Part shown: positions 1 through 64,000 of the stretch, piece after piece
Numbering within the stretch: the first letter of the stretch is position 1
Layout of the letters: each line of letters starts with the position of its first letter
NCBI RefSeq assembly: GCF_030815415.1
Contig: NZ_JAUSWW010000001.1
Span: 9,300,001-9,364,000 of the forward strand
Reading direction: 5' to 3'
DNA: 64,000 bases
From: Streptomyces canus
GTDB taxonomy: Bacteria > Actinomycetota > Actinomycetes > Streptomycetales > Streptomycetaceae
The notes under the pieces: model-generated
Told to the model about the DNA's origin: nothing
What the model saw: the letters and a program-made list of their open reading frames with translations, nothing else
The model's database searches: none
Made by a program: the position numbers and the translations under genes

Positions 1-756
1 GCGGCGAACGCGGCCGTGGCCTTCAGTCACCTGGGCGGCGCGGCTCGCCTGGTCACCGCGATCGGCTCCCATCCACTGGGCCTCGGCGCCACAGCCGACC
101 TGCACCGACTCGGCGTCACCGTGGCGGACCTGACGCCCGACTCGACCGAGCCCCCGGCCGTCTCCTCCATCATGGTCACGGCGTCCACCGGAGAACGCGC
201 CGTCGCCTCGACCAACGCGACGGGCCACCGCGTCACCCCACCCGACGACCTCGACGCACTCGTGGCAGCCTGCGACATCGTGCAATTCGACGGCCACCAC
301 ATGGAACTCGCCGTCTCCGCCGCCCACATCGCACGAGCCGTCGGCCGCCCGACCGTCCTCGACGCAGGCAGCTGGAAGGACGGCATGGAGAACCTGCTGC
401 CGTCGATCGACGTGACCGTCTGCTCGGCGGACTTCCACCCACCGGGCACGAACACACCCACCGAAACACTGCGCTTCCTCCATGAGCACGGGGTCCGCTG
501 GTCGGCAGTCACCCAAGGAGCGGAGCCCATCGTCTGGAGGGGCCCCGACGACGGCGGCACGGTGGACGTTCCGACGGTCCCCGTGACGGACACGCTCGGT
601 GCGGGAGACTTCCTGCACGGAGCCCTCACCCACCACCTCGCACTGCGGGGCCACTTGACCTCACAGCACTTCACCGAGGCCCTGCGCGCCGCGGCCGCGG
701 TGGCATCGCGAGCCTGCACCTCGTTCGGAACCCGCGCCTGGCTGCAAGGAGAGTAG
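1..756 (+). CDS. PfkB-family sugar kinase, C-terminal part (runs off the left edge)
   Basis: This is the 3' part of a ribokinase-like (PfkB) kinase that phosphorylates a sugar or nucleoside with ATP in the cytoplasm. The reading frame is open to base 1 and its first residues (NAAVAFSHLGG) are the usual PfkB start-of-domain region, so a short N-terminus lies outside the window. Near the end it carries DTLGAGDF, the PfkB signature 2 with the catalytic aspartate and anion hole. A GTG at base 16 lies inside the fold and is not the start. The substrate cannot be read from sequence. The decayed sugar-binding lipoprotein at 2.3-2.9 kb may once have belonged to the same sugar pathway, which is only inference. 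Confidence 0.85.
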   Translation, partial: AANAAVAFSHLGGAARLVTAIGSHPLGLGATADLHRLGVTVADLTPDSTEPPAVSSIMVTASTGERAVASTNATGHRVTPPDDLDALVAACDIVQFDGHHMELAVSAAHIARAVGRPTVLDAGSWKDGMENLLPSIDVTVCSADFHPPGTNTPTETLRFLHEHGVRWSAVTQGAEPIVWRGPDDGGTVDVPTVPVTDTLGAGDFLHGALTHHLALRGHLTSQHFTEALRAAAAVASRACTSFGTRAWLQGE

Positions 757-934
757 GGCCGCACCGCGCCAGCGCCGCACTTTCATCCAAGTGCCGTAGA
801 TCTTTGTCCATGGACGGATCAGCCGCCACGCGCAAGGGTCGACGCATGCGCGAATCCGGCAAGGCGACGACGGACAGATGAGAGCCACCGACCCCCGCCC
901 CGTTCTGCACAGTCGCTCCCTCGAACGCCGACGC

Positions 935-2095
935 ATGCCAAGTGGGCTCATCGCGCTGGCACTCGGCGGCTTCGGCATCGGACTGACCGAGTTCCTGATC
1001 GCCGGACTGCTGCCCCAGGTCGCGTCGAGTCTCGCCGTATCGGAAGCGGCGGCGGGCTGGCTGATCTCCGGATACGCGTTGAGCGTCGCGATCGGTGCCA
1101 TCGCGCTGACCGCGGCCACGACACGGCTGCCCCGCAAACAGGTCCTGGTCGGCCTGGTGGCATTGTTCGTCATCGGCAACCTGCTGTCCGCGCTCGCACC
1201 GAACTATCAGGTGATGCTGCTCGGCAGGGTCGTGGCGGCGTTGTGCCACGGTTCGTTCTTCGGAATCGGCTCCCTGGTCGCGCGCGGTCTGGTGGCACCG
1301 GAACGCAAGTCCCGCGCGGTGGCGGTGATGTTCGCCGGGCTCACCCTGGCGAACGTGCTGGGCGTACCGTTCGGCGCGCTCGTCGGTGAACGCTGGGGCT
1401 GGCGGGCGGCCTTCTGGGCGGTCACCGCGATCGGCGTACTGGCCCTGGCGGGGATCGCGGCCCTCGTCCCCGCCCGGCCGACGGAGGCAGGCCCCGCTCC
1501 GACACCGGCAGCGGACCTGCGCGCCCAGTTCCGCGCCTTCCGCTCCTGGCAGGTCTGGCTGACCCTGACGGCCACCGGACTCGGCTACGGCGGCATGTTC
1601 GGCGCGTTCAGCTACATCGCCTACACCTTCACCGAGGTCGGCGGCTTCTCCTCGGCCGATGTCGCCTGGCTGCTGATGGTGTACGGCGTCGGCCTGGTCG
1701 CCGGGAACCTGATCGGCGGCCGAGCGGCCGACCAGGACCGGGACCGCGCCCTGGTCCTCGCCCTGCTCGGACTCACCGTCACCCTGGCCGTGTTCGGCCT
1801 CCTCGCGGCCAGCCCCACCGCGTCGGTGTTCCTGGTGTTCCTGATGGGACTGTTCGGATTCGCCGCCGTCCCCGGCATGATCACCCGCGTCACCGACGTG
1901 GCCCACGGCGCGGCACTGGCCGCCAGCGCCAACGTCTCCGCGTCCAACGTCGGCAACGCCCTCGGCGCCTGGCTCGGCGGCCTGGCCATCAGCGCGGGCC
2001 TCGGCTACACCGCACCGCTCTACGTCGGCGCCGGAATCACCCTGATCGCCGTACTGGTCATGGCCGTCGCCGCACACCAGGCACGTCGACACTGA
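935..2095 (+). CDS. MFS transporter, DHA1 drug-efflux/AraJ-like
   Basis: This 386-residue integral membrane protein has about twelve hydrophobic helices. It belongs to the major facilitator superfamily, proton-driven exporters of drugs or sugars. The N-terminus (FGIGLTEFLIAGLLPQVA) and the loop after helix 2 (RLPRKQVLVG) are typical of the AraJ/Cmx group. An ATG at 878 would add 19 polar residues; I prefer 935 because the paralogue at 12.8 kb also starts directly before helix 1. Neither start has a good ribosome site. Its 3' end overlaps a small convergent gene by 38 bases. The substrate is unknown. Confidence 0.85.
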   Translation: MPSGLIALALGGFGIGLTEFLIAGLLPQVASSLAVSEAAAGWLISGYALSVAIGAIALTAATTRLPRKQVLVGLVALFVIGNLLSALAPNYQVMLLGRVVAALCHGSFFGIGSLVARGLVAPERKSRAVAVMFAGLTLANVLGVPFGALVGERWGWRAAFWAVTAIGVLALAGIAALVPARPTEAGPAPTPAADLRAQFRAFRSWQVWLTLTATGLGYGGMFGAFSYIAYTFTEVGGFSSADVAWLLMVYGVGLVAGNLIGGRAADQDRDRALVLALLGLTVTLAVFGLLAASPTASVFLVFLMGLFGFAAVPGMITRVTDVAHGAALAASANVSASNVGNALGAWLGGLAISAGLGYTAPLYVGAGITLIAVLVMAVAAHQARRH

Positions 2096-2243
2096 GCGCC
2101 TCCCCGCGAGCCCAGTCGAACCACACCACGCGGCGCACATGCTCCGGCCCACGCAACTCGGCCGGCGTCCGCACCACGTCCCAGACCGGCGTCCAGTGGG
2201 TCCCCATCCCGGCAACTGCGCTGCGGCTACGCCTGCCGGACAT
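2058..2243 (-). CDS. Small hypothetical protein, 61 aa
   Basis: I do not recognise this protein. It is supported by an ATG at 2243 with a near-perfect ribosome site (GGAGGA about seven bases upstream) and by a non-repetitive sequence containing THWTPVWDVVRTPAEL and VVWFDWARG, which does not look like a shadow frame. It has a basic N-terminus (SGRRSRS) and no membrane segment. It is convergent with, and overlaps by 38 bases, the MFS gene. It sits just downstream of a decayed sugar-binding protein gene on the same strand. Confidence 0.5.
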   Translation of the reverse strand: MSGRRSRSAVAGMGTHWTPVWDVVRTPAELRGPEHVRRVVWFDWARGEALSVDVPGVRRRP

Positions 2244-2301
2244 ATCGGTCTCCTCCGAGTCGGCGGCCACCGGCTCGGCCCAGGTGATCCACGTCGTTCC
2301 G

Positions 2302-2907
2302 TACGGGTCACGGTGCCTTCCTGGACGGACTTGACGGCGTCCTCGTTGAGGTCGAAGGTGGCGATCCTGGCCTTGCTGCCGGCATCGGACAGGGACTGCA
2401 CCGCGGTCAGCGCGATGGGCGCGCCGAGGGTGACGACCTAGCGCAGCGGGCTTCCAGGGCGACCTGGCACTGTTCCTGGATGACGCACAGGGCGTGCCTG
2501 GCGCCGAGTTGGTCGAGGCGTTCACCGAAGGCCTGACCGGCGATGTTCTCGTCCTGCCTGAAGTACTCGAGCACGCCGAGGTCTTTCCAGTCGTCGACGC
2601 CGGAGTTGGAGCCGACGACGGGGATGCCGGCCGTCTTGGCCTTGGCGATGACGTCCTTGAGGGCGTCGGGCTTGGCCGCGGTGATGGCGATGCCGTCGAC
2701 CTTCTGGTCGATGGCGTTCTGGACGAGGTTGGCCTGGGTTCCGGCGCTGGGGTCGCTGGAGTACACGAGCTTGATGTTGTCCTTGGCGGCCGCGGCCGTG
2801 TCGCCTTCCGCGGACTTCTTGCCACCGGAACTGCTGGAGCAGCCGGCCGCGAAGTGGGCGCCGACGAGAAGCGTGGCGGTGAGAGTGGCGGCCTGTGAGG
2901 GTGGCCA
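2302..2907 (-). pseudogene. Decayed sugar ABC transporter substrate-binding lipoprotein (RbsB/YtfQ type)
   Basis: The minus strand reads a lipoprotein-like signal (LLVGAHFAAGC), then a periplasmic-binding-protein domain (IKLVYSSDPSAGTQANLVQN, then KVDGIAITAAKPDALK). At about 2440 the frame changes: ALEARCA is followed, in another frame, by VVTLGAPIALTAVQSLSDAG and FDLNEDAVKSVQEGTV. The missing stretch, about 35-40 residues in relatives, indicates an internal deletion that also shifted the frame. The tail stops at about 2302, well before the usual C-terminus, and no start codon is found before the signal sequence. It cannot make a functional binding protein. It lies directly after the terminator of the DUF1062 gene. 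Confidence 0.8.
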
Positions 2908-2913
2908 CGCGAG

Positions 2914-2944
2914 GGCCCGCCCGGCGGATCTTGCCGGACGGGCC
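2914..2944 (-). terminator. Hairpin terminator after the DUF1062 gene
   Basis: Two 12-base arms (2914-2925 and 2933-2944) pair with a single wobble around a 7-base loop. The hairpin starts 34 bases beyond the stop codon of the DUF1062 gene. There is no U-tract, which is normal for streptomycete terminators. Confidence 0.6.
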
Positions 2945-2977
2945 CCAGGTCCCGAGGAAGCCTCGGGTCAGCGTGTC

Positions 2978-3526
2978 TCAGTGCTTCAGCGTGAAGGTGA
3001 AGTCGCCGGAGAGCTTGCCGCCCAGCCGGACCGCCGACACGACCCTCCCCTCCGCGATCAGCCGCTCGACCTCGGCCCGCGAAAGACCGCATCCCTCGGC
3101 GATGAGGCGCACCGGCCGCACAGGGATCCGCGCCGCGAAGCGCACCGAGACGTCGAGCACCTCGGTGTCCAGGTGATCCGATCCGCCGGTGTCGAGGCGC
3201 CAGGCACCGTCCCAGTCGAGGGCGATGCGATTGCGGCGCTGGACGACCGGATCCTGGAGCAGTTCGGCCGTCAGACCGAGGTCGTTGTCATGGAGCCGGT
3301 CCAGCAGTTCAGGTCGTACGGAGCGCACATTGACCCGCTCCAGGACCGTGAGTTTCGCGGTGTCCCCGCAGGAGGTGCAGAGCACCAGGAGCCAGGCGTC
3401 GATGTTCTTGTGGTGGGCGTTGACGCGAAACTTGCCGTTCGCCCGGAAGCTCTCGGACGCGCACGTGTGGCAACGGCGGAGAACGAGCGGCAGGCAGGTG
3501 GGCATGACCACCCAGTTATTGAGCAC
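2978..3526 (-). CDS. DUF1062 family protein
   Basis: This is a cytoplasmic protein of about 182 residues whose layout matches the DUF1062 family: a zinc-ribbon-like half with RCHTCAS near residue 18 and CTSCGD near residue 50, the sequence NGKFRVNAHHKNIDAWLL between them, and a C-terminal part ending in a dimerisation-like segment (GLSRAEVERLIAEGRVVSA). The family has no established function. The GTG at 3526 gives the longest frame but has no ribosome site; the ATG at 3505 is an alternative that keeps the conserved part. A hairpin terminator follows. Confidence 0.75.
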   Translation of the reverse strand: MLNNWVVMPTCLPLVLRRCHTCASESFRANGKFRVNAHHKNIDAWLLVLCTSCGDTAKLTVLERVNVRSVRPELLDRLHDNDLGLTAELLQDPVVQRRNRIALDWDGAWRLDTGGSDHLDTEVLDVSVRFAARIPVRPVRLIAEGCGLSRAEVERLIAEGRVVSAVRLGGKLSGDFTFTLKH

Positions 3527-3740
3527 AGAAGTACACCGGTTTCAGTGAGAAGTCCGCAGCAAAAAGAAGCGCGGCGCACATGCGCGACGCGCGATAGATC
3601 AGCTCTCGGGAGGTCTCACACGGTGTACAACGGCACGTCCTTGCCCAGACGACTCGGTTCGCCAGCACCGTAATGACGCAACTCGGCGCTGTGCCACTGG
3701 TTTTCGAGCGCCCCACCGCCGGGTCCGGGCGGTCGTGTAC

Positions 3741-4988
3741 CTAGAGGTCGCGTACCGCCTGTCCCATGCGGGTCAGTGCTTCGCGCAGGATGGCAGGCGG
3801 CGTCGCGAAGTTGAGGCGTACGTGTCCCTCGCCGCCGGAGCCGAAGACGTGTCCCGAGCTGAGGGCGACCCTGGCCTTGTCGAGGAACATCCTCGCGGGG
3901 CCGGCGACGTCGCTCACCACACCGGGCCCATCGGTGCCGTGATCATCGTGCAGTCCCAGCCGGCGGCAGTCCAGCCAGGCCAGATAGGTGCCCTCGGGGC
4001 GGCGACAGCCCACCTCGGGGAGGTGTTCTGCGATCAGTTCGCCCAGCAGACGGCGGTTGGCGTCGAGCCCGAGCAGCAGTTCGTCGAGCCAGTCCCCGCC
4101 CTCGCGGAAGGCCGCGGTGTGGGCGATGACCCCAAGATGGCTGGGGCCGTGGCCGACCTCTTCCGGCAGGAGCCGGAGCTCGTCGGCGGCCTCGGGACCG
4201 GCGACGGCCACGGCGGCCTTGAGCCCGGCGAGGTTCCACGCCTTGGAGGCCGAGGCCAGCATGAACGCGTTCTCGGCACCGGGCACGCTCAGGAACGGGG
4301 TGAAGATGGCACCCGGCAACACCAGAGGAGCATGGATCTCGTCGGACACCACCCGCACACCGTGCCTGCGGGCCAGAGCCGCGACGGCCTCCAGCTCCCC
4401 GCGGGTGTGGACCACGCCGGTCGGATTGTGCGGGTTGCTCATCAGGAACGCGGCCCGACGGCCCCCGCGCCGAGCCCGTACGAAGGCATCCTCCAGCGCC
4501 CGCGGATCGATCCGCAGATCGGGACCGAGGCGGGCCTCGACGACCTCACGGGCGTCATGGCCGACGAACGCGTAGAAGGGCGGATAGACCGGTGAGCACA
4601 CCACGACCGCGTCGCCGGGATCGGTGATCAGCCGCAGCACTTCGACGATGCCCAGCATCACGTCGGGCACGATCGCGGTGTGTTCGACGCGCAGCCCGTC
4701 CCATCCCCACCGTTCCTGGGCGAAAGCGGCAAGTGCCTCGGCGTAGGCCGTCCCGAAGGGATATCCGGTGTCGCCGAGGTCGAGCGCCGAGTGCAACGCC
4801 TCGACGACGGGTGCGGCGAGCGGCACATCCATCTCCGCCACCCACAACGGAAGTACGTCCTCGGGATGGGTACGCCACTTCATGCTGGTGCGCCGCCGCA
4901 GCTGCTCCAGGGTGAGACGGGTCAGGGGATCCGTCCGGTGGGGCTCGGCGGCGGAGGGGTTGTGTCGCGTGGGCTCGGGCTCGGTCAT
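3741..4988 (-). CDS. MalY/PatB-family PLP-dependent C-S lyase
   Basis: This 415-residue fold-type-I aminotransferase-like enzyme belongs to the MalY/PatB branch, which cleaves the C-S bond of cystathionine or cysteine conjugates to give pyruvate, ammonia and a thiol. Visible marks are LPLWVAEMD near residue 46, SNPHNPTG (184-191), the cofactor aspartate in VVSDEIH (216) and the Schiff-base lysine in [10 protein letters not shown] (249). The C-terminus has VRLNFATP with the carboxylate-binding arginine. It is divergent from the aminopeptidase gene at 5076. A role in sulfur amino-acid turnover would fit the other sulfur genes in the window, but that link is inference. Confidence 0.88.
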
Positions 4989-5075
4989 GACGCGCTCGGA
5001 TGTCCGGGGACGCCGGGGCCGCAGCCGGATGAACGGCTACCCACGTCATACGATGCTTTGGCTAGTGTGCCGATC

Positions 5076-6140
5076 ATGCGCATGCCCGATCCACCTCTGT
5101 CCTCGCCCTCACCCGAAGCCCCTCGCCGGGCCCGCGAACTCGGTCTGGGCGTCGGTGAGGGGCCTACGGGACCGCACAACACTTTCACGGACGTGCCCGG
5201 CATTCGCGTAGGGCACACCACACTGGTCGATGCGCCGCGTGTGCACAGCGGTGTCACCGCGATCGTCCCTGACGGCGTGGGCCCCGCAAGCCCGCTGCCG
5301 GCCGGCGTGTTCGCGGGCAACGGCTACGGCAAGCTGCTGGGCAGCACCCAACTCGCCGAACTCGGCGCGCTGGAGACCCCCGTCCTGCTCACCTCGACGC
5401 TGTCCGCGTTCCGGGTCGCGGACGCCCTGGTCGGCTGGATGCTGGAACAGCGCGGGACAGCCGGTGCACGGAGCCTGAACCCGGTGGTGGGGGAGTGCAA
5501 CGACGGCCTTTTGTCCGACATCCGCTCGCGCCCGGTCCACGAGGAACACGTCCGCTCCGCACTTGAGACCGCCCACAGTGGCCCGGTGCCCGAGGGCTGC
5601 GTCGGTGGCGGCACCGGGCTCACCGCGCTCGGTTTCAAGTCCGGCATCGGCACCTCCTCGCGCCGTCTCCCGCTGGCGGGCCGAGAGGTGACCCTCGGCG
5701 TCCTCGTCCAGGCCAACTTCGGCGGCACGCTGCGCATCCTCGGCCGCACGATCACCCCCGCCGACGTCGGCCTGCCCACCGCGGCCCCCGTCCCCGACAC
5801 CGGTTCCTGCATGATCGTGACCGCGACCGACGCACCCCTGGACGCCCGTCAGCTGACCCGGCTCGCCCGACGCGCCGTGTACGCCCTGGCCAGGGTCGGC
5901 GCGGCCTACAGCCACGGCAGCGGCGACTACGGCCTGGCCTTCGGTACCCGCCCCCTGGGCACACCCGCCGGCCCCGCCGTGGTCCCCGACGACACCCTCG
6001 ACCCCCTCTTCAGTGCCCTCCTGGACGCAGTGGAGGAAGCCGCCCTGAACTCCCTCCTCACCGCCACCACGACCACGGGCCCCTACGGCGACACACGCCA
6101 CCCTCTGCCCGCGGCACCGCTGCTCGCTGTGCTCGGGTGA
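5076..6140 (+). CDS. P1-family peptidase (DmpA-type L-aminopeptidase/D-esterase)
   Basis: This 354-residue N-terminal-nucleophile hydrolase of the DmpA (S58) family cuts itself before a serine that then becomes the nucleophile. The expected cleavage site is G243-S244 in DTGSCMIVTATDAPLD. Upstream the fold shows NTFTDVPGIRVGHTT (35-49) and NGYGKLLG (82-89), both conserved in the family. The frame stays open much further upstream, but the ATG at 5076 begins the conserved part; no ribosome site is visible and leaderless translation is likely. The natural substrate is not predictable. Confidence 0.88.
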   Translation: MRMPDPPLSSPSPEAPRRARELGLGVGEGPTGPHNTFTDVPGIRVGHTTLVDAPRVHSGVTAIVPDGVGPASPLPAGVFAGNGYGKLLGSTQLAELGALETPVLLTSTLSAFRVADALVGWMLEQRGTAGARSLNPVVGECNDGLLSDIRSRPVHEEHVRSALETAHSGPVPEGCVGGGTGLTALGFKSGIGTSSRRLPLAGREVTLGVLVQANFGGTLRILGRTITPADVGLPTAAPVPDTGSCMIVTATDAPLDARQLTRLARRAVYALARVGAAYSHGSGDYGLAFGTRPLGTPAGPAVVPDDTLDPLFSALLDAVEEAALNSLLTATTTTGPYGDTRHPLPAAPLLAVLG

Positions 6141-6159
6141 CGAGCCCGGGGCGCACGGG

Positions 6160-6738
6160 TCAGCGCATCCGCGGATTGAGGGCGGCCAGGCCTTCCCGGA
6201 AGCCGGGGTCGGGCCGGTTGGGCTCCACCTCGCCGGTGTCCGGGTCGAGGTACTCCCACGCGCCCTGCCGTCCCGCCCCGCACACCATCAACGTCAGTGT
6301 CCGGCCCGGCACCTGAATGTGCGTCACCTCGTGAAAAGAGCTGAGGGGCATGTGATTCGTCCCGCCCGCCTCATGCACCCGGGTCTCGGTGACGACCTGG
6401 CCGTCGACCAGCTCGTAGCGCTGCTCGGTGTACCCGCCGGCGAGGATGTGCGCGGTGAACTCCCACGGATGGTTGTGGGGCTGCGGCTTCGCACCGTCGC
6501 GCAGGTCGGGCGCCATCCACAGGTTCACCTTGACCGTGCGGTCCTCCTCCCGGCGCAGCACCAACTCGGCCTTGTACCCGAGGCCGTCGGGGTCGGGCAC
6601 GAGCAGCCACCGATCCTCGGAGGTGAAGTCCTCCCAGGTGAGCGACTCGGACGGCGCGTACTGTTCGAGCCCATGGACGGTGGCATCGAAGAGCTCTTCG
6701 TCCACGATCAGGCCGGGCACGACCTGAACTGTCTGCAT
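6160..6738 (-). CDS. Cupin-fold hypothetical protein
   Basis: This 192-residue soluble protein has a central cupin-like metal site: PHNHPWEFTAHILAGGYTE (two histidines and a glutamate on the first motif) and later SFHEVTHIQVPGRTL supplying more histidines. It is probably a metal-dependent dioxygenase, isomerase or sugar-binding cupin, but I do not recognise the exact family. The ATG at 6738 has a strong ribosome site (GGGGAGGA). It is convergent with the aminopeptidase gene, with 19 bases between the stops. Confidence 0.7.
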   Translation of the reverse strand: MQTVQVVPGLIVDEELFDATVHGLEQYAPSESLTWEDFTSEDRWLLVPDPDGLGYKAELVLRREEDRTVKVNLWMAPDLRDGAKPQPHNHPWEFTAHILAGGYTEQRYELVDGQVVTETRVHEAGGTNHMPLSSFHEVTHIQVPGRTLTLMVCGAGRQGAWEYLDPDTGEVEPNRPDPGFREGLAALNPRMR

Positions 6739-6977
6739 GTTTCCTCCCCGTCAGACGCGCTACTGGTGAGCGTGTGCTGCTTCGCGGCAGGATATCCGGC
6801 TGACTGACACGACTGTTCGAGCAGCGCCCGCTTTCGGCCCCTCGAGTACCCAGGCCGTCCGCGCAGACCGACCCGGCGGCGGGGACCGGGCAGGGCGCAC
6901 CGCATCGACCGCCCTTCTTCGCTGGGTTACCGTACTGGCACGCTGCGTTGCCCCCCGTGGGGCCGAGGAGGAATCCT

Positions 6978-7514
6978 GTGTCATCGCCCTGCGATCCCCA
7001 GTACGCTCCCGCCGGCGATGTGGGCGCAGCGCTCATGATGATCGACTCCCGGCTGAAGGCCATGTACGGCGACGGGGCCGAGACCGATCCCGTACAGCGG
7101 CAGCTGACCGAGCAGTTCACCGCGTCGCTGGCCCCCAAGGAAGCCGATGACCTGGTGGACGGCGCCTGCACGCTCATCTACATGTTCATGCGCTGGCTGC
7201 GGATGGCCTACGAGGACCATGACAAGGACGTCATCGAGTACGTGGTGCCCGGCCTCGTGGCCTCGCTGCGCATGATGCCCAAGAGCATCCGTCCCGAGGT
7301 CATCCCCACCATGGCCGGTCTGGTCGTCGCCGCAGGCACCGGACTCAGCCCCAGCCTGTGGCGCAAGCAGTACGGAGACTGGACGAAGGACGAGATGAAC
7401 TCCCTGGAAGCGACAGCCCTGTTGCTCGCGGAACACATCAACCGGCTCACGGACAACCGCGACTTCGCCGCCCGCATGATCGCCGAAGCCATGTCCCGCG
7501 CGACCGAAGGCTGA
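6978..7514 (+). CDS. Hypothetical helical protein, 178 aa
   Basis: I do not recognise this protein. It is predicted mostly alpha-helical and soluble, with a Met-rich amphipathic stretch (TLIYMFMRWLRMAYEDHDKD) and no catalytic motif. The GTG at 6978 is chosen because GAGGAGGA lies five bases upstream; the frame is open a little further but without a site. It is convergent with the GNAT gene at 7541. Confidence 0.6.
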   Translation: MSSPCDPQYAPAGDVGAALMMIDSRLKAMYGDGAETDPVQRQLTEQFTASLAPKEADDLVDGACTLIYMFMRWLRMAYEDHDKDVIEYVVPGLVASLRMMPKSIRPEVIPTMAGLVVAAGTGLSPSLWRKQYGDWTKDEMNSLEATALLLAEHINRLTDNRDFAARMIAEAMSRATEG

Positions 7515-7540
7515 CGCACGGCGGGACGGGAGACACAGGG

Positions 7541-7936
7541 TCAGAGGGCGATCAGCCCTGCCGCAGTCTCCCTGAAGCCGCAGGCATCGAAGTAGAACGA
7601 CCGCAGATGATCCTCGAAGTCGACGTGCAGCCACTCACACCCCGCAGCACGGCTTCCGTCGGCAGCTGCCCTGACCAGCGCGGCTCCGACCCCGTGCGAA
7701 CGATTGCGGTGAGCCACGACCGTATCCAGGACGAACGCGTGGACTCCGCCGTCCCAGGCGACGTTGACGAAGCCGACCAGCCGATCGTCTTCCCGGGCGC
7801 AGACCCAACCGAGGCTGTGACGGTGAAGTCTGGCGCGCCAGTCCGTCTGCCCGACCGGACAACCGAACCCTTCAGCGTGCAGTTCGTTGAGGGCCCAGTT
7901 GTCGATGTCGCCTCGCCACACATAGGTGATCGTCAT
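7541..7936 (-). CDS. GNAT-family N-acetyltransferase
   Basis: This 131-residue single-domain acetyltransferase transfers acetyl from acetyl-CoA to an unknown amine. The pyrophosphate-binding motif A is HRNRSHGVGAALV, preceded by the beta-4 strand FVLDTVVAH, and the C-terminal GFRET segment follows FYFDAC. The size is typical of small GNATs. No partner gene is suggested by its neighbours. Confidence 0.85.
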   Translation of the reverse strand: MTITYVWRGDIDNWALNELHAEGFGCPVGQTDWRARLHRHSLGWVCAREDDRLVGFVNVAWDGGVHAFVLDTVVAHRNRSHGVGAALVRAAADGSRAAGCEWLHVDFEDHLRSFYFDACGFRETAAGLIAL

Positions 7937-8015
7937 GGTCCGAACTTAGAGGCCATCAGGACCGGGCCCACCTTTTCCGGGCCTCCGCATCTGTCGGACG
8001 GCTCGCCTTTCCTCG

Positions 8016-8021
8016 TACGAT
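8016..8021 (+). promoter_or_regulatory. Probable -10 element for the Cys-rich leader
   Basis: TACGAT lies eight bases before the ATG of the short leader at 8029, the spacing expected for a leaderless transcript. No good -35 is visible about 17 bases upstream. Confidence 0.4.
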
Positions 8022-8028
8022 GGCCCGC

Positions 8029-8097
8029 ATGATCCTCAGCCGACGCCGCCCCGCCGTCCAGCGGTCCTGCGTGCTCGCCTCGTGCGGCTGTTGTTGA
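8029..8097 (+). CDS. Cys-rich leader peptide upstream of the molybdoenzyme gene
   Basis: This is a 22-codon frame, MILSRRRPAVQ then RSCVLASCGCC and stop. Four of the last nine codons encode cysteine, and two end the peptide. It begins just after a -10-like box (leaderless) and lies 148 bases ahead of a sulfite-oxidase-like gene. Short Cys-ending leaders that let ribosome stalling sense cysteine supply are known upstream of actinobacterial sulfur genes, so this is probably a cysteine-responsive attenuation leader. The regulatory role is inference; the codon cluster is directly visible. Confidence 0.6.
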   Translation: MILSRRRPAVQRSCVLASCGCC

Positions 8098-8245
8098 CCT
8101 TCCTCGCTTGACTCCCCGGCCCGACAAGCCGGTTGACATCTTTCGTAGCCCTGGGCGCCTTGCTTTCTTCGCCGCTGTGCGGTGCTTCGTCGCACCCGGC
8201 CGCCGCCCCTCGCTCTTGGCCGCTCCCATGAAAGGTCAGCCACTC

Positions 8246-9499
8246 ATGCGTACCGACGAATCCGCCTACGACCGTCGCAGACTCCGGCAGTGGCTGGCCG
8301 GCGAGGCCCGTGCGGACGGGGTCTCACGGCGTGACATGCTCCGCCTGCTCGCCGCGGCGGGCGGCGCACTCGCCGTGCCCGCGGGCCTCAACACCCCGGC
8401 AGCGGCGGCTACTTCGGCGGGGATCGTGAAGCCGCTTCCCGACGACTGGTTCACGGTGCGCGGCACGAACGCCGAGACCCGGTTCGACGCGCTTGCGGCC
8501 ACCCGCTATCACACCCCCGTGGACCGCTTCTTCGTCCGCAACCACACCTCCACCCCGGTCATCGACGCCGCCGACTGGACTCTCACCGTGCACGGGGACG
8601 GGCTGGTTCACGGCGGGAGCGTGGAGTTCACCCTCGCTGACCTCAAGAAGCTGCCCGCGGTCAGCCGTTCGGCATTCGTGGAGTGCGCCGGCAACGGCCG
8701 CAGCCTCTTCAGCACCCAGCAGGGACAGACCGTCACCGGCACCGCCTGGACACTCGGAGCGATCGGCACGGCCCGGTGGCGCGGCGTGAGCCTTGCCGAC
8801 GTCCTCAAGCGCGCCGGACTCAGCCGCGCCGCGGTGGACGTGCTGCCGCGCGGCCTGGACCCCGACTATGTGACCTCCGACGGAACCAACCTCGGCCGGG
8901 TCCGCCGACCCCTGCCGCTGTCCAAGGCGCTGGACGACGTGCTGCTGGCGTACGAGATGAACGGCGAGCCCCTGCCGTACGACCACGGCCATCCCGTGCG
9001 CGTTCTCGTGCCCTCCTGGGTCGGCATCGCCTCGATCAAGTGGGTCGGCGACATCGAGGTGTCGGCCCAGCCTCTGTACTCGCCCTGGAACACCGACTTC
9101 TACCGGCTCTTCGGGGACTCCTACCCGCCGGGCGGCAGCGCCCCGCTGACCCGTCAGTCGGTCAAGAGCGCCTGGGAGCTCGCCTGGGGCGCGAGCCTGG
9201 ACGCCGGCCGCGCGCACCGGCTGACAGGGCGTTCCTGGTCCGGAGCCGGCGGCATCGTCCGCGTGGACGTCAGCACGGACGGCGGGCAGCGCTGGCACCG
9301 GGCCCGGTTGCACGATGCCGCGCGCCGCGACGGCTGGGTCCGCTGGTCCACCGACTGGCGTCCACCGGCCCCCGGTACGTACAGCCTGCTCGCCCGCGCC
9401 ACGGACAGCGCCGGCCGAACTCAGCCGGACACGACCGTGCCGAACACCCAGGGCTATCTCTTCGACGCCGTGGTCCGTCATCCGGTGCGGGCCGTGTGA
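8246..9499 (+). CDS. Tat-exported sulfite-oxidase-like molybdopterin enzyme
   Basis: This 417-residue oxidoreductase of the sulfite oxidase/YedY (MsrP) fold should bind molybdenum cofactor. The N-terminus has a twin-arginine signal (VSRRDMLRLLAAAGG, 27-40) followed by an Ala-rich cleavage region. The cofactor cysteine is C147 in FVECAGNGRS. The C-terminal half is the dimerisation/Ig-like domain (GGIVRVDVSTDGGQRW). The ATG at 8246 has a GAAAGG site ten bases upstream; the ATG at 8228 is less well placed. The preceding Cys leader suggests control by sulfur status. The substrate could be sulfite or an oxidised sulfur compound. Confidence 0.85.
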   Translation: MRTDESAYDRRRLRQWLAGEARADGVSRRDMLRLLAAAGGALAVPAGLNTPAAAATSAGIVKPLPDDWFTVRGTNAETRFDALAATRYHTPVDRFFVRNHTSTPVIDAADWTLTVHGDGLVHGGSVEFTLADLKKLPAVSRSAFVECAGNGRSLFSTQQGQTVTGTAWTLGAIGTARWRGVSLADVLKRAGLSRAAVDVLPRGLDPDYVTSDGTNLGRVRRPLPLSKALDDVLLAYEMNGEPLPYDHGHPVRVLVPSWVGIASIKWVGDIEVSAQPLYSPWNTDFYRLFGDSYPPGGSAPLTRQSVKSAWELAWGASLDAGRAHRLTGRSWSGAGGIVRVDVSTDGGQRWHRARLHDAARRDGWVRWSTDWRPPAPGTYSLLARATDSAGRTQPDTTVPNTQGYLFDAVVRHPVRAV

Positions 9500-9587
9500 G
9501 GCATCGGCCAAGCGGAAGCAGGTTCTGTCGTCCGCCCGGTCCACTCGGTGCGCGGCTCGACGTCACACCCCACGTAACCTCTCTCCC

Positions 9588-10544
9588 GTGCCGACCTCCC
9601 GCCTCCATCGCGTCGCTGTCCTTGTGCTCGAAGGCGCGAAGCCGCTCGATGTCGGCATTCCCGCGCAGGTCTTCACGACGCGCGCGAGCATGCCGTACGA
9701 CGTGCGGGTGTGCGGGGCCACGCCCGGCCTCGTGACCGGCGGCGACGGTCTGTCGTACTACGTCGATCACGGCCTCGACGCACTTGAGTGGGCCGACATC
9801 GTCTTCGTCCCCGGCTACCGGTTCCCGGACCGTGACGATCCGCCGAAGGGGGTCGTCGACGCTCTGATCGCCGCCCACGCCCGGGGCGCGCGGCTCGCCG
9901 CCATCTCGACGGGTGCTTTCGCGCTCGCCGCGACGGGCCTGCTCGACGGCAGGCGGGCCACGACGCACTGGCACTACACGCGGGCACTCATGGCCAGGCA
10001 TCCGCTCGTCCAGGTCGACGAGAACGTCCTGTTCGTCGACGAGGGCAGCGTGCTCACCTCGGCCGGTGCCGCCTCCGGCATCGACCTGTGTCTGCACATC
10101 CTGCGCGGCGACCTCGGGGTGGCCGCGTCGAACCACGCTGCCCGCCGACTGGTCGCGGCCCCCTACCGCAGCGGCGGCCAGGCCCAGTACGTGCCGCGCA
10201 GCGTCCCCGAGCCGCTCGGCGAGCGCTTCGGCGCCACCCGCGAGTGGGCGCTGCATCGGCTCGGTGAGCCGCTCACCCTCGAGATACTGGCGCGGGAGGC
10301 CGGGGTGTCGGCTCGCACGTTCTCCCGGCGCTTCGTCGAGGAGACCGGCTACACGCCGATGCAGTGGGTGATGCGCGCCCGCATCGACCTGGCCCGCGAA
10401 CTGCTCGAACGGTCGCAGCGCAGCGTCGAACAGATCGCCACCGACGTCGGCCTCGGCACCGGCGCGAACCTGCGCCTGCACTTCCAGCGCATCCTCGGCA
10501 CCACACCGAGCGAGTACCGGCGCACCTTCACTCGGGGTGAGTAG
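9588..10544 (+). CDS. GATase1-like/AraC-family transcriptional regulator
   Basis: This 318-residue regulator has an N-terminal DJ-1/PfpI-like domain (about 5-180, VAVLVLEGAKPLDVGIP) fused to a C-terminal AraC DNA-binding domain with two helix-turn-helices (LTLEILAREAGVSARTFSRR and VEQIATDVGLGTGANLRLHF). The GTG at 9588 follows TAACCT, a -10-like box eight bases away, so the mRNA is probably leaderless. It lies 109 bases before the GAPDH gene on the same strand and is the obvious candidate to control it. Confidence 0.88.
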   Translation: MPTSRLHRVAVLVLEGAKPLDVGIPAQVFTTRASMPYDVRVCGATPGLVTGGDGLSYYVDHGLDALEWADIVFVPGYRFPDRDDPPKGVVDALIAAHARGARLAAISTGAFALAATGLLDGRRATTHWHYTRALMARHPLVQVDENVLFVDEGSVLTSAGAASGIDLCLHILRGDLGVAASNHAARRLVAAPYRSGGQAQYVPRSVPEPLGERFGATREWALHRLGEPLTLEILAREAGVSARTFSRRFVEETGYTPMQWVMRARIDLARELLERSQRSVEQIATDVGLGTGANLRLHFQRILGTTPSEYRRTFTRGE

Positions 10545-10653
10545 TCTCGCGGCGCAATGGCGGGATCCTTTTGAACCATGGCGATCTCGCCACTGTCAGC
10601 GGCAGGCGCCGCGAGCGAGCCTGGTGGTGAAGTGAAGGGAAGGGACACCACTC

Positions 10654-11652
10654 ATGACTCGCATCGCCATCAACGGATTCGGCCGCATCGGACGCAATGT
10701 GCTGCGCGCACTGCTCGAACGCGACAGCTCCCTCGAGATCGTCGCCGTCAACGACCTCACGGAGCCCGCCACGCTGGCCCGGCTGCTCGCCTACGACAGC
10801 ACCGCCGGCCGGCTCGGCCGACCGGTGACCGTCGACGGGGACGCCCTCGTCGTCGACGGCCGGCGCATCACGGTGACGGCCGAGCGTGAACCGGCACAGC
10901 TGCCGTGGGCCGAACTCGGCGTCGACATCGTGCTGGAGGCCACCGGCCGCTTCACCTCGGCCAAGGCCGCCCGCGCGCACCTCGACGCCGGTGCGAAGAA
11001 GGTGCTCGTCAGCGCGCCGTCGGACGGCGCCGACGTGACGCTCGCGTTCGGGGTCAACACCGACTCGTACGATCCGGCCGTGCACACGATCGTCTCGAAC
11101 GCCTCCTGCACCACCAATGCCCTCGCGCCGCTGGCCAAGGTGCTCGACGACCTCGCCGGTATCGAGCACGGGTTCATGACGACGGTGCACGCCTACACGC
11201 AGGAGCAGAACCTCCAGGACGGCCCGCACCGCGACGCCCGTCGCGCCCGGGCCGCCGGCGTCAACATCGTGCCCACCACGACCGGCGCCGCCAAGGCGAT
11301 CGGCCTGGTGCTGCCGAACCTCGAAGGCAAGCTGTCGGGCGACTCGATCCGCGTACCGGTGCCGGTGGGCTCGATCGTCGAACTCAACACGACCGTCGCC
11401 CGCGACGTGACGCGCGACGACGTGCTGGCGGCGTACCGCGCCGCGGCGGAGGGGCCGCTCGCCGGCGTCCTCGAGTACTCGGAGGACCCGCTGGTGTCGA
11501 CGGACATCGTGGGCAATCCCGCCTCGTCGATCTTCGACTCGGCCCTCACCCGCGTCGACGGCCGCCACGTCAAGGTGGTCGCCTGGTACGACAACGAGTG
11601 GGGCTTCTCCAACCGCGTGATCGACACACTGGAGCTCCTCGCCGCCGGCTGA
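10654..11652 (+). CDS. gap: Type I glyceraldehyde-3-phosphate dehydrogenase
   Basis: This 332-residue GAPDH oxidises glyceraldehyde 3-phosphate to 1,3-bisphosphoglycerate with NAD(P). Visible are the nucleotide-binding start INGFGRIGRNVLRAL, the nucleophile C152 in SNASCTTN, the base H179 in FMTTVHAYT and the conserved end WYDNEWGFSNR. Streptomycetes usually carry a housekeeping gap elsewhere in a glycolytic operon. This copy stands alone beside an AraC regulator, so it may be an inducible or specialised isoenzyme. A GAAGGGA ribosome site lies upstream of the ATG. Confidence 0.93.
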   Translation: MTRIAINGFGRIGRNVLRALLERDSSLEIVAVNDLTEPATLARLLAYDSTAGRLGRPVTVDGDALVVDGRRITVTAEREPAQLPWAELGVDIVLEATGRFTSAKAARAHLDAGAKKVLVSAPSDGADVTLAFGVNTDSYDPAVHTIVSNASCTTNALAPLAKVLDDLAGIEHGFMTTVHAYTQEQNLQDGPHRDARRARAAGVNIVPTTTGAAKAIGLVLPNLEGKLSGDSIRVPVPVGSIVELNTTVARDVTRDDVLAAYRAAAEGPLAGVLEYSEDPLVSTDIVGNPASSIFDSALTRVDGRHVKVVAWYDNEWGFSNRVIDTLELLAAG

Positions 11653-11675
11653 CCGGTTCGTGGAGACACTCCGCA

Positions 11676-11722
11676 GCGAGGCCCGGGTGGCCGCGGCTCC
11701 CTCCGCGGTGTCCGGGCCTCGC
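11676..11722. terminator. Bidirectional hairpin between convergent genes
   Basis: Arms 11676-11686 and 11712-11722 form a perfect 11-bp stem, and the loop holds a further CCGCGG/CCGCGG pair. It sits between the convergent GAPDH gene and the membrane-protein gene at 11761. Confidence 0.6.
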
Positions 11723-11760
11723 ATTCGTCTGCCACGACCGGGCCCTCGTCCTCTGCGACT

Positions 11761-12435
11761 TCAGCGGTCCCTGGGGAGCAGCTCGTCGAGTTGTGTGCCC
11801 TCTGCCCAGCGTTCCAACGCGGGGTTGTCCAGCAGGAACGTGTTGCCTTCGCGCTGTGCCCACCGGATGTCCCGGGCCTGGAAAGTGCCTCGGTGTACGA
11901 CCAGGTGGAGAAGTGCGTGCGGATTCTCGCGGTGGGCGTGGGAGTGGGGAAGGGCCTCGTCGGGTAACGGCTCCGCGACCGGGCGGAAGGCCACGTCGAG
12001 TCGGCGGCCGTCCGGATGCCGGGCGCACAGGCGCGGCCGGTCCGGTGCGGGTAACAGCCGAACCCTCCAGTGGTCGCGGCGCAGCATCCGCGCCACCGCG
12101 AGGGCCAGGCCCTGGATGTCGAGGTCGAACAGTTCCTGCGGGGTGTAGTGGCCGCGGCGGCGTCGGGCGCCCGGGCGGCGGCGCCTGATCCCGATGGCGA
12201 GGACGACCGCCAGGAGGAGTACGCCGGTGACCGGGACGACGACCCCGGCGGCGCGGGAACCCACGACAAGGCCGGCGACGACCGCGCACACCGCCACCGC
12301 CAGGACGGCGAAGGCGGGCAGGACATCGCGGAATCTGGGTCCATAGCGGCCCTGGGCGCGCAGTCGGCGTACCGTGTCCCGTTTTCGGTGGCGCTGTTCC
12401 TCGGCCGGCTCGGACGTCCACGACGGGCGTGCCAC
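11761..12435 (-). CDS. Membrane protein with a C-terminal nuclease-like domain
   Basis: This 224-residue protein has a basic N-terminus, two adjacent membrane helices (about residues 39-60 and 65-83), a basic patch (RRRRPGARRRRGH) and a soluble C-terminal domain. That domain (IQGLALAVARMLRRDHWRV, then LCARHPDGRRLDVAFRPV) resembles the restriction-endonuclease-like fold found on similar streptomycete membrane proteins, but clear catalytic D-ExK residues are not all visible. Function unknown. It is convergent with gap. Confidence 0.55.
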   Translation of the reverse strand: MARPSWTSEPAEEQRHRKRDTVRRLRAQGRYGPRFRDVLPAFAVLAVAVCAVVAGLVVGSRAAGVVVPVTGVLLLAVVLAIGIRRRRPGARRRRGHYTPQELFDLDIQGLALAVARMLRRDHWRVRLLPAPDRPRLCARHPDGRRLDVAFRPVAEPLPDEALPHSHAHRENPHALLHLVVHRGTFQARDIRWAQREGNTFLLDNPALERWAEGTQLDELLPRDR

Positions 12436-12823
12436 AGTGTCAGCCCCCCTGCATCTGCTTACGCCGATTCCGGAGGACTACCCCGCGAGCCGAACGAATG
12501 CTCGATCAGCGGGCGGGAACCGGCCAAGCGGCCGGGCGCACGGATGCACTGGGTGGCGCAAGGCCCGGGTGGTGGTGGCCCAGTGCGCCGTGTGGTGCCT
12601 CGTCGGCCAAGGGCGCAGGACCGCCGTACCGATGTGACATGGATCATGAAGAGGGGTGCGGGATCTTGGAATTCCCGGCTCCGCGCCGCTGCTGCACTCG
12701 TTGTGGGCTCACCATGCCCTGGGGGCGCCGGGCAATGATGCCGGGCCCGGGAGCCGCACCGGTCGTGGTCCCGCTCCGCTCCCTCTTTTCTCCTGCACCG
12801 CCTCTGAAAGGTTCACCTGCGCC
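12436..12823. other. Intergenic stretch without a supported gene
   Basis: These 388 bases separate the divergent membrane-protein gene and the MFS gene. I see no frame with good coding character, no riboswitch and no strong hairpin. Promoters for both neighbours presumably lie here. Confidence 0.5.
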
Positions 12824-14029
12824 ATGCCACTGGCTCTCCTGGCCCTGGCTGTTGTCGCTTTCGGCATCGGCACGACCGAGTTCGCCACGATGGGACTGCT
12901 GCCCCAGATCGCTGACGGGATCGGCGTGTCCGTACCGCAAGCGGGCAATATCGTCTCCGCCTACGCGCTCGGTGTCGTCGTCGGTGCCCCCGTACTGACG
13001 GGCATCGGCGCGCGCATACCCCACAAGCGGCTGCTGCTGCTCCTGTCCGGGCTGTTCGTCATCGGCAACGTGGCGTCCGCGCTCGCCCCCGACTTCGGCC
13101 TGCTGTTCGCCGCACGTTTCCTGGCCGGTCTGCCCCACGGAGCGCTGTTCGGTGTGGGCGCCGTCGTGGCGTCCCGGCTGGTCGCGCCCGACCGGGCCGC
13201 ACGCGCGGTGTCGAAGATGTTCCTCGGACTGACCGTCGCCAACATCGTCGGCGTCCCCGCCGGTACGGCGCTCGGTCAGCAGCTCGGCTGGCGGTCCGCC
13301 TACGTCGCGGTGGCCGTCATCGGACTCGTCGCTCTCGCCGCGCTGGCCGTCTTCGTCCCCCACCAGCCCCGCGGCGAGCAGTCTGGCGTCCGGCACGAAC
13401 TGCGCGCGATGGGCAACAAGCAGGTGGTCATCGGCCTGGCCACCGCGGTCGTGGGATTCGGCGGGTTCTTCGCCGTCTACAGCTACCTGGTGCCGATGCT
13501 GACCAACGTGACGGGCCTGTCCGACTCCTCCACCACCTTGGTCCTCGCGCTCTACGGGGTCGGCATGACGCTCGGCACACTGGTCGCGGGCCCGCTCACG
13601 GACCGCGCTCTGCGGCCGACGCTGTACGCGGGGCTCGCCCTGCTGACCTCGGCACTCGTGGTGTTCTACTTCGCCGTCCACAGCACCGTGCCCGCCCTGG
13701 TGACGATCACCTTCATCGGCGCGATGGGTGCCCTCATCACCACGCCCGTCCAGATGCTGCTGATGGCCAAGGCGAAGGACGCTCCGACCATGGCCGCGGC
13801 CTCCAACCACTCCGCCTTCAACCTGGCCAACGCGGGCGGCGCGTGGCTCGGCGGTCTCGCCATCTCCGCGGGCTGGGGCTGGACCTCGCCCGCTCTGGTC
13901 GGCGCGGCCCTTGGCGTGGCCGGGCTGGGGCTGGCGTTCATGGGCGGCGCCATGGACCGGGGCGGCCGACGCTCCGAGGTGATCACGTCGTCGAGTGCGC
14001 AGTCCGAGCAGGTCACCGCTGCTCGGTAG
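12824..14029 (+). CDS. MFS transporter, DHA1 drug-efflux/AraJ-like (paralogue of the first)
   Basis: This 401-residue twelve-helix exporter resembles the MFS gene at 935 (FGIGTTEFATMGLLPQIA against FGIGLTEFLIAGLLPQVA, and RIPHKRLLLL after helix 2). The ATG at 12824 starts right before helix 1 and has a GAAAGG about 13 bases upstream; the frame is open for 56 more codons, but that stretch is Pro/Gly/Ser-rich and not protein-like. Its C-terminus is a short polar tail. It is convergent with the secreted protein gene at 14044. The substrate is unknown. Confidence 0.86.
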   Translation: MPLALLALAVVAFGIGTTEFATMGLLPQIADGIGVSVPQAGNIVSAYALGVVVGAPVLTGIGARIPHKRLLLLLSGLFVIGNVASALAPDFGLLFAARFLAGLPHGALFGVGAVVASRLVAPDRAARAVSKMFLGLTVANIVGVPAGTALGQQLGWRSAYVAVAVIGLVALAALAVFVPHQPRGEQSGVRHELRAMGNKQVVIGLATAVVGFGGFFAVYSYLVPMLTNVTGLSDSSTTLVLALYGVGMTLGTLVAGPLTDRALRPTLYAGLALLTSALVVFYFAVHSTVPALVTITFIGAMGALITTPVQMLLMAKAKDAPTMAAASNHSAFNLANAGGAWLGGLAISAGWGWTSPALVGAALGVAGLGLAFMGGAMDRGGRRSEVITSSSAQSEQVTAAR

Positions 14030-14043
14030 GCGGAGCGGGCGGC

Positions 14044-14511
14044 TCAGTCCCAGAGCGGATAGGACACGGTCTGCGCGTACCGCTCGGGCCGCCTGTCCGT
14101 GTACTCCAGCGTGATCCGGGAGTAGTGCGAGAGCTGGGGCCGCTTCTTCCAGGGCTGCGGGTGGTCGAGGCGTACGGTCACCGGGTAGGCGTGGAAGCGG
14201 CCTGCCGCGCAGTACGGCTTGCAGTCGTTGACCCAGTTCACGCCCTTGGCCCGCGCCGAATCCGTGCCCCACTGGGACCAGCGGAGCGAGGTCAGGCGAC
14301 TGTTGCCGTCACCGCAGGCGAGCATGAAGTCGGCCGGACGTATGTGCGGGTGCCAGAAGCAGTCGACGAGGACCGGAAGCACGGTGGGCTGCTGCGCGGT
14401 CTGCGCGGCAGGTGCCGGGACGGACCGGGCCGCGGGCGGAGTGCCCGCCGCGGTGGCCAAGGAGGCGACCGCGCAGAGCGTGACCGCCGTCGTGAGTGCT
14501 CCCATACGCAT
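14044..14511 (-). CDS. Small secreted protein with four cysteines
   Basis: This 155-residue protein has a classical signal peptide (about residues 1-22, ending ATAAG) and a mature domain with four cysteines (VDCFWHPH, LACGDGN, NDCKPYCAAG) that can form two disulfides. It is rich in Trp, Tyr and His (WSQWGTD, SYPLWD). Similar secreted proteins of unknown role are common in streptomycetes. No enzyme motif is visible. Confidence 0.7.
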   Translation of the reverse strand: MRMGALTTAVTLCAVASLATAAGTPPAARSVPAPAAQTAQQPTVLPVLVDCFWHPHIRPADFMLACGDGNSRLTSLRWSQWGTDSARAKGVNWVNDCKPYCAAGRFHAYPVTVRLDHPQPWKKRPQLSHYSRITLEYTDRRPERYAQTVSYPLWD

Positions 14512-14558
14512 AACCGCTCCCCGCTGTCGCCCGCCGACAGATAACCCCTGTTCCGACG

Positions 14559-15276
14559 CTACGACCGGGGGCCTGAACGCACCACTCGAACGGAGGAGTG
14601 CGCGGGGGCGGCGGGCTGCCGGCCCAGCTCGGGTGCGACGAGATGTCGTACGTCGTGCAGGATCTGCTCGGCGGTGCCCACGACGTCCGGGGCGAACAAG
14701 GTGCGCTTCGGGCCCTGCGGAGCGAGGGTGCGCTCGTGCCGGCTTGCCGCGTCGGCGCTGTCGAGGGGCACGATCACGCGGCCCAGGGCCACGCGTGCCG
14801 GGCGGTCGCCGGACCGTGTCCGGTGGTACTCGGCCAGCAGGTTCAGCTGGGCCGTGGTGAAGTCGTCGGTGTTCTCGCCGGTGACGATGTTGCCGGACAA
14901 CAGGGCGAGGCCGTTCTCGGCGGCCCAGCGGACCGAGTGAAGACTGCCGCCGCCGTACCGGATCCGCCGCGCCAGGTCGGGGTCGTTCGGTTGCAGACGG
15001 GGTCGCTGGACGTTGCCCGGCGAGTGGATGACCGCGTCGGGGGCGCCGAGGTAGTCGCCGAGCAGCTCGGCGTGCGGCATCCCGGTGCTGAAGCCGATCT
15101 GCAGTCGGCCGCGGGACAGTACGTCGGCAGTGCGAGGTCCTCGGCCAGGCGGAGCAGGCTCTCGTAACCGATCGGGATGACCGCCGTGCCGAGCTCGATC
15201 CGCTCGGTGCGCCGGCCGGCCGTAGCGAGGAACACGGCCGCCGAACCGGAGGTGATGGTGGGAGCGCTATACGACC
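14559..15276 (-). pseudogene. LLM-class flavin-dependent monooxygenase, truncated and frameshifted
   Basis: The minus strand carries the core of a luciferase-like monooxygenase (TERIELGTAVIPIG, then LSRGRLQIGFSTGMPHAEL), the family that includes sulfonate desulfurising enzymes. The N-terminal 40 or so residues are missing because the frame begins directly after the ATPase stop codon. Near 15125 one base is missing, so LRLAEDLAL continues as DVLSRGRLQ in another frame. The C-terminus (VVGTAEQILHDVRHLVAPEL) looks shortened, as if recombination between two EQIL-coding repeats removed the intervening helices. It was probably the last gene of the sulfur-uptake operon above it. Confidence 0.8.
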
Positions 15277-15282
15277 CTGTCC

Positions 15283-16949
<1,667 letters not shown>

Positions 16950-16953
<4 letters not shown>

Positions 16954-17873
16954 CGTCGGGACCATTCGCCGTCCAGCGCCCTGGCGATGCGGTTGGCGGC
17001 CAGCACGGTCGCGGCGATCGCCAGCCCGGGCAGCGCGGTCAACCACCACGCATTCGCCAGGTAGTTGCGGCCGTCGGAGATCAACGTCCCCCACTCCGGG
17101 GCCGGCGGAGGTGCGCCGTAGCCGAGGAAGCTGAGCGCCGAAACCGCCAGGATCGAGGCGCCGAAGTCCAGCGTGGCCAGGACGACGACCGGCCCGGCCG
17201 CGTTGGGCAGGACATGCCGTCCCAGCACCGAGTACCAGCGGGCCCCGCTCGCCCGCGACGCCTCCACGAACACCGCCTGCCGTACCCGCAGGACCTCGGC
17301 GCGCGCCACCCGGGCGAAGGAGGCGACGCTGGCGATGCCGACCGCGATCGCCACCTTCACCGTCCCGTACCCGAGCGCGGTGACGAGGGCCAGCGACAGG
17401 AACAGCGCGGGGATGGCGAGCAGGACGTCGACGAAGCGCATCAGCACGTCGTCGACCCAACGGCCCACGAACCCGGCGACCACACCGAGCAGACCACCGA
17501 CCACGAACGCGACCAGGACCGCGATGATCGTCGCCTTGAGGGAGAGCTGGGCGCCGTGGACCACACGCGAGAACACATCGCGGCCCAGTTCGTCCGTGCC
17601 GAACCAGTGACTGCCGCTCGGAGCACGGAAGTTCTCGGACGGCACCCCCTTGAGGGGATCCTGCGAGGTGAACAGGTCCGGCCAGAACGAGGCCAGCACC
17701 ACCAGCACGACGACGACGGCCGACACCAGCAGACCGGGGCGCCGTGACAGGAACCGCAGCACCTGCCGTACGTCGGCACGGCCCCGTCCCGGCTTCCCCC
17801 GGGGCCCCGGATCGACCGGGCGGCCGAGACCGAGAGCGGCCTCGGCCTGGTCGTCGACAAGGCTCTGACTCAT
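16950..17873 (-). CDS. ABC importer permease, DppC type
   Basis: This 307-residue inner-membrane permease of the dipeptide/nickel class has an N-terminal helix, the periplasmic HWFGTDELGRDVFSRVVHGA segment typical of DppC proteins, then the five-helix permease core with the EAA loop (EASRASGARWYSVLGRHVLP). The start at 17873 overlaps the DppB stop as ATGA. It forms a heterodimer with the gene before it. Confidence 0.92.
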
Positions 17874-18829
17874 ACGAAGCTCGCCCTCCTGTCCGAAGCC
17901 ACCACGATCCGCGGGTCGAGGAGCGGATAGACGAGGTCGACGAGCAGATTCGTCGCCACGAAGATCAGCGCCCCGAACACCACCACTCCCTGGACCAGCG
18001 GGATGTCCTGAGAGGTGACCGCCGCCGCGGTCACCCGGCCCAGACCGTCGCGCGAGAACACCGTCTCGACGACCACCGAACCGGCGATCAGCTGCCCGAC
18101 CAGCAGGCCTACGACGGTCAGCGCGGGCAGCGACGCGTTGCGCAGCGCGTGCCGCAGATGCACCCGGCAGCGGCCGGCGCCCTTGGCGCGCGCGGTCTCC
18201 ACGTAGGCCTGGTCGAGTGCGGTGAGCAGGCTCTTGGCCAGTACCTGAGCGACCTGTGCGCCGGTCGGTATCGCCAGCGTGAGGGCCGGCAGCACCAGCC
18301 CTTTCAGGCCGTCGTTGCCGAACGCCGGGAACCAGCGCAGCCGGAAGGAGAACGCCTCGACGAGCAGCAGCCCCACCCAGAACGTCGGGACCGACACCCC
18401 GAGTGGGGGCAGCGACAGCAGCAGCTGCCGCAGCCACCGCCGCGAGGTGTATGTCGCCACCACCGCGAGACCGCCACCGAGCAGCACCGCCAACAGCAGT
18501 GCGGCACCGGTGAGTTGCAGTGTCTGCGGCAGCGCGTCGGCCAGCGTGGCGGTCACCGGGCGGCCCGTGGAGACCGCGTCGCCGAAGTCCCCGCGCACTG
18601 CCCGGCCCAGATAGTCGGCGTACTGCACCAGCACCGGCTTGTCGAAGCCGTACTCGTGCCGCAACGCGGCCAGCCGGGCCGGATCGACGTCTCCCGAGTC
18701 CATCCCGGCACCGGCCATCGCGGTGACCGGGTCACCGGGCAGGAAGTCCAGCACCAGGAACGACACCGTGTACGCCGCCCACAGCACCCCGACCGCCTGC
18801 GCCACCCGCTTGATCACATAGCGGCGCAC
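17870..18829 (-). CDS. ABC importer permease, DppB type
   Basis: This 319-residue permease begins with the usual DppB arrangement: one helix, FLPGDPVTAMAGAGMD, then a periplasmic loop with YGFDKPVLVQYADYLGRAVRGD. The C-terminal core holds the EAA loop (YVETARAKGAGRCRVHLRHA) and the typical end LLDPRI. It starts three bases after the stop of the binding-protein gene, so the two are co-translated. Confidence 0.92.
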   Translation of the reverse strand: MRRYVIKRVAQAVGVLWAAYTVSFLVLDFLPGDPVTAMAGAGMDSGDVDPARLAALRHEYGFDKPVLVQYADYLGRAVRGDFGDAVSTGRPVTATLADALPQTLQLTGAALLLAVLLGGGLAVVATYTSRRWLRQLLLSLPPLGVSVPTFWVGLLLVEAFSFRLRWFPAFGNDGLKGLVLPALTLAIPTGAQVAQVLAKSLLTALDQAYVETARAKGAGRCRVHLRHALRNASLPALTVVGLLVGQLIAGSVVVETVFSRDGLGRVTAAAVTSQDIPLVQGVVVFGALIFVATNLLVDLVYPLLDPRIVVASDRRASFV

Positions 18830-18832
18830 GCG

Positions 18833-20452
18833 CTAGCCGATCCAGGTGTCGTGCAGCTGGATGCGGCTGCCGGAGTCGAAGGCGAGGCCGTGCACCTTCT
18901 GCGACACGCCCAGCTGGGTCTGGAGCTCCACCACGGGCACGTTGTACGCGTTCCGCACGATCAGCTTCTGCGCGTCGTCCACCAGCTGCCTGCGCTTCGC
19001 GGTGTCCGTCGTCGCGGCCTGTCCGGACAGTGCCGTGTCCAGCGAACTGGCGGGCAGGCGGTAGAAGTTGGCCAGCTGCGTGGAGAAGGAGCTGCGCAGG
19101 ATGTCCGGGTCCGAGCGGGTCACGTTGCCCCACACCAGGTCGAAGTCGCCGCCCTGGAGCGTGGTGGCGAACTGGCTGACCTGGCCCTGCTTGAGCGCCA
19201 CGTCGACCCCGACGTCCTTCAGCTGCTGCTGGACCAGCTCCAGTGCGGGCTGGTTGGTGGCCGCGTTGGGGAACCAGCTGATGGCCAGGCTCAGCTTCTT
19301 GCCGTCCTTGACGCGGACGCCGTCACCGTCGGCCTTCCAACCGGCCTCGTCCAGCAGGGACTTGGCCTTGGCCGCATCGAAGGCGAGGTCCGAGGAGAGG
19401 TCGGTGTAGTCGGGCGTGGTGTGCGCCAGGACGCTGGTCGCCGGTTTGGTGCCGGTCGGGAACACCGTGTCGGCGATCTGCTTGCGGTCGACGGCGGCGA
19501 GGATCGCCCGGCGCACCTTCGCGTCCTTGAGGACGGGCCGTGAGTTGTTGATACCCAGCCCGAACACCACGCCGGGGTTGGCCCGGCGCAGGAGGGTGAC
19601 CTGGCCGCCCTTGAGGGCCGCCTCGTTGGCCTTGCCGACGCTGCTGATCGCGTCCACCTGGCCGGACTGGAGGCTTCCGGCCCGCACCCCCGCCTCGGGC
19701 ACGACCTTGAACACCAGCTTGTCCAGGTAAGCCTCGCCCTTCTTGGACCACAGCGAGGAGCCCCAGCCGTACCCGGTGCGCTTGGCCAAGGTGATCGACT
19801 GGTTCTGCACGTACTGCTTCAGCACGAACGGTCCCGACCCGACCACACCGTCACTGCACTTCTGCTGCGGAGTCTTCTTCACGCTCGCCGACGACTCGAT
19901 GCCCAGCGAATGGGTCGAAGTCGCCTGGAGAAACTGCGCGTTGGGCTCCTTGAAGGTCACCTTGACGGTGAGCGGGTCCACCGCGGCGGTGCTCTTGACG
20001 CTGCTCAGATAGCCCTGGGCGAGGACGCCCAACGCACCGAGCTTCGGTACCGCGTCGAAGTTGTCCTTGACCACCTGCGCGGTCAGCTCGGAGCCGTCGC
20101 TGAAGGTGACACCCGAGCGCAGATGGAACGTGAACTCCGTCGCGTCGGCGTTGATGTCCCAGCTCTTGGCCAGCCACGGCACGATCTTGCCGGTCTCGGG
20201 GTCCTGATCGGTGAGGGAGTCCACGGTCTGACGTACCGAGTAGATGCTTTCGTTGCTGCCGACCTGCTGCGGGTCCACGCAGCCGGCGTCGGAACCCACC
20301 GCGAAGGTCAAGGTGCCGCCGGACTGGGGCCGGCTGTTCCCGCTGCCCGAGCCGGTGCTGCCCGACCCGCAGGCGGTCAGCAGAACACTGGTGGTCAGGA
20401 GGGCGGCGAGGGGCGCCCATCGGGAGGCTCTGAAATCCGGAAGTGCTGTCAC
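18833..20452 (-). CDS. ABC importer substrate-binding lipoprotein (SBP family 5)
   Basis: This 539-residue cluster-C binding protein captures the substrate outside the membrane. The GTG at 20452 is chosen because it has GGAGAG eight bases upstream and starts a short lipoprotein signal with the lipid-accepting C28 in LLTACGS; the open frame continues further but without a site. Family marks are GGTLTFAVGSD, FHLRSGVTFSDGSELTA and DRKQIADTVFP. The ligand is not evident. The SAM riboswitch and Cys leader upstream argue for a sulfur-containing substrate such as a peptide, thioether or sulfonate. This is inference. Confidence 0.9.
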   Translation of the reverse strand: MTALPDFRASRWAPLAALLTTSVLLTACGSGSTGSGSGNSRPQSGGTLTFAVGSDAGCVDPQQVGSNESIYSVRQTVDSLTDQDPETGKIVPWLAKSWDINADATEFTFHLRSGVTFSDGSELTAQVVKDNFDAVPKLGALGVLAQGYLSSVKSTAAVDPLTVKVTFKEPNAQFLQATSTHSLGIESSASVKKTPQQKCSDGVVGSGPFVLKQYVQNQSITLAKRTGYGWGSSLWSKKGEAYLDKLVFKVVPEAGVRAGSLQSGQVDAISSVGKANEAALKGGQVTLLRRANPGVVFGLGINNSRPVLKDAKVRRAILAAVDRKQIADTVFPTGTKPATSVLAHTTPDYTDLSSDLAFDAAKAKSLLDEAGWKADGDGVRVKDGKKLSLAISWFPNAATNQPALELVQQQLKDVGVDVALKQGQVSQFATTLQGGDFDLVWGNVTRSDPDILRSSFSTQLANFYRLPASSLDTALSGQAATTDTAKRRQLVDDAQKLIVRNAYNVPVVELQTQLGVSQKVHGLAFDSGSRIQLHDTWIG

Positions 20453-20532
20453 GGAGGGGTCTCTCCTACTCGTGTCACCAGGCAAGGGGGTGCCGTACCA
20501 GGCACGGCCGTGCATGGGTGTGCGGGCCCCGG

Positions 20533-20547
20533 CCGGCGTGACGCCGG
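20533..20547 (-). promoter_or_regulatory. Candidate attenuator hairpin between Cys leader and binding-protein gene
   Basis: CCGGCGTGACGCCGG is a perfect palindrome of two 7-base arms, lying between the leader stop at 20667 and the first gene of the operon at 20452. It may be part of the attenuation structure. No U-run follows. Confidence 0.35.
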
Positions 20548-20666
20548 TGGCGGGGGAGCGCTGTGCAGACGGGGACAGGCGGGGCGACACCGGGAGCGCC
20601 GGTGGCCGGGATGAGCGCGGGGAAGCGGGGCAGGCGGCGGAGGTCAGCCGGCCGCGGACGAGCTCG

Positions 20667-20783
20667 TCAGGCCTGACAGAAGCAGCTGGTCGAGCGCTTC
20701 AGATCGATATGGCGTCGACGCGCGAGGCGGGAGAACACCGTGGCGACGGCGAAGGAGGCGCTGAGTTCACCACCGTGCCGCAT
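20667..20783 (-). CDS. Cysteine leader peptide of the sulfur-uptake operon, 38 aa
   Basis: This short frame has an ATG at 20783 and an excellent ribosome site (GGGGAGGA about five bases upstream). It ends LARRRHIDLKRSTSCFCQA and stop. The RRHIDL-R core followed by closely spaced Cys codons matches the leader-peptide type I know from upstream of streptomycete sulfur-assimilation genes, where ribosome stalling at Cys codons controls the operon. It lies just after a SAM-IV riboswitch and 214 bases before the binding-protein gene. Confidence 0.75.
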   Translation of the reverse strand: MRHGGELSASFAVATVFSRLARRRHIDLKRSTSCFCQA

Positions 20784-20802
20784 ACCGGTCCTCCCCGTCT
20801 CC

Positions 20803-20820
20803 GGCCCCGGAAACGGGGCC
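20803..20820 (-). promoter_or_regulatory. Expression-platform hairpin after the SAM riboswitch
   Basis: A perfect 7-bp stem with a TTTC tetraloop (GGCCCCG/CGGGGCC) directly follows the aptamer and ends about 12 bases before the ribosome site of the Cys leader. It could switch transcription or translation of the leader. Confidence 0.5.
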
Positions 20821-20930
20821 ACGCGCTTGCGGGATCCTCAGTGATCCCGCCGGGCTTTCACCTGGAGCACCCCACCGCGCGGGAGGGTTGCCGGTCAGCA
20901 AGCCAGGGCTGGACGCTGACACTCAATGCC
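20820..20930 (-). promoter_or_regulatory. SAM-IV-type riboswitch
   Basis: The minus strand carries the conserved SAM-IV core: GAGTGTCAGCGTCCAGCCC, then GGCTTGCTGACCGGCAACCC, then GCGGTGGGGTGCTCCAGGTGA. The P1 arms are GGCATT (from 20930) and AAAGCC (to 20853). Downstream is the extra hairpin of the class (20829-20850, perfect 8-bp stem with a 6-base loop) followed by GCAAGCGCG, also typical of SAM-IV. It binds S-adenosylmethionine and normally represses sulfur or methionine genes when SAM is plentiful. It precedes the Cys leader and the ABC importer. Confidence 0.88.
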
Positions 20931-21007
20931 GATCGTGATCGTACGGAGCGGTCTTGTCGTACGTCAATGCCGGAACGTCGGCTCAGCTCAGGGGTGCGGG
21001 TCTGCAA

Positions 21008-21733
21008 TCAGTTCATGAGCGCCCGCACTTGGCGGTGACCGGCCTCTCCGCGAGACCAGATGTGCGTCAGGCGGCGCGGGTTCTCGCGGTCCCAGGTGTC
21101 GTGGTCCATGACGGCGACAGCGTCCGACAGCCGCCACCGCGAGGAACTCCATGAGGCGTGGGGGACTTCCACCAGGCCGTCGAGGAGTGCGATGGCCGCT
21201 GTCGCGAGCGTGCCCACGGGCCAGGGCTTCCATGTCGCGACGGTGTCGGTGAGGGCGTGTGATTCGATCAGATGCAGGAGGGACGGTGCGACGGGGAGGT
21301 AGGGACTGCTGCCGTCGACGTCGGTGCCCACACTGCCGTCGGTGTGGATCAGGTCCCGGCACGGCTTCGACACCCGCTCCCCGGTCCATGCGAAGTACCA
21401 GCCGTCTCTTCCGGGGTCCTGCCATGCTCGCGTCTTCATGCCGAGGTGGTCGTACTCCCACCTTCGGACGGACTCGTACCGCTCCCCGGCCACCACCCGG
21501 CTGCGGCGTACCTCGTACCGCAGGCCCGCGAACTTCTGCTCGAAACCCTCGCATCGGATGAGGAGCTCCAGCGGGGCGGGCACGAGCTTCCCCGCATGAT
21601 CGTGCACCTGCCAGAGCTCCATCGGCAGCCCGAACCGGACGGGGCGCTCACGCCGGCCCGTCCGGTGAAGGAAATCCCGTGCGCGCGGCGAGAGCTCGGA
21701 CGGGTCTTCCAGGAGGTGCATGCTGGACTTCAT
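21008..21733 (-). CDS. Hypothetical protein, 241 aa
   Basis: I do not recognise this protein. It is soluble, Trp- and Arg-rich (RRWEYDHLGMKTRAWQDPGR, WYFAWTGERVS), without signal peptide or membrane helix. The C-terminal half (SLLHLIESHALTDTVATWKP) appears helical. An ATG at 21733 opens the frame with no clear ribosome site. It lies 36 bases downstream of the small membrane protein and may form a two-gene unit with it. Confidence 0.6.
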   Translation of the reverse strand: MKSSMHLLEDPSELSPRARDFLHRTGRRERPVRFGLPMELWQVHDHAGKLVPAPLELLIRCEGFEQKFAGLRYEVRRSRVVAGERYESVRRWEYDHLGMKTRAWQDPGRDGWYFAWTGERVSKPCRDLIHTDGSVGTDVDGSSPYLPVAPSLLHLIESHALTDTVATWKPWPVGTLATAAIALLDGLVEVPHASWSSSRWRLSDAVAVMDHDTWDRENPRRLTHIWSRGEAGHRQVRALMN

Positions 21734-21769
21734 TTCCCAGGAAGGTACGGCTGGCGGGCGAGGAGGCGG

Positions 21770-22126
21770 TCAGTTGAAGGCGTCGGTCATGCAGTCCCTC
21801 CGGCAGTCCGCGGCCTCGAAGCGTCGGCGGAGGGCCGCGGCTGCCTCTTCGCGTCCCACGGAGTCGTATCCGTAGTGCCGGCACGCCGTCCTGCGCACGT
21901 CACCGACGGTGACGATGGCAGGCTCGCCCTGTGCGGCCTGGCGGCGCGCCTCGGCGATCGCCATGTCCGCGGCACGCAGCAGGTTCCGGGAACGGTCCCG
22001 GGTCACGGCCGCCCGGGCCCGCTCCGCGGAGAGGGGGCGGAGGACCCGCCCGCGCCAGAGGGAACCTGCGACGACGAGAACGAGGCCGAGTGCTATGAAC
22101 AGGACTCCGCCGGGGTCGTGGGGCAT
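21770..22126 (-). CDS. Small membrane-anchored protein, 118 aa
   Basis: A single N-terminal membrane helix (about residues 6-23, VLFIALGLVLVVAGSLW) is followed by a basic, helical cytoplasmic domain with three cysteines (RRTACRHYGYD, AADCRRDCMTD). The ATG at 22126 has a GGAG about nine bases upstream; an upstream GTG at 22144 is also possible. Function unknown. Confidence 0.6.
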   Translation of the reverse strand: MPHDPGGVLFIALGLVLVVAGSLWRGRVLRPLSAERARAAVTRDRSRNLLRAADMAIAEARRQAAQGEPAIVTVGDVRRTACRHYGYDSVGREEAAAALRRRFEAADCRRDCMTDAFN

Positions 22127-22183
22127 AGGGGCAGTCTCCACCATCTCACGCCCGGTCCGGCAGCGGGTCTCGCTCAGTACGGG

Positions 22184-23026
22184 TCAGGAGATGGCCCGGA
22201 GGGCGCTGTGGTGTCGGCGTCGGTGACGGAGTTGTTCGACGGCCGCGGCGGTCTCGTCGTCCGCGGGGAGAAGGATGGTCAACTGCTGGTCGTCCGCAGG
22301 GAGTTCGAGGGTTTCCCGCAGCAGCCGAAGCTCGTGTCCGGCTGGGTGGTTGACCCGGAGGATCCCGCGTTGCGGAACGACGTGCCGGTTCAGACGGCGG
22401 GTCAGTTCGGGGCCGGCGAGAGGCGCGAGTTGCGTGGTGAACCACTCGGAGCTCGCCGCGGAGGGGGCGAGCCACAGGTCGAAGGCCTGCTCGTCGGCGA
22501 TGTCGTCCCAGTCGGCGAAGAACGTGCGGGCGCGGGAGTCGGTGAAGACGTAACGGGTGAGGTTCGGGGCTTCGCCGTCGAGCAGTCCGCTGCCCTTCGT
22601 CACCGACTCGTACGCGGGGGTGTGGGCGAGGATGTCACCCAGCCGGTTGGTCACCACGGCGATGCCCGGTTCGAGGAGACGGAGTGTCTGCTGCACGGCG
22701 TCTCGCACGTGCCGGGGCGGGGGTGCGGGTGGCGCGTGCACGATGCATTCTCCGCCGGAGATCTTTGTGAGATAGCGCAGGTGGGCGCGCTCGGAGGGGG
22801 AGAGGCTGAGGGCGTCGGCGAGCGCGTTGACCACCGCCACCGAGGGATTGCGGTCACGGCCCTGCTCGATGCGGGTCAGATATTCGACGCTGATGCCCGC
22901 ACGCGACGCGAGATCCGTGCGGCGCAGTCCCGGTGAGCGGCGGCGGCCCCGATCCGGCAGCCCGAGTGTCCCGGGCTGGACACTGTCACGCTTGCTCCGG
23001 ATGAAGTCCCCCAACGGCGTACCCAT
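22184..23026 (-). CDS. XRE-type helix-turn-helix regulator with MmyB-like ligand domain
   Basis: This 280-residue regulator has an N-terminal Cro/CI helix-turn-helix (about 30-90, LRRTDLASRAGISVEYLTRI, then NPSVAVVNALADALSLSP) and a C-terminal MmyB-like domain (about 110-270, NRLGDILAHTPAYESV) of the kind thought to bind a fatty acid or other hydrophobic ligand. The ATG at 23026 is divergent from the FMN reductase gene; regulators of this family usually control such a neighbouring oxidoreductase. Confidence 0.87.
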   Translation of the reverse strand: MGTPLGDFIRSKRDSVQPGTLGLPDRGRRRSPGLRRTDLASRAGISVEYLTRIEQGRDRNPSVAVVNALADALSLSPSERAHLRYLTKISGGECIVHAPPAPPPRHVRDAVQQTLRLLEPGIAVVTNRLGDILAHTPAYESVTKGSGLLDGEAPNLTRYVFTDSRARTFFADWDDIADEQAFDLWLAPSAASSEWFTTQLAPLAGPELTRRLNRHVVPQRGILRVNHPAGHELRLLRETLELPADDQQLTILLPADDETAAAVEQLRHRRRHHSALRAIS

Positions 23027-23143
23027 GCCTTGAGGATAGGGCGGGGCGGGGCGGACAGGACGCGGAGAGCTGAGGGTGGCCCTGCGGGGGCCAGCCTGAG
23101 CTCGGCCTGGCTGTCGCTGAGGGCCGCCCCGATGGTGGTGGGC

Positions 23144-23740
23144 ATGGACAACAACACGCACAAGCTGGTGGTCATCGTCGCGAGCGTCCGCGAGGGGCGG
23201 TTCGGCCCGGTGGTGGCCTCCTGGTTCGCCGAACAGGCGGACCTGCACGGCGGTTTCGACGTCGATGTCGTCGATCTGGCCGACGTCGAGATCCCGCTGT
23301 CCCTGCCCGCGGCATCGCCGAAGTACGCCGGTGACGACTACCCTCGCCCGGCCGGGATGCGGCCACTGACCTCGGCGCTGGAGAGCGCGGACGCGTTCGT
23401 CCTCGTCACCCCCGAGTACAACCACAGCTACCCCGCCTCCCTGAAGGCGGCCATCGACTGGCACTTCACCCAGTGGACGGCCAAGCCTGTCGCCTTCGTC
23501 AGCTACGGCGGCGCGGCGGGCGGCCGCCACGCGGTCCTGCACCTGGAGAACGTGCTCACCGAACTGCACGCGGTGACGATCCGCGACGGACTCGCCTTCC
23601 CCAACTACTTCACGGCATGGCACGACGACCGCCCGCTCGACCCCGAGACCCCCGGCTACGCCAAGACACTGCTCGACCAGCTGGCCTGGTGGGCGGGCGC
23701 CCTCAAGTCGGCACGCGAGGTGACCCCCTACCCGGCATGA
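23144..23740 (+). CDS. NADPH-dependent FMN reductase family protein
   Basis: This 198-residue flavodoxin-fold enzyme uses NAD(P)H to reduce FMN, a quinone or an azo compound. The FMN phosphate loop is ASVREGRFG near residue 13, TPEYNHSYPASLKAAIDW (about 86-103) is the conserved second FMN contact, and SYGGAAGGRHAV follows. The ATG at 23144 is preferred; the GTG/ATG options just upstream add only a few residues. It is divergent from the MmyB-type regulator, its probable controller. Confidence 0.88.
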   Translation: MDNNTHKLVVIVASVREGRFGPVVASWFAEQADLHGGFDVDVVDLADVEIPLSLPAASPKYAGDDYPRPAGMRPLTSALESADAFVLVTPEYNHSYPASLKAAIDWHFTQWTAKPVAFVSYGGAAGGRHAVLHLENVLTELHAVTIRDGLAFPNYFTAWHDDRPLDPETPGYAKTLLDQLAWWAGALKSAREVTPYPA

Positions 23741-23754
23741 GCAGGCGGATCCGC

Positions 23755-23776
23755 TCCGGGAAATGAGAGTCCCGGA
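23755..23776 (+). terminator. Hairpin after the FMN reductase gene
   Basis: Arms TCCGGGA (23755-23761) and TCCCGGA (23770-23776) form a perfect 7-bp stem 15 bases beyond the stop codon and just before the VOC gene. Confidence 0.45.
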
Positions 23777-23796
23777 CCCCCTGCTATCGTGCGCCG

Positions 23797-24231
23797 ATGT
23801 CAGCGATCAAGAAGTTCCAAGTCACCTTCGACTGTGCCGAACCCGAGCGTGTGGCTCGCTTCTGGTGTGAGGTGTTGGGATACGTCGTGCCGCCGCCACC
23901 GGAGGGGTTCGCCACGTGGGGCGACTTCGATCGGTCTCTGCCGCCGGAGCGGCAGGGCGCGTCGTTCGCCTGCGGTGATCCCTCGGGTGTGGGCCCGCGG
24001 CTGTACTTCCAGCGCGTCCCCGAAGGCAAGGTCGTCAAGAACCGGGTGCATCTCGATGTGCGAGTCGGCACCGGGCTCGTGGGCGAAGAACGCCTCGCCA
24101 CCCTCGAAGCCGAGTGCACACGACTCCTTGCGCTCGGCGCGACTCGCGTGCAACTGCTGCGTGCCGATGGCGTCAACGAGTCATGCATCGTGATGCAGGA
24201 CGTCGAGGGCAACGAGTTCTGTCTCGACTGA
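23797..24231 (+). CDS. VOC/glyoxalase-superfamily protein
   Basis: This 144-residue protein has the paired beta-alpha-beta-beta-beta units of the VOC superfamily: QVTFDCAEPERVARFWCEVLGY at the start (shown by its two ends, residues 8-29), then KNRVHLDVRVG and finally MQDVEGNEFCLD carrying a metal-site glutamate. Members include isomerases, dioxygenases and antibiotic-binding resistance proteins. The substrate is unknown. A hairpin separates it from the preceding gene. Confidence 0.82.
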   Translation: MSAIKKFQVTFDCAEPERVARFWCEVLGYVVPPPPEGFATWGDFDRSLPPERQGASFACGDPSGVGPRLYFQRVPEGKVVKNRVHLDVRVGTGLVGEERLATLEAECTRLLALGATRVQLLRADGVNESCIVMQDVEGNEFCLD

Positions 24232-24247
24232 GCATCCTGGGCTCTGC

Positions 24248-24427
24248 TCAGCGCGGGGCATCGCCGCGGTCGGACACGGCGTCGGTGCAGCACTCGTCTG
24301 CTTGTAGGCCGACGCCGTATTGAAGCCGTCGTGCGGTTTGCACGAGGGGCGCCAGCGGATCCTTCTTGAAGGGGTGCTTGCTCCGCCAGGTCTGGCGGAG
24401 TCGTACCCAGGACGCCAGAACGCTCAT
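24248..24427 (-). CDS. Small basic hypothetical protein, 59 aa
   Basis: I do not recognise this protein. Third codon positions are mostly G or C, and the sequence is non-repetitive (TWRSKHPFKKDPLAPLVQ, then LQADECCTDAV), which supports real coding. It has an adjacent Cys pair and many basic residues. The ATG at 24427 has only a weak ribosome site; the frame is open up to 24508. It is convergent with the VOC gene. Confidence 0.4.
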   Translation of the reverse strand: MSVLASWVRLRQTWRSKHPFKKDPLAPLVQTARRLQYGVGLQADECCTDAVSDRGDAPR

Positions 24428-24520
24428 GGTCCCGAGGTGTTGCCCCGACGTGGGAGAACACCCGTTCCAGAAGTGAACATGGCGAAGGTAATCGCCACGG
24501 TTCGCCACCCCTTCCGCTCA

Positions 24521-24534
24521 GTAGAAATATCTAC
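24521..24534. promoter_or_regulatory. AT-rich palindrome, possible operator
   Basis: GTAGAAATATCTAC has perfect 5-base arms around AATA in an otherwise GC-rich region, 85 bases before the gene at 24619. It could be a regulator site; no factor is assigned. Confidence 0.3.
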
Positions 24535-24618
24535 CAGCATGAATGTGCCGGGTCCGGCCATCCCGGATGTGGGGGAGTACGTCCCGCTTGCGCGGGCAAA
24601 TGGATCCCGGAGGACAGC

Positions 24619-25140
24619 ATGCGAACCGTCTCTCGGCAGGCCATCGAATGGCTGTCGGCAGCAGCGACCGACCCGCGGGAGTGCAAGAGGCAGTGGCACA
24701 GTGAGGGCGGGACCGCGGTGTTGGGCTGTGGCCGGTTCTGGGACGTGCTGAGCGTGCCGGAGGAGTTGGCCGTGCCGGCCCTGGACGCTCTGCTGGGCAT
24801 CCCGCAACCGCCCGGGCCGGCGCTGGTGGACACCGCCGCCCGCCGGGTGGCCTTCTTCCTGCCACCGGACCCGGAGGGCCGCTGGATCGGCTCGGGCATC
24901 CGCTATGCGGGCAAGGGCGCATGGGTCGCGGTGCCCGCCCCGCACCGAGCGGCCGGACGGCTGCGCTGGCTGGTGCCGCCCGACGGCAGCGGTGCACTGT
25001 TCGTTCCCGTGGCGGTGGAACTGGCCCTGCAACTGGCACTTGGACGGCTGGCCGCCCAGGAACGGACCAAGCGGCGCTGTCCCACCTGCGGGGCACGGGT
25101 CCCCGGACCACCCGGCCGGGACGGCGGTCGGACCGTGTGA
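24619..25140 (+). CDS. Hypothetical protein with C-terminal CPTC motif, 173 aa
   Basis: I do not firmly recognise this protein. It reads like streptomycete proteins with a primase/polymerase-like N-terminal fold: an opening helix (SRQAIEWLSAAATDPR), strand-rich middle (GGTAVLGCGRFWDVL, VAFFLPPDPEGRW) and a helix (PVAVELALQLALGRLAAQE). The end carries RRCPTCGARVP, half of a zinc ribbon. There is no membrane segment. Function is not assigned. Confidence 0.6.
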   Translation: MRTVSRQAIEWLSAAATDPRECKRQWHSEGGTAVLGCGRFWDVLSVPEELAVPALDALLGIPQPPGPALVDTAARRVAFFLPPDPEGRWIGSGIRYAGKGAWVAVPAPHRAAGRLRWLVPPDGSGALFVPVAVELALQLALGRLAAQERTKRRCPTCGARVPGPPGRDGGRTV

Positions 25141-25200
25141 CACCGACTCGTTGCCGCGGGGAACCCGGTGCGGCGATCCGCTCACCATCGTGCGCCGCCG

Positions 25201-25497
25201 TCAGTGTGCGGACGCCCGGTCGGCACCGGACGCGCCGGTCAGGACACCTGCGCGCTCCCAGCGGGCCGGGCCGGGCGGCGTGCTGAGCTGTGCCGTGACA
25301 GCGGGGCTCAGGGCCGTCAGCAGCATCCACTGCGGATCCCGCGTACCCGGAAGCGTCCGGCCTCCGGCCCGCCACTCCCTGACGAGCGCGGCATAGATGG
25401 GCGGGTCCGCATGAGGCGGCGGGGCCGGATCGGCGTGCGGGGCGTGCCGAGCCTGGTCTTCGAGGCCGAGGCGGCCGGTGGTGGCGGTGCGATTCAT
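25201..25497 (-). CDS. Small hypothetical protein, 98 aa
   Basis: The conserved-looking part is PPIYAALVREWRAGGRTLPG and DPQWMLLTAL, which resembles short streptomycete proteins of unknown role. The ATG at 25497 is the most likely start, without a clear ribosome site. A Pro/His-rich linker precedes the core. No membrane segment or catalytic motif. Confidence 0.45.
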   Translation of the reverse strand: MNRTATTGRLGLEDQARHAPHADPAPPPHADPPIYAALVREWRAGGRTLPGTRDPQWMLLTALSPAVTAQLSTPPGPARWERAGVLTGASGADRASAH

Positions 25498-25635
25498 GTC
25501 CGTGCAACGTGCCCGCGTACGCGGGTGGTACGGGCTGGTCCCGCTGTGGCTCGATCGGGTGAGGCCGGGTCCGTCGTTCGGGGCCATGTGGTAGTCGTAC
25601 CAGATCACTGGCGGGGGTGTGAGGGCTGGACTGCT

Positions 25636-25688
25636 CCCCGTTCACAGTGAGTTCGCAGCGCTGGGTGCCGAACTCACTGTGAACGGGG
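25636..25688 (-). terminator. Perfect 20-bp hairpin downstream of the conservon operon
   Basis: Arms 25636-25655 and 25669-25688 are exact reverse complements with a 13-base loop. The hairpin starts 15 bases beyond the enoyl-CoA hydratase stop, the last gene of a seven-gene run on the minus strand, so it most likely ends that transcript. It would also stop plus-strand transcription. Confidence 0.75.
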
Positions 25689-25702
25689 GGTCTGAGGGTC
25701 GG

Positions 25703-26521
25703 TCAGCGGGGCTGGGCCAGTTGGGCGGCGAGGAGATGGGAGTCCAGCAGAGTGGTGTCGGCGGTACGGGCGGCTCTGGCGTAGCCGGTGAGCATCCGTT
25801 TGGTCAGCACGAGGGCCTGGGGGGAGCGACGGGCGAGGGGTTTGGTCCAGGTGGTGATGGTGTCGTCCAGTTCGTCGAGCGGGGCGACCTTGTGCAGGAG
25901 GCCGAGGCGATGGGCGGTGTGGGCGTCGAAGTCGTCGCAGGTGAGCATGAGTTCACGGATCCGGGCGGCGCCGGCCTCGGTGATCAGACGGCCCATGGCG
26001 CCGCCCCAGGCGGGTGCGAGTCCGAGGCCGACCTCCGGCATGCGGAAGTGGCTGGTGTCCGCGCCCGCGCGGAGGTCGCAGTAGGCGGCGAGCGCGAGGC
26101 CGGCGCCGATCACCTTGCCGTGGAGCCGGGCGATGGTGATGACGTGGGTGTCCTCCAGTGCCTGGCACACGCGGTGGGCCTTGTCCGCGATACGTCGCAG
26201 GGTGGCCCCGGTGGGGTCGGTGGCCAGGGCGTCCTGGTACTCCCGGCGGTCGGCTCCCAGGCAGAAGTCGTTGCCCAGGGAGGAGAGCACCAGGATGCGG
26301 ATGTCGGGCTGGTCGTGGAGGTTGTCGAGGACGGCGATGAGGGCGTCCAGGACCGTGGCGCTCAGGATGTCGTCCTGTGCGGAGGGGTTGAGCCGGACGT
26401 GGAGGACGGGTCCGGTTCGACTGAGGGCCAGGGGAGCGGGTAGGGGGGAGGGGTCGGGGGTGTGCGCGGTTTCCCGGTCGGAGGCGGCGGACACGGGAGC
26501 GGGGGCGGTTGGCGGGTTCAT
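25703..26521 (-). CDS. Enoyl-CoA hydratase/isomerase family protein
   Basis: This 272-residue crotonase-fold protein has a Pro/Ala-rich N-terminus, then VLHVRLNPSAQDD and the oxyanion-hole regions SSLGNDFCLGADRRE and ARLHGKVIGAGLALAAYCDL. One of the two usual catalytic glutamates appears in FRMPEVGLGLAPAWGG; the other position is less clear, so the activity (hydration, isomerisation or decarboxylation) is open. Its ATG at 26521 overlaps the P450 stop as ATGA, so the two are coupled and may act on the same substrate. Confidence 0.85.
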   Translation of the reverse strand: MNPPTAPAPVSAASDRETAHTPDPSPLPAPLALSRTGPVLHVRLNPSAQDDILSATVLDALIAVLDNLHDQPDIRILVLSSLGNDFCLGADRREYQDALATDPTGATLRRIADKAHRVCQALEDTHVITIARLHGKVIGAGLALAAYCDLRAGADTSHFRMPEVGLGLAPAWGGAMGRLITEAGAARIRELMLTCDDFDAHTAHRLGLLHKVAPLDELDDTITTWTKPLARRSPQALVLTKRMLTGYARAARTADTTLLDSHLLAAQLAQPR

Positions 26522-27765
26522 GCCAGTGTTACATCCAGGTTCAGCAGGCGCCTGAACGCCACCCGGGGGGCCGACGCGGGGCGGCGGGCCAGGGTGAGTC
26601 TCGGCAGGCGGGTGATCATTCGGCGGAGCAGGGTCTGCGCTTCCAGCCGGGCCAGCGGTGCTCCGAGGCAGTAGTGGATGCCCCAGCTGAAGGCCAGGTG
26701 GCTCGGGTTGCGGTGCGGGTCGAACGAGTCGGGGTCGGTGAACCGGGCGGGGTCGCGGTGGGCGGCGCCCACGAGGAGGTGGACCATCTCGCCGGCCCCG
26801 ACCTCGGTGCCGTCCAGGATGGTGTCCTGGGCGGCCACGCGGCTGATCACGTGGGTGGGAGGGTCGTAGCGCAAGGACTCCTCCACGAACGAGGGCACGA
26901 GGTCCGGCTGTTGGGCGAGCAGACTCCAGCGGTCGGGGTCCTCGACGAGCAGGAGAGTCATCGTCGACAGCAGGGTCGCGGTGGTTTCCAGGGCCGCCAG
27001 CAGGACGAACAGGGCGAGGAAGTAGACCGCCTCGTCGGCCTTGTCCTGGTCCGGTTCGAGTCCGTCCCAGGTGCGTATCCACTGGGAGACGGGGTCGTCG
27101 CCCGGACGTTTTCGCCGTTCGCGCACCAGGCCGAGGAAGTAGGTGCGCAGTTCGGCCATGGCGGCGTCGGAACGGGCCAGTTGGCTGGCGTTGGGGAGGA
27201 GCTCCTGGGTGAAGACCTGGTCGTGGGTCAGTTCACGCAGGCGGGGCCAGTCGGCGCTCGGCAGCCCGAGCCAGTCGCCGATGGTGGCGACGGGAAGTTC
27301 CTCGCTCACCAGCGCCGCGAAGTCGGCCTCCCCCGCCCGCAGGCGTTCGTCGAGCGTGTCGAGGAGCCGGTCGACCACATGACTCACCCGGCGACCGATC
27401 TGGTCGATGCTGCCGCGGTCGAAGGTGCCCGCCGACCGGCGTACTCGGGTGTGCTCCGGGGGGTTGAGGGCGGGCAGGGTGCGGCTGATCTCCCGGGAGG
27501 AGGGGGCGCTCCAGCGGGTGCGTGCGCCCTGCCGCTCTCGCCATGCGGTGTCCGGCTCGAGCCAGGTACCGCTGCGCAGCACCTGCTCACAGGTCGCGTA
27601 GCTGCTGACGAGTAAACCGCCCCAGGGCGCGGGGCTGACCTCGCCGCGCGCCCTGAGCTCCGCGTAGATGGGGAACGGGTCGGCCTGTCCTTCGGCCGTC
27701 CGAAGACGGGAGAACAGGGAAATGGTCGCCCGACGGTCCGAGGACGGAGTCGCGAGACTTCCCAC
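26518..27765 (-). CDS. Cytochrome P450 (complete motif set)
   Basis: This 415-residue soluble monooxygenase has the heme loop FSWGIHYCLG with C366, the K-helix pair E296/R299 (EESLR) and an I-helix LAALETTATLL with the acid-alcohol pair E260-T261. The GTG at 27765 has AAAGGAG nine bases upstream. It follows the conservon P450 by 89 bases and is coupled to the crotonase gene. Conservon loci of S. coelicolor also can carry paired P450s. The substrate is unknown. Confidence 0.92.
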   Translation of the reverse strand: MGSLATPSSDRRATISLFSRLRTAEGQADPFPIYAELRARGEVSPAPWGGLLVSSYATCEQVLRSGTWLEPDTAWRERQGARTRWSAPSSREISRTLPALNPPEHTRVRRSAGTFDRGSIDQIGRRVSHVVDRLLDTLDERLRAGEADFAALVSEELPVATIGDWLGLPSADWPRLRELTHDQVFTQELLPNASQLARSDAAMAELRTYFLGLVRERRKRPGDDPVSQWIRTWDGLEPDQDKADEAVYFLALFVLLAALETTATLLSTMTLLLVEDPDRWSLLAQQPDLVPSFVEESLRYDPPTHVISRVAAQDTILDGTEVGAGEMVHLLVGAAHRDPARFTDPDSFDPHRNPSHLAFSWGIHYCLGAPLARLEAQTLLRRMITRLPRLTLARRPASAPRVAFRRLLNLDVTLA

Positions 27766-27805
27766 GATGACGGCTCCTTTCTGCCAGCCGCCATCCGTAC
27801 CCGTG

Positions 27806-27836
27806 GGATGCTTGAAGCATCCAATAACACAGTGTT
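27806..27836 (-). promoter_or_regulatory. Two palindromes between the P450 genes
   Basis: GGATGCTTGAAGCATCC (27806-27822) and AACACAGTGTT (27826-27836) are adjacent near-perfect inverted repeats in a locally AT-richer 89-base gap. They could be an operator or a processing site allowing separate control of the second P450. Confidence 0.35.
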
Positions 27837-27854
27837 CTCGTAGGGTTACTTACG

Positions 27855-29231
27855 TCACTCGCCATTCACCCAGGCCCGGAAACGGCTGAACAGACCGCCC
27901 TTGGGGCGCGGTGCGGCGTGGGACGCCCGGCCTGCCGAGACGGGCTGCGGGACGGGGCCGGTCGAGTGCGCCGCCTGAACCGAGGACGGTGCCGCGGGCC
28001 TGGTCCGGGCCGCGGGCGCCACGGTGCGGGGCGTGTACCGGATGGGCACGGTGACCAGCGAACGGCTCCACGGCGTCGCCACCCAGGCGAGCTCCTTGAA
28101 GGGAACGCGCATCTCGACATCGGGCAGCCGATTGAGGAGGGACTCCACGGCGGTGGCCGCGATCATGAACGCCGGGTCCTTGGCGGGGCACGCGTGGGGG
28201 CCGGCGCCGAAGGCGAGATGGGCCTTGGAGCTGAGCTGTTCACGGTGCTCGGTCAGTTTGGGATCGGTGTTGGCCGCCGCGAAGGAGATCAGGACCGGGT
28301 CGCCCGCCCGCAGGGTCCGGCCTCCCAACTCGACGTCCTGGGTGGGGTAGTGGGCCGCGTAGTTGGCGATCGGGGCGTAGTTCCACAGCGTCTTCACGAC
28401 CGCGTCCTCGGCGGGCAGGCCGCTCGGCCAGTCGTCGCTGAGGTACAGCGCGGCGCTGGTGCCGATCGAGGCCGACAGGGGAGCGGTGCCGCCGGAGAGC
28501 AGGGTCACGAGCTGGTGCAGCACCTCCTCGTCGCTCAGCCGGGCGGAATGCACCATCAGCCGGGTGGTGAGGTCCTCACCGGGCTCCCGGCGCTTGAGGG
28601 CGATCAGTTCGGCGAGGGCGCCGCCCAGGATCTCGTCGGCACCCGGGGTGCCCTGGAAGATGCCGGTGATCCCGGCGATGACGCGGTCGCCGAGTTCCGG
28701 GGGGCAGCCGAACAGGTCGCCGAAGACCAGCAGGGGCAACGGCTGGGCGTAGGCCGCCATCAGCTCGGCCTGGCCGAGCGCCTCGGAGCTGAAACGGCTG
28801 ATCAGATAGTCGGCCGACTGCTGGGTCAGCCTGACGAGCCGCCCCTGGTCGACGGTGGCGAGGCTGTCCGTGACCGCCTGCCGCAGCCGGGCGTGCGCGG
28901 CGCCGTCGCTGAACAGGGCGTTGGGACGGTAGCCCATCATGGGCAGGGCCGGGCTGTCCTGCGGTACCCGCCCTTCGTTGAGGGCGTTCCAGCGGCGCGA
29001 GTCCCGCACGAACAGGGTCGGGTTCTGCAGGATGTACAGGCTCGCGTCGTAACTGGTCACCAGCTCGACCTCGACGTCCGGCGCGATGTCGACGGGGGCG
29101 CTTGGGCCCGTGGAGCGCAGCTGGTCGTAGGTGCGCTCAGGGTCGGAGCCGAAGTCGGGCCCGTACATCGCGACGTTGCCGTGTGCGGGGCAACCGGCCG
29201 GTATCCCGGTCGGCTCGAAGGGCTGTTGCAT
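27855..29231 (-). CDS. cvnE: Conservon cytochrome P450 (CvnE, CYP157-like) lacking ExxR
   Basis: This 458-residue P450 follows CvnABCD. The heme loop is present (FGAGPHACPAKDP, C348). At the K-helix position where E-x-x-R is expected the sequence is KTLW (280-283), and the I-helix (LLSGGTAPLSAS) lacks the usual acid-Thr pair. CYP157-type P450s of streptomycete conservons are known to have such variants. A Pro/Ala-rich tail of about 60 residues ends in FSRFRAWVNGE. It may have a structural or signalling role rather than classical oxygenation. The ATG at 29231 has AGGAG seven bases upstream. Confidence 0.9.
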   Translation of the reverse strand: MQQPFEPTGIPAGCPAHGNVAMYGPDFGSDPERTYDQLRSTGPSAPVDIAPDVEVELVTSYDASLYILQNPTLFVRDSRRWNALNEGRVPQDSPALPMMGYRPNALFSDGAAHARLRQAVTDSLATVDQGRLVRLTQQSADYLISRFSSEALGQAELMAAYAQPLPLLVFGDLFGCPPELGDRVIAGITGIFQGTPGADEILGGALAELIALKRREPGEDLTTRLMVHSARLSDEEVLHQLVTLLSGGTAPLSASIGTSAALYLSDDWPSGLPAEDAVVKTLWNYAPIANYAAHYPTQDVELGGRTLRAGDPVLISFAAANTDPKLTEHREQLSSKAHLAFGAGPHACPAKDPAFMIAATAVESLLNRLPDVEMRVPFKELAWVATPWSRSLVTVPIRYTPRTVAPAARTRPAAPSSVQAAHSTGPVPQPVSAGRASHAAPRPKGGLFSRFRAWVNGE

Positions 29232-29240
29232 GGTGGGCTC

Positions 29241-29801
29241 CTAGCCGAGTGAGGACAAGAGGTGCTTCACGAGCGTGATGAGGGCCTGCATCGAGGAGTC
29301 CTGGTCACGGACGTCGCAGTCGATGACCGGTGTCTCCTCGGAGATGTTGAGTGCCTCGCACACTTCGGACAGGGGGAAGTGGTTCTTGCCGTCGAAGGTG
29401 TTGACCCCGATGACGTAGGGCAGTCCGAAGGCTTCGACCAGGTCCAGGATCGGGAAGGTCTCCTCCAGCCGCTCGGGGTCCACCAGGACCAGCGCGCCCA
29501 GCGCTCCCCGCGACAGGCCCTCCCACATCTGCTTGAACCGTTCCTGCCCGGGGGTTCCGAAGATGTAGAGGACCAGGTCCTCGCTGAGGGTCAGCCGCCC
29601 GAAGTCCATCGCCACGGTCGTGGTCGTCTTGTCCGGGGTCTCGGAGAGGTCGTCGAGGCCTTCACTGGCCTCGGTTATCTCCTCTTCGGTCTGCAGCGGC
29701 TCGATCTCGGAGACGCTTCCGATGTATGTGGTCTTCCCGACCGCGAAGTGGCCCACGACCAGGACTTTCACGGAGCGGGAGACGTCGGGATCCAGATACA
29801 A
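29241..29801 (-). CDS. cvnD: Conservon GTPase CvnD
   Basis: This 186-residue MglA/Ras-like GTPase shows Walker A GHFAVGKTT, switch region KTTTTVAMDFG and the G3-like GTPGQERF. With CvnA, B and C it forms a membrane-associated complex likened to a G-protein relay. The TTG at 29801 is the probable start, with GGAG ten bases upstream and only five bases after the CvnC stop; a GTG a few codons inside is an alternative. Confidence 0.93.
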   Translation of the reverse strand: MYLDPDVSRSVKVLVVGHFAVGKTTYIGSVSEIEPLQTEEEITEASEGLDDLSETPDKTTTTVAMDFGRLTLSEDLVLYIFGTPGQERFKQMWEGLSRGALGALVLVDPERLEETFPILDLVEAFGLPYVIGVNTFDGKNHFPLSEVCEALNISEETPVIDCDVRDQDSSMQALITLVKHLLSSLG

Positions 29802-29806
29802 GGTGG

Positions 29807-30193
29807 TTACGCTCCGGTTCGAATTCGCATCAGGCCGTCGAGCACGGCGGTGAGCAGGACGGGGTCATGGCGCTCGGCGTGCGGCACCGGGTTGCGCACA
29901 TGAATCAGGCCGTCCTCGGCCATCTGAGCCAGCAGGATGCGCACGATGCCCAGGGGCAGTCGTGTGTGGGCGGCGACCTCGGCGACCGAGAGGTAGCCGT
30001 CCGCGATCAGGTCCATGACCATTCGGGATTCCGGAGCCAGGGTGCGGGCCGTGGCCGAGGCGCCCTCCTGGGCCGTGATCATCGTGGTGTGCTCGTACTC
30101 GCTGTCCCGGGGCAGGGCACGTCCCCCCGCGACGATGAAGAGGGGGACTAAGGGGGCCGTCAGCTCGAGCTCACCGGACGGGTCGTCATGCAT
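29807..30193 (-). CDS. cvnC: Conservon protein CvnC (DUF742)
   Basis: This 128-residue DUF742 protein has a winged-helix-like core (MVMDLIADGYLSVAEVAAHT, then LPLGIVRILLAQMAEDGLI). It is a scaffold partner of the CvnD GTPase. Its ATG at 30193 overlaps the CvnB stop by eight bases. Confidence 0.92.
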   Translation of the reverse strand: MHDDPSGELELTAPLVPLFIVAGGRALPRDSEYEHTTMITAQEGASATARTLAPESRMVMDLIADGYLSVAEVAAHTRLPLGIVRILLAQMAEDGLIHVRNPVPHAERHDPVLLTAVLDGLMRIRTGA

Positions 30194-31034
30194 CGCTGGC
30201 CCTCTCTCCCTGCGCGACCGTCCGCGAGAGCGCGGGCATCGCGTCACTCAGATGTGCGGTGAAGTCCTCGATGTCGCAGTCGTGCTCGGCCGCCGCCGCC
30301 AGGAAGTCGCCGTCGCCGGCCGCGATCAGGAAGATCCAGCCGTGCTGGAACTCGATGACCGTCTGGCTCCACTCGTCGTCGTGCGCCCCGCCCGCGAACG
30401 GCGCGGTGGCCCGGCTGTAGGCGTGGATGCCCGTCATGGCCGCCGAGATGGTGTCCGCGAGGTCCCTGCCGATCCCCGTGCTGGCCCCGCGCGGCAGACC
30501 GTTCGCACCGAGCAGCAGGGCGTGCAGGGCGCCCGGTACCGAAGCCACGGCCTTGTCCAGTTCGCCGAGCACGGTGACCGACCTGTCCGCCTCGTCGCGC
30601 AGGGCCTCGGCGTTCTCCCCGTACTGCTCGGCGTCCCGGGCGTTCACCCGCGGCGGGGCGGTGAGGTTGTTGCCCAGCCGGGCGACCAGCCGGTTCATAC
30701 GGAAGCTGAGCTGCTCCATGTCCACGTCGGGCTCCGCGGCGGCAGCCAGGTAGGCACCCTGGCCGGCCCCGATCAGGAACACCCAGCCGTGCTGGAACTC
30801 GATCACGGTCTGGATCCACGCCCGGTCCTGCGAGGTCCCGGCGAAGTGGGCGGTGGCCCGGCTGAGCGACTGCATCCCGGCCATGGCCGCGGAGATGGTG
30901 CGCACGTCCTGGCCGGTCAGGCCGTCCGTGGCCCCGCGCGGAATGCCGTCCGCGGACAGCACCACGGCGTGCCGTGCCCTGGGCACGTTGTCCACGATGT
31001 CCTGGACCATCCACGACAGGTCTGTCGTACTCAT
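30186..31034 (-). CDS. cvnB: Conservon roadblock protein CvnB with two fused LC7 domains
   Basis: This protein has two roadblock/LC7 domains in one chain. Residues about 1-130 and 145-280 repeat the same landmarks: HAVVLSADGIPRGATDGL and HALLLGANGLPRGASTGI, then TVIEFQHGWVFLIGAG and TVIEFQHGWIFLIAAG. CvnB proteins normally have one such domain of about 140 residues and act as GTPase-regulating dimers, so this one is a tandem duplication that may dimerise within the chain. The start overlaps the CvnA stop as ATGA. Strand and order match a standard conservon. Confidence 0.92.
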   Translation of the reverse strand: MSTTDLSWMVQDIVDNVPRARHAVVLSADGIPRGATDGLTGQDVRTISAAMAGMQSLSRATAHFAGTSQDRAWIQTVIEFQHGWVFLIGAGQGAYLAAAAEPDVDMEQLSFRMNRLVARLGNNLTAPPRVNARDAEQYGENAEALRDEADRSVTVLGELDKAVASVPGALHALLLGANGLPRGASTGIGRDLADTISAAMTGIHAYSRATAPFAGGAHDDEWSQTVIEFQHGWIFLIAAGDGDFLAAAAEHDCDIEDFTAHLSDAMPALSRTVAQGERASDA

Positions 31035-32197
31035 GCGTTGTCAGACCCTCCGGGCGTCGGGGTGTCCAGAGCGGCCACATCGCGCGCGGTCTGCGTGCCG
31101 CGCTGCAGAGCGGCCAGGCTGCCGGCGCCGCGCCGGACGGGTCGCCTGGCGGGCTGCTCCGCCGCACCGGAGTTGCCGTTGGGCGACGTGCGGGCGCCGC
31201 GCTTCGGCAGGCCGCCCGCCGTACGAGCAGTCTCCACCGACACCGGCCGGATGCTGCTCACAGGCGCCTCGGTGGCCGGCGGCAGGGCCTCCTCCATGGT
31301 CCACAGCTCCTCGGGCAGCAGGACGACGGCGCGGACGCCGCCGTATCGGGAGACGCCGGTGACGTCCACCTTGAAGCCGTGCTGGCGGGCGATCAGACCG
31401 ACCACCGGGAAGCCGAACTTCGGCTGGGTGCCCAGCTGGGACAGCCGGGGGATGTCGTCACCGGACAGCAGCGCGCTCGCCCGCTGACGCTCCTCATCGC
31501 CCATGCCGACACCGGCGTCGTCGATGACGATGCACAGGTTCTTCTGGGCCTGCCGGAACGTGACCTCGATCGGGGCGTCCGCCTGGGAGAAGCTGGCGGC
31601 GTTGTCGAGCAGTTCCGCGACGGCCAGGGCGACCGGCGCGACGGCGGAGGCCTTCAGTGCGATGCCGCTCGGCTGCATGATCTCGACCCGCTGGAAGTTG
31701 CGGATCTGGCTCTGTGCGCTGCGGACGACGTCGTAGACGCTGGCAGGCTGGTTGCGACGCCCCAGAGGGGCACCGCACATGACCGCGATACCCTGCGCCT
31801 TGCGGGCCATCTGTGCGTTGGCGTGGGTGATGTCCATCAGATCGGCCAGGACCGCGTGGCCGCCGTACTCGCGCTGGACCCCGTCCAGCAGCGTCGTCTG
31901 CTCGGCCGCCAGGCTCTGCAGGAAGCGCGCGGCGCCCTTGAGGACCGCCTTGGTGTTCTCCTCGGCAGCCTGCTCCGCCTCCCGGATGACACCGTCCTGC
32001 TCATTCCGCATCCTGGCCAACTCGCTTTGCGCGCGGCCCAGTTCATCCTGGCTGAACTGCAGCCGCGTCTCCAGAGCGGCCTCGGACTCCCTCTTCCTCC
32101 TCGTCAGGCCTCTGCTTCGGAGCACGAGTGCCACGACGGCGGCTATAGCTATCACCGCTATCGCAACCAGGCACCAAAGAAGCACGTCTTGAGTCAT
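31031..32197 (-). CDS. cvnA: Conservon sensor histidine-kinase-like CvnA
   Basis: This 388-residue membrane protein has one N-terminal helix (about 5-25), a coiled-coil segment (about 35-75) and a HATPase domain with N-box ELLDNAASFSQ and G1 box DDAGVGM. A Pro/Ala-rich tail follows. It lacks a large sensor domain here and is thought to recruit CvnB, C and D to the membrane. The ATG at 32197 is chosen for its GGGAAAGG site. First gene of the operon. Confidence 0.9.
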   Translation of the reverse strand: MTQDVLLWCLVAIAVIAIAAVVALVLRSRGLTRRKRESEAALETRLQFSQDELGRAQSELARMRNEQDGVIREAEQAAEENTKAVLKGAARFLQSLAAEQTTLLDGVQREYGGHAVLADLMDITHANAQMARKAQGIAVMCGAPLGRRNQPASVYDVVRSAQSQIRNFQRVEIMQPSGIALKASAVAPVALAVAELLDNAASFSQADAPIEVTFRQAQKNLCIVIDDAGVGMGDEERQRASALLSGDDIPRLSQLGTQPKFGFPVVGLIARQHGFKVDVTGVSRYGGVRAVVLLPEELWTMEEALPPATEAPVSSIRPVSVETARTAGGLPKRGARTSPNGNSGAAEQPARRPVRRGAGSLAALQRGTQTARDVAALDTPTPGGSDNA

Positions 32198-32512
32198 GGA
32201 AACCTTTCCCGGTGCGTGGCATGCAGGCGTCGACAAATACAGCTCGCAAGGGTCCGCGACCCGTCCAGGGGGACTGCACGGCTGATGTGGGCGAACTCGC
32301 CGCGTTCAGGTTCAAGGCCTGACCAAAAGTGGATCAAGGTCGCAGACGGCGGAATGCTATCACCGTCAATCGCACTGCCGGAGGCCACCCCTCCGGGTTG
32401 AATCGCGGTCAACAAGCCTGTCATGTATGGGCCGTTGACGAGGCGCCAGATACCGGAGGCCGGCCCGCCCGGTCCTGCCCGGTTCGGATGGGGGAGGGCC
32501 GGCCGGGTGGGC
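32198..32512. other. Conservon upstream region
   Basis: These 315 bases contain no supported gene. They presumably hold the conservon promoter (minus strand); TTGACG and TTGACC motifs occur near 32366 and 32410, but no convincing -10 at proper spacing. The last bases lie beyond the stop of the DHFR-like gene. Confidence 0.4.
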
Positions 32513-33097
32513 TCAGGCGTGCAGGGTGGGCCGGTAGATGAGCTCTTGGATGTGCCCGTCCAGGATCCGGCTCTCGATGAGTTCGAGGTCGAAGTCGGCC
32601 GCGCCCTGGAAGATCGGGCTTGCCCCGGTCCGACCGCTGATCACGGGAAAGAGCGTCACCTGGACCCGGTCGACGAGACCGGCGGCCATCAGTGCCCGGT
32701 TCATCGACAGGCTGCCGTGCGAGCGCAACGCCACCTCGGACTCCTCCTTGAGCCGGGCGACGACGTCGACGGCGTCACCGCTGACGAGGGTCGCGTCCGG
32801 CCAGTGAAGGGGTCCTTCGAGCGTCGTCGACACCACGGTGGTGGGCAGGTTCCTCATCCGGGTGTTCACAGGGTCACTCACCTCGGACTCCTCACTGCTC
32901 GGGCCCAGAATCTGCGCGAACAGCCGAAAGGTGTTCGCCCCGAGGACCAGCCGCTGCTCCTCGCTGTACAGGGCGAGACGGCGGTCGAGGAACTCGGCAC
33001 CCTGCTTGCCCCAGTAGCCGCCCCAGCCGCCGTCGCTGTTGTAGGAGCCGTAGCCGTCGAGGGTGGAGAAGACGTCGACGGTGTAGGTGGCGGTCAT
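32513..33097 (-). CDS. Dihydrofolate reductase-like (RibD C-terminal domain) protein
   Basis: This 194-residue protein has the DHFR/RibD fold: VDVFSTLDGYGSYNSD at the N-terminus, LVLGANTFRLFAQIL as the NADPH-binding helix, ARLKEESEVALRSHGSLSMN for the dinucleotide loop and LFPVISGRTGASPIF near the end. Proteins of this type reduce unknown pterin- or pyrimidine-like substrates. The ATG at 33097 has AGGGAGAG upstream. A second relative lies at 50660. Confidence 0.85.
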   Translation of the reverse strand: MTATYTVDVFSTLDGYGSYNSDGGWGGYWGKQGAEFLDRRLALYSEEQRLVLGANTFRLFAQILGPSSEESEVSDPVNTRMRNLPTTVVSTTLEGPLHWPDATLVSGDAVDVVARLKEESEVALRSHGSLSMNRALMAAGLVDRVQVTLFPVISGRTGASPIFQGAADFDLELIESRILDGHIQELIYRPTLHA

Positions 33098-33222
33098 GAT
33101 GCTCTCCCTGAGTGCGCTTGGTCGGGTGTCGGAGTGGAGACCGCCGATCGGGGCGAGACTCATCGCTCCTCGGGCTGTCCCGTGGCATGCGGGGAACGTA
33201 CGCAGGCGCCGATCCGGGCGGA

Positions 33223-34917
33223 TCAGCACCTGCGGCCGCCGCGCAGCTCCAGCCGGTCGCCCGGGAAGCGCTCGCGGAAGCCGCGGTCGTGCGAGACCGC
33301 GACCACCGCTCCCGGGTACGACGCGAGCGCCGCCTCCAGATCCTCCACCAGGTCGAGCGCGACGTGGTTGGTCGGCTCGTCGAGCACGAGAAGATCCGCG
33401 GGCCGGGTCACCAACCGGGCGATCTGCAACCGGCGTTGCTGTCCCGCGGACAACGCCGCGACCGGCACTTCAAGATCCTCCTCGCGGAGCAGCCCCAGCG
33501 TCAGCAGCTCATCGGCGTACTCCTGCGGCAGCCCGGGCCTCCCGGCCGCGAAGGCGGCGAGCAGCGGGAGCGGGGTGGAGTGCGCGGGCAACTCCTGCGC
33601 CAGGTAGCCGATCCGAGCCGGACGGCGTGCCACGCCCGCATCCGGCTCCAGATCGCCCGCCAGGACACGCAGCAGCGTCGTCTTGCCCGCTCCGTTCTCG
33701 CCCGTGACCAACAGCCGCTGCCCGGGCTCGATCGCGACCTGTCCGTCCAGACTCAGCCGCGCCCCCACGCGTACGCCGTCGAGTTCGGCGAGGGGACGGC
33801 TCGCGGGTGAGGGTGGCGGAGCGCTCGGCGATGATCCCGCCACCGGACGCGCATCGCCTGCCGCTGCCAGGGTCGCGGTGAATCGCAGCGGCTCCGGCGG
33901 CGCTGCCACCGGGTTGCGCCGCAGGTGGCCGAGCCGCTCCCGGACGGATCGCACCTGCCCGCCGAGCTTCGCCTCGTGCGAGCGGCGGTGCTTCCCGAAA
34001 CCTTGCCGCGGGTCCTTGCCGGTGGTGGCCAGCCGCTTCCCGGCGACTGCGAGCATTTCCTCGCCACGGGCCACTTCCTCGACCCAGTCCGCGTGTGCCT
34101 GCTCCGCGCGGCGCCGGGCGGCGGCCTTCGCGGCGCGGTGGCCGGCCCAGCCGTCGCCGTAGCGGCGCACCGTGCGCGTGTCCCGGTCGACCTCGAGGAT
34201 CGTGGTGGCGACGCGTTCCAGGAAGCCGCGGTCGTGGGTGACCGCGACGACGGTGCCGCGGTGCGCGCGCAGGTGCTCCTCGAGCCAGCGCACGGCCGCC
34301 GCGTCAAGGTGGTTCGTCGGCTCGTCGAGGAGCAGCAACTCGGGGGCCGCGGCCAGGACACAGGCCAGCGCGAGCCGCGACTGCTCGCCGCTGGAGAGCG
34401 TGCCGAGCACGCGGTCGCGGGTGATCCCGGCGAGCCCGAGCCCGTGCAGTGCGGCGTCCACGCGGGTGTCGGCCTCGTATCCGCCGCGTTGCTCGTAGGC
34501 GAACAACAGCTCGCCGTATGCGGCGAGTCGGTCCTTCGACGCCTCACCCAGGAGCTCCTCCGCCGAGCGCAACCGGCGTTCCATGTCGCGCAGTTCGGCC
34601 AGAGCGAGGTCGACGGCGTCCTGGACCGTGCGGTCCGGGTCGAGGTCGAGGGTCTGGGCGAGGTGTCCGATGCCGCCGGGGAAGCCGACGGTGATCTCGC
34701 CGACGTCCGGCACCTCGGCCGCGGCCAGCAGCCGCAGCAGGGTGGACTTCCCGGATCCGTTCTCGCCGATGACGGCGGCCTTCTCACCCGGTCGGACGGT
34801 GAAGGAGACGTGGTCCAGAACGGTGCGGGTGCCGTAGGCCTTACGGACGTCCTTGACGGACAGCTGTGCCACGACGGTGTGGGTGGGTACGGCGGTGCGG
34901 GGGGCGCGCTTGCGCAT
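33223..34917 (-). CDS. ABC-F family ribosome-protection ATPase (antibiotic resistance type)
   Basis: This 564-residue protein has two ABC domains and no membrane helices: Walker A GENGSGKST and GENGAGKTT, signatures LSSGEQSRLALA and LSAGQQRRLQIA, and Walker B LLLLDEPTNHLD and LLVLDEPTNHVA. The basic linker between them (RRRAEQAHADWVEE to GFGKHRRSHEAKLGG) is the arm that reaches the peptidyl-transferase centre in resistance ABC-F proteins, which dislodge macrolides, lincosamides, streptogramins or pleuromutilins. The ATG at 34917 has AGGGAAAG five bases upstream, and that site is complementary to a leader frame upstream. Confidence 0.92.
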   Translation of the reverse strand: MRKRAPRTAVPTHTVVAQLSVKDVRKAYGTRTVLDHVSFTVRPGEKAAVIGENGSGKSTLLRLLAAAEVPDVGEITVGFPGGIGHLAQTLDLDPDRTVQDAVDLALAELRDMERRLRSAEELLGEASKDRLAAYGELLFAYEQRGGYEADTRVDAALHGLGLAGITRDRVLGTLSSGEQSRLALACVLAAAPELLLLDEPTNHLDAAAVRWLEEHLRAHRGTVVAVTHDRGFLERVATTILEVDRDTRTVRRYGDGWAGHRAAKAAARRRAEQAHADWVEEVARGEEMLAVAGKRLATTGKDPRQGFGKHRRSHEAKLGGQVRSVRERLGHLRRNPVAAPPEPLRFTATLAAAGDARPVAGSSPSAPPPSPASRPLAELDGVRVGARLSLDGQVAIEPGQRLLVTGENGAGKTTLLRVLAGDLEPDAGVARRPARIGYLAQELPAHSTPLPLLAAFAAGRPGLPQEYADELLTLGLLREEDLEVPVAALSAGQQRRLQIARLVTRPADLLVLDEPTNHVALDLVEDLEAALASYPGAVVAVSHDRGFRERFPGDRLELRGGRRC

Positions 34918-34918
34918 G

Positions 34919-35007
34919 TGGCTTTCCCTGGTGGGACGAAGGGTCTACGGGCAGCAGAAACGGCGGCATCGGCCGTGCCCGGACTCAGACGAAGAAAAGG
35001 AAAGCCA
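34919..35007 (-). promoter_or_regulatory. SD-sequestering inverted repeat upstream of the ABC-F gene
   Basis: On the mRNA, TGGCTTTCC of the leader frame (34999-35007) is a perfect 9-base complement of GGAAAGCCA (34919-34927), which overlaps the ABC-F ribosome site. Pairing would hide that site. A ribosome stalled on the leader would free it. This is the classic layout of translational attenuation of resistance genes. Confidence 0.65.
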
Positions 35008-35008
35008 T
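34985..35008 (-). CDS. Leader peptide MAFLFFV upstream of the ABC-F gene
   Basis: A seven-residue frame (ATG at 35008, TGA at 34985) begins six bases after a good -10 box, so it is leaderless. Very short hydrophobic leaders on which drug-bound ribosomes stall precede many ABC-F and erm genes. The first codons form one arm of the hairpin that hides the ABC-F ribosome site. Confidence 0.6.
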   Translation of the reverse strand: MAFLFFV

Positions 35009-35014
35009 GACCCC

Positions 35015-35044
35015 ACCATAACAAGACGAACCGTCTCGCCTCAA
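35015..35044 (-). promoter_or_regulatory. Promoter of the ABC-F leader and gene
   Basis: TTGAGG (35039-35044) and TATGGT (35015-35020) are separated by 18 bases on the minus strand, a good vegetative promoter. The start point would fall at or next to the leader ATG. Confidence 0.65.
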
Positions 35045-35250
35045 CCCGTGCGTGCCCGATGTTCGGCATTCCGGCGCCCGGCCGTCGATGACGCTCGACG
35101 CTCTTCGGGCTGTTCAGGCGGTTGGGGCGGGTCGGTCGGGATTTGGGTAGGCCTTCTCGCCGGTCTCGTGCGGTTCACCGTTGTTGCTCTCTGGTGATCG
35201 TCCTTTCCGCGGTGTAGCGTCACTGCCAGCTGTCGTGGTTCGCAGTACCT

Positions 35251-35270
35251 GCCCGCGCTTAGGCGCGGGC
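35251..35270 (+). promoter_or_regulatory. 5'-leader hairpin of the cold-shock gene
   Basis: GCCCGCGC and GCGCGGGC form a perfect 8-bp stem with a TTAG loop about 80 bases before the cold-shock ATG. The hairpin is flanked by direct copies of GCAGTACC (35242-35249 and 35281-35288). Long structured leaders are usual for csp genes. Confidence 0.5.
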
Positions 35271-35352
35271 GCTTTGCTGTGCAGTACCGGACCAGGGCGA
35301 TCACCTCCAGGACCGCGCGGTGCGGTTCTGACGTCTACTGAGAGGTACCAGC

Positions 35353-35556
35353 ATGGCCAGCGGAACCGTCAAGTGGTTCAACGCGGAGAAGGGCTTCGGC
35401 TTCATCGCCCAGGACGGCGGCGGACCGGACGTCTTCGCTCACTACTCCAACATCAACGCCTCCGGCTTCCGTGAGCTCCAGGAAGGCCAGGCGGTGACGT
35501 TCGACATCACCCAGGGCCAGAAGGGCCCGCAGGCGGAGAACATCACCCCCGCCTAG
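35353..35556 (+). CDS. Cold-shock protein (CspA family)
   Basis: This 67-residue single OB-fold protein binds single-stranded RNA or DNA and melts RNA structure. RNP1 is KGFGFIAQ and RNP2 DVFAHYSNI, preceded by the canonical start [17 protein letters not shown]. It has a structured leader and its own terminator, so it is monocistronic. Confidence 0.95.
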
Positions 35557-35562
35557 TTCTGA

Positions 35563-35592
35563 AGGCCGGTCCCCGGGTCCGAGGACCGGCCT
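35563..35592 (+). terminator. Terminator of the cold-shock gene
   Basis: A perfect 10-bp stem (AGGCCGGTCC/GGACCGGCCT) with a 10-base loop begins six bases after the stop codon. Confidence 0.75.
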
Positions 35593-35647
35593 GCTTCCGT
35601 GTCGCCGCGGTGTTGTGTACGCCGCGGCGACACAGGCGCCCTTCCCG

Positions 35648-36565
35648 CTACGGGCGGAGCACGATCTTGCCGTGGGTGTGCCCTTGTTCCAGCTCGCGGA
35701 ACGCGTCCCGCACCTCTTCCAGCGGGTAGCCGCGGGCGATCGGCACCTCCAGTTCCCCCCGCGCGGCAAGCCGGGCCAGCTCGCCCAGCACGACGGCGCA
35801 CGCCGCCGCTCCTTCGCCGTAGGTCCGCGCCCCGATCCTGGCCGCGGCCTGCCAGTCGCGGATGGTGTTGATCCGCTCGGGCCGCACCCCCAGCTCCACC
35901 GCCAGCTCCACATACCCGTCGCCGAACGTGTCGATGAACGCGTCGACGTCTCCGCCGCAGGCCTCCCGGATCCGTTCGGCCACGCCCTCCCCGTACGCGA
36001 CCGGGACGACACCGCGCTCCTTCAGCCAGGCATGGTTCCGCTCGCTCGCCAGCCCGATCACGGTGGCGCCGCGGTGCCGCGCGAGCTGCACGGCAAGAGA
36101 TCCGACGCCGCCCGCCGCACCGGACACCACGACCGTGTCCGTCGGCCCGGGATCCACCGCGAACACGCAGGCGTACGCGGTCGTGCCGGCCACGTACAAC
36201 GACCCGGCCACGTCCCAGGACAGTCCCTGTGGCCGCGAGACCACGTCCACGTCGTCGACCACGACGAACTCCGCATGGCTCGCCCTGCCATGGGTGAAGC
36301 CCAGCACCTCGTCGCCCACCGCGAAGCCGCGTACCTGCGCCCCGACCTCCACCACGACACCGGCCAGATCGCTGCCCTGCCCGGAGGGGAACGCGGCCGG
36401 CCAGCGTCCGTGCCGCGCGCCTTCGCGGATCATCACCTCGCCGGGCTGGATCCCGGCCGCGCGGACCTCGACCAGCACCTGTCCGGGGCCTGGCGCCGGC
36501 CGCTCCACGTCCTCCACCCGCAGCACATCGATCCCGCCGTACTCGTGGAACCGCACCGCTTTCAT
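35648..36565 (-). CDS. Zinc-independent quinone-oxidoreductase-like alcohol dehydrogenase family protein
   Basis: This 305-residue MDR-family enzyme has the GroES-like half (MKAVRFHEYGGIDVL, GSDLAGVVVEVG, GFAVGDEVLGF) and a Rossmann half with VVVSGAAGGVGSLAVQLA. No structural zinc cysteine cluster is visible, as expected for quinone reductase-like members that use NADPH. It lies about 156 bases downstream of the SnoaL-LUD gene on the same strand, so it could be part of the ECF41 regulon, which often contains oxidoreductases. Confidence 0.87.
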   Translation of the reverse strand: MKAVRFHEYGGIDVLRVEDVERPAPGPGQVLVEVRAAGIQPGEVMIREGARHGRWPAAFPSGQGSDLAGVVVEVGAQVRGFAVGDEVLGFTHGRASHAEFVVVDDVDVVSRPQGLSWDVAGSLYVAGTTAYACVFAVDPGPTDTVVVSGAAGGVGSLAVQLARHRGATVIGLASERNHAWLKERGVVPVAYGEGVAERIREACGGDVDAFIDTFGDGYVELAVELGVRPERINTIRDWQAAARIGARTYGEGAAACAVVLGELARLAARGELEVPIARGYPLEEVRDAFRELEQGHTHGKIVLRP

Positions 36566-36721
36566 CGCGTGATCACCGCTCTCGCTCGCTCGGACAAGCC
36601 CGGGACGGCCGCCCGCCGAACGCCACACAGGGACCGCGCCGTCGCACTCAACGGTTCAGCGACGGCGTTGTCTTCCCGGCACGGCCGGTCTCAGCCCGAG
36701 CCGAACGGACCCTGGACCGGG

Positions 36722-37822
36722 TCAGTATCCGATGGCCTCTCGCAGAAGCAGTACCGTGCCGCGCCCCGGGTGGGGTTCCGCGTTGAGGATGAGCAGGCGG
36801 TTGACCGCGCTGGGCACCCCGTACACCTTCTGGGCGCGGGCGTTCTCGAGCGGGAGGGCGTGCTCCTCGACGCGGCGCAGGGCCGTGCCCAGGTCGGGCA
36901 CCACCTTCTGCGCGCCGACGATCCAGACCGCGTGGGCCGCGCCGCCCGCGTTGGCGGGGAGCTGGCTGCCGCTGCCCGAGGCGAGAACGAGGGAGCCGGT
37001 CTCGGTGACGGCAGCGACGCTGTTGACGACGAAGTCGGGGCCGGCGACCAGCGTGCGGATCTCGTCGGCGCCGGTGGCCCGGTCGATGGCCAGGACGCGC
37101 GGCCTGACGGCGTCGTACCGGTCGCCGGTATTGATGTCGTCGTCGATGCCGGAGAGCCGCAGGGTCTCGCTGGCGCCGGTCAGCACGCTCGCGCCCTCGG
37201 GGATCAGGTCCTTGATGCGGGCGCGCGCTTCTGCGGCGTCGTCGAGGATCTCGGCGGCGAAGCCGCCCGCACGCAGCGCGGCGGCCACCCCCTCCAGTTG
37301 TTCGGCCGTCGCCGGGTCGGTGAAGGACGCGGCCGGAGCCGGGGCGGCCGCGGCGTGTGCCGGATCGGTCCTGGAGCCCTGCGCAGCCTGGGGTGCCGTG
37401 CCCGCCAGCGGGGAGGTGTCGAGGTACCTGACCTCGTACACCCGCTCGGCGAACTTCCAGCCTTCCTCCGTGCGCTGGTAACGGTCGTGGTAGACGGCGT
37501 AGTTCAGCCCCTGGCGTCCGTCGAGGGTGCGTGCGAGCTCCTGGATGTAGGCGCGGCCGGTCGCGGTGTCACCGTCGAGCAGGATCGTGCCGGGGTGGGT
37601 GTTCTGTACGAAGAAGTCCCACTGGCTCTGCAGTTGTTCGCCCCCGGCGAGGATCTCCTCGCGGCCGATCTGCTCGACGGGGATGTTGGGCATGCGCAGG
37701 GCGCCGTCCGGTGTGAACAGCGCCGCCAGGCGGGGCCGGTCGCGCATCATCACCGCGTCGGTGAACTCGCCGCGCAGCGCCTCGATCTCGACGCGGTCCG
37801 CGATGGCCTGGAAGTCGTTCAT
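36722..37822 (-). CDS. SnoaL-like/LUD-domain fusion protein
   Basis: This 366-residue protein joins two folds. Residues about 1-140 are SnoaL/NTF2-like (VEIEALRGEFTDAVMMRDRP, then YHDRYQRTEEGWKFAERVYE). After an Ala/Pro-rich linker, about 170-366 is a LUD (LutC-type) domain with PEGASVLTGASETL, AGPDFVVNSVAAVTETG and HAVWIVGAQKVVPD. LUD proteins take part in lactate utilisation, but stand-alone fusions are uncharacterised. The ATG at 37822 has GGAGAGG seven bases upstream. It is transcribed from the minus half of the mirrored ECF41-type promoter. Confidence 0.85.
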   Translation of the reverse strand: MNDFQAIADRVEIEALRGEFTDAVMMRDRPRLAALFTPDGALRMPNIPVEQIGREEILAGGEQLQSQWDFFVQNTHPGTILLDGDTATGRAYIQELARTLDGRQGLNYAVYHDRYQRTEEGWKFAERVYEVRYLDTSPLAGTAPQAAQGSRTDPAHAAAAPAPAASFTDPATAEQLEGVAAALRAGGFAAEILDDAAEARARIKDLIPEGASVLTGASETLRLSGIDDDINTGDRYDAVRPRVLAIDRATGADEIRTLVAGPDFVVNSVAAVTETGSLVLASGSGSQLPANAGGAAHAVWIVGAQKVVPDLGTALRRVEEHALPLENARAQKVYGVPSAVNRLLILNAEPHPGRGTVLLLREAIGY

Positions 37823-37854
37823 GGGGTGACCTCTCCGTGGTGTTGTCGTCCTCA

Positions 37855-37933
37855 CCGTTACGACAACGCAGCCCCCCGGAATGTGAGGTGGCGCGTCGGC
37901 CTCACATTCCGGAGGGCTGTCCTGTCGTAACGG
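37855..37933. promoter_or_regulatory. Mirrored divergent ECF41-type promoter pair in a 34-bp inverted repeat
   Basis: Arms 37855-37888 and 37900-37933 are near-perfect inverted repeats (four mismatches in 34) with an 11-base centre. Each half reads CCTCACA, 16 bases, TGTC in its own direction (plus: 37900-37906 and 37923-37926; minus: 37882-37888 and 37862-37865). The reported ECF41 promoter is TGTCACA, 16 bases, CGTC, so both halves fit in sequence and spacing. They would drive the sigma gene and the SnoaL-LUD gene together. Confidence 0.75.
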
Positions 37934-37971
37934 GTAGAGGCACCAAGGCGAGCGAGGGAGACGGCCAGACC

Positions 37972-38910
37972 ATGACCACGAGAACCGAGCCCGGCGAAGA
38001 CCAGAGCGATCCGGGCCTCAGCGCGATCATGAGTGAGCGGCGTCGGCTGATCAACCTCGGCTATCGGCTCCTGGGGTCCCTTGCCGACGCCGAGGACGTC
38101 GTGCAGGAGACCTACACCCGCTGGTATGCCATGTCGGCACGGGAACAGCAGGCCGTGGAGTCGCCCGGCGCGTGGCTGGTGACGGTCGCGAGCCGTATCT
38201 GTCTGAACATGCTCGGCTCGGCGCGGGCCAGGCGGGAGACGTACGTGGGCGACTGGATCCCGGAACCGCTGCCCGAGCCCACGGAGTGGATCACCGGGCG
38301 CTCCGGCGCCGGCGGGGTCGACCCGGCCGACCGGGTCACCCTCGACGAGTCGGTGACGATGGCCTTCCTGGTCGTCCTCGACGCGATGACCCCGGCCGAG
38401 CGCGTCGCGTTCGTCCTGCACGACGTCTTTCGCTACCCCTTCGGCGAGGTCGCCGAGATCGTCGGCCGCTCTCCGGCGGCGTGCCGCCAACTGGCCTCGT
38501 CCGCCCGCCGACGCATCCCCGGCGCGCAGAGCCCGGCGGGCCCGGGTGCCGGACAGGCCGGCATCGTCAGGCAGTTCAGAACGGCGTGGGAGGCCAAGGA
38601 CATCGACGCCCTGATCGGCCTGCTCGACCCTGACGCCGTCGCGACCGCCGACGGCGGCGGGCTGGCCGTCACCCACCTGCACCCGATCGTGGGCGGTGAG
38701 CGGATCGCACGCGCCTACGCCGAGATCGCCCGTGTGTCGGGCGACCGCACCACGTTCCTGGAGTGCACGGTCAACGGCCTGCCCGGCTTGGTGACACGGC
38801 AGGACGGCAACCTCTCGACCGTGTTCGCGTTCGAGATCGTGGGCGACCGGATCAGGCAAATCTGGGCGGTCCGAAACCCCGAGAAGCTCCGCCCCTGGCG
38901 GATCGACTGA
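37972..38910 (+). CDS. ECF41-family RNA polymerase sigma factor (SigJ-like)
   Basis: This 312-residue sigma factor has sigma-2 (LINLGYRLLGSLADAEDVVQ, about 29-48), sigma-4 (AFVLHDVFRYPFGEVAEIVG) and a C-terminal SnoaL-like domain in place of an anti-sigma factor. ECF41 hallmarks are visible: the linker motif DWIPEPLPEP (WLPEP in relatives), DGGG (DGGGR/K) and VRNPEKL (NPDKL). The C-terminal domain switches sigma activity in this family. It probably autoregulates through the mirrored promoter just upstream. Confidence 0.92.
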   Translation: MTTRTEPGEDQSDPGLSAIMSERRRLINLGYRLLGSLADAEDVVQETYTRWYAMSAREQQAVESPGAWLVTVASRICLNMLGSARARRETYVGDWIPEPLPEPTEWITGRSGAGGVDPADRVTLDESVTMAFLVVLDAMTPAERVAFVLHDVFRYPFGEVAEIVGRSPAACRQLASSARRRIPGAQSPAGPGAGQAGIVRQFRTAWEAKDIDALIGLLDPDAVATADGGGLAVTHLHPIVGGERIARAYAEIARVSGDRTTFLECTVNGLPGLVTRQDGNLSTVFAFEIVGDRIRQIWAVRNPEKLRPWRID

Positions 38911-38996
38911 GGGCAACGGCAAGGTGCAGGACAGACTTGGACAGTCGGGGAACCGGTCCGCTCGACTCAGAGCCCGGTGGAAGGGGGCAGTCCGCA

Positions 38997-39506
38997 ATGG
39001 ACTCGGAGATAGTCGTCGCGGCGTGTGCCGTGGTGATCGCCGTGGCGTCGCTCGCCGTCTCGGTGTACGAGGTACGCGCGACGCGGCAGCACAACCGCTA
39101 CTCGGTGCGCCCCATACTCCAGTTGCAACGGACGATGTCCGAGGGACACAAGGCGGGGATCAGGCTCATCAACTCCGGGCTCGGCCCAGCCGTCATCGTC
39201 AGCAGCACCCTGACGGTCGACGGCGAGGTCGTGGGCGCGTGGAACAAGGCCGGCGCGGACAGAGCCCGCGACGGCCTCGCCGTATGGCCCTACGCGGTGA
39301 CGTTCCTCGAGACGCAGAGCATCGCCACCGACTATGAGGAGTTCCTGCTGAGCGTGGACCCCTATGATCCACAGGCTCACGCCGAGTTCCTGGGGCTGAT
39401 AACCCGACGCCTGCACCTGGAGATCCGCTACGAGTCCCTCTACGGCGGGGAGAACTATCGCGCGACTCTGCGCCCCCGTACACAGGGTCCTCGTCAGGTC
39501 AGTTGA
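38997..39506 (+). CDS. Membrane-anchored hypothetical protein, 169 aa
   Basis: An N-terminal helix (about 4-24, IVVAACAVVIAVASLAVSVY) anchors a strand-rich domain (SVRPILQLQRTMSEG, RLINSGLGPAVIVSSTLTVD) that resembles small streptomycete proteins of unknown role. The ATG at 38997 has AAGGGGG nine bases upstream. Its stop overlaps the ricin-domain remnant by eight bases. Confidence 0.65.
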   Translation: MDSEIVVAACAVVIAVASLAVSVYEVRATRQHNRYSVRPILQLQRTMSEGHKAGIRLINSGLGPAVIVSSTLTVDGEVVGAWNKAGADRARDGLAVWPYAVTFLETQSIATDYEEFLLSVDPYDPQAHAEFLGLITRRLHLEIRYESLYGGENYRATLRPRTQGPRQVS

Positions 39507-39975
39507 CGCGGACGATCTTCCAGAGCTGGTCGTCGACGGCGAGGCTGCTGTTCACATTGCGGAGCTTGTAGTAGCCGTTGCCCGGGTCGGCGAGCGTCCA
39601 CTTCTGCGAGGGGGTCCAGGCTCCGCCGCCGGCGGACTGGAAGGCGAACAGCTGGCAGAGGCAGGCGGAGTTCTGGTACTGCTGGGCGGCCGTGCCGGTG
39701 GCGGTGGAGGCGCCCGGGATATCGAGGTTCTTGCCGGTGATGCGGTTGGTGAGGGTGTAGCCGCCGGGAGGGTGCGGGGCGACGGCCCATTCGTGGTCGA
39801 GAGTGCCGTTGTCGTCCCACTGGAGGATCTTGGCGCCGTCGGCGGTGGACTGGTTCTGCACGCCGAGGACCTTGCCGCCGGCGACGTTGAAGATCTTGAA
39901 GTAGCCGGAGGTCTGCTGGACGAAGCGCCACTGCTGGTCGGTGGCGTTGTCGGCGTTCTGCTGGGTGGCGGCCGT
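39499..39975 (-). pseudogene. C-terminal remnant of a secreted ricin B-type lectin domain protein
   Basis: About 158 residues of a beta-trefoil lectin are readable (DQQWRFVQQTSGYFKIFNVA, GGYTLTNRITGKNLDIPG, SQKWTLADPGNGYYKLRN, ending DDQLWKIVRVN). The repeats Q-W and the YKL-N motif are typical of carbohydrate-binding tails of secreted hydrolases. No start, signal peptide or catalytic domain precedes it; upstream of 39975 the frame meets the unrelated FG-GAP fragment on the other strand. It is a rearrangement scar. Confidence 0.75.
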
Positions 39976-40041
39976 GCCGTGCCGTCGGTGGGCAGCCAGG
40001 TGACGAATGGCGCCCCGCTGGGGATCATGCCGTCGGTCGCC

Positions 40042-40314
40042 CGTATTCGCCGACCGTCCGTCAAGACTCCGTGCAATGCCACCGCCGAGGCGGGCGACGG
40101 ATGGGGCGCCCAGGTGCGGCTGGTGGACACGGACGGCGACGGCAGGGCCGAGCTCGTGGCTGCCGCGCCCGAGGAGAACGCCGGCGACGGCGCGGTGTGG
40201 ATCCTGCCCGCAAGCGGGAACGGGCTGCTCGCCGACGGTTCCAGGTCCTACGGAGCTGCCGCTCTCGGCGGCAACGCTCACGGCGCCCACTTCGGTTCGG
40301 TGATCGACGAGTAG
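40042..40314 (+). pseudogene. C-terminal remnant of an FG-GAP/integrin-alpha-like repeat protein
   Basis: The plus strand reads WGAQVRLVDTDGDGRAELVA, then GAVWILPASGNGLLADGSRS and AHFGSVIDE at the stop. The DxDGDGRxEL calcium-binding loop identifies an FG-GAP blade of a secreted propeller protein. Only the final repeat is present and no start exists. It faces the ricin remnant head to head, so the joint at about 39.98-40.04 kb marks a deletion or inversion breakpoint. Confidence 0.7.
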
Positions 40315-40392
40315 GGGTTCGCCGACGTACGCGGGCCGCGCCGCATGCCGAGGAAGCAGGCGACGCACCACATGTGGAGAGCGGCACGGTCG

Positions 40393-41166
40393 TCAGCGTC
40401 GGCGTGCGGTGACCAGCCAGGCGCGGGAGTCGAACCAGACGCCGTCGCCGGTGTCGTGCGCGTCGAGAGTCGTGCGAAGCCGGTCGAGTGCGCGCTCGGT
40501 GGACGGGGCATCCAGATCGGTGAGCCATTCCTTCGCCATCCGGAGCTGGAGTACGCCGGCCAGCGCGCGCTCGGGGTCGGGGCCGTAGTACACGGGCTCG
40601 CGTACGTCGACGACGTCGACCGCCGTGAAGCCGGCCGTGGTCAGGGTGTCGGCCACGACGTGCGGATCGGCCAGTGCGAACGCGTCGTCGGCCCTTGGGA
40701 CCGGCATCGAGGGCGCAGGACCGGGAGAGAGCGCTGCCCGGATCGCGGCCTGCCACTCCTGAAGGTCGGCGGCCTGCCAGACCAACTGCACCAAGCGCGC
40801 ACCCGGACGCAGCGCCTTCCCGATGTTGGCGAACGCGAGAGCCGGATCGGAGAAGAACATCGTGCCGAACCGGCTCAGGGCCAGACTGAACTCCTCCGGC
40901 GGGAACGCATGGGTCTGGGCGTCGGCCTGCACGAAACCGGTATTGCGGAGCCCTTCCCGCTCGGCCAGTCGACGGGCCCGGGCCAGCATCGGGCCCGAGA
41001 CGTCGATGCCCAGCACAGCGCCCGGCGAGGCGGCTCCGGCCGCGTCCCTGGTGGTCTGGCCGGTGCCGCAGCCGATGTCGAGGACACGATCACCGGGGCG
41101 GATGTCGAGGGCCTGCCGCAGCCGCTCGTGATAGCGGGCCAGCTCCGAGTCGTAGTCGAACAACAC
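40393..41166 (-). CDS. Class I SAM-dependent methyltransferase
   Basis: This 257-residue methyltransferase has motif I VLDIGCGTGQTTRDAAG, the acidic end of strand 2 (VLGIDVSGPM) and post-I FVQADAQTHAF. The GTG at 41166 has GAGGAGG five bases upstream, ten bases after the LLM gene stop. It is the third gene of a hydrolase-oxidoreductase-methyltransferase operon; its acceptor is unknown. Confidence 0.88.
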   Translation of the reverse strand: MLFDYDSELARYHERLRQALDIRPGDRVLDIGCGTGQTTRDAAGAASPGAVLGIDVSGPMLARARRLAEREGLRNTGFVQADAQTHAFPPEEFSLALSRFGTMFFSDPALAFANIGKALRPGARLVQLVWQAADLQEWQAAIRAALSPGPAPSMPVPRADDAFALADPHVVADTLTTAGFTAVDVVDVREPVYYGPDPERALAGVLQLRMAKEWLTDLDAPSTERALDRLRTTLDAHDTGDGVWFDSRAWLVTARRR

Positions 41167-41176
41167 GACTGCCTCC

Positions 41177-41989
41177 TCATGACGCGGGGCCGTCGCGGAG
41201 CACGCCCCGCACGGCGTCGAGCCGTACACCCGGGTCGAACTCCGGCAGCCACCACGTCGCGCCGGCCTTCGCGTACGGCTCGGGGTCGACACCGAGCGGG
41301 AGACTGACGGCGATGTCGTACGAGGCCATCTCACCATGGCGTAGCGCGGTGAGGGTGGCGACGGCCTCGGCGAGCTGGTCCGGGTGCTCGAGGTTGGCCG
41401 GGAAGAACCCGTCGAGCCGGGCGGCCCGGCGGACCGGTTTGAGGTTGCCCGGGAACCCTGCGGCCCATACCGGTACGCCGGGCCGCTGGACCGGGCGCGG
41501 AAGGAACGCGATGTCCTCGACCGTGTAGTGCTCGCCGCGGTGCTGCACCGGCTCGCCGGACCAGGCGGCGGCAAGGACAGCCAGGGACTCGTCGAGCATC
41601 CTGCCGCGCAGCCGGTCGTCGAGTTGCTCCCCGGTCCTGGACAGTTCGCCTGCGAACCGGTCGCTGCCCAGGCCGACGCCGAGGGTGAGGCGGCCGTCGC
41701 TGAGCCGGTCCAGCGTCGCGGTCTCCCGGGCGACCTTGGTCGGCCGGCGGCGGGCGAGCGGTGACACCATCGGGCCGAGCCGCAGCCGTTCGGTGGCGGT
41801 CGCGATCGCCGCCAGCGCGATCCAGGGGTCGGCGACCTGTCGGACCGGCGCCCGCCAGCACAGCTGATCCCACACGAAGCAGCCGTCCCACCCGGCTTCC
41901 TCCGCTTCGGCGGCAAGGCGTGCGACCACCCGCGGGTCGGCGAGGTCCTCGAAGAGCGGCAGCCAGAGTGCCGAGCGCAGCCGCTTCAT
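41177..41989 (-). CDS. LLM-class flavin-dependent oxidoreductase
   Basis: This 270-residue luciferase-like enzyme should use F420H2 or FMNH2. Family landmarks are AAEAEEAGWDGCFVWDQLCW near the start, TERLRLGPMVSPLARRRP, ETATLDRLSDGRLTLGVGLG and the C-terminal WWLPEF. It is a little shorter than the usual 300-340 residues. The ATG at 41989 overlaps the hydrolase stop as ATGA. Confidence 0.9.
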   Translation of the reverse strand: MKRLRSALWLPLFEDLADPRVVARLAAEAEEAGWDGCFVWDQLCWRAPVRQVADPWIALAAIATATERLRLGPMVSPLARRRPTKVARETATLDRLSDGRLTLGVGLGSDRFAGELSRTGEQLDDRLRGRMLDESLAVLAAAWSGEPVQHRGEHYTVEDIAFLPRPVQRPGVPVWAAGFPGNLKPVRRAARLDGFFPANLEHPDQLAEAVATLTALRHGEMASYDIAVSLPLGVDPEPYAKAGATWWLPEFDPGVRLDAVRGVLRDGPAS

Positions 41990-42840
41990 GGCCGGTCTCC
42001 CCGGGTGTGCCGCACCAGGGCCGACACGAAGTCACCCCACACGGCCTTCGGCAGGTCATGTCCGGCCCCCTCCAGGACCAGCAGCTCCGCGCCGGGAATC
42101 GCGTCACGCAGCGCCTTGCCGTGCGGCAGCGGCAGCAGGGGGTCGTGGTCGCCGTGCACCACGAGCGTCGGCGCCGCGATGTCGCCGAAGCCTCCTCGCA
42201 CCGGCCCGTCGAGCTCGATGACGAAGTGGTTGACCAGGGTCGAGGCATAGTTCCTGGCGCGCGCCACGTCCTGCGCGGCCAGGGCCCGGGTCGCGGCCTC
42301 GGTGAAGTGCGGTGAGCCACCGGCGTACGTCTTCGCACCGGCGACCACGTACGCGACGACCGCGGCCGCGTCGGAGATGTCCGGCTCGGCCGGCATGGCC
42401 AGATCGCTCGACGGCGGCGGCAGGTCGTCGGCGCCCGTGGAGCTCGAGACGAACGTCAGTGACGCGACCCGGTCGGGATGGTCCACCCCGAGGATGAGTC
42501 CGGTCCCGCCGAACATCGACTGGCAGACCACATGGGCGCGCTCGATGCCCAGAGCGTCCTGGATGCCGAGCACGTCCCGGGTCAGGTCGGTGAACGAGTA
42601 CGGCGGCTTTCCCGGCGGGTAGCAGGTCGAGCGTCCGGTGTCCCGATGGTCGTACCGGACCACGAACCGGCCTCGGACGGCGATCCGTTCGCACAGCTCG
42701 GCGTCCCACCACAGCATCGAGGCGGCCGATCCGGCGACCAGCACGATCGCGGGGTCCGCGCGGTCGCCGAACGTCTCGACACACAACTCGGCGCCGTTGA
42801 TGTCGAGGAGTCGTTCGCCGTGAGATCGATGCGAGGTCAT
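41986..42840 (-). CDS. Alpha/beta hydrolase with an unusual nucleophile elbow
   Basis: This 284-residue hydrolase has the oxyanion region VLVAGSAASMLWW, the strand VVRYDHRDTGRST, an acid in VVHGDHDPLLP and the base in EGAGHDLP. The nucleophile elbow reads VVCQSMFGG, where relatives have G-x-S-x-G; the serine is kept but both flanking glycines differ. It is the first gene of a three-gene operon and is divergent from a LysR gene that probably controls it. The ATG at 42840 is preferred over the TTG two codons earlier. Confidence 0.85.
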   Translation of the reverse strand: MTSHRSHGERLLDINGAELCVETFGDRADPAIVLVAGSAASMLWWDAELCERIAVRGRFVVRYDHRDTGRSTCYPPGKPPYSFTDLTRDVLGIQDALGIERAHVVCQSMFGGTGLILGVDHPDRVASLTFVSSSTGADDLPPPSSDLAMPAEPDISDAAAVVAYVVAGAKTYAGGSPHFTEAATRALAAQDVARARNYASTLVNHFVIELDGPVRGGFGDIAAPTLVVHGDHDPLLPLPHGKALRDAIPGAELLVLEGAGHDLPKAVWGDFVSALVRHTRGDRP

Positions 42841-42871
42841 GTCCAAAACGCTAGGTCTCAGAAAGCATTGT

Positions 42872-42919
42872 GAAAAGCGATGGTTTTCGATCGACTCAAT
42901 CGCGTAAAGCGATGGCTTT
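42872..42919. promoter_or_regulatory. LysR-type operator repeats in the divergent promoter
   Basis: Two related imperfect palindromes, GAAAAGCGATGGTTTTC (42872-42888) and AAAGCGATGGCTTT (42906-42919), lie about 32 bases apart, three helical turns, with a weaker GAAAGCATTG at 42861. The A/T arms and T-N11-A form fit LysR binding sites between the hydrolase operon and the LysR gene. Confidence 0.55.
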
Positions 42920-42938
42920 CCTTACGGTGGAACGCGTG

Positions 42939-43841
42939 ATGAACGTCGAACTGCGCCATCTGGCGGCGATGGCCGCCATCGTCGAAGAGGGCTCGTTCGG
43001 GAGGGCGGCCGCCCGCCTCGGGTACACCCAGTCGACGGTGAGCCAGCAGGTGGCCGCGTTGGAGAAGGCCGTGGGCGGTCCGGTGTTCGACCGGCCGGGC
43101 GGTCCCAAGCCGGTGCGGCTGACTCCGTTGGGTTCCGTGGTCCTGGACCAGGGCCGCGAACTGCTGGCGAAGGCGGACGCGTTGTCCGATGCCGTGGACC
43201 GGTTCAAGGCGGGAGGGGGCCGGATCGACATCGGCACGTTCCAGAGCGTGTCCAATGTGATCCTGCCGTCGGTCGTACGACGGCTGCGCGACGACTACCC
43301 CGGCTGCGACATCAGGTTGTCCGAGGAGGAGCCGGAGCAGCCGCAGATCGGCGACCTCGATCTGCTGTTCTACGACGGCCGCATCGACGGCGACGTCGAG
43401 CGACTCAAGCTGCTCGACGACCCGTACCTGCTGGTGGCAGGCGTCGGCACCTTCCCCGAGGGGCCGGTCCCGCTGGAGCGGCTCGACGGGGAGCCGATGG
43501 TGGCCTGGCCGCTGACGTGCGACCAGCCCGAGATGGAGCAGGCGGTCGCCCGAAGCGGCGCCCGTCCGCGCGTAGTCTTCCGCACCGCGGTCAACGACAC
43601 CCTGTTGTCGATGGTGCGAGCCGGCCTGGGATCGGCGGTGCTGCCCTGGCTCGCCATCCGCGGTGCCGACGTGTCATCCGACGACAGACTCCGCGTCCAT
43701 GAGCTGGAGCCGTCGCTGCCGCCGCGGGAGATCCACCTGCACTGGCGGGCCGGACGTACCCACTCACCGCTTGCCGCCCGAGCCGTCGAGATCGCGGTCG
43801 AGGTCGCGGTGGAACTCGCGCCGCCGCCGACCAGTACCTGA
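42939..43841 (+). CDS. LysR-family transcriptional regulator
   Basis: This 300-residue regulator has the N-terminal winged HTH (MNVELRHLAAMAAIVEEGSF, then GYTQSTVSQQVAALEKAVGG) and a C-terminal periplasmic-binding-like effector domain. The ATG at 42939 is chosen because it begins the conserved domain. It is divergent from the hydrolase/LLM/methyltransferase operon and probably regulates it and itself through the AAAGCGATGG repeats. Confidence 0.9.
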   Translation: MNVELRHLAAMAAIVEEGSFGRAAARLGYTQSTVSQQVAALEKAVGGPVFDRPGGPKPVRLTPLGSVVLDQGRELLAKADALSDAVDRFKAGGGRIDIGTFQSVSNVILPSVVRRLRDDYPGCDIRLSEEEPEQPQIGDLDLLFYDGRIDGDVERLKLLDDPYLLVAGVGTFPEGPVPLERLDGEPMVAWPLTCDQPEMEQAVARSGARPRVVFRTAVNDTLLSMVRAGLGSAVLPWLAIRGADVSSDDRLRVHELEPSLPPREIHLHWRAGRTHSPLAARAVEIAVEVAVELAPPPTST

Positions 43842-43859
43842 TGCGGTTTTCCCGTGAGT

Positions 43860-44383
43860 TCAGGGGAAGTTGGGGCACTCCTCGGCGAAGCCCTGCGAGA
43901 CGGGCTGCCACGCGCCGTGGTCCTCCCGACCGCGAAGAGATCGGACAGGGTCCAGCCCAACGGACCGGCTACGGCGGACAGTTGCTGTCGACGGTGCGGA
44001 CTCGGGTCGTAGCGCCACACCATTCCGTACAGGGTGCTGAGGGCCAGTCCCATGAACGGCAGTTCGCGGATGCCGAAGCCGCGATTGCGGATCAGCGCAC
44101 CGAGCACGGTGGCCAACCTGGTCCCGGCGGGACGGCGGCCCAGCCACGTCGGCTGTACGAACGGTCCCGGGGCGGTGACGCGAGCCTCCAGCGCGGCGAG
44201 CCGGAAGGAGTTCCGACGGTACCGGGTGGCCCGCGACAACGAGAAGGTCGGCGGCCGGTATGCCGAGTTCGGCGGCAAGTTCGATAAGTCGCCGAGGGGG
44301 GGGGCAGTTCCACTCGCGGCGAGGCTGTGTAGCGGGCGGGTTGAAGGCGGTACGAGATCGGCGACTGGTGAGTGCACCGGCAT
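43860..44383 (-). pseudogene. HTH-like regulator gene with a one-base frameshift
   Basis: The minus strand encodes GALIRNRGFGIRELPFMGLA, RYDPSPHRRQQLSAVAGPLG and WTLSDLFAV with high G/C at third positions, resembling a streptomycete family with a degenerate XRE-type HTH. After DLFAV, near 43940, coding character shifts to another frame (EDHGAWQPVSQGFAEECPNF then stop at 43860). One missing base explains the switch. The start is unclear: the ATG at 44383 is in frame, but a run of nine G at 44296-44304 lies within this part. It could be a real pseudogene or a sequencing error. Confidence 0.5.
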
Positions 44384-44384
44384 G

Positions 44385-44885
44385 TCACACGGCGCGCTGC
44401 ATGCACACCAGCTGATCCCGCTCGTCCCATGACTCGGTGAAGGTGAAGCCGAACCGCTCGTACAGGGCGATGGCCCCGGTCCGCCATTTCCACACCGACA
44501 GTCGCAGGGTGTCCACGCCGCTCTCGGCGGCGTGCGCGAGCGCGGCGTCGAGCAGGCCGGACGCGATGCCCCGGCCCCGGAATGCCGGGTCCGTCCACAG
44601 TCTCTTGACCTCCGACCGCCCCTCGGCGGGGGCGGTCACCACCAGACAGCCCACAGGGGTGTCCCCGCTGAGGGCGATCAGCACGTCATCGTTGCCGAAC
44701 GCGGTCCCCGGGTGGGAGATCTCCGCCCGGTAGCGTTCCGGCAGCCCGTCCACATCGGCAACGGGCTCGCCCTTCTCGGCCTCCGTCCGCAGGTGGTAGG
44801 AGGCCAGCAACGCGGCCAGGCCGTCCTCGACGGAAGCGGCCCGGTCCCGGTGGCGGACGACGGCAATCTCGCCTTGATCGGTCAT
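44385..44885 (-). CDS. GNAT-family N-acetyltransferase
   Basis: This 166-residue acetyltransferase has the acetyl-CoA motif A (LWTDPAFRGRGIASGLLDAA) and the C-terminal YERFGFTFTESW. The gene is unlinked to any obvious substrate pathway. It ends just before the frameshifted HTH gene on the same strand. Confidence 0.88.
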   Translation of the reverse strand: MTDQGEIAVVRHRDRAASVEDGLAALLASYHLRTEAEKGEPVADVDGLPERYRAEISHPGTAFGNDDVLIALSGDTPVGCLVVTAPAEGRSEVKRLWTDPAFRGRGIASGLLDAALAHAAESGVDTLRLSVWKWRTGAIALYERFGFTFTESWDERDQLVCMQRAV

Positions 44886-45049
44886 GGTGTCAGCATCACA
44901 CGAGGGTCGGAGCCATCTGCTCTGCCGCCACGATGCGCTCCACCGCGGCCATCACCAGTTGCCCAGGCTCTGCTTCCGTGAATACGTCGGAAAGCCGTGT
45001 GCGGGCCGGATCTCGTCCGTGTCACGATGGCGGCGGGAAGCGAGGTCTC

Positions 45050-45703
45050 GTGGACGAGTTGGGGCGATTCCGTCGGGCCGCGGTCGCGTGGGCGGCCGGT
45101 GGGGCGGGGGCGGATGAGGCCGCCGTAGTGGCCAGGGAACTGGCCGGCGGTGTGCGGACGATCGTGCTCGTCGAGGGGAACAGCGATCAGGTCGCGCTGG
45201 CAGCGCTGGCCGCGCGCCACGGCCGCGATCTGGACGCGGAGGGCGTCGCGGTCGTACCGCTGGGAGGTGCGACCAACATCGGGCGCTTCCTTGACGTGTG
45301 CGGGCCCACGGGGCTCGGGCTGCCGCTGGCCGGTCTCTGCGACATCGGCGAGGAACGGCACTTCCGGCGCCATCTGGGACGTGTCGGGCTCGGCTCCGGT
45401 CTCTCGCGGGCCGGACTGGAGGCACTCGGGTTCCACGTGTGCGTCGCCGACCTGGAGGACGAGTTGATCCGTGCGCTCGGGGCCGAGGGTGTGCGTCAAG
45501 TCATCGAGGCCCAGGGCGAGATGCGCCCCTTCCACACCTTCCAGGGGCAGCCGGCGCAGCGGGAACGGCCCGTGGAGCATCAGCTACGGCGTTTCATGGG
45601 CACGCACAGCGGCCGCAAGGCCCTCTACGCGCAGGCACTTGTCGCGCACCTGGACCTCGAACGGGTCCCCCGGCCGCTGGACCGCCTTCTCTCGCACGTC
45701 TGA
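45050..45703 (+). CDS. Stand-alone TOPRIM/OLD-like protein
   Basis: This 217-residue protein starts with a short helical lead and then a TOPRIM-like fold: TIVLVEGNSDQVALAALAAR carries the catalytic glutamate, VVPLGGATNIGRFL follows, and GLCDIGEERHF holds the acidic residue of the metal site, with one of the usual two aspartates replaced. OLD nucleases carry this domain fused to an ATPase; here it is alone. The GTG at 45050 has GAGG six bases upstream. A nucleotide-transfer or defence role is possible but unproved. Confidence 0.65.
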   Translation: MDELGRFRRAAVAWAAGGAGADEAAVVARELAGGVRTIVLVEGNSDQVALAALAARHGRDLDAEGVAVVPLGGATNIGRFLDVCGPTGLGLPLAGLCDIGEERHFRRHLGRVGLGSGLSRAGLEALGFHVCVADLEDELIRALGAEGVRQVIEAQGEMRPFHTFQGQPAQRERPVEHQLRRFMGTHSGRKALYAQALVAHLDLERVPRPLDRLLSHV

Positions 45704-45740
45704 TCCGGCCGGCCCCGTCCGGTGATGGCGCTCGCGCCGG

Positions 45741-46100
45741 TCACTTCCGCTCCAGCGCGGCCAGCCGCAGCTCAAGGTGGTCGACCCGGTGCCGAAGCAG
45801 GGTGACCTGGGCTTCCAGGCTGACTTCCCGTTCCGCCCTGCGCTGGATGCGCGGTGACGCGGCGGCGCGCTCGATCACCGCGTCCAACCGGACCAGGCGC
45901 TGCGGCCCGTTGGGGCCGTCCACCAGCCGCGACTGGATCTCGCCGTTGCGGTACCAGGACCGCAGGGCCGAGCGGGAGACCCCGGTCTCGCTCTCCGCCT
46001 TGGCCAGCGTGACCCAGGGCGTCTCGTCCAGTCGCTCGAAGAGCTCCAGCTCGTTCTGCCAGCTCGCGAGCCGGTCCTCCCAGTTCGACGGCGTCTCCAT
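45741..46100 (-). CDS. Helix-turn-helix DNA-binding protein with coiled-coil tail
   Basis: This 119-residue protein has a MerR/excisionase-like HTH (TPWVTLAKAESETGVSRSAL, about 28-47, and SWYRNGEIQSRLVDG) and a heptad-rich C-terminal helix (REVSLEAQVTLLRHRVDHLE) for dimerisation. The ATG at 46100 has AGGGAGGG six bases upstream. It is divergent from the Clp-N gene, and palindromes lie between the two, so it probably controls both. Confidence 0.75.
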   Translation of the reverse strand: METPSNWEDRLASWQNELELFERLDETPWVTLAKAESETGVSRSALRSWYRNGEIQSRLVDGPNGPQRLVRLDAVIERAAASPRIQRRAEREVSLEAQVTLLRHRVDHLELRLAALERK

Positions 46101-46129
46101 GACACCCTCCCTTCGCCACGGTGACCCTA

Positions 46130-46164
46130 TCAATAGCAGTGTATTGACAGGGTTGAGACCCTGT
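46130..46164. promoter_or_regulatory. Adjacent palindromes between HTH gene and Clp-N gene
   Basis: TCAATA-6-TATTGA (46130-46147) and ACAGGGT-TGAG-ACCCTGT (46147-46164) are both perfect inverted repeats and share one base. A consensus TTGACA lies across their joint (46144-46149). They are candidate operators of the divergent HTH protein. Confidence 0.55.
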
Positions 46165-46168
46165 AAGC

Positions 46169-47143
46169 ATGACTTTCGAACGGTTCTCAGTGAAAGCCCG
46201 CAAGGTCGTCGTCACGGCTCAGGAGGAGGCGAGGCTGCTCAAGCACGGCCACATCGGCACGGAGCACATCCTGTTGGGGCTGCTCGACGTGCCGGACAGC
46301 ACGGCCGCGAAAGTCCTGGACCAGCTCGGGTACGACAAGGAGACCGCGCGGGCCGACATCGCCGCGGCGGCCGAGCCCGGTACAGAGGAACTGAGCGGCC
46401 ACATCCCGTTCGCGCCGAGCGCGAAGAAGACCCTGGACCTCGCGCTGCGCGAGGCGCATCAGCTGCGCCACACCTACATCGGCACCGAACACATCCTGCT
46501 CGCCCTGGTCGCCGCGGAAGGTGGGGGCGCCGGCGCGAAGGTGCTCGCGCAGCGGATCAATCCGATCAGCAAGGTCCGTACCGCGGTGCTGGCGTCACTG
46601 GAGGGATCGCAGGACGTCGCGCCCAGCCCGTGGCCGACCGGCACACCGGCCACCGAGGACACCGTGTCCGTCGCCAGCGCACTGGCCGGTGGCGCACCGG
46701 TCGGCAGTCATCACCTGCTCGAGGCGATGCTGCGGGCGGAGAACAGCATGGCGGCCAGGGTGCTGCGCGAACTCGGAGTCGACCCGGCCACGGTCGCCGC
46801 GAAGATCGACGAACTCGATCCGGAGACGACCACGGACGCGAACCCCGAGGAGGCCGCCGCGCGCCGGATGGAAGTGCGGCTGTCCGACGGTGAGGTGCAC
46901 CTGATCCTGCGGGACCCGGCAACAGTCACGCTCGCCGAGAAGGTCACCGAACTGTCCGGCGGCCCGGTCCAGGGCGTGGGACCCGTCGCAGGCATGTTCG
47001 TCCCGCTCTGGCGGTCGACCAACCAACTGCTGCTGGAGATCCAACGCGTGCTCGAGCCGGAATCCGACGGCGGCGACGGATCCGCCGCGAGCAACGTGGC
47101 CAAGGCGGTGCGCACGGTGCTCGCGCCCCGGCTCCGCCGGTGA
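46169..47143 (+). CDS. Clp N-terminal-domain protein without AAA+ module
   Basis: This 324-residue protein starts like ClpC (FERFSVKARKVVVTAQEEAR, then GHIGTEHILLGLL) with two Clp-N repeats (about 1-75 and 80-150, the second with TYIGTEHILLALV). A weaker third copy follows (GSHHLLEAMLRAENSMAARV, about 180-215). No Walker motif or ATPase region is present; the C-terminal 100 residues are unassigned. It may act as an adaptor or decoy for ClpC substrates. The ATG at 46169 immediately follows the operator region. Confidence 0.85.
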   Translation: MTFERFSVKARKVVVTAQEEARLLKHGHIGTEHILLGLLDVPDSTAAKVLDQLGYDKETARADIAAAAEPGTEELSGHIPFAPSAKKTLDLALREAHQLRHTYIGTEHILLALVAAEGGGAGAKVLAQRINPISKVRTAVLASLEGSQDVAPSPWPTGTPATEDTVSVASALAGGAPVGSHHLLEAMLRAENSMAARVLRELGVDPATVAAKIDELDPETTTDANPEEAAARRMEVRLSDGEVHLILRDPATVTLAEKVTELSGGPVQGVGPVAGMFVPLWRSTNQLLLEIQRVLEPESDGGDGSAASNVAKAVRTVLAPRLRR

Positions 47144-47265
47144 ACCGACTGATGGCCATCACTGCGGCACGGGGAGTTGGTGCCTCGTGACAAAGGCGTC
47201 GGCCGGTGCTGCGATGTTGTGAGCAAGGGCCGGTGGGACCGGTTTCGCGGTCCTACCGTCCCAGC

Positions 47266-49005
47266 ATGAACACGAGTCGCAGCAGAGGAATGACCCTTGG
47301 GGCACCGCGGAGTGTCGCGCTGGCGGTGCTGCTGACCGTCGGGGCGTTCACCGGGGCCGCCCCGGATGCCCGGGGCGAGGAGGCGCGGACCGAGACGCCC
47401 GTGGTGTCGACGAACCCGGTCGGCGGTGTGACCGAGACGTTGGTGCGGGTGAGGGCGCCGCTGCCGGCGTCGTTCGGGGCGCGGCCGGCGGCGTGCGACT
47501 GGCTGTCGTATCTGCGCTACCGGGCCGCCGGCGGACCGGCGGACTCGGCCGACGCCGACCGGATCCTCGTCGCCCAGCCGGGAATCCTGGAAGGCGCCGG
47601 AGCCTTCGACAGCGTCGCCCGCAACACCGTGTCCCGCGCCGCCGCACAGGGGCAGCACATCGAGTTCTGGGCGCTGGACCGTCGCTCCAACTGTCTGGAG
47701 GACCGCACCGGAGTGGCCTCCGGCGACCAGCACACGGCCGTCGACTACTACTACCGGGACAAGCAGGTCGACGGCCGCACCTTCGACGGTTACATCGGCA
47801 ACGGCGACCTGGGGTGGATGGCGAAACTCGGTATCGAGCGGACCGTCCGCGACCAGTACGACCTGCTCACCGCCGAGCTGCCCGACCAACAGCTGCGCAA
47901 GCAGAAGGTGTTGTGCGGCGGACACTCGCTGGGCGGTGTGATCACCGGGTACTTCGCAACGGCCGACTTCGACGGCGACCGGGCCACCACGGCGGACGCC
48001 GGACACAACCAGTGCGCCGGCTACTTCGCGCTCGACACCACCGTCTCCACCTCGCTCGCCGATCTGAGCGGCAGCATCCCGGACGACACCAACCTGCCGG
48101 ACGTGGGCCTCGGTTACGGCGTGGTCCAGGCCGGGCTCGACAGCGGAGTGCTGTCCCGCACCCTGTCCGCGCCGGTGCTGCTCAACCCGGAGACGATGAC
48201 CCTGCTGGCCATCACCGGGCTGGGCGCGTTGCAGGACCCGGACGGCGAGACCGACCTGCCGCGCTACCTGCCCGACAACACCAACATCGAGGTCACCAAC
48301 CGCTTCCTGTTCTCCGAGGACACCGCCACCTTCCTCAGCGGATCCCCCGCGGTGAAGGACTTCCGGCTCACCAACGAGGCGATCCTCGGCGCGCTGATGG
48401 ACGATCACTCCGTACCGCTGGCGTTCCTGCAGAGCAGCGTGGGCTTCTTCGACGGCGGGCCCGTCGTCGACAAGAACTTCCCCGTCGCCAACGGAAGCGA
48501 GGAGCAACCGGCGCTGTTCGGCAGCGAGTACAAGGCCATCCCCGGTCAGCCGGGCGGGCCGCTCTACACCTGGCGGAACTACGACCGCGTCGGCGACCCC
48601 GACGACCCCGGGTACCGGTCGGCCGACGGGACACCCTTCACCGACGCGGGCAAGGAGGTCACCGACATCCAGGAACTGGCCCGCAGCATGGCCGAGCAGC
48701 CATTGGACTTCACCGAGCAGTACTTCCCGACCAAGCTGGTCACCGACATCCAGATGTCCACCTCCCCGCAGATCAAGCGGCTCGTGGTGCATGCGGACGG
48801 GCTCACCGCCAATCCGACGCTCACGGTGCTCGCGGGCGACGGACTGCTGGCGGGCCGCGTCCCGGCGGACCTGGACCCTGTGGTCGCCGACGGCTACCAG
48901 CACCTCGACGTACTGACCGCCGCGCCCACCCAGAACAACGGCCGTCCCGAACCCGTCTCCACGAACCTGACGGAGTTCGCGCGGGACCCCGGCCAGGGAA
49001 CCTAG
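47266..49005 (+). CDS. Secreted alpha/beta-hydrolase (lipase-like)
   Basis: This 579-residue exported protein has a signal peptide (about 1-37, basic start, VALAVLLTVGAF, then AAPDARG). The nucleophile motif GGHSLGG places the serine at 221. A long middle region may be a lid domain (SVGFFDGGPVVDKNF), and a histidine near RLVVHADGL could complete a triad, but this is uncertain. It is probably an extracellular esterase or lipase. A cutinase and a subtilase scar follow, forming a small block of secreted hydrolases. Confidence 0.75.
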   Translation: MNTSRSRGMTLGAPRSVALAVLLTVGAFTGAAPDARGEEARTETPVVSTNPVGGVTETLVRVRAPLPASFGARPAACDWLSYLRYRAAGGPADSADADRILVAQPGILEGAGAFDSVARNTVSRAAAQGQHIEFWALDRRSNCLEDRTGVASGDQHTAVDYYYRDKQVDGRTFDGYIGNGDLGWMAKLGIERTVRDQYDLLTAELPDQQLRKQKVLCGGHSLGGVITGYFATADFDGDRATTADAGHNQCAGYFALDTTVSTSLADLSGSIPDDTNLPDVGLGYGVVQAGLDSGVLSRTLSAPVLLNPETMTLLAITGLGALQDPDGETDLPRYLPDNTNIEVTNRFLFSEDTATFLSGSPAVKDFRLTNEAILGALMDDHSVPLAFLQSSVGFFDGGPVVDKNFPVANGSEEQPALFGSEYKAIPGQPGGPLYTWRNYDRVGDPDDPGYRSADGTPFTDAGKEVTDIQELARSMAEQPLDFTEQYFPTKLVTDIQMSTSPQIKRLVVHADGLTANPTLTVLAGDGLLAGRVPADLDPVVADGYQHLDVLTAAPTQNNGRPEPVSTNLTEFARDPGQGT

Positions 49006-49084
49006 TCGGTCGGTCGCGGTCAAGGGGTGGATCATGCGAGGCCGTTGCCCCAGGCCGCCGTTGCCGTTCCGGCATCGGCGGCCT

Positions 49085-49713
49085 GGGGCCGTGGACCGGT
49101 TTCGCCGAGCTGAGCGGTACCTCGATGGCCACCCCGAATGTCGCGGTCGCCGCCGCCCTCCTGACGCAGCAGCACCCACCGACGACCAGCCGGTCGAAGC
49201 GCTCGCTTGGACGGCAAGCCCGCCCCCGGGGGCATGTTCGAGATCCCCTCGCGCCAGGTCACCGTTCCGGCGGGCGGTACGGCGGGCACCACGGTGACCG
49301 GCGATACCCGCGTCGGCGGCGAGAGAAAGCCGGCCGGCAACGGCTGGACGAGGATCAACGGGCGGGGCCGTGACCACACCGCGGACGTCGGCGACTCGGA
49401 CGGAGAGGTCACCGTGCGCCTGCCCAAGGGCAGTTACGCGCTCACCGGGATCCTCAACGGTGAAGCCGAGCCGGCCGCCGACTCGTACTTCTGCGCTCGG
49501 CGCGTTCACCACCGACGTCCCGCGCAAGGACCTCGCCAAAATCAACTTCACGGTGGGGACACTCCGCGGAACAGTGGACGGCGCTGTCCTCGCTGCTGCG
49601 CCGGTGGACCTGCGTTCCGGGCTCGCTCCGTCTCGCTGCGGGCCGAGCTGAACGACCGTGACGGCAACACCCTGGTCCGGACCGTCGAGCGGGCCTACCT
49701 CGCCGTCCGGTAG
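49085..49713 (+). pseudogene. Remnant of a subtilisin-like (S8) serine protease
   Basis: The plus strand reads FAELSGTSMATPNVAVAAAL, the catalytic-serine block of subtilases, at about 49106-49165. It is followed in other frames by PGGMFEIPSRQVTVPAGGTA (about 49230), TADVGDSDGEVTVRLPKGSY (about 49380), LAKINFTVGTLRGTVDG and AELNDRDGNTLVRTVERAYL up to the stop at 49713. The Asp and His parts of the triad and the signal are missing, and at least two frame changes are needed to follow the rest. Confidence 0.75.
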
Positions 49714-49768
49714 GGCAAGAGCGCCACGGCGTGTCCGGGAGCTGTCTCCCGGGCACGCCGTGCGGAGG

Positions 49769-50410
49769 TCAGACCTTGGTCGCGGCGAAGGCGGCCGCCG
49801 CGTCTGCGTTCGCGGTGTAGCCGAGGTGGGCGCCCACGTCGCCCCCGCCGTTCTCGCAGACCGGGTCGCCGGCCGCGCAGAAGTCGATGGTGCGGTTCTG
49901 GTACGTGCCGGTGACGCTCTTGCCGATGGCGCGGATCGGGTTGCCGAACAGCAGCACCGCGGCGACCTTGGGTTCGAGCGCGGTGGGAATCGTCGCCACG
50001 ATCGGGCTGCCGACGACCGCGCCGGCGCTGCTGATGCCGATGGAGTTGTCGACGACGTTCGCGCCCTGCGAATAGCCGACGAGAATAAAACGCTGGTTCG
50101 GACAGGAAGCGGCCTGGCTCCTGACATGGTTCACCAGGTCCGTGTTGCCCTGTGCGGCCGAGGTGAGGGAAAGGTCGGCGGGATAGTTCACCTTGTAGCT
50201 GGACAGTGATTTGCCGGTGATTTTCTTCTGCAGGGCGGAATACACCGGGTCGCCGACGATGAAGCCGAGTGTGCCGGGCTCGAACGTGCCGCGCGCCGCG
50301 ACGACGTCGATGTCCGTGCAGGCTGCGGCTGTTGCCGTGGGGGCCGAGACGGTGGCCAGTCCCGCTCCGGCGATCAGCGAGAGCGCGGCGAAACACAAGC
50401 GGATACGCAT
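49769..50410 (-). CDS. Secreted cutinase-family hydrolase
   Basis: This 213-residue protein has a signal peptide (about 1-29, ending TATAAA) and the cutinase core: VVAARGTFEPG, nucleophile S114 in VGYSQGAN, the aspartate in CAAGDPVC and the histidine in GAHLGYT. Four cysteines can form the two usual disulfides. It cleaves cutin, polyester or lipid esters outside the cell. The ATG at 50410 has AAAGGA six bases upstream. Mycobacterial cutinase Rv3802c sits in the Pks13 locus, so its nearness to the Pks13-like operon is notable. Confidence 0.9.
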   Translation of the reverse strand: MRIRLCFAALSLIAGAGLATVSAPTATAAACTDIDVVAARGTFEPGTLGFIVGDPVYSALQKKITGKSLSSYKVNYPADLSLTSAAQGNTDLVNHVRSQAASCPNQRFILVGYSQGANVVDNSIGISSAGAVVGSPIVATIPTALEPKVAAVLLFGNPIRAIGKSVTGTYQNRTIDFCAAGDPVCENGGGDVGAHLGYTANADAAAAFAATKV

Positions 50411-50659
50411 GGGGATCCTTTGAGGGTGGGGCGCGTGCAGCGCCTGTGGAAAGGACGTCCCGAACGTATTCGCGTCGACGGACCGGGTGTGATGGACGGG
50501 AATTAAGGAATTCCTCGTCTTTTTGTGCCGAGGTGAGTAAGGGTATTTCTCACTGACGTGATCTGGCGGGGTGACTCGACCCGGGCAATCCCGCGAGTGG
50601 CGATGAGTTTGGCGGCCTCCGGCAGTCGTACGGTGAAACCCTGCTTCCGAGGAGGACAT

Positions 50660-51226
50660 GTGACGCGCAGCGTGACCTATTCGATGAACGTCTCACTCGA
50701 CGGCTACATCGTCGGGCCCGACGGCGGCTTCGACTGGTCGGTGCCCGACCCGGACGTCTTCCGCTTCTGGATCGACGAGATCCGGGAGGTCGGCGTTCAC
50801 CTGATGGGGCGGCGGCTGTACGAGACGATGCTGTACTGGGAGACCGCCGGCCAGGACGGGCCGCTCGACGAGGCCGAGCTCGAGTGGGTCGCGCTCTGGA
50901 ATCCGCTGCCCAAGGTGGTGTTCTCCACCACGCTGTCGGCGGTGCGGGGCCATGCCCGACTGGCCTCCGGCGGCGTCGCGGAGGAGATCGAGCGGTTGCG
51001 CGCCGAGCCGGGGGAGGGCGACATCGCCATCGGCGGGGCGACGCTCGCCGCCGAAGCGGCCGCGGCGGGTCTGATCGACGAGTACCGGGCCGTGGTCTAC
51101 CCGGTGCTGGTCGGCGGAGGCATCCCGTTCTTTCCCCGGGACGAGCGCCGGGTGGATCTCGAACTCGTCGAGACCCGCACCTTCAACTCGAAATTCGTCT
51201 ACCTCCGCCATCGCGTGACGCGTTAG
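50660..51226 (+). CDS. Dihydrofolate reductase-like (RibD C-terminal domain) protein
   Basis: This 188-residue DHFR/RibD-fold protein has SMNVSLDGYIVGPDGGFDW at the start, VHLMGRRLYETMLYWET as the NADPH-binding helix, GDIAIGGATLAAEAAAAGL and VVYPVLVGGGIPFFP. The GTG at 50660 follows GGAGGA. It is convergent with the PucR-type regulator. It is a distant relative of the gene at 32513. Confidence 0.87.
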   Translation: MTRSVTYSMNVSLDGYIVGPDGGFDWSVPDPDVFRFWIDEIREVGVHLMGRRLYETMLYWETAGQDGPLDEAELEWVALWNPLPKVVFSTTLSAVRGHARLASGGVAEEIERLRAEPGEGDIAIGGATLAAEAAAAGLIDEYRAVVYPVLVGGGIPFFPRDERRVDLELVETRTFNSKFVYLRHRVTR

Positions 51227-51260
51227 CCGACTCGTCGCCGAGAAGGCGCCGTCGGCTTCC

Positions 51261-52487
51261 CTATGGGGTGAAGGTGCCGTCGTCCCGCAATGCCTCCGCG
51301 CGCAGGGCGAGGATCAGGTCCAGGCGGGCGCCCGGGTCGTGCAGGGCGTCGCCGAAGAGCTTCTCCAACTGGCGCAGGCGGTAACGCACCGTCTGCGGGT
51401 GGACGTGGAGGCGGGCGGCGACGTCGGGCACGTTGCTGCCGCTCAGCAGCCACGCCAGGAGCGTCTCGGCGAGCCGTCCGCGCGGCCCCTCCGCGACCGC
51501 GTCCAGCGGGCCCAGCACCCGCGACTGGAGCTGGGCGAGCATCGGTTCGTCGGCGTGCAGCAGCAGCGTCGACAGATGGTCGGCGCAGCGCACCACGCCC
51601 TGCCGGGGCAGGATGCCGCGCCCCATCAGGCCGAGCGCCCGGGTGGCCCAGTGCAGCGAGCGGGCGGCCTCGTCGAGCGGGACCGTCGGTCCGATCGCGG
51701 CGGGCCGGCCGCGCAGCGCGAGCGTGAACGCCCGGCCGCCGAAACGGCCGGAACCGTCCGGGTCGGGCACCAGCATCCGCGGCGGCCGGGAGTCCATGTC
51801 CACCAGCGCCCCCGCGGCCGCCAACGGCCGGTCCGCCTCCCGCTGGTCCGGGGCCGACGCGAGCGCGACCACCGCGACCTGTCTCGGCACCGACCACCGG
51901 GCACCGTGCGCCAGATCCTGCACCGCCTCCGGTGCCACCGGCCCCTCGCCCAGCAGCAGACCGAGCAGCCGCCGGCGACGCCGCTCCAGTTCGTCCGTGC
52001 TGCGCAGCCGCGCCTCCGCGTATCCGGCGGCGGCCGCCTCGGCGACCTCGTGCACCGTCTGGAAAGCGAGTTCGCCCAGCGTGGAGACCACCGAGGAGTC
52101 CAGTCCGAGTTCCTCCGCGGTACGGCCCATCAGCCGCCAGGCGTGCAGACCGCCGATCCGTAACGCGGACTGCAAGGCGTCCAGACCACGCCCTTCCATG
52201 GCCTCGCCGCGCCCGAGTTCGTAGTACGTGGCGGTGATGGCGGCGCCCTGGCCGTGCGGATCCGCGATGTGGTCGACGAACAGGGTCAGTGCCTGTACGA
52301 CCCCGGATCTCAGGTGCGTTCCGTACGTTCCCGGCCGGGCGTACTCGGGGACCTGTCTGCGTACCTCCTCCTCGACCTCGTCGGCGACGGACTCCAACTG
52401 GTCGCGCAGCAGCTTGGCCAACTCGGGGGGCACCGGGGCGGCGTGCGGGCCGTCCGGTACGCCGGGCGGTGGTGTGGGGGCAGCCAC
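51261..52487 (-). CDS. PucR/CdaR-type transcriptional regulator
   Basis: This 408-residue regulator ends in a PucR-type HTH (LAETLLAWLLSGSNVPDVAA, then RLHVHPQTVRYRLRQLEKLF). The N-terminal part (about 20-150) is a helical RsbRD-like sensor region (LESVADEVEEEVRRQVPEYA). The GTG at 52487 has AAAGGAGGG about seven bases upstream. It lies 122 bases downstream of the antigen-85-like esterase on the same strand and is the likeliest local regulator of the Pks13-like operon. Confidence 0.88.
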   Translation of the reverse strand: MAAPTPPPGVPDGPHAAPVPPELAKLLRDQLESVADEVEEEVRRQVPEYARPGTYGTHLRSGVVQALTLFVDHIADPHGQGAAITATYYELGRGEAMEGRGLDALQSALRIGGLHAWRLMGRTAEELGLDSSVVSTLGELAFQTVHEVAEAAAAGYAEARLRSTDELERRRRRLLGLLLGEGPVAPEAVQDLAHGARWSVPRQVAVVALASAPDQREADRPLAAAGALVDMDSRPPRMLVPDPDGSGRFGGRAFTLALRGRPAAIGPTVPLDEAARSLHWATRALGLMGRGILPRQGVVRCADHLSTLLLHADEPMLAQLQSRVLGPLDAVAEGPRGRLAETLLAWLLSGSNVPDVAARLHVHPQTVRYRLRQLEKLFGDALHDPGARLDLILALRAEALRDDGTFTP

Positions 52488-52609
52488 GGCGGACCCTCCT
52501 TTCACCCGGAAGCGGCTCACCCGCGGGCTGGTGCCCGTGGGGCGAGGGACAAGTCCTGGGTTGGACGTACGTCCCCTGCGCTCCGTTCCGTGCCCCGACG
52601 GCACCGGCC

Positions 52610-53626
52610 TCACGCCGGCACCCCCAGGGCACCGGCGAGCATCGGCCACGACGCGGCGAACTCCTGCTTCCAGTAGGCCCAGCTGTGCCCCCCTCCCGCG
52701 TAGTAGTGAGTCGTCACCGGTACGCGCAGCCGGGCGAGCGTGTCGGTGAAGGCGTGCGCTGACGGCCACAGCGCGCTCTCCAGCGCCTCCGGCAGCCAGT
52801 CGCCGCTCCCGCCCACCACCCCGCTGCCGCTGGACACGTACAGCGCGGTGCCGCGCAGCCCTGCCGCGCGCGCCCGCGGGTTGAAGTCCCGCCAGGTGAG
52901 CAGGTCCAGGATCGGGTTGCCCCACAGGGACAGTGGCGCCAGGTTCTCGCGGGCCACGATGGCGTCCATCAGGTTGGGCACGCCGGGGGCCGTGGTGTCG
53001 AGGATGCCGCTGTACGAGGCCGCCGCCGCGAACGTTCCCGGATGCCGCGCGGCGTGGGCCATCGCCCCGTAGCCGCCGGTGGAGACCCCGGCGACGACCC
53101 GGACCGCGGACGCCCGGTAGTCCCGGGCGAGCAGCGCGGGGACCTCGGTGAGCTGGAAGGTCTCGTAGTCGGGGCCGCTGCGCCAGGCGGTGGGGATGCC
53201 GGTGGGCCCGGCGTCCGGCATCGCCACGATCAGCTCCCGTCCCTCCGTGAACGCCACGATGTCCGTCTCCCGGGTCCAGGACGTGTAGTCGTCGTGGGCA
53301 CCGTGGAGGAGGTACAGCACGGGGTACGTGCGGCCGGGCTGTGTGGCGAAGGAGGAGGGCAGCACCAGCCGCACCGGGGCGCTGCGGCCCAGTGCGGCGG
53401 AGGGCAGGGAGACATCGAGGGTGCGGGGGCCGAGCCGGGTGACGCTGGGAGTGGCGGTGGCCGCCCGGCGGGTGGTCGCCCCGGCGGTGCCGGTCGCCGT
53501 GGCGCCGAAGAGGGCGGCGAGGCCGGTGGCGGCGGCCGCTCTGGTGACGGCGCGTCGGGACATTCCGGCGGTGCCGGCGGGTACTGCGGCGGTACCCCGG
53601 GACGATGCGGTGGTGCGGTCGGGCAT
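52610..53626 (-). CDS. Antigen 85-like exported esterase/acyltransferase
   Basis: This 338-residue hydrolase of the esterase D/antigen 85 family has a twin-arginine signal (MSRRAVTRAAAATGLAALFG, 22-41) and a nucleophile at S182 in GVSTGGYGAMAH. The C-terminus has HYYAGGGHSWAYWK, which holds the catalytic histidine. In mycobacteria, Ag85 (FbpA-D) moves mycolyl groups between trehalose and the wall, next to the pks13 locus. It starts 21 bases after the PKS stop (GAGGAG site), so it belongs to the operon and may transfer or release the product outside the membrane. Confidence 0.87.
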   Translation of the reverse strand: MPDRTTASSRGTAAVPAGTAGMSRRAVTRAAAATGLAALFGATATGTAGATTRRAATATPSVTRLGPRTLDVSLPSAALGRSAPVRLVLPSSFATQPGRTYPVLYLLHGAHDDYTSWTRETDIVAFTEGRELIVAMPDAGPTGIPTAWRSGPDYETFQLTEVPALLARDYRASAVRVVAGVSTGGYGAMAHAARHPGTFAAAASYSGILDTTAPGVPNLMDAIVARENLAPLSLWGNPILDLLTWRDFNPRARAAGLRGTALYVSSGSGVVGGSGDWLPEALESALWPSAHAFTDTLARLRVPVTTHYYAGGGHSWAYWKQEFAASWPMLAGALGVPA

Positions 53627-53647
53627 GGCGGCTCTCCTCGGTCGGAT

Positions 53648-56600
53648 TCAGCGGCGGTCCTTCGCGAGCTCCCGCCGCAGATGGGCGGCGATCTCATCGA
53701 CGTGCGGCGGGTCGAGGAGCGACAGATGGTGGCCCGTGACCCGGACGACGGACAGATCCGGGCACACCTCGTCCCAGCCGAGCGATGCGTCGTCGCGTTC
53801 GTACGCCGGGTCGCGCACGGTGTGCGGGGCCGGGTCGGTGGCCCGGTAGAGGACCACGGGCCCGTCGTGACGGCCCGGCCGATGGGCCTCGCCGATCCGC
53901 AGGTCCAGATAGGAGGACCGCTGGTGCTCGAGGGCGGCGCGCGGCAGGTCGGCCGCCTCGCTCAGGGCCCGCAGTACGGTGTCGATGCGCTCGCCGTCGT
54001 CCTGTGTCGCGACCAACTCGTCGTACGGCAGCCGCAGTTGGACGCCGTACGTCTCGGCGACATGGCGGGCGAAGCCGGTGAAGTGGGAGCGGATGCGGTC
54101 GGCCTCCGTGCCTTCCGTTCGAGGCAGCGGTCGTACGGAGTCGATGAGCACCACCAGCCGCACGTCCCGCCCGGCTGCCGTGAGCTGGCGCGCCGTCTCC
54201 TGTGCGACGAATCCGCCGAACGACCAACCGCCCAGCAGGCAGGGCCCGTCGGGGTGCGCGGCGGTCACCGCCTCGGCGTAGTGACGCGCCTTCTCGCCGA
54301 CCGTACGGGCCTCTGCGAGCCGCTCAAGGCCGTACACCGGCCGCTGTCCGCCGAGGCGTTCGACGAGGTTGCGGTAGACGTCGGTCGTGCCACCGGCGGC
54401 GTGGACGAGGAAGAGCGGGGGGTGGGAGCCCGCGAGGTGGAGGGCGTGGAGCGGGGGAGGAGGGTCGGACGTGAGCAGTGGCGGGATCGGGGGTTGTTCG
54501 CTGGTCGGCTTCGCCGGCGGCGCCTGGATGACCTCGGCCGCCGACGCGTTCCCCGGCAGTGCCTGCCGGATGCGGGTCGCCGTGTCCTCGATGGTGGTGG
54601 CGCCCAGCAGGTCGCGCAGGGGCAGTTCGATGGCGAATTCGCGTTCCACGGCGGTGCGGATGCGGACGGCCATCAGGGAGTCCAGGCCCAGTTCGGCGAA
54701 TGCCGTGGTGGGGGTGATGCGAGTCGGCGGGTGTCCGGTGACGGCGGCGATGTGATGGCAGAGACGGTCCGAGACCGAGGCGCCCTCCGCCACGCGTCCG
54801 CTTTCCGGCAGGTGCCCGCCCGCCGCAGGCACCGCGCGGCCCGCCATGGAGAGCGGGCCCCGTGCCGACCACGCCCTCGGCAGACCCGTTGCCGACCCCT
54901 CCGTGCGCCCGTCCGTCCACCAGTGCCGCACGTGCCGCCAGCGAGGCAGGGGCAGGTCGGTGATCCGGCCGGGCGGCAGCGGCAGGCGCGACCCGGCGGT
55001 GTGGAGGGTGCCGAGTTGGGTGAGGAAGTCGGCGGAGGTGTCTGCGCCGCGGTGGAGGGTGCCGAGGGCGAGGGCACCGGGCGCGGTGTCGGTGATGGCC
55101 CGGGTGAGGACGGGGTGGGGGGACAGCTCGACGAAGGCGGTGTGGCCGTCGGCGGCTGCCGCGGCGACGGCCCGGTCGAGGCGTACGGGCCGTCGCAGGT
55201 TCGCGACCCAATGCGCCGCGTCGAAGACGCAGTCGCCCCGCGGGTCGTCCAGCACGGTGGAGTAGACGGGGATACGGGGACGGCCACCTCGGATGTCCGC
55301 GAGCGCGTCGGCCAACTCCGCCAGCAGCGGCTCCACTTGAGGGGAGTGCCCCGCCCCGACCACTCGCATCGCACGCGCGGCCCGTCCTTTTTGCTCGAGT
55401 CGACGCACGAGCCGGGCCACCGCGGCCTCCTCCCCGGTGACCACCTTCTGGCGGGGCGAGGAATGCACGGCGACATGGACACCGGGAAAGTCCCGTTCCA
55501 GAGAGTCGAGTTCACCGTCGTCGAGGTCCACCACCGCCATCGACCCACCGCGCAATCCGCTGAGCAGCCGGGCCCGTACGGCGACGACGCGCGCCGCGTC
55601 CGACACCTCCAGCGCGCCCGCGCACACCGCGGCGGCCACCTCGCCCAGGGAGTGCCCGATCACGGCGACCGGCTCGACGCCGTGCGCCCGCCACAGCTCG
55701 GCGAGAGCCAACTGGAAGCCGAAGAGCACGGGTTGAGCGACCTCCAGCCGGTCGAGGCCGCCGCCGGAAGCCAGGTGGTCGCAGAGGGAGAACCCGCACT
55801 CGGGGGCCAGTTGCGCGTCCACCTTCTCCACGGCAGCGGCGAAGTCGGGTTCCTCGTCCAACAGCCGCCGTCCCATGCCGGCCCACTGGCTCCCGTACCC
55901 GGAGAAGACCCACACCGGGCCGCGCCCGACGAGATCCAGGTCGCCCGTCATGACCCGCGCGTGCGGTCGCCCTGCCGCCAACGCACCGAGCCCGTCCGCC
56001 AGTTCGGCTCGGTCACCGGCGACGATCGCGGCTCGCGCAGGCCCCCGCCCCGTCCGCCCGGCGAGCGTACGGGCCACATCGGCGAGGTGCGTGGCACCTG
56101 CCGCGGGCGTGCCGAGCCAGGCCGCCAGCCGGCCGGCGGTGTCACGGACGCGCACGGCGTCGGCGTCGGACAGGAGGTGGAGGCGGGCGGGGGGTTCGTC
56201 GGCAGGGGGCGGGAGGAGGGCGCCGGGCCGCCATTCCTCCAGTACGGCGTGGGCGTTGGTGCCGCCGAACCCGAATCCGGAGACCCCGGCCGTGGCAGTA
56301 CCGCCGTACCGGGGCCAGGGCTCGGCCTCCGTCACGACCCGCAGTCGTACGTCGTCGTCCAGGGCGCTGCCTTCGGCACAGTGCAGCGAGGGCGGGATCA
56401 GGTCGTGGTGGAGGGCGAGCACCGTCTTCACCAGGCCGGCGATGCCCGCGGCGGACTCCAGGTGGCCGAGGTTGCCCTTGACCGAGCCCAGGAGCAGCGG
56501 CTGGTCGGGGTCGCGGCCCGTGCCGAGCACGGCGCCGAGCGCGCCCGCCTCGATGGGGTCGCCGAGCGGGGTGCCGGTGCCGTGCGCCTCGACGTGGTCG

Positions 56601-57838
56601 ATGCGTGCGGGGGCGAGCCCGGCTCGCACGTATGCGGTCGTCAAGAGGGCTTGCTGGGCAGCCGGGTTGGGGGCGAGGAGGCCGTTGGAGCGTCCGTCGG
56701 AGTTGACGGCGGTGGCGCGGATGACGGCGAGGACGCGGTCGCCGTCCCGCTCGGCGTCGGACAGCCGCTTCAGCAGCACCGCCGCGCAGCCCTCACCGCG
56801 GCCGATGCCGTCCGCCGCCGCCGAGAACGGCTTGCAGCGCCCGTCCGGCGCGAGCGCGCCCGCCCGCCGGAACGCGACGGTGACCGTGGGCGAGAGCAGC
56901 AGATTGACCCCCGCGGCGATCGCCAGGTCGCTCTCGCCCGTGCGCAGGCTGACGCACGCGTGGTGCACGGCGACCAGCGACGACGAGCACGCGGTGTCGA
57001 CGGCCATGCTCGGCCCGCGCGTGTCCAGGGCGTACGACAGCCGGCCCGCCGCCACGCTCAGCGCCCCGCCCGCGGGGGCCCACGGATCGACGGCCTCGGG
57101 GTCGGCACCGGTGAGCTGGCCGTACTCGGGGGCCGAGACCCCGACGAAGACACCGGTAGCGGTGCCGGCGAGGGACGCGGCCGGGACGGCGGCGTGGTCG
57201 AGGGTCTCCTGGACGACCTCCAGCAGGATCCGCTGCTGCGGGTCCATCACCGCGGCCTCGCGCGGCGTGATGCGGAAGAAGTCCGCGTCGAACCCGGCGA
57301 CGTCGTCCAGGTAGCCGCCGTACGGGAGCGCGTCGGCGGGCGGGTACGGCGTGAAGTCCCGCCACCGGTCCTCCGGGACCCGCCGGATCGCGTCGACACC
57401 CTCACGCAGCAACCGCCAGTACGCGTCCGGGCCGTGCACACCCCCGGGCAGTCGGCAGCCGATCCCGACGACCGCGATCGGCTCGCCGGGCTCGGGTGCG
57501 GGAGCCGTGGGCCGATGAGCCGCGCTCTCCGCCGGAGCGATGTCCGCCGCGGCACCGCACACCCGCTCCACCAGCGCGTCCCCCGTGGCCGCCTCCCACA
57601 GCAGCGTCGCCGGCAGGTCGAGGCCCGTGGCCCGGGACAACTCCCCGGCCAGCGCGACCGCGTCCCGCGAGGACATCCCGAGATCCGCGAGCGGCTGGTC
57701 CATCGGCACGTCCCCGACCGCGATCCCGCTCCAGGCGGCCACCTTCTCGGCGATCAGCCGACGCAACGCGGCTTCTTCGCCCTCCCCTTCGGCGACCAGG
57801 CGGTGCAGGTTGCCTTCTCGCCCGCTCGCGCCCCTCAT
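53648..57838 (-). CDS. Pks13-like type I polyketide synthase (ACP-KS-AT-ACP-TE)
   Basis: This 1396-residue PKS has the module order of mycobacterial Pks13. ACP1 (about 25-95, Ser in DLGMSSRDA), KS (about 120-545, C284 in DTACSSS, H419 in EAHGTGT, H459 in GNLGHLES), AT (about 640-940, S730 in GHSLGE, H831 in GAGHSPQ), ACP2 (about 1025-1095, S1054 in LGLDSLMAV) and TE (about 1140-1390, S1206 in GGWSFGG, histidine in GHHLSLL). There are no KR, DH or ER domains, so one Claisen condensation gives a beta-keto product. The ATG at 57838 overlaps the acyl-AMP ligase stop as ATGA. Confidence 0.95.
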   Translation of the reverse strand: MRGASGREGNLHRLVAEGEGEEAALRRLIAEKVAAWSGIAVGDVPMDQPLADLGMSSRDAVALAGELSRATGLDLPATLLWEAATGDALVERVCGAAADIAPAESAAHRPTAPAPEPGEPIAVVGIGCRLPGGVHGPDAYWRLLREGVDAIRRVPEDRWRDFTPYPPADALPYGGYLDDVAGFDADFFRITPREAAVMDPQQRILLEVVQETLDHAAVPAASLAGTATGVFVGVSAPEYGQLTGADPEAVDPWAPAGGALSVAAGRLSYALDTRGPSMAVDTACSSSLVAVHHACVSLRTGESDLAIAAGVNLLLSPTVTVAFRRAGALAPDGRCKPFSAAADGIGRGEGCAAVLLKRLSDAERDGDRVLAVIRATAVNSDGRSNGLLAPNPAAQQALLTTAYVRAGLAPARIDHVEAHGTGTPLGDPIEAGALGAVLGTGRDPDQPLLLGSVKGNLGHLESAAGIAGLVKTVLALHHDLIPPSLHCAEGSALDDDVRLRVVTEAEPWPRYGGTATAGVSGFGFGGTNAHAVLEEWRPGALLPPPADEPPARLHLLSDADAVRVRDTAGRLAAWLGTPAAGATHLADVARTLAGRTGRGPARAAIVAGDRAELADGLGALAAGRPHARVMTGDLDLVGRGPVWVFSGYGSQWAGMGRRLLDEEPDFAAAVEKVDAQLAPECGFSLCDHLASGGGLDRLEVAQPVLFGFQLALAELWRAHGVEPVAVIGHSLGEVAAAVCAGALEVSDAARVVAVRARLLSGLRGGSMAVVDLDDGELDSLERDFPGVHVAVHSSPRQKVVTGEEAAVARLVRRLEQKGRAARAMRVVGAGHSPQVEPLLAELADALADIRGGRPRIPVYSTVLDDPRGDCVFDAAHWVANLRRPVRLDRAVAAAAADGHTAFVELSPHPVLTRAITDTAPGALALGTLHRGADTSADFLTQLGTLHTAGSRLPLPPGRITDLPLPRWRHVRHWWTDGRTEGSATGLPRAWSARGPLSMAGRAVPAAGGHLPESGRVAEGASVSDRLCHHIAAVTGHPPTRITPTTAFAELGLDSLMAVRIRTAVEREFAIELPLRDLLGATTIEDTATRIRQALPGNASAAEVIQAPPAKPTSEQPPIPPLLTSDPPPPLHALHLAGSHPPLFLVHAAGGTTDVYRNLVERLGGQRPVYGLERLAEARTVGEKARHYAEAVTAAHPDGPCLLGGWSFGGFVAQETARQLTAAGRDVRLVVLIDSVRPLPRTEGTEADRIRSHFTGFARHVAETYGVQLRLPYDELVATQDDGERIDTVLRALSEAADLPRAALEHQRSSYLDLRIGEAHRPGRHDGPVVLYRATDPAPHTVRDPAYERDDASLGWDEVCPDLSVVRVTGHHLSLLDPPHVDEIAAHLRRELAKDRR

Positions 57839-59583
57839 CCCGCGACCTCCGCCGCGTAGGCACCCGCCAGATAGCGCTCGCGGGTCAGCGCCCGGGACAC
57901 CTTCCCGCTGGAGGTACGGGGCACCGTGCCCGGCGGGACGAGAACCACGTCGGAGAGCCGCAGCCCGTGCCGGGCGGAGACGGCCGCGCGTACGGTCCGC
58001 ACGAGGGCCGGTACGTCGATGTCGGCGAGCGGCACGGCCCGTGCGTGCTCCGCGACGACGATCACCCGTTCCCCGGAGCTGCCCGGTACGCCGAACGCGG
58101 CGAGCCGGTCGCGTCGTACGGTCGGATGGGCGTCCTGGGCCGTGGCCTCGACGTCCTGCGGGTAGTGGTTGCGTCCGTCGACGACGATGAGGTCCTTCAG
58201 CCGCCCGGTGACGATCAACTGCCCGTCCAGGACCGTCCCCAGATCGCCGGTGCGCAGCCACTTGCCCGGCCCGGCCGCGACATCGGCGAGTTCGGCCCCG
58301 AAGACGCGCAGGGTCTGGGGCTCCTGGTTCCGGTATCCCCGCCCCACGTTGGGGCCCTGCACCCAGATCTCGCCGACCTCGCCCTCGGCCAGTGCCTCCC
58401 GCGACACCGGGTCGGCGATCCGCACACGCTGGCCCGCCGGAGCCCCGCAGCCGGCCAGCAGCACGGCCCTCGGGTCGTCGGGCCGCGCGGGCAGGGCCTT
58501 CCCGGTGGCCAGGGCGTCACGGTCGAGCGCGAATCTGCGCAACGGCTGCCAAGGGCGGGCGGCACTGACGAACACGGTCGCCTCGGCCAGCCCGTACGAC
58601 GGACAGTGCGTCTCCGGGGGGAGTCCCTGGGCGCCGAACGCGGCGTGGAAACGGTCGGCCGTGCCGGCGCGGACCGGCTCGCTTCCGTTGATCAGGGCGA
58701 AGACGCCGTCCAGCCGCAGGTCGGCTTTCTGCGCCTCGGTGACCGTCGACGCGCAGTAGTCGTAGGCGAAGTTGGGCGCCGCGCTCAGCGCGCGCGGGTG
58801 CGCGGCCAGCAGCCGCAGCCAGCGCACCGGTTCGTGCAGGAAGGCCACCGGATCCATGAGCACGGACAACAGCCCCCGCACCACCGGCGCCGCGACACTG
58901 AGCACGAGTCCCATGTCGTGGTACAGCGGCAGCCAGCCCACACAGGTCACCGGATGCACGTCGGCACCGTAGGCGGTCAGCGCCTGGCGGGCGTTGGCGA
59001 CGACATTGGCATGGGTGATCTCCACACCCGCCGGGGTGCGGGTCGAGCCGGAGGTGTACTGGAGGTACCCGACCGCCTCGGCGTCGAGGGTGCGGGGCTG
59101 CCAGTCACCGGCGGTGGCGTCGGACACTTGGTCCCCGGCGACGACCTTCACGTCCCGGCCCTCGCACAACTCGCGTACCTCCGCGAGAGCCTGACCTGTC
59201 GTCACGACGACCGCCGGGCGCGCGTCCGCCAGCACCGCCGACAGCCGGTCGCCCTGCCCGGGCAGCCCGGGTGGATACAGCGGTACGGCGACCAGGCCGG
59301 CGGCCAGCGCCCCGAGAAAGGCGGTGATGTAGTCCGTCCCCTGCGGACACAGCACCGCGACACGCTCCCCGGGCTCCGCCTCGGCGGCGAGCCGGGCGGC
59401 CATGGCCCGCATCCGCAGGTCCAGTCGGCGCCAGGTCAGCGTGCGATGGACGCCGCGCGAATGCGGCGCCGGATGGTCGACGAAGGTGAACGCCCGGCGG
59501 TCGGGGGTGGTCTCGGCCCAGTGCCGCACGTACTCCGGCAGACTCCGGAACACGGGCGCGAGCGGGGGGCGGCGGCTGTCCAT
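57835..59583 (-). CDS. FadD32-like fatty acyl-AMP ligase
   Basis: This 582-residue adenylating enzyme activates a fatty acid and loads it on the PKS ACP. Marks are YLQYTSGSTRTPAG (173-186), SYGLAEATVFVSA, the A8 region TGRLKDLIVVDGRNHYPQDV and the A10 lysine in PRTSSGKVSR. The DGRNHYPQD motif and the FadD32-like start (TLTWRRLDLRMRAMA) distinguish FAALs from CoA ligases. The ATG at 59583 has GAGGAG ten bases upstream. It follows the carboxyltransferase by 38 bases. Confidence 0.93.
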   Translation of the reverse strand: MDSRRPPLAPVFRSLPEYVRHWAETTPDRRAFTFVDHPAPHSRGVHRTLTWRRLDLRMRAMAARLAAEAEPGERVAVLCPQGTDYITAFLGALAAGLVAVPLYPPGLPGQGDRLSAVLADARPAVVVTTGQALAEVRELCEGRDVKVVAGDQVSDATAGDWQPRTLDAEAVGYLQYTSGSTRTPAGVEITHANVVANARQALTAYGADVHPVTCVGWLPLYHDMGLVLSVAAPVVRGLLSVLMDPVAFLHEPVRWLRLLAAHPRALSAAPNFAYDYCASTVTEAQKADLRLDGVFALINGSEPVRAGTADRFHAAFGAQGLPPETHCPSYGLAEATVFVSAARPWQPLRRFALDRDALATGKALPARPDDPRAVLLAGCGAPAGQRVRIADPVSREALAEGEVGEIWVQGPNVGRGYRNQEPQTLRVFGAELADVAAGPGKWLRTGDLGTVLDGQLIVTGRLKDLIVVDGRNHYPQDVEATAQDAHPTVRRDRLAAFGVPGSSGERVIVVAEHARAVPLADIDVPALVRTVRAAVSARHGLRLSDVVLVPPGTVPRTSSGKVSRALTRERYLAGAYAAEVAG

Positions 59584-59621
59584 CGGGCATGGGCTCCTCA
59601 CGTCGCGGGGACGGCTAGCGG

Positions 59622-61232
59622 TCAGAGCGGGATGTTGCCGTGGCGGCGCTCCGGCATCGGTGCCCGCTTGCCGCGCAGGGCGCGCAGGGCACGGCAGATG
59701 TGGGCGCGGGTGTCGCGGGGGGCGATGACGGCGTCGATGTAACCGCGCTCGGCGGCGAGGTACGGGGTCCCGTACGTGCTCTCGTACGCGGTGAGGAGAC
59801 GGGCGCGCAATGCCTCGGGGTCGGCCGCGGCGGCCAGTTCACGGCGATGCAGGACGCCCACCGCACCCTCGGCACCCATGACGGCGATGCGGGCGGTCGG
59901 CCAGGCGAGGTTGATGTCGGCGCCCAGGTGCTTTGAGCCCATCACCGCGTACCCGCCGCCGTACGCCTTGCGCACCACCACGGTGACCTTGGGGACGGTC
60001 GCCTCGGCGTACGCGTACAGGAGTTTGGCGCCGCGCCGGATGATGCCGGCCTGCTCCTGGCGGACTCCGGAGAGATAGCCCGGCACATCGGCGAAGGTCA
60101 GCAGGGGGATGCCGAACGCATCGCAGAACCGTACGAATCGTGCGGCCTTCTCGGACGCGTCGATGTCGAGGACCCCGGCGGCGTGCAGCGGCTGGTTGGC
60201 GACGACTCCGACGGCACCGCCCTCGACGAGGGCCAGTGCGCAGATGATGTTCGGCGCGAACAGCTCCTGCACTTCCAGGAGTTCGCCGTCGTCGACGACC
60301 GCGCGCAGGATGTCGCGCATGTCGTAGGCCTGACCGAGCCGGTCCGGAACCACCGTGTCGAGACATCGCCCGGCGGGCGCGGCCCCCGGCGCGTACTGCG
60401 GGGGCCGCTCCAGGTTGTTGGCGGGCAGGTACGACAGCAGGTCGCGGACGGTGTCGAGGGCGTTCACCTCGTCGGCGGCCAGGAAGTGGGCGTTGCCGTT
60501 GACGGTGTTGCTGGTGCGGGCGCCGCCCAGTTCCTCGGCGCTGGTGCGCTCGCCGGTGACCGTCTCGATGACGTCGGGACCGGTGACGAACATGTGCGAG
60601 GCACCGTCCACCATCACGGTGAAGTCGGTGATGGCCGGTGAGTACGCGGCCCCGCCGGCGCACGGGCCCAGGACGACCGAGATCTGCGGGATCACCCCGG
60701 ACGCCTGCACGTTGCGGCGCACCAGCTCGGCGTAGAGGGCGAGCGAGGTGACGCCCTCCTGGATACGGGCGCCACCGCCGTCGTTGAGGCCGATGACGGG
60801 GCAGCCGGTCTTCAGGGCGAGGTCCATCAGCGCGAGCGTCTTGTGCCCGAAGGCCTCGCCCATGCTGCCGCCGAAGACCGTGGAGTCCTGGGCGAAGACA
60901 CAGACGGCCCGGTTGTCGATCGTGCCGTACCCGGTGACCACCCCGTCGCCGTACGGGCGCCCGGCGCCGTCACCGGTGGGCCGGGCGCGTACGAACAGAC
61001 CCGTCTCGGTGAACGAACCCGCGTCCAGCAGCAGATCGATCCGCTCCCGGGCGCCGTACTCCCCCCGTCTCCTGGGCCCGTGCGCGGTGACCGCCCGCGT
61101 CCGGCGGCTCTCCAGTGCGCTGATGCGATCGAGGGTTCGGTCCACGGATCGTTCGGCGATCGGGTCGGGTACCCGGCCGGCCTCCCTCTCCGCCACCGGC
61201 CTCGCCCTGGATGTCTCCACCTCAAGTGTCAT
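59622..61232 (-). CDS. Acyl-CoA carboxylase carboxyltransferase (AccD4/PccB-like)
   Basis: This 536-residue carboxyltransferase beta subunit transfers carboxyl from biotin to an acyl-CoA. The two crotonase-like halves have oxyanion loops LGPCAGGAAYSPAITDF and RKAYGGGYAVMGSKHLGAD. In mycobacteria AccD4 makes the long carboxyacyl-CoA extender for Pks13. No biotin-carboxylase (AccA) gene is in the window, so the holoenzyme would need one from elsewhere. The ATG at 61232 has GGAGG six bases upstream. First gene of the Pks13-like operon. Confidence 0.93.
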   Translation of the reverse strand: MTLEVETSRARPVAEREAGRVPDPIAERSVDRTLDRISALESRRTRAVTAHGPRRRGEYGARERIDLLLDAGSFTETGLFVRARPTGDGAGRPYGDGVVTGYGTIDNRAVCVFAQDSTVFGGSMGEAFGHKTLALMDLALKTGCPVIGLNDGGGARIQEGVTSLALYAELVRRNVQASGVIPQISVVLGPCAGGAAYSPAITDFTVMVDGASHMFVTGPDVIETVTGERTSAEELGGARTSNTVNGNAHFLAADEVNALDTVRDLLSYLPANNLERPPQYAPGAAPAGRCLDTVVPDRLGQAYDMRDILRAVVDDGELLEVQELFAPNIICALALVEGGAVGVVANQPLHAAGVLDIDASEKAARFVRFCDAFGIPLLTFADVPGYLSGVRQEQAGIIRRGAKLLYAYAEATVPKVTVVVRKAYGGGYAVMGSKHLGADINLAWPTARIAVMGAEGAVGVLHRRELAAAADPEALRARLLTAYESTYGTPYLAAERGYIDAVIAPRDTRAHICRALRALRGKRAPMPERRHGNIPL

Positions 61233-61403
61233 GGCCACCTCCGAAGTGGCTACCGAATATGGCAGCGCCGCAGGGGCGGACCGGCTCGATCGGCCTTCTG
61301 TTTGGGGGAGATGAGTCCCCGGGGGCCGTGGTTAGTCCGTGGGTGACAAGGGCCGGGGCGGGACGGGGGCGTCCCGCGGAACATCGAGGCGACGGCGTGC
61401 GGG

Positions 61404-62486
61404 TCAGTTGCGGCCTGCGCGTCGGCGGCGTACGGCGGCCGCCAGCTCGTCGAGGAGGCGCTCGGTCTCGCCCCAGCCGACACAGGCGTCGGTGACGCTC
61501 TGTCCGTAGACGAGTGTCTCCAGCGGGCCCGGTTCCTGCCGCCCCTCGGTGAGGAAGCTCTCCACCATCAGACCGGCGATCCCTGGTTCCCCCGCGGCGA
61601 CACGTGCGGCGATCTCACGGACGACGGCGGCCTGACGGACGTGGTCCTTACCGCTGTTGGCGTGGCTGGCGTCGATCACCAGGCGGGGTTCCCGTCCCGA
61701 CTTCGCGAGGAGGGCGATGGCGTCGCGGACGTCCTCGGGGCCGTGATTCGGGCCGCCGCGTCCGCCCCGCAGGATGACGTGACAGTCGGGATTTCCGCTG
61801 GTCGAGACGGTGGAGGCGTGCCCTTCGTCGTCGATGCCGAAGAACACGTGGTCGCCGGCCGAGGCCCGGCAGCCGTCGATCGCCGCCGTCACGTCCCCGT
61901 CCGTCGCGTTCTTGAACCCGACGGGCATCGACAGACCCGAGGCGAGCTGACGGTGCACCTGGCTCTCCGGTGTGCGCGCGCCGATGGCACCCCACGTCAC
62001 CGCGTCGGAGATGTACTGCGGGCTGGTCGGCTCCAGGAACTCACACCCCACCGGCAGGCCCGCGTCGAGCACGTCGAGCAGGACCTGACGGGCCATGCGC
62101 AACCCCAACTGCACGTCATGGGTGCCGTCCAGGTGCGGGTCGTTGATCAGGCCTTTCCAACCGACGGTCGTCCGAGGCTTCTCGAAGTACACGCGCATCA
62201 CCACGCAGAGCTCGTCACTGAGCGGGGCGACCGCTGCCGCCAGACGGTGCGCGTAGTCCCTGGCGGCTGCCGCGTCGTGCACCGAGCACGGGCCGACGAC
62301 CAGGAGGAGCCGATCGTCCTCACCGGTCAGCACCGCGTTGACGGCGCGGCGACTGTCCGCCACCGAGGCCGCGCGGGTCGAACCCAGCGGAAGCTCGTCG
62401 CGGAGGGCGGCTGGGGAGATGAGGGGCTGGAAGCCGGTGACGCGAAGGTCGTTGGTCCGGGGTGAGGCGCCGGTCGGTGTGGTCAT
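61404..62486 (-). CDS. Type I 3-deoxy-7-phosphoheptulonate (DAHP) synthase
   Basis: This 360-residue AroFGH-type enzyme condenses erythrose 4-phosphate with PEP, the first step of the shikimate pathway. Marks are LLLVVGPCSVHD, YFEKPRTTVGWKGLINDP, VGFKNATDGD and IDASHANSGKDH. Most streptomycete primary DAHP synthases are of the type II family, so this type I copy is probably specialised. An aromatic leader peptide and terminator precede it, so its transcription should respond to Trp/Tyr charging. It lies 171 bases before the carboxyltransferase on the same strand. Confidence 0.93.
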   Translation of the reverse strand: MTTPTGASPRTNDLRVTGFQPLISPAALRDELPLGSTRAASVADSRRAVNAVLTGEDDRLLLVVGPCSVHDAAAARDYAHRLAAAVAPLSDELCVVMRVYFEKPRTTVGWKGLINDPHLDGTHDVQLGLRMARQVLLDVLDAGLPVGCEFLEPTSPQYISDAVTWGAIGARTPESQVHRQLASGLSMPVGFKNATDGDVTAAIDGCRASAGDHVFFGIDDEGHASTVSTSGNPDCHVILRGGRGGPNHGPEDVRDAIALLAKSGREPRLVIDASHANSGKDHVRQAAVVREIAARVAAGEPGIAGLMVESFLTEGRQEPGPLETLVYGQSVTDACVGWGETERLLDELAAAVRRRRAGRN

Positions 62487-62571
62487 GGGGGAGGTTCCCG
62501 TCCTTTTCGTAAGGCGGGTCCGGTTCGGTACGTGTCTTCCACACCCGGGCCGGCCCGCCGTAAACGACGAA

Positions 62572-62596
62572 GGGCAGAGACGGACCGTCTCTGCCC
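62572..62596 (-). terminator. Attenuator terminator hairpin before the DAHP synthase gene
   Basis: GGGCAGAGACGG and CCGTCTCTGCCC are perfect 12-base arms around one base, followed on the mRNA by TTCGTCGTTT, a U-rich run. It sits 24 bases after the leader stop and 85 before the DAHP synthase ATG. Confidence 0.75.
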
Positions 62597-62620
62597 TGCT
62601 GGCTCCGGGTGAAGGGTTGG

Positions 62621-62683
62621 TCAGCGCACCTGACCCCCGGCTCCACCCGGAGCCGGCGGAAAGCGCCAATACCAACGATTCAC
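62621..62683 (-). CDS. Aromatic-residue leader peptide VNRWYWRF of the DAHP synthase gene
   Basis: A 20-codon frame (GTG at 62683, stop at 62621) begins VNRWYWRFPPAPGG. Codons 4-6 are Trp-Tyr-Trp and codon 8 is Phe. Just after them lie GGCTCCGGGT and GGAGCCGG, which pair perfectly (8 bp), and after the stop ACCCGGAGCC, an exact complement of GGCTCCGGGT, giving the alternative folds of a classical attenuator. It should sense charged tRNA(Trp)/tRNA(Tyr). Trp-type leaders are known before aromatic genes in streptomycetes. Confidence 0.75.
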   Translation of the reverse strand: MNRWYWRFPPAPGGAGGQVR

Positions 62684-62698
62684 CGTAGACACACGCGC

Positions 62699-62704
62699 AC
62701 AGTA
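62699..62704 (-). promoter_or_regulatory. Probable -10 box of the DAHP synthase attenuator transcript
   Basis: TACTGT on the minus strand lies 15 bases before the leader GTG. No strong -35 is visible at the expected distance. Confidence 0.35.
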
Positions 62705-62756
62705 GCGCCCCTTCGTGAGCGGCGTGTACTGCTTTTCCTCCGTGGCGGTGCCGTGT

Positions 62757-63740
62757 TCAGGACTCGCGGGTGCGGCGGGCCTCGGCCACGAGTGTGCCGG
62801 GCAGTCCCGGCCCCGCGCACGCGTAGTCGATCAGGAGGTCGCGGTACGAGGTGTTCGTGAGTTCCGGCGCGAGGGCGATCAGGTCCCGCAGGTTGTCGGA
62901 CGAGCCGGTCAGACGGGCGCGGTAGGCGGCGCGTGCCGCGCGTAGGGAGACTTCGTCCGAAGCGTGTGCCAGGCCCTGTTCGGCGTGGCTCACGGCCGCG
63001 GCGAAGTCGCCCTGTTCGGCACGCAGGTCCGCGAGGTCCAGGTGGAGCGACCAGTTGTCGGGCTCCAGGGCCAGGGCACGGATGAAGGCGGTCGCAGCCT
63101 GGTCCAGGTCACCCATCGCCCGCCAGGTGCCCGCTCGGGTGACCTCGGTCCACATGACCCGGTCGACGGCGTCGGCACGATCGCACAGCGCGAACGCCAG
63201 GTCATGGCGACCGCAGGCCCGAGGCAGCCGGGCCATGGAGGCCAGCGACTCCGGCACGGGACTGCGCTCGGACACGACGTCGAGGGCATGGAACCAGGGC
63301 GCGAACCGCTCACGCATCTCGTCGGAGTCCAGGACACGGCCGTAGTCCAAGGTCCGCAGACACGCCTCGGCCAGCGCCTGAGCACTCACCGCGCCGAGAA
63401 GGCCGGCATCGCCGAACCACGGGGCAGCGCCCCAGGCCACGTCCGGCCGCACCCCCGTGACCGAGCCGAGGGTCATCACCGCGTCGTCCATGTCCCCGTC
63501 GAGGAACAGGAAGTAGGCCTGCGCCGGCACAGTACTCAAGGAGCCGTCCCCTTCGAGACCCTCCTTCAGCTCGGAGCGCCGCTCACGCCACAACTCGGCG
63601 AGCGCCGCATAGGGCTCCGGGGCCGCCGGCGCGGAGGCTATCGCACCCACCAGATACTCCACGGCGCGCACCGGGCTTCCGCCGCAGTGCGCCATCACGC
63701 CGGCGAGCGCGACTCCCGCTGTCACTGAACGATTCGACAC
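62757..63740 (-). CDS. Tetratricopeptide-repeat protein
   Basis: This 327-residue helical protein has TPR-like repeats, clearest near residues 220-285 (AGTWRAMGDLDQAATAFIRA, then SLHLDLADLRAEQGDFAAAV and SHAEQGLAHA). No signal or catalytic motif is seen; it is presumably a protein-binding scaffold. The GTG at 63740 lies six bases after TATTCT, a -10-like box, so the transcript is probably leaderless. Confidence 0.72.
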   Translation of the reverse strand: MSNRSVTAGVALAGVMAHCGGSPVRAVEYLVGAIASAPAAPEPYAALAELWRERRSELKEGLEGDGSLSTVPAQAYFLFLDGDMDDAVMTLGSVTGVRPDVAWGAAPWFGDAGLLGAVSAQALAEACLRTLDYGRVLDSDEMRERFAPWFHALDVVSERSPVPESLASMARLPRACGRHDLAFALCDRADAVDRVMWTEVTRAGTWRAMGDLDQAATAFIRALALEPDNWSLHLDLADLRAEQGDFAAAVSHAEQGLAHASDEVSLRAARAAYRARLTGSSDNLRDLIALAPELTNTSYRDLLIDYACAGPGLPGTLVAEARRTRES

Positions 63741-63819
63741 CGCCAGAGAATATCCATGGCCCGCTGACCGGGCAGGACGTGGACCTCGCACGAGCGGCGG
63801 GGCCCACGTCGTCAGCCGG

Positions 63820-64000
63820 TCAGCAGGTCGAGCTGGTCTGGGTGAGCAGGCCCAGTCGCCACGGCAGGCTGTTGTAGTCGCCGCCCGCGCTGGGGTTCAT
63901 GCCTTGGTACAGGTACTGGAGCCTGCACGAGGGGATGGTCAGTGTCTGGTCGTAGCCGGCACGGATCATCTCGCCGTGGCTGATGTCCCTGGTCCAGGAG
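63820..64000 (-). CDS. GH62 alpha-L-arabinofuranosidase, C-terminal part (runs off the right edge)
   Basis: The last 60 codons of a secreted glycosidase are present. [37 protein letters not shown] and [11 protein letters not shown] match the conserved end of GH62 arabinofuranosidases, which remove arabinose side chains from arabinoxylan. The active site and signal lie outside the window. The frame is open to base 64000. Confidence 0.8.

Follow-up and report, generated by a model that had tools for sequence, protein, structure and literature searches.

Does Streptomyces possess a gene set for the condensation that gives rise to mycolates? This condensation, a drug target, is regarded as a distinguishing trait of mycolate bacteria, and to our knowledge Streptomyces are not known as mycolate makers. 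The question is raised by a locus in the window, i.e. the whole stretch of 64,000 nucleotides of Streptomyces canus DNA that was analyzed, where the original prediction had placed an AccD4-FadD32-Pks13-Ag85 set at positions 52610-61232. The genes and domains of the locus are the following.

59622..61238, minus strand: acyl-CoA carboxyltransferase beta subunit (CT), 538 aa (Pfam Carboxyl_trans, 1.4e-178)
57835..59601, minus strand: fatty acyl-AMP ligase (FAAL), 588 aa from GTG (AMP-binding, 3.6e-61, and a DIP2-like AMP domain)
53648..57838, minus strand: single-module non-reducing PKS, 1396 aa, ACP-KS-AT-ACP-TE (Pfam domains)
57554..57766, minus strand: N-terminal ACP of the PKS, LGMSSRDAVALA, Ser57 (in 58/58 covering alignment rows)
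56228..57484, minus strand: ketosynthase domain (KS), Cys284, His419 and His459 (each in 60/60 covering rows out of 63)
54986..55915, minus strand: acyltransferase domain (AT), GHSLGE (Ser730) and GAGH (Gly828-His831) (motifs and alignment)
54569..54769, minus strand: C-terminal ACP, LGLDSL (Ser1054) (PP-binding 1024-1090; Ser in 60/60 covering rows)
53669..54418, minus strand: thioesterase domain (TE), Ser1206, Asp1233 and His1370 (alignment columns)
52610..53626, minus strand: exported Ag85/mycoloyltransferase-like esterase (predicted), 338 aa, Ser182-Glu283-His314 (PF00756)
51261..52487, minus strand: PucR-type regulator, a conserved neighbor (HTH_30, 2.5e-19)
49769..50410, minus strand: secreted-type cutinase-family enzyme, 213 aa, the conserved end of the block (PF01083, 4.8e-40)

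The four genes from the CT to the esterase are open, adjacent and co-directional, as had been predicted, and all lie on the minus strand. The same holds for the two couplings: FAAL and PKS overlap in ATGA, and 21 bases lie between the PKS stop and the ATG of the esterase, which is preceded by GAGGAG. For the CT both GTG at 61238 and ATG at 61232 may serve as start; the latter is the likely one, because GGAGG precedes it. The FAAL likely starts at the in-frame ATG at 59583. A search against Rfam at gathering scores (49000-63900) gave no match. A promoter and terminator scan (49700-62800) gave no promoter, with a method that fits Streptomyces promoters poorly, and a single terminator-like site outside the operon.

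The grouping of these genes far exceeds chance, because six of them (CT, FAAL, PKS, esterase, PucR regulator and cutinase) keep one order and one strand in 50 out of 60 Streptomyces loci. The remaining 10 loci lack only end genes and lie on short DNA. The regulator is present in 55 out of 60 loci, the DNA of the other five being short and ending in or just past the PKS, and the cutinase in 54. The predicted range thus holds the four genes but stops short of the conserved unit, which runs on to the cutinase as its final gene. A DAHP synthase upstream of the cassette was matched in none of the 60 loci. The frequency across the genus is based on 61 sampled genomes. The set resembles in its build the mycobacterial machinery by which two fatty chains become a mycolic acid; its conservation in dozens of Streptomyces suggests that a branched lipid may be made there.

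The domain order of the PKS is that of Pks13, and the absence of reductive domains had also been read correctly: at an E-value of 0.001 Pfam detects no KR, DH or ER, and its matches are ketoacyl-synt, Acyl_transf_1, Thioesterase and PP-binding, the last in two stretches. The same order without reductive domains occurs in the loci L086, L064, L067 and L156. The top NCBIfam model for the PKS is Pks13 (NF040607) with 1187.7 bits. Its cut-off is 2100 bits, so by score the PKS does not count as an orthologue of Pks13; the single-gene Pks13 proteins of two Mycolicibacterium genomes reach about 2802. Two Mycolicibacterium multi-module frames of nearly 6000 aa exceed the cut-off by summed pieces only and were not counted as Pks13.

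Loss of active-site residues had been named as a sign that would speak against the prediction. They are kept in all five domains across the compared rows, with the single exception of the TE aspartate, in whose place a fragment from the broken L087 assembly has Thr (Ser 58/58, Asp 57/58 and His 57/57 covering rows). In the AT, Ser730, Gly828 and His831 are kept in 61/61 covering rows. Ser57 of the N-terminal ACP is expected to be the phosphopantetheine site, and the corresponding motif in the four printed Pks13 rows is LGLSSRDAVAMA in three and FGLASRDALALG in one. The best solved relatives of the TE are Pks13 TE chains (1e-39 to 5e-38), followed by the next chain at 1.1e-19. The TE tree (29 out of 39 rows) is largely without resolution.

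Phylogeny of the KS, proposed as a check together with that of the FAAL, places it in a clade with 100/100 support. This clade comprises Pks13 and related ACP-KS PKSs of other actinomycetes, among them DH/KR-bearing ones, and most of its members are encoded next to a FAAL gene. An ordinary modular PKS was ruled out, as the KS falls outside the modular group. A single clade of the cassette KS and Pks13 is absent from the best tree, and the AU test does not reject it (p 0.178). In the quick tree one PKS from the genome of A. vastitatis (L119) stood next to Pks13 at 92; for the careful tree, which retained 43 out of 73 rows, this row and others that were long or redundant were removed. The trees include 15 out of 61 Streptomyces loci (14 listed and L087), the window's own locus and one further genome of the genus (L135).

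The FAAL contains the predicted DGRNHYPQD. Fatty acyl-AMP ligase models rank top among its NCBIfam matches, all below their own cut-offs; the FadD32 model (NF038339) reaches 503.9 bits at a cut-off of 975. Its best solved relatives are 5d6j/5ey8, FadD23 and FadD32 chains. In the quick tree it falls among FAALs and apart from the more distant other adenylate-forming proteins of the genome (SH-aLRT 99). The same tree unites the FAALs of Streptomyces, L086 and L156 (98), a join that the careful tree (26 out of 42 rows) leaves unsettled. No FAAL tree nests the Streptomyces proteins inside mycobacterial rows.

The esterase had been called an exported enzyme of the antigen-85 type, and sequence, triad and fold agree with a mycoloyltransferase-like protein. 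Its best solved relative is PS1/mycoloyltransferase A of C. glutamicum (5e-32). In fold comparison it reaches a Z-score of 33.4 to 6sx4, with esterase D and S-formylglutathione hydrolase relatives just slightly lower at about 30. The fold is thus nearest to the Ag85/mycoloyltransferase type of alpha/beta-hydrolase and carries a Ser-Glu-His triad, whose Ser and His occur in 56/56 rows. The N-terminus reads by eye as twin-arginine-like (SRRAVTR), and export is predicted.

From the gene set, its conservation, the active sites, the pocket residues and the relationships we lean, with modest confidence, towards a cassette for a mycolate-type Claisen condensation, in which a FAAL-loaded chain and a carboxylated medium or long acyl-CoA would yield an alpha-alkyl-beta-keto lipid. 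The FAAL would convert a free fatty acid to the acyl-AMP and load it onto the N-terminal ACP, from where it would pass to the KS. The CT, aided by a biotin carboxylase whose gene lies outside the locus and perhaps by an epsilon subunit borrowed from another complex, could turn a medium or longer acyl-CoA into alkylmalonyl-CoA, as the pocket residues hint, and the AT would place this unit on the C-terminal ACP. A single condensation of both chains by the KS would give an alpha-alkyl-beta-ketoacyl-ACP without reduction on the enzyme, and release by the Pks13-type TE may yield the acid or pass the chain to an acceptor. Outside the cell the exported Ag85-like enzyme might transfer or hydrolyze the acyl ester, which the cutinase could possibly trim; the whole set may be under the control of the PucR protein. 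The suggested search for carboxylase partners elsewhere was productive, as biotin carboxylases and epsilon subunits are encoded elsewhere in the same genome; the genes of its four epsilon subunits adjoin other CTs.

The length of the extender is where the CT and the AT bear on this proposal. Ala431 of the CT corresponds to the PccB Asp421/422 site and is Ala in 56/56 rows with a residue there (58 rows); the site is Ala in 5/5 AccD4 rows too. Val173 corresponds to Gly161 of MccB and is Val in 56/56 rows with a residue there (58 rows), while AccD4 has Gly in 4/5 and Ser in 1/5. The MccB pair of Ala423 and Gly161 is therefore present in its Ala, with Val in place of Gly. The PccB-like and AccB-like proteins of the same genome carry Phe at site 161, a residue given as universal among carboxylases of acyl-CoAs up to C4 in the accessible text of PMC5187497. 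A plain PccB was ruled out for the CT, both pocket residues being changed. By identity the CT is closer to PccB (61-64%) than to AccD4 (49-55%). The quick tree separates cassette CTs and AccD4 from PccB with a starred split; in the careful tree (25 out of 35 rows) their separation from PccB/AccB-like rows has 89/96, not starred, and a single clade with AccD4 has AU p 0.073, which neither shows nor rejects it. In the alignment the solved CT 9j0c has Val at site 161 and Gly where the cassette has Ala. A literature search for its paper found no text naming 9j0c; PMC13118682, from its excerpt, concerns a different beta/epsilon pair.

The AT is closer to PpsA/MAS, which use short extenders, than to Pks13. 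It carries GAGH throughout the operon family; GASH is the motif in the four Pks13 rows whose AT aligns, and other ATs mostly have YASH/HAFH or variants. GAGH is common to the DH/KR-bearing relatives. A comparable motif was not decisive in one AT study, as far as its excerpt goes (PMC6090053).

These affinities of AT and CT, together with DH and KR relatives that resemble ordinary reducing modules, could be explained by a CT that supplies malonyl, methylmalonyl or ethylmalonyl units as short extenders, in which case only the architecture would resemble that of mycolate synthesis. A FAAL-loaded fatty acid would then undergo one or a few rounds of extension and end as a beta-keto acid with a short branch, a methyl ketone or a pyrone. 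We regard this as possible but rather unlikely, since both CT positions that limit substrate size carry another residue in all operon rows that cover them, the AT has GAGH and not YASH/HAFH, and a Pks13-type TE and a mycoloyltransferase-like esterase share one conserved unit.

For the mycolate-type condensation we counted the six-gene block, the CT pocket residues, the AT motif, the N-terminal ACP motif, the TE, the esterase, the KS clade and the carboxylase subunits elsewhere in the genome. Against it stand the PKS and FAAL scores, the relationships of AT and CT, Val at site 161, the occurrence of GAGH in DH/KR-bearing relatives, the narrow gap in fold score to the esterase D relatives, and careful trees that do not establish a sister relation to Pks13, FadD32 or AccD4. 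The original prediction thus holds for architecture, active sites, the AccD4-type Ala and the KS clade, but the locus is not the AccD4-FadD32-Pks13 operon itself: with 1187.7/2100 and 503.9/975 bits, an AT nearer PpsA/MAS and a CT nearer PccB, an identity with Pks13 and FadD32 was not sustained.

The fate of the condensed acid is a further aspect. By Pfam, none of the six conserved genes encodes a reductase. Decarboxylation of the unreduced free acid could then yield a ketone, or an unlinked reductase might act. Reduction by an unlinked enzyme and closure to a beta-lactone of the lipstatin/nocardiolactone kind, with esterase and cutinase for self-protection or release, would fit in that lactones of this type naturally derive from alpha-branched skeletons with a beta oxygen. 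It is improbable, as the six genes include neither a reductase nor a lactone-forming synthetase and the PKS ends in a TE; nothing found points to the beta-lactone that had been suggested as a product. Similarly improbable is a use of plant or other external lipids, with cutinase and esterase, both kept in the block, freeing fatty acids for the FAAL and a PKS product that is minor or a signal. Several carriers, e.g. S. ipomoeae and S. turgidiscabies, are plant-associated, but most of the named carriers are not known as such, and CT, FAAL and PKS form a biosynthetic and not a catabolic set.

The mycolate-type cassette can be compared with the mycobacterial and corynebacterial fadD32-pks13-accD4 locus with its Ag85 genes and cutinase. 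Enzyme types and PKS domain order are alike, as are the N-terminal ACP motif, the Pks13-type TE, the Ala at the CT pocket site, the mycoloyltransferase-like exported esterase and the nearby cutinase-family gene, which occurs in the mycobacterial Pks13 locus L154 and next to the Amycolatopsis cassette L090. In contrast, gene order differs, Streptomyces adds the PucR regulator, the PKS has 1396 aa compared to open frames of 1788-1891, GHSLGE stands for GQSLGE and Val for Gly at CT site 161. A relic of a locus acquired whole from Mycobacteriales with little function left would account for the gene types shared with L154 (Ag85-like, cutinase, FAAL, Pks13, CT) but is very improbable, as active sites are kept across the compared loci and FAAL, KS and CT branch outside the mycobacterial rows. 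Whole transfer of the mycobacterial locus was ruled out, as no KS, CT or FAAL tree nests the proteins inside those rows.

A Streptomyces set with the same logic would offer harmless and tractable relatives of Pks13, FadD32, AccD4 and Ag85, and it predicts that a class of lipids has been overlooked in a genus that is well studied. It would also help to show the origin of the system, as related PKSs with and without reductive domains share one clade. We tentatively propose, as a speculation that may well fail, that many Streptomyces make a so far unseen short mycolate-like lipid, whose two fatty chains would be joined by the FAAL, a carboxylase that forms alkylmalonyl units and a Pks13-type synthase and which the mycoloyltransferase-like enzyme would esterify extracellularly to a sugar or envelope acceptor. 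Mycolate condensation would then represent a single branch of a lipid system that is older among actinomycetes. In the open-licence literature, searched by titles and abstract starts, we recognized no description of the cassette in Streptomyces.

The accessible text of PMC5187497 describes MccB, a medium-chain acyl-CoA carboxylase of stambomycin synthesis in S. ambofaciens. It shares with the cassette CT the Ala at the acyl pocket and the character of a PccB-like CT tied to a PKS. It differs in Gly161, where the cassette has Val, and in serving a large modular PKS, alongside a CoA ligase instead of a FAAL. The same text notes a cryptic single-module PKS cluster with an MccB-like CT in Amycolatopsis, which probably corresponds to our L090, L092 and L096. 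These loci hold FAAL, PKS, CT and esterase in an order other than that of Streptomyces, with a cutinase nearby and a CT with Ala as in the cassette but Gly at site 161; the PKS of L090, the one scanned, has DH and KR, unlike the cassette. Genes for FAAL, PKS, CT and esterase also occur together, reordered, in Saccharopolyspora, Wenjunlia and Parafrankia as well as Amycolatopsis. When whole PKSs are compared, some of the nearest relatives outside Streptomyces carry DH/KR. The reducing PKSs of Streptosporangiaceae (L091, L094, L095, L097-L100, L103) are 48-54% identical to the cassette PKS. Their DNA, as far as examined, holds no CT, and a FAAL fragment in L091 only. L094, the one scanned, has a KR and a weakly matched DH, unlike the cassette PKS. 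Like the cassette, these PKSs carry GAGH in their aligned ATs and adjoin an esterase gene.

Pfam assigns the four minus-strand genes of the operon as follows.

Genes of the operon (window positions), with Pfam assignments
59622-61238, minus strand: acyl-CoA carboxyltransferase (CT), Carboxyl_trans
57835-59601, minus strand: fatty acyl-AMP ligase (FAAL), AMP-binding
53648-57838, minus strand: polyketide synthase (PKS) of 1396 aa, with KS, AT, two ACPs and TE
52610-53626, minus strand: esterase, Esterase PF00756

For the PKS, the Pfam scan returned no match to a reductive domain. The gap between CT and FAAL is 20 or 38 bases, according to which start codon is taken, and the closer junctions agree with the original prediction: FAAL and PKS overlap by ATGA, and 21 bases including GAGGAG lie between PKS and esterase. 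The source genome comprises three contigs, 10.8 Mb in all; the closest named relatives of its PKS belong to Streptomyces (84-88% identity at best).

To place the operon in a wider context we ran a pattern-based scan of a genome contig collection, in which the best 80 of 92 confirmed stretches gave 78 loci, 61 of them in records named Streptomyces. S. longisporoflavus (L086) was excluded because of its 52% identity and different surroundings, and the remaining 60 Streptomyces loci were compared. In 50 of these, CT, FAAL, PKS, esterase, a PucR regulator and a cutinase follow each other in this order on a single strand; in the other ten the missing genes are confined to one end, and the stretches available for these loci are short (11.6 to 15.8 kb). 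The conserved unit is therefore composed of six genes and extends beyond the four originally predicted. Median identity across the unit ranges from 76% (PKS) to 87% (CT). The DAHP synthase upstream of the operon was matched in none of the 60 loci, which marks the 5' border of the unit. At E up to 1e-150 the FAAL occurs in 10 of 61 sampled Streptomyces genomes, six at 79-100% and four at 50-58% identity, and in a family-level sample it was found in 4 of 41 genomes.

Two plus-strand frames adjoin these genes in the window. A RibD_C-type gene (50558-51226) lies between the regulator and the cutinase, a position at which no match was found in the other Streptomyces loci; L049 and L051 carry a relative upstream of the operon. 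A 599-aa frame (47206-49005) has no Pfam match at 1e-5; many Streptomyces loci carry a relative of it on the downstream side of the cutinase.

The catalytic residues were counted in 63 PKS frames from the Streptomyces set (L027-L087), some of them cut or broken, so that denominators refer to rows covering the site. The KS Cys and both His are kept in 60/60 rows, the AT Ser, Arg and His in 61/61, the Ser of the C-terminal ACP in 60/60 and Ser57 of the N-terminal ACP in 58/58. The TE retains Ser in 58/58, His in 57/57 and Asp in 57/58 rows, the exception being a Thr in one piece of the broken L087 assembly. FAAL Asn478, within DGRNHYPQD, is kept in all 60 rows that cover it; for the Ser and His of the esterase the count is 56/56.

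The operon had been predicted to resemble the mycolate condensation set (AccD4, FadD32, Pks13, Ag85). The same build is indeed present, but the PKS and FAAL fall short of the equivalog cut-offs of Pks13 and FadD32. As yardsticks we used five Pks13 genes that exceed the 2100-bit cut-off, of which two come from named Mycolicibacterium genomes and the other three from a sample of 80 across the phylum; the labels FadD32 and AccD4 denote, by position, the adjoining FAAL and CT genes. In a careful KS tree of 43 rows the operon KS lies apart from modular KSs, in a clade with 100/100 support that also contains Pks13, the KR/DH-bearing relatives and two FAAL-linked modules of Mycolicibacterium. Most members of this clade adjoin a FAAL gene; most of those from Streptosporangiaceae have none in the DNA examined. 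Constraining operon and mycolate sequences to one clade gave AU p values of 0.178 (KS with Pks13, a grouping thus not rejected), 0.216 (FAAL with FadD32) and 0.073 (CT with AccD4). In the CT tree the split of cassette CTs plus AccD4 from PccB- and AccB-like rows has 89/96 and is not starred. Common ancestry of the operon PKS and Pks13 within one PKS family is thus well supported by the sequences; the two may or may not be sisters, and their lack of DH/KR may be ancestral or the outcome of two losses.

The nearest solved relatives of the TE are all Pks13 (1e-39 to 5e-38; next chain 1.1e-19). Those of the AT are PpsA, PpsC and MAS; modular ATs come next and Pks13 ranks below them, and this ranking counts against a simple Pks13 identity. 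The best solved sequence relative of the esterase is C. glutamicum PS1 (5e-32), followed by an esterase (8e-20), Cmt1 (7e-15) and Ag85C (5.8e-12). Its predicted structure (mean pLDDT 84) is nearest to mycoloyltransferase A and Ag85A/B/C (Z 33.4 to 32); esterase D and S-formylglutathione hydrolase relatives score about 30. Ser182, Glu283 and His314 align with the Ag85-like row of the mycobacterial Pks13 locus L154, and the N-terminus, judged by eye, is twin-arginine-like.

L154 is ordered Ag85-like, MPT51-like, cutinase, FAAL, Pks13, CT, unlike the Streptomyces unit, in which each of its enzyme types nevertheless has a counterpart. The four operon genes also occur together, reordered, in Amycolatopsis, Saccharopolyspora, Wenjunlia and Parafrankia, and three Amycolatopsis loci have a cutinase close by (Pfam-checked for L090). 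PMC5187497 noted a cryptic cluster in Amycolatopsis that combines a single PKS module with an MccB-like CT; it is probably the cousin found among these relatives. Of five outlying PKSs scanned, those of L090, L088 and L094 contain KR and DH (weak in L094), that of L101 (Mycolicibacterium) KR, and that of L086 neither. L156, grouped as another genus of the family, keeps CT-FAAL-PKS in the operon's order with a non-reducing PKS. Eight Streptosporangiaceae loci (L091, L094, L095, L097-L100, L103) have a related PKS and esterase genes on the opposite strand; in the DNA examined around the PKS there is no CT, and L091 alone shows a FAAL fragment. A second FAAL of the source genome (L143, C1:9386881-9388560), 41-43% identical, lies about 23 kb past the window end.

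A hint towards the substrate arises from the CT. In the medium-chain carboxylase MccB an Ala replaces PccB Asp421, an exchange that, made in PccB, permits binding of longer chains, e.g. butyryl-CoA, and position 161, universally Phe in carboxylases known for acyl-CoAs of up to four carbons, is Gly (PMC5187497). The operon CTs have Ala and Val at these sites, each in 56/56 rows with a residue there (58 rows), which removes the two size barriers known so far. AccD4 has Ala in 5/5 rows, with Gly (four) or Ser (one) at position 161. As Val is larger than Gly, the chains handled by the operon CT may be shorter than those of AccD4. In the same genome the PccB-like protein has Asp and Phe, and three AccB-like proteins Ile and Phe.

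The operon itself gave no match to an alpha subunit, which the CT must therefore obtain from elsewhere, as likewise proposed for MccB (PMC5187497). The search for AccA/AccE-type partners suggested with the original prediction did find candidates: the genome has five biotin-carboxylase C-terminal domains, one near the PccB-like gene, and four epsilon subunits, each adjoining a CT other than that of the operon. Contig C2 encodes two extra carboxyltransferases of the AccB-like type, at 79.9-81.5 kb and 170.0-171.9 kb, both accompanied by an epsilon subunit.

The AT motif of the operon is GAGH, compared with GASH in the four Pks13 rows whose AT was aligned and mostly YASH, HAFH or variants in other ATs. 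As a hint to extender specificity this is suggestive only, and a comparable motif was judged not decisive in PMC6090053. The motif of the N-terminal ACP, LGMSSRDAVALA, resembles LGLSSRDAVAMA of Pks13 (3/4 rows).

The best-supported reading from these sequences is a single Claisen condensation with TE release and extracellular acyl transfer or hydrolysis. The FAAL would load an acyl chain, CT carboxylation would supply an alkylmalonyl unit, and one Claisen condensation would join the two; the Pks13-type TE could then release the product, and acyl transfer or hydrolysis might follow outside the cell. M. smegmatis losing its mycolate reductase is described as forming beta-oxo mycolates and ketones (PMC2568869). 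By analogy with this phenotype, ketones are a fair prediction here unless an unlinked reductase acts. We recognised no published description of the cassette in the literature searched, a coverage outside which most subscription journals lie.

A minor observation concerns the DNA upstream of the DAHP synthase (62480-62710, minus strand), which resembles an attenuator of the aromatic amino acid kind and has no Rfam match at gathering score. In it a short frame, STVNRWYWRFPPAPGGAGGQVR-stop, precedes a strong G+C hairpin, GGGCAGAGACGGTCCGTCTCTGCCC, and a T-rich tail.
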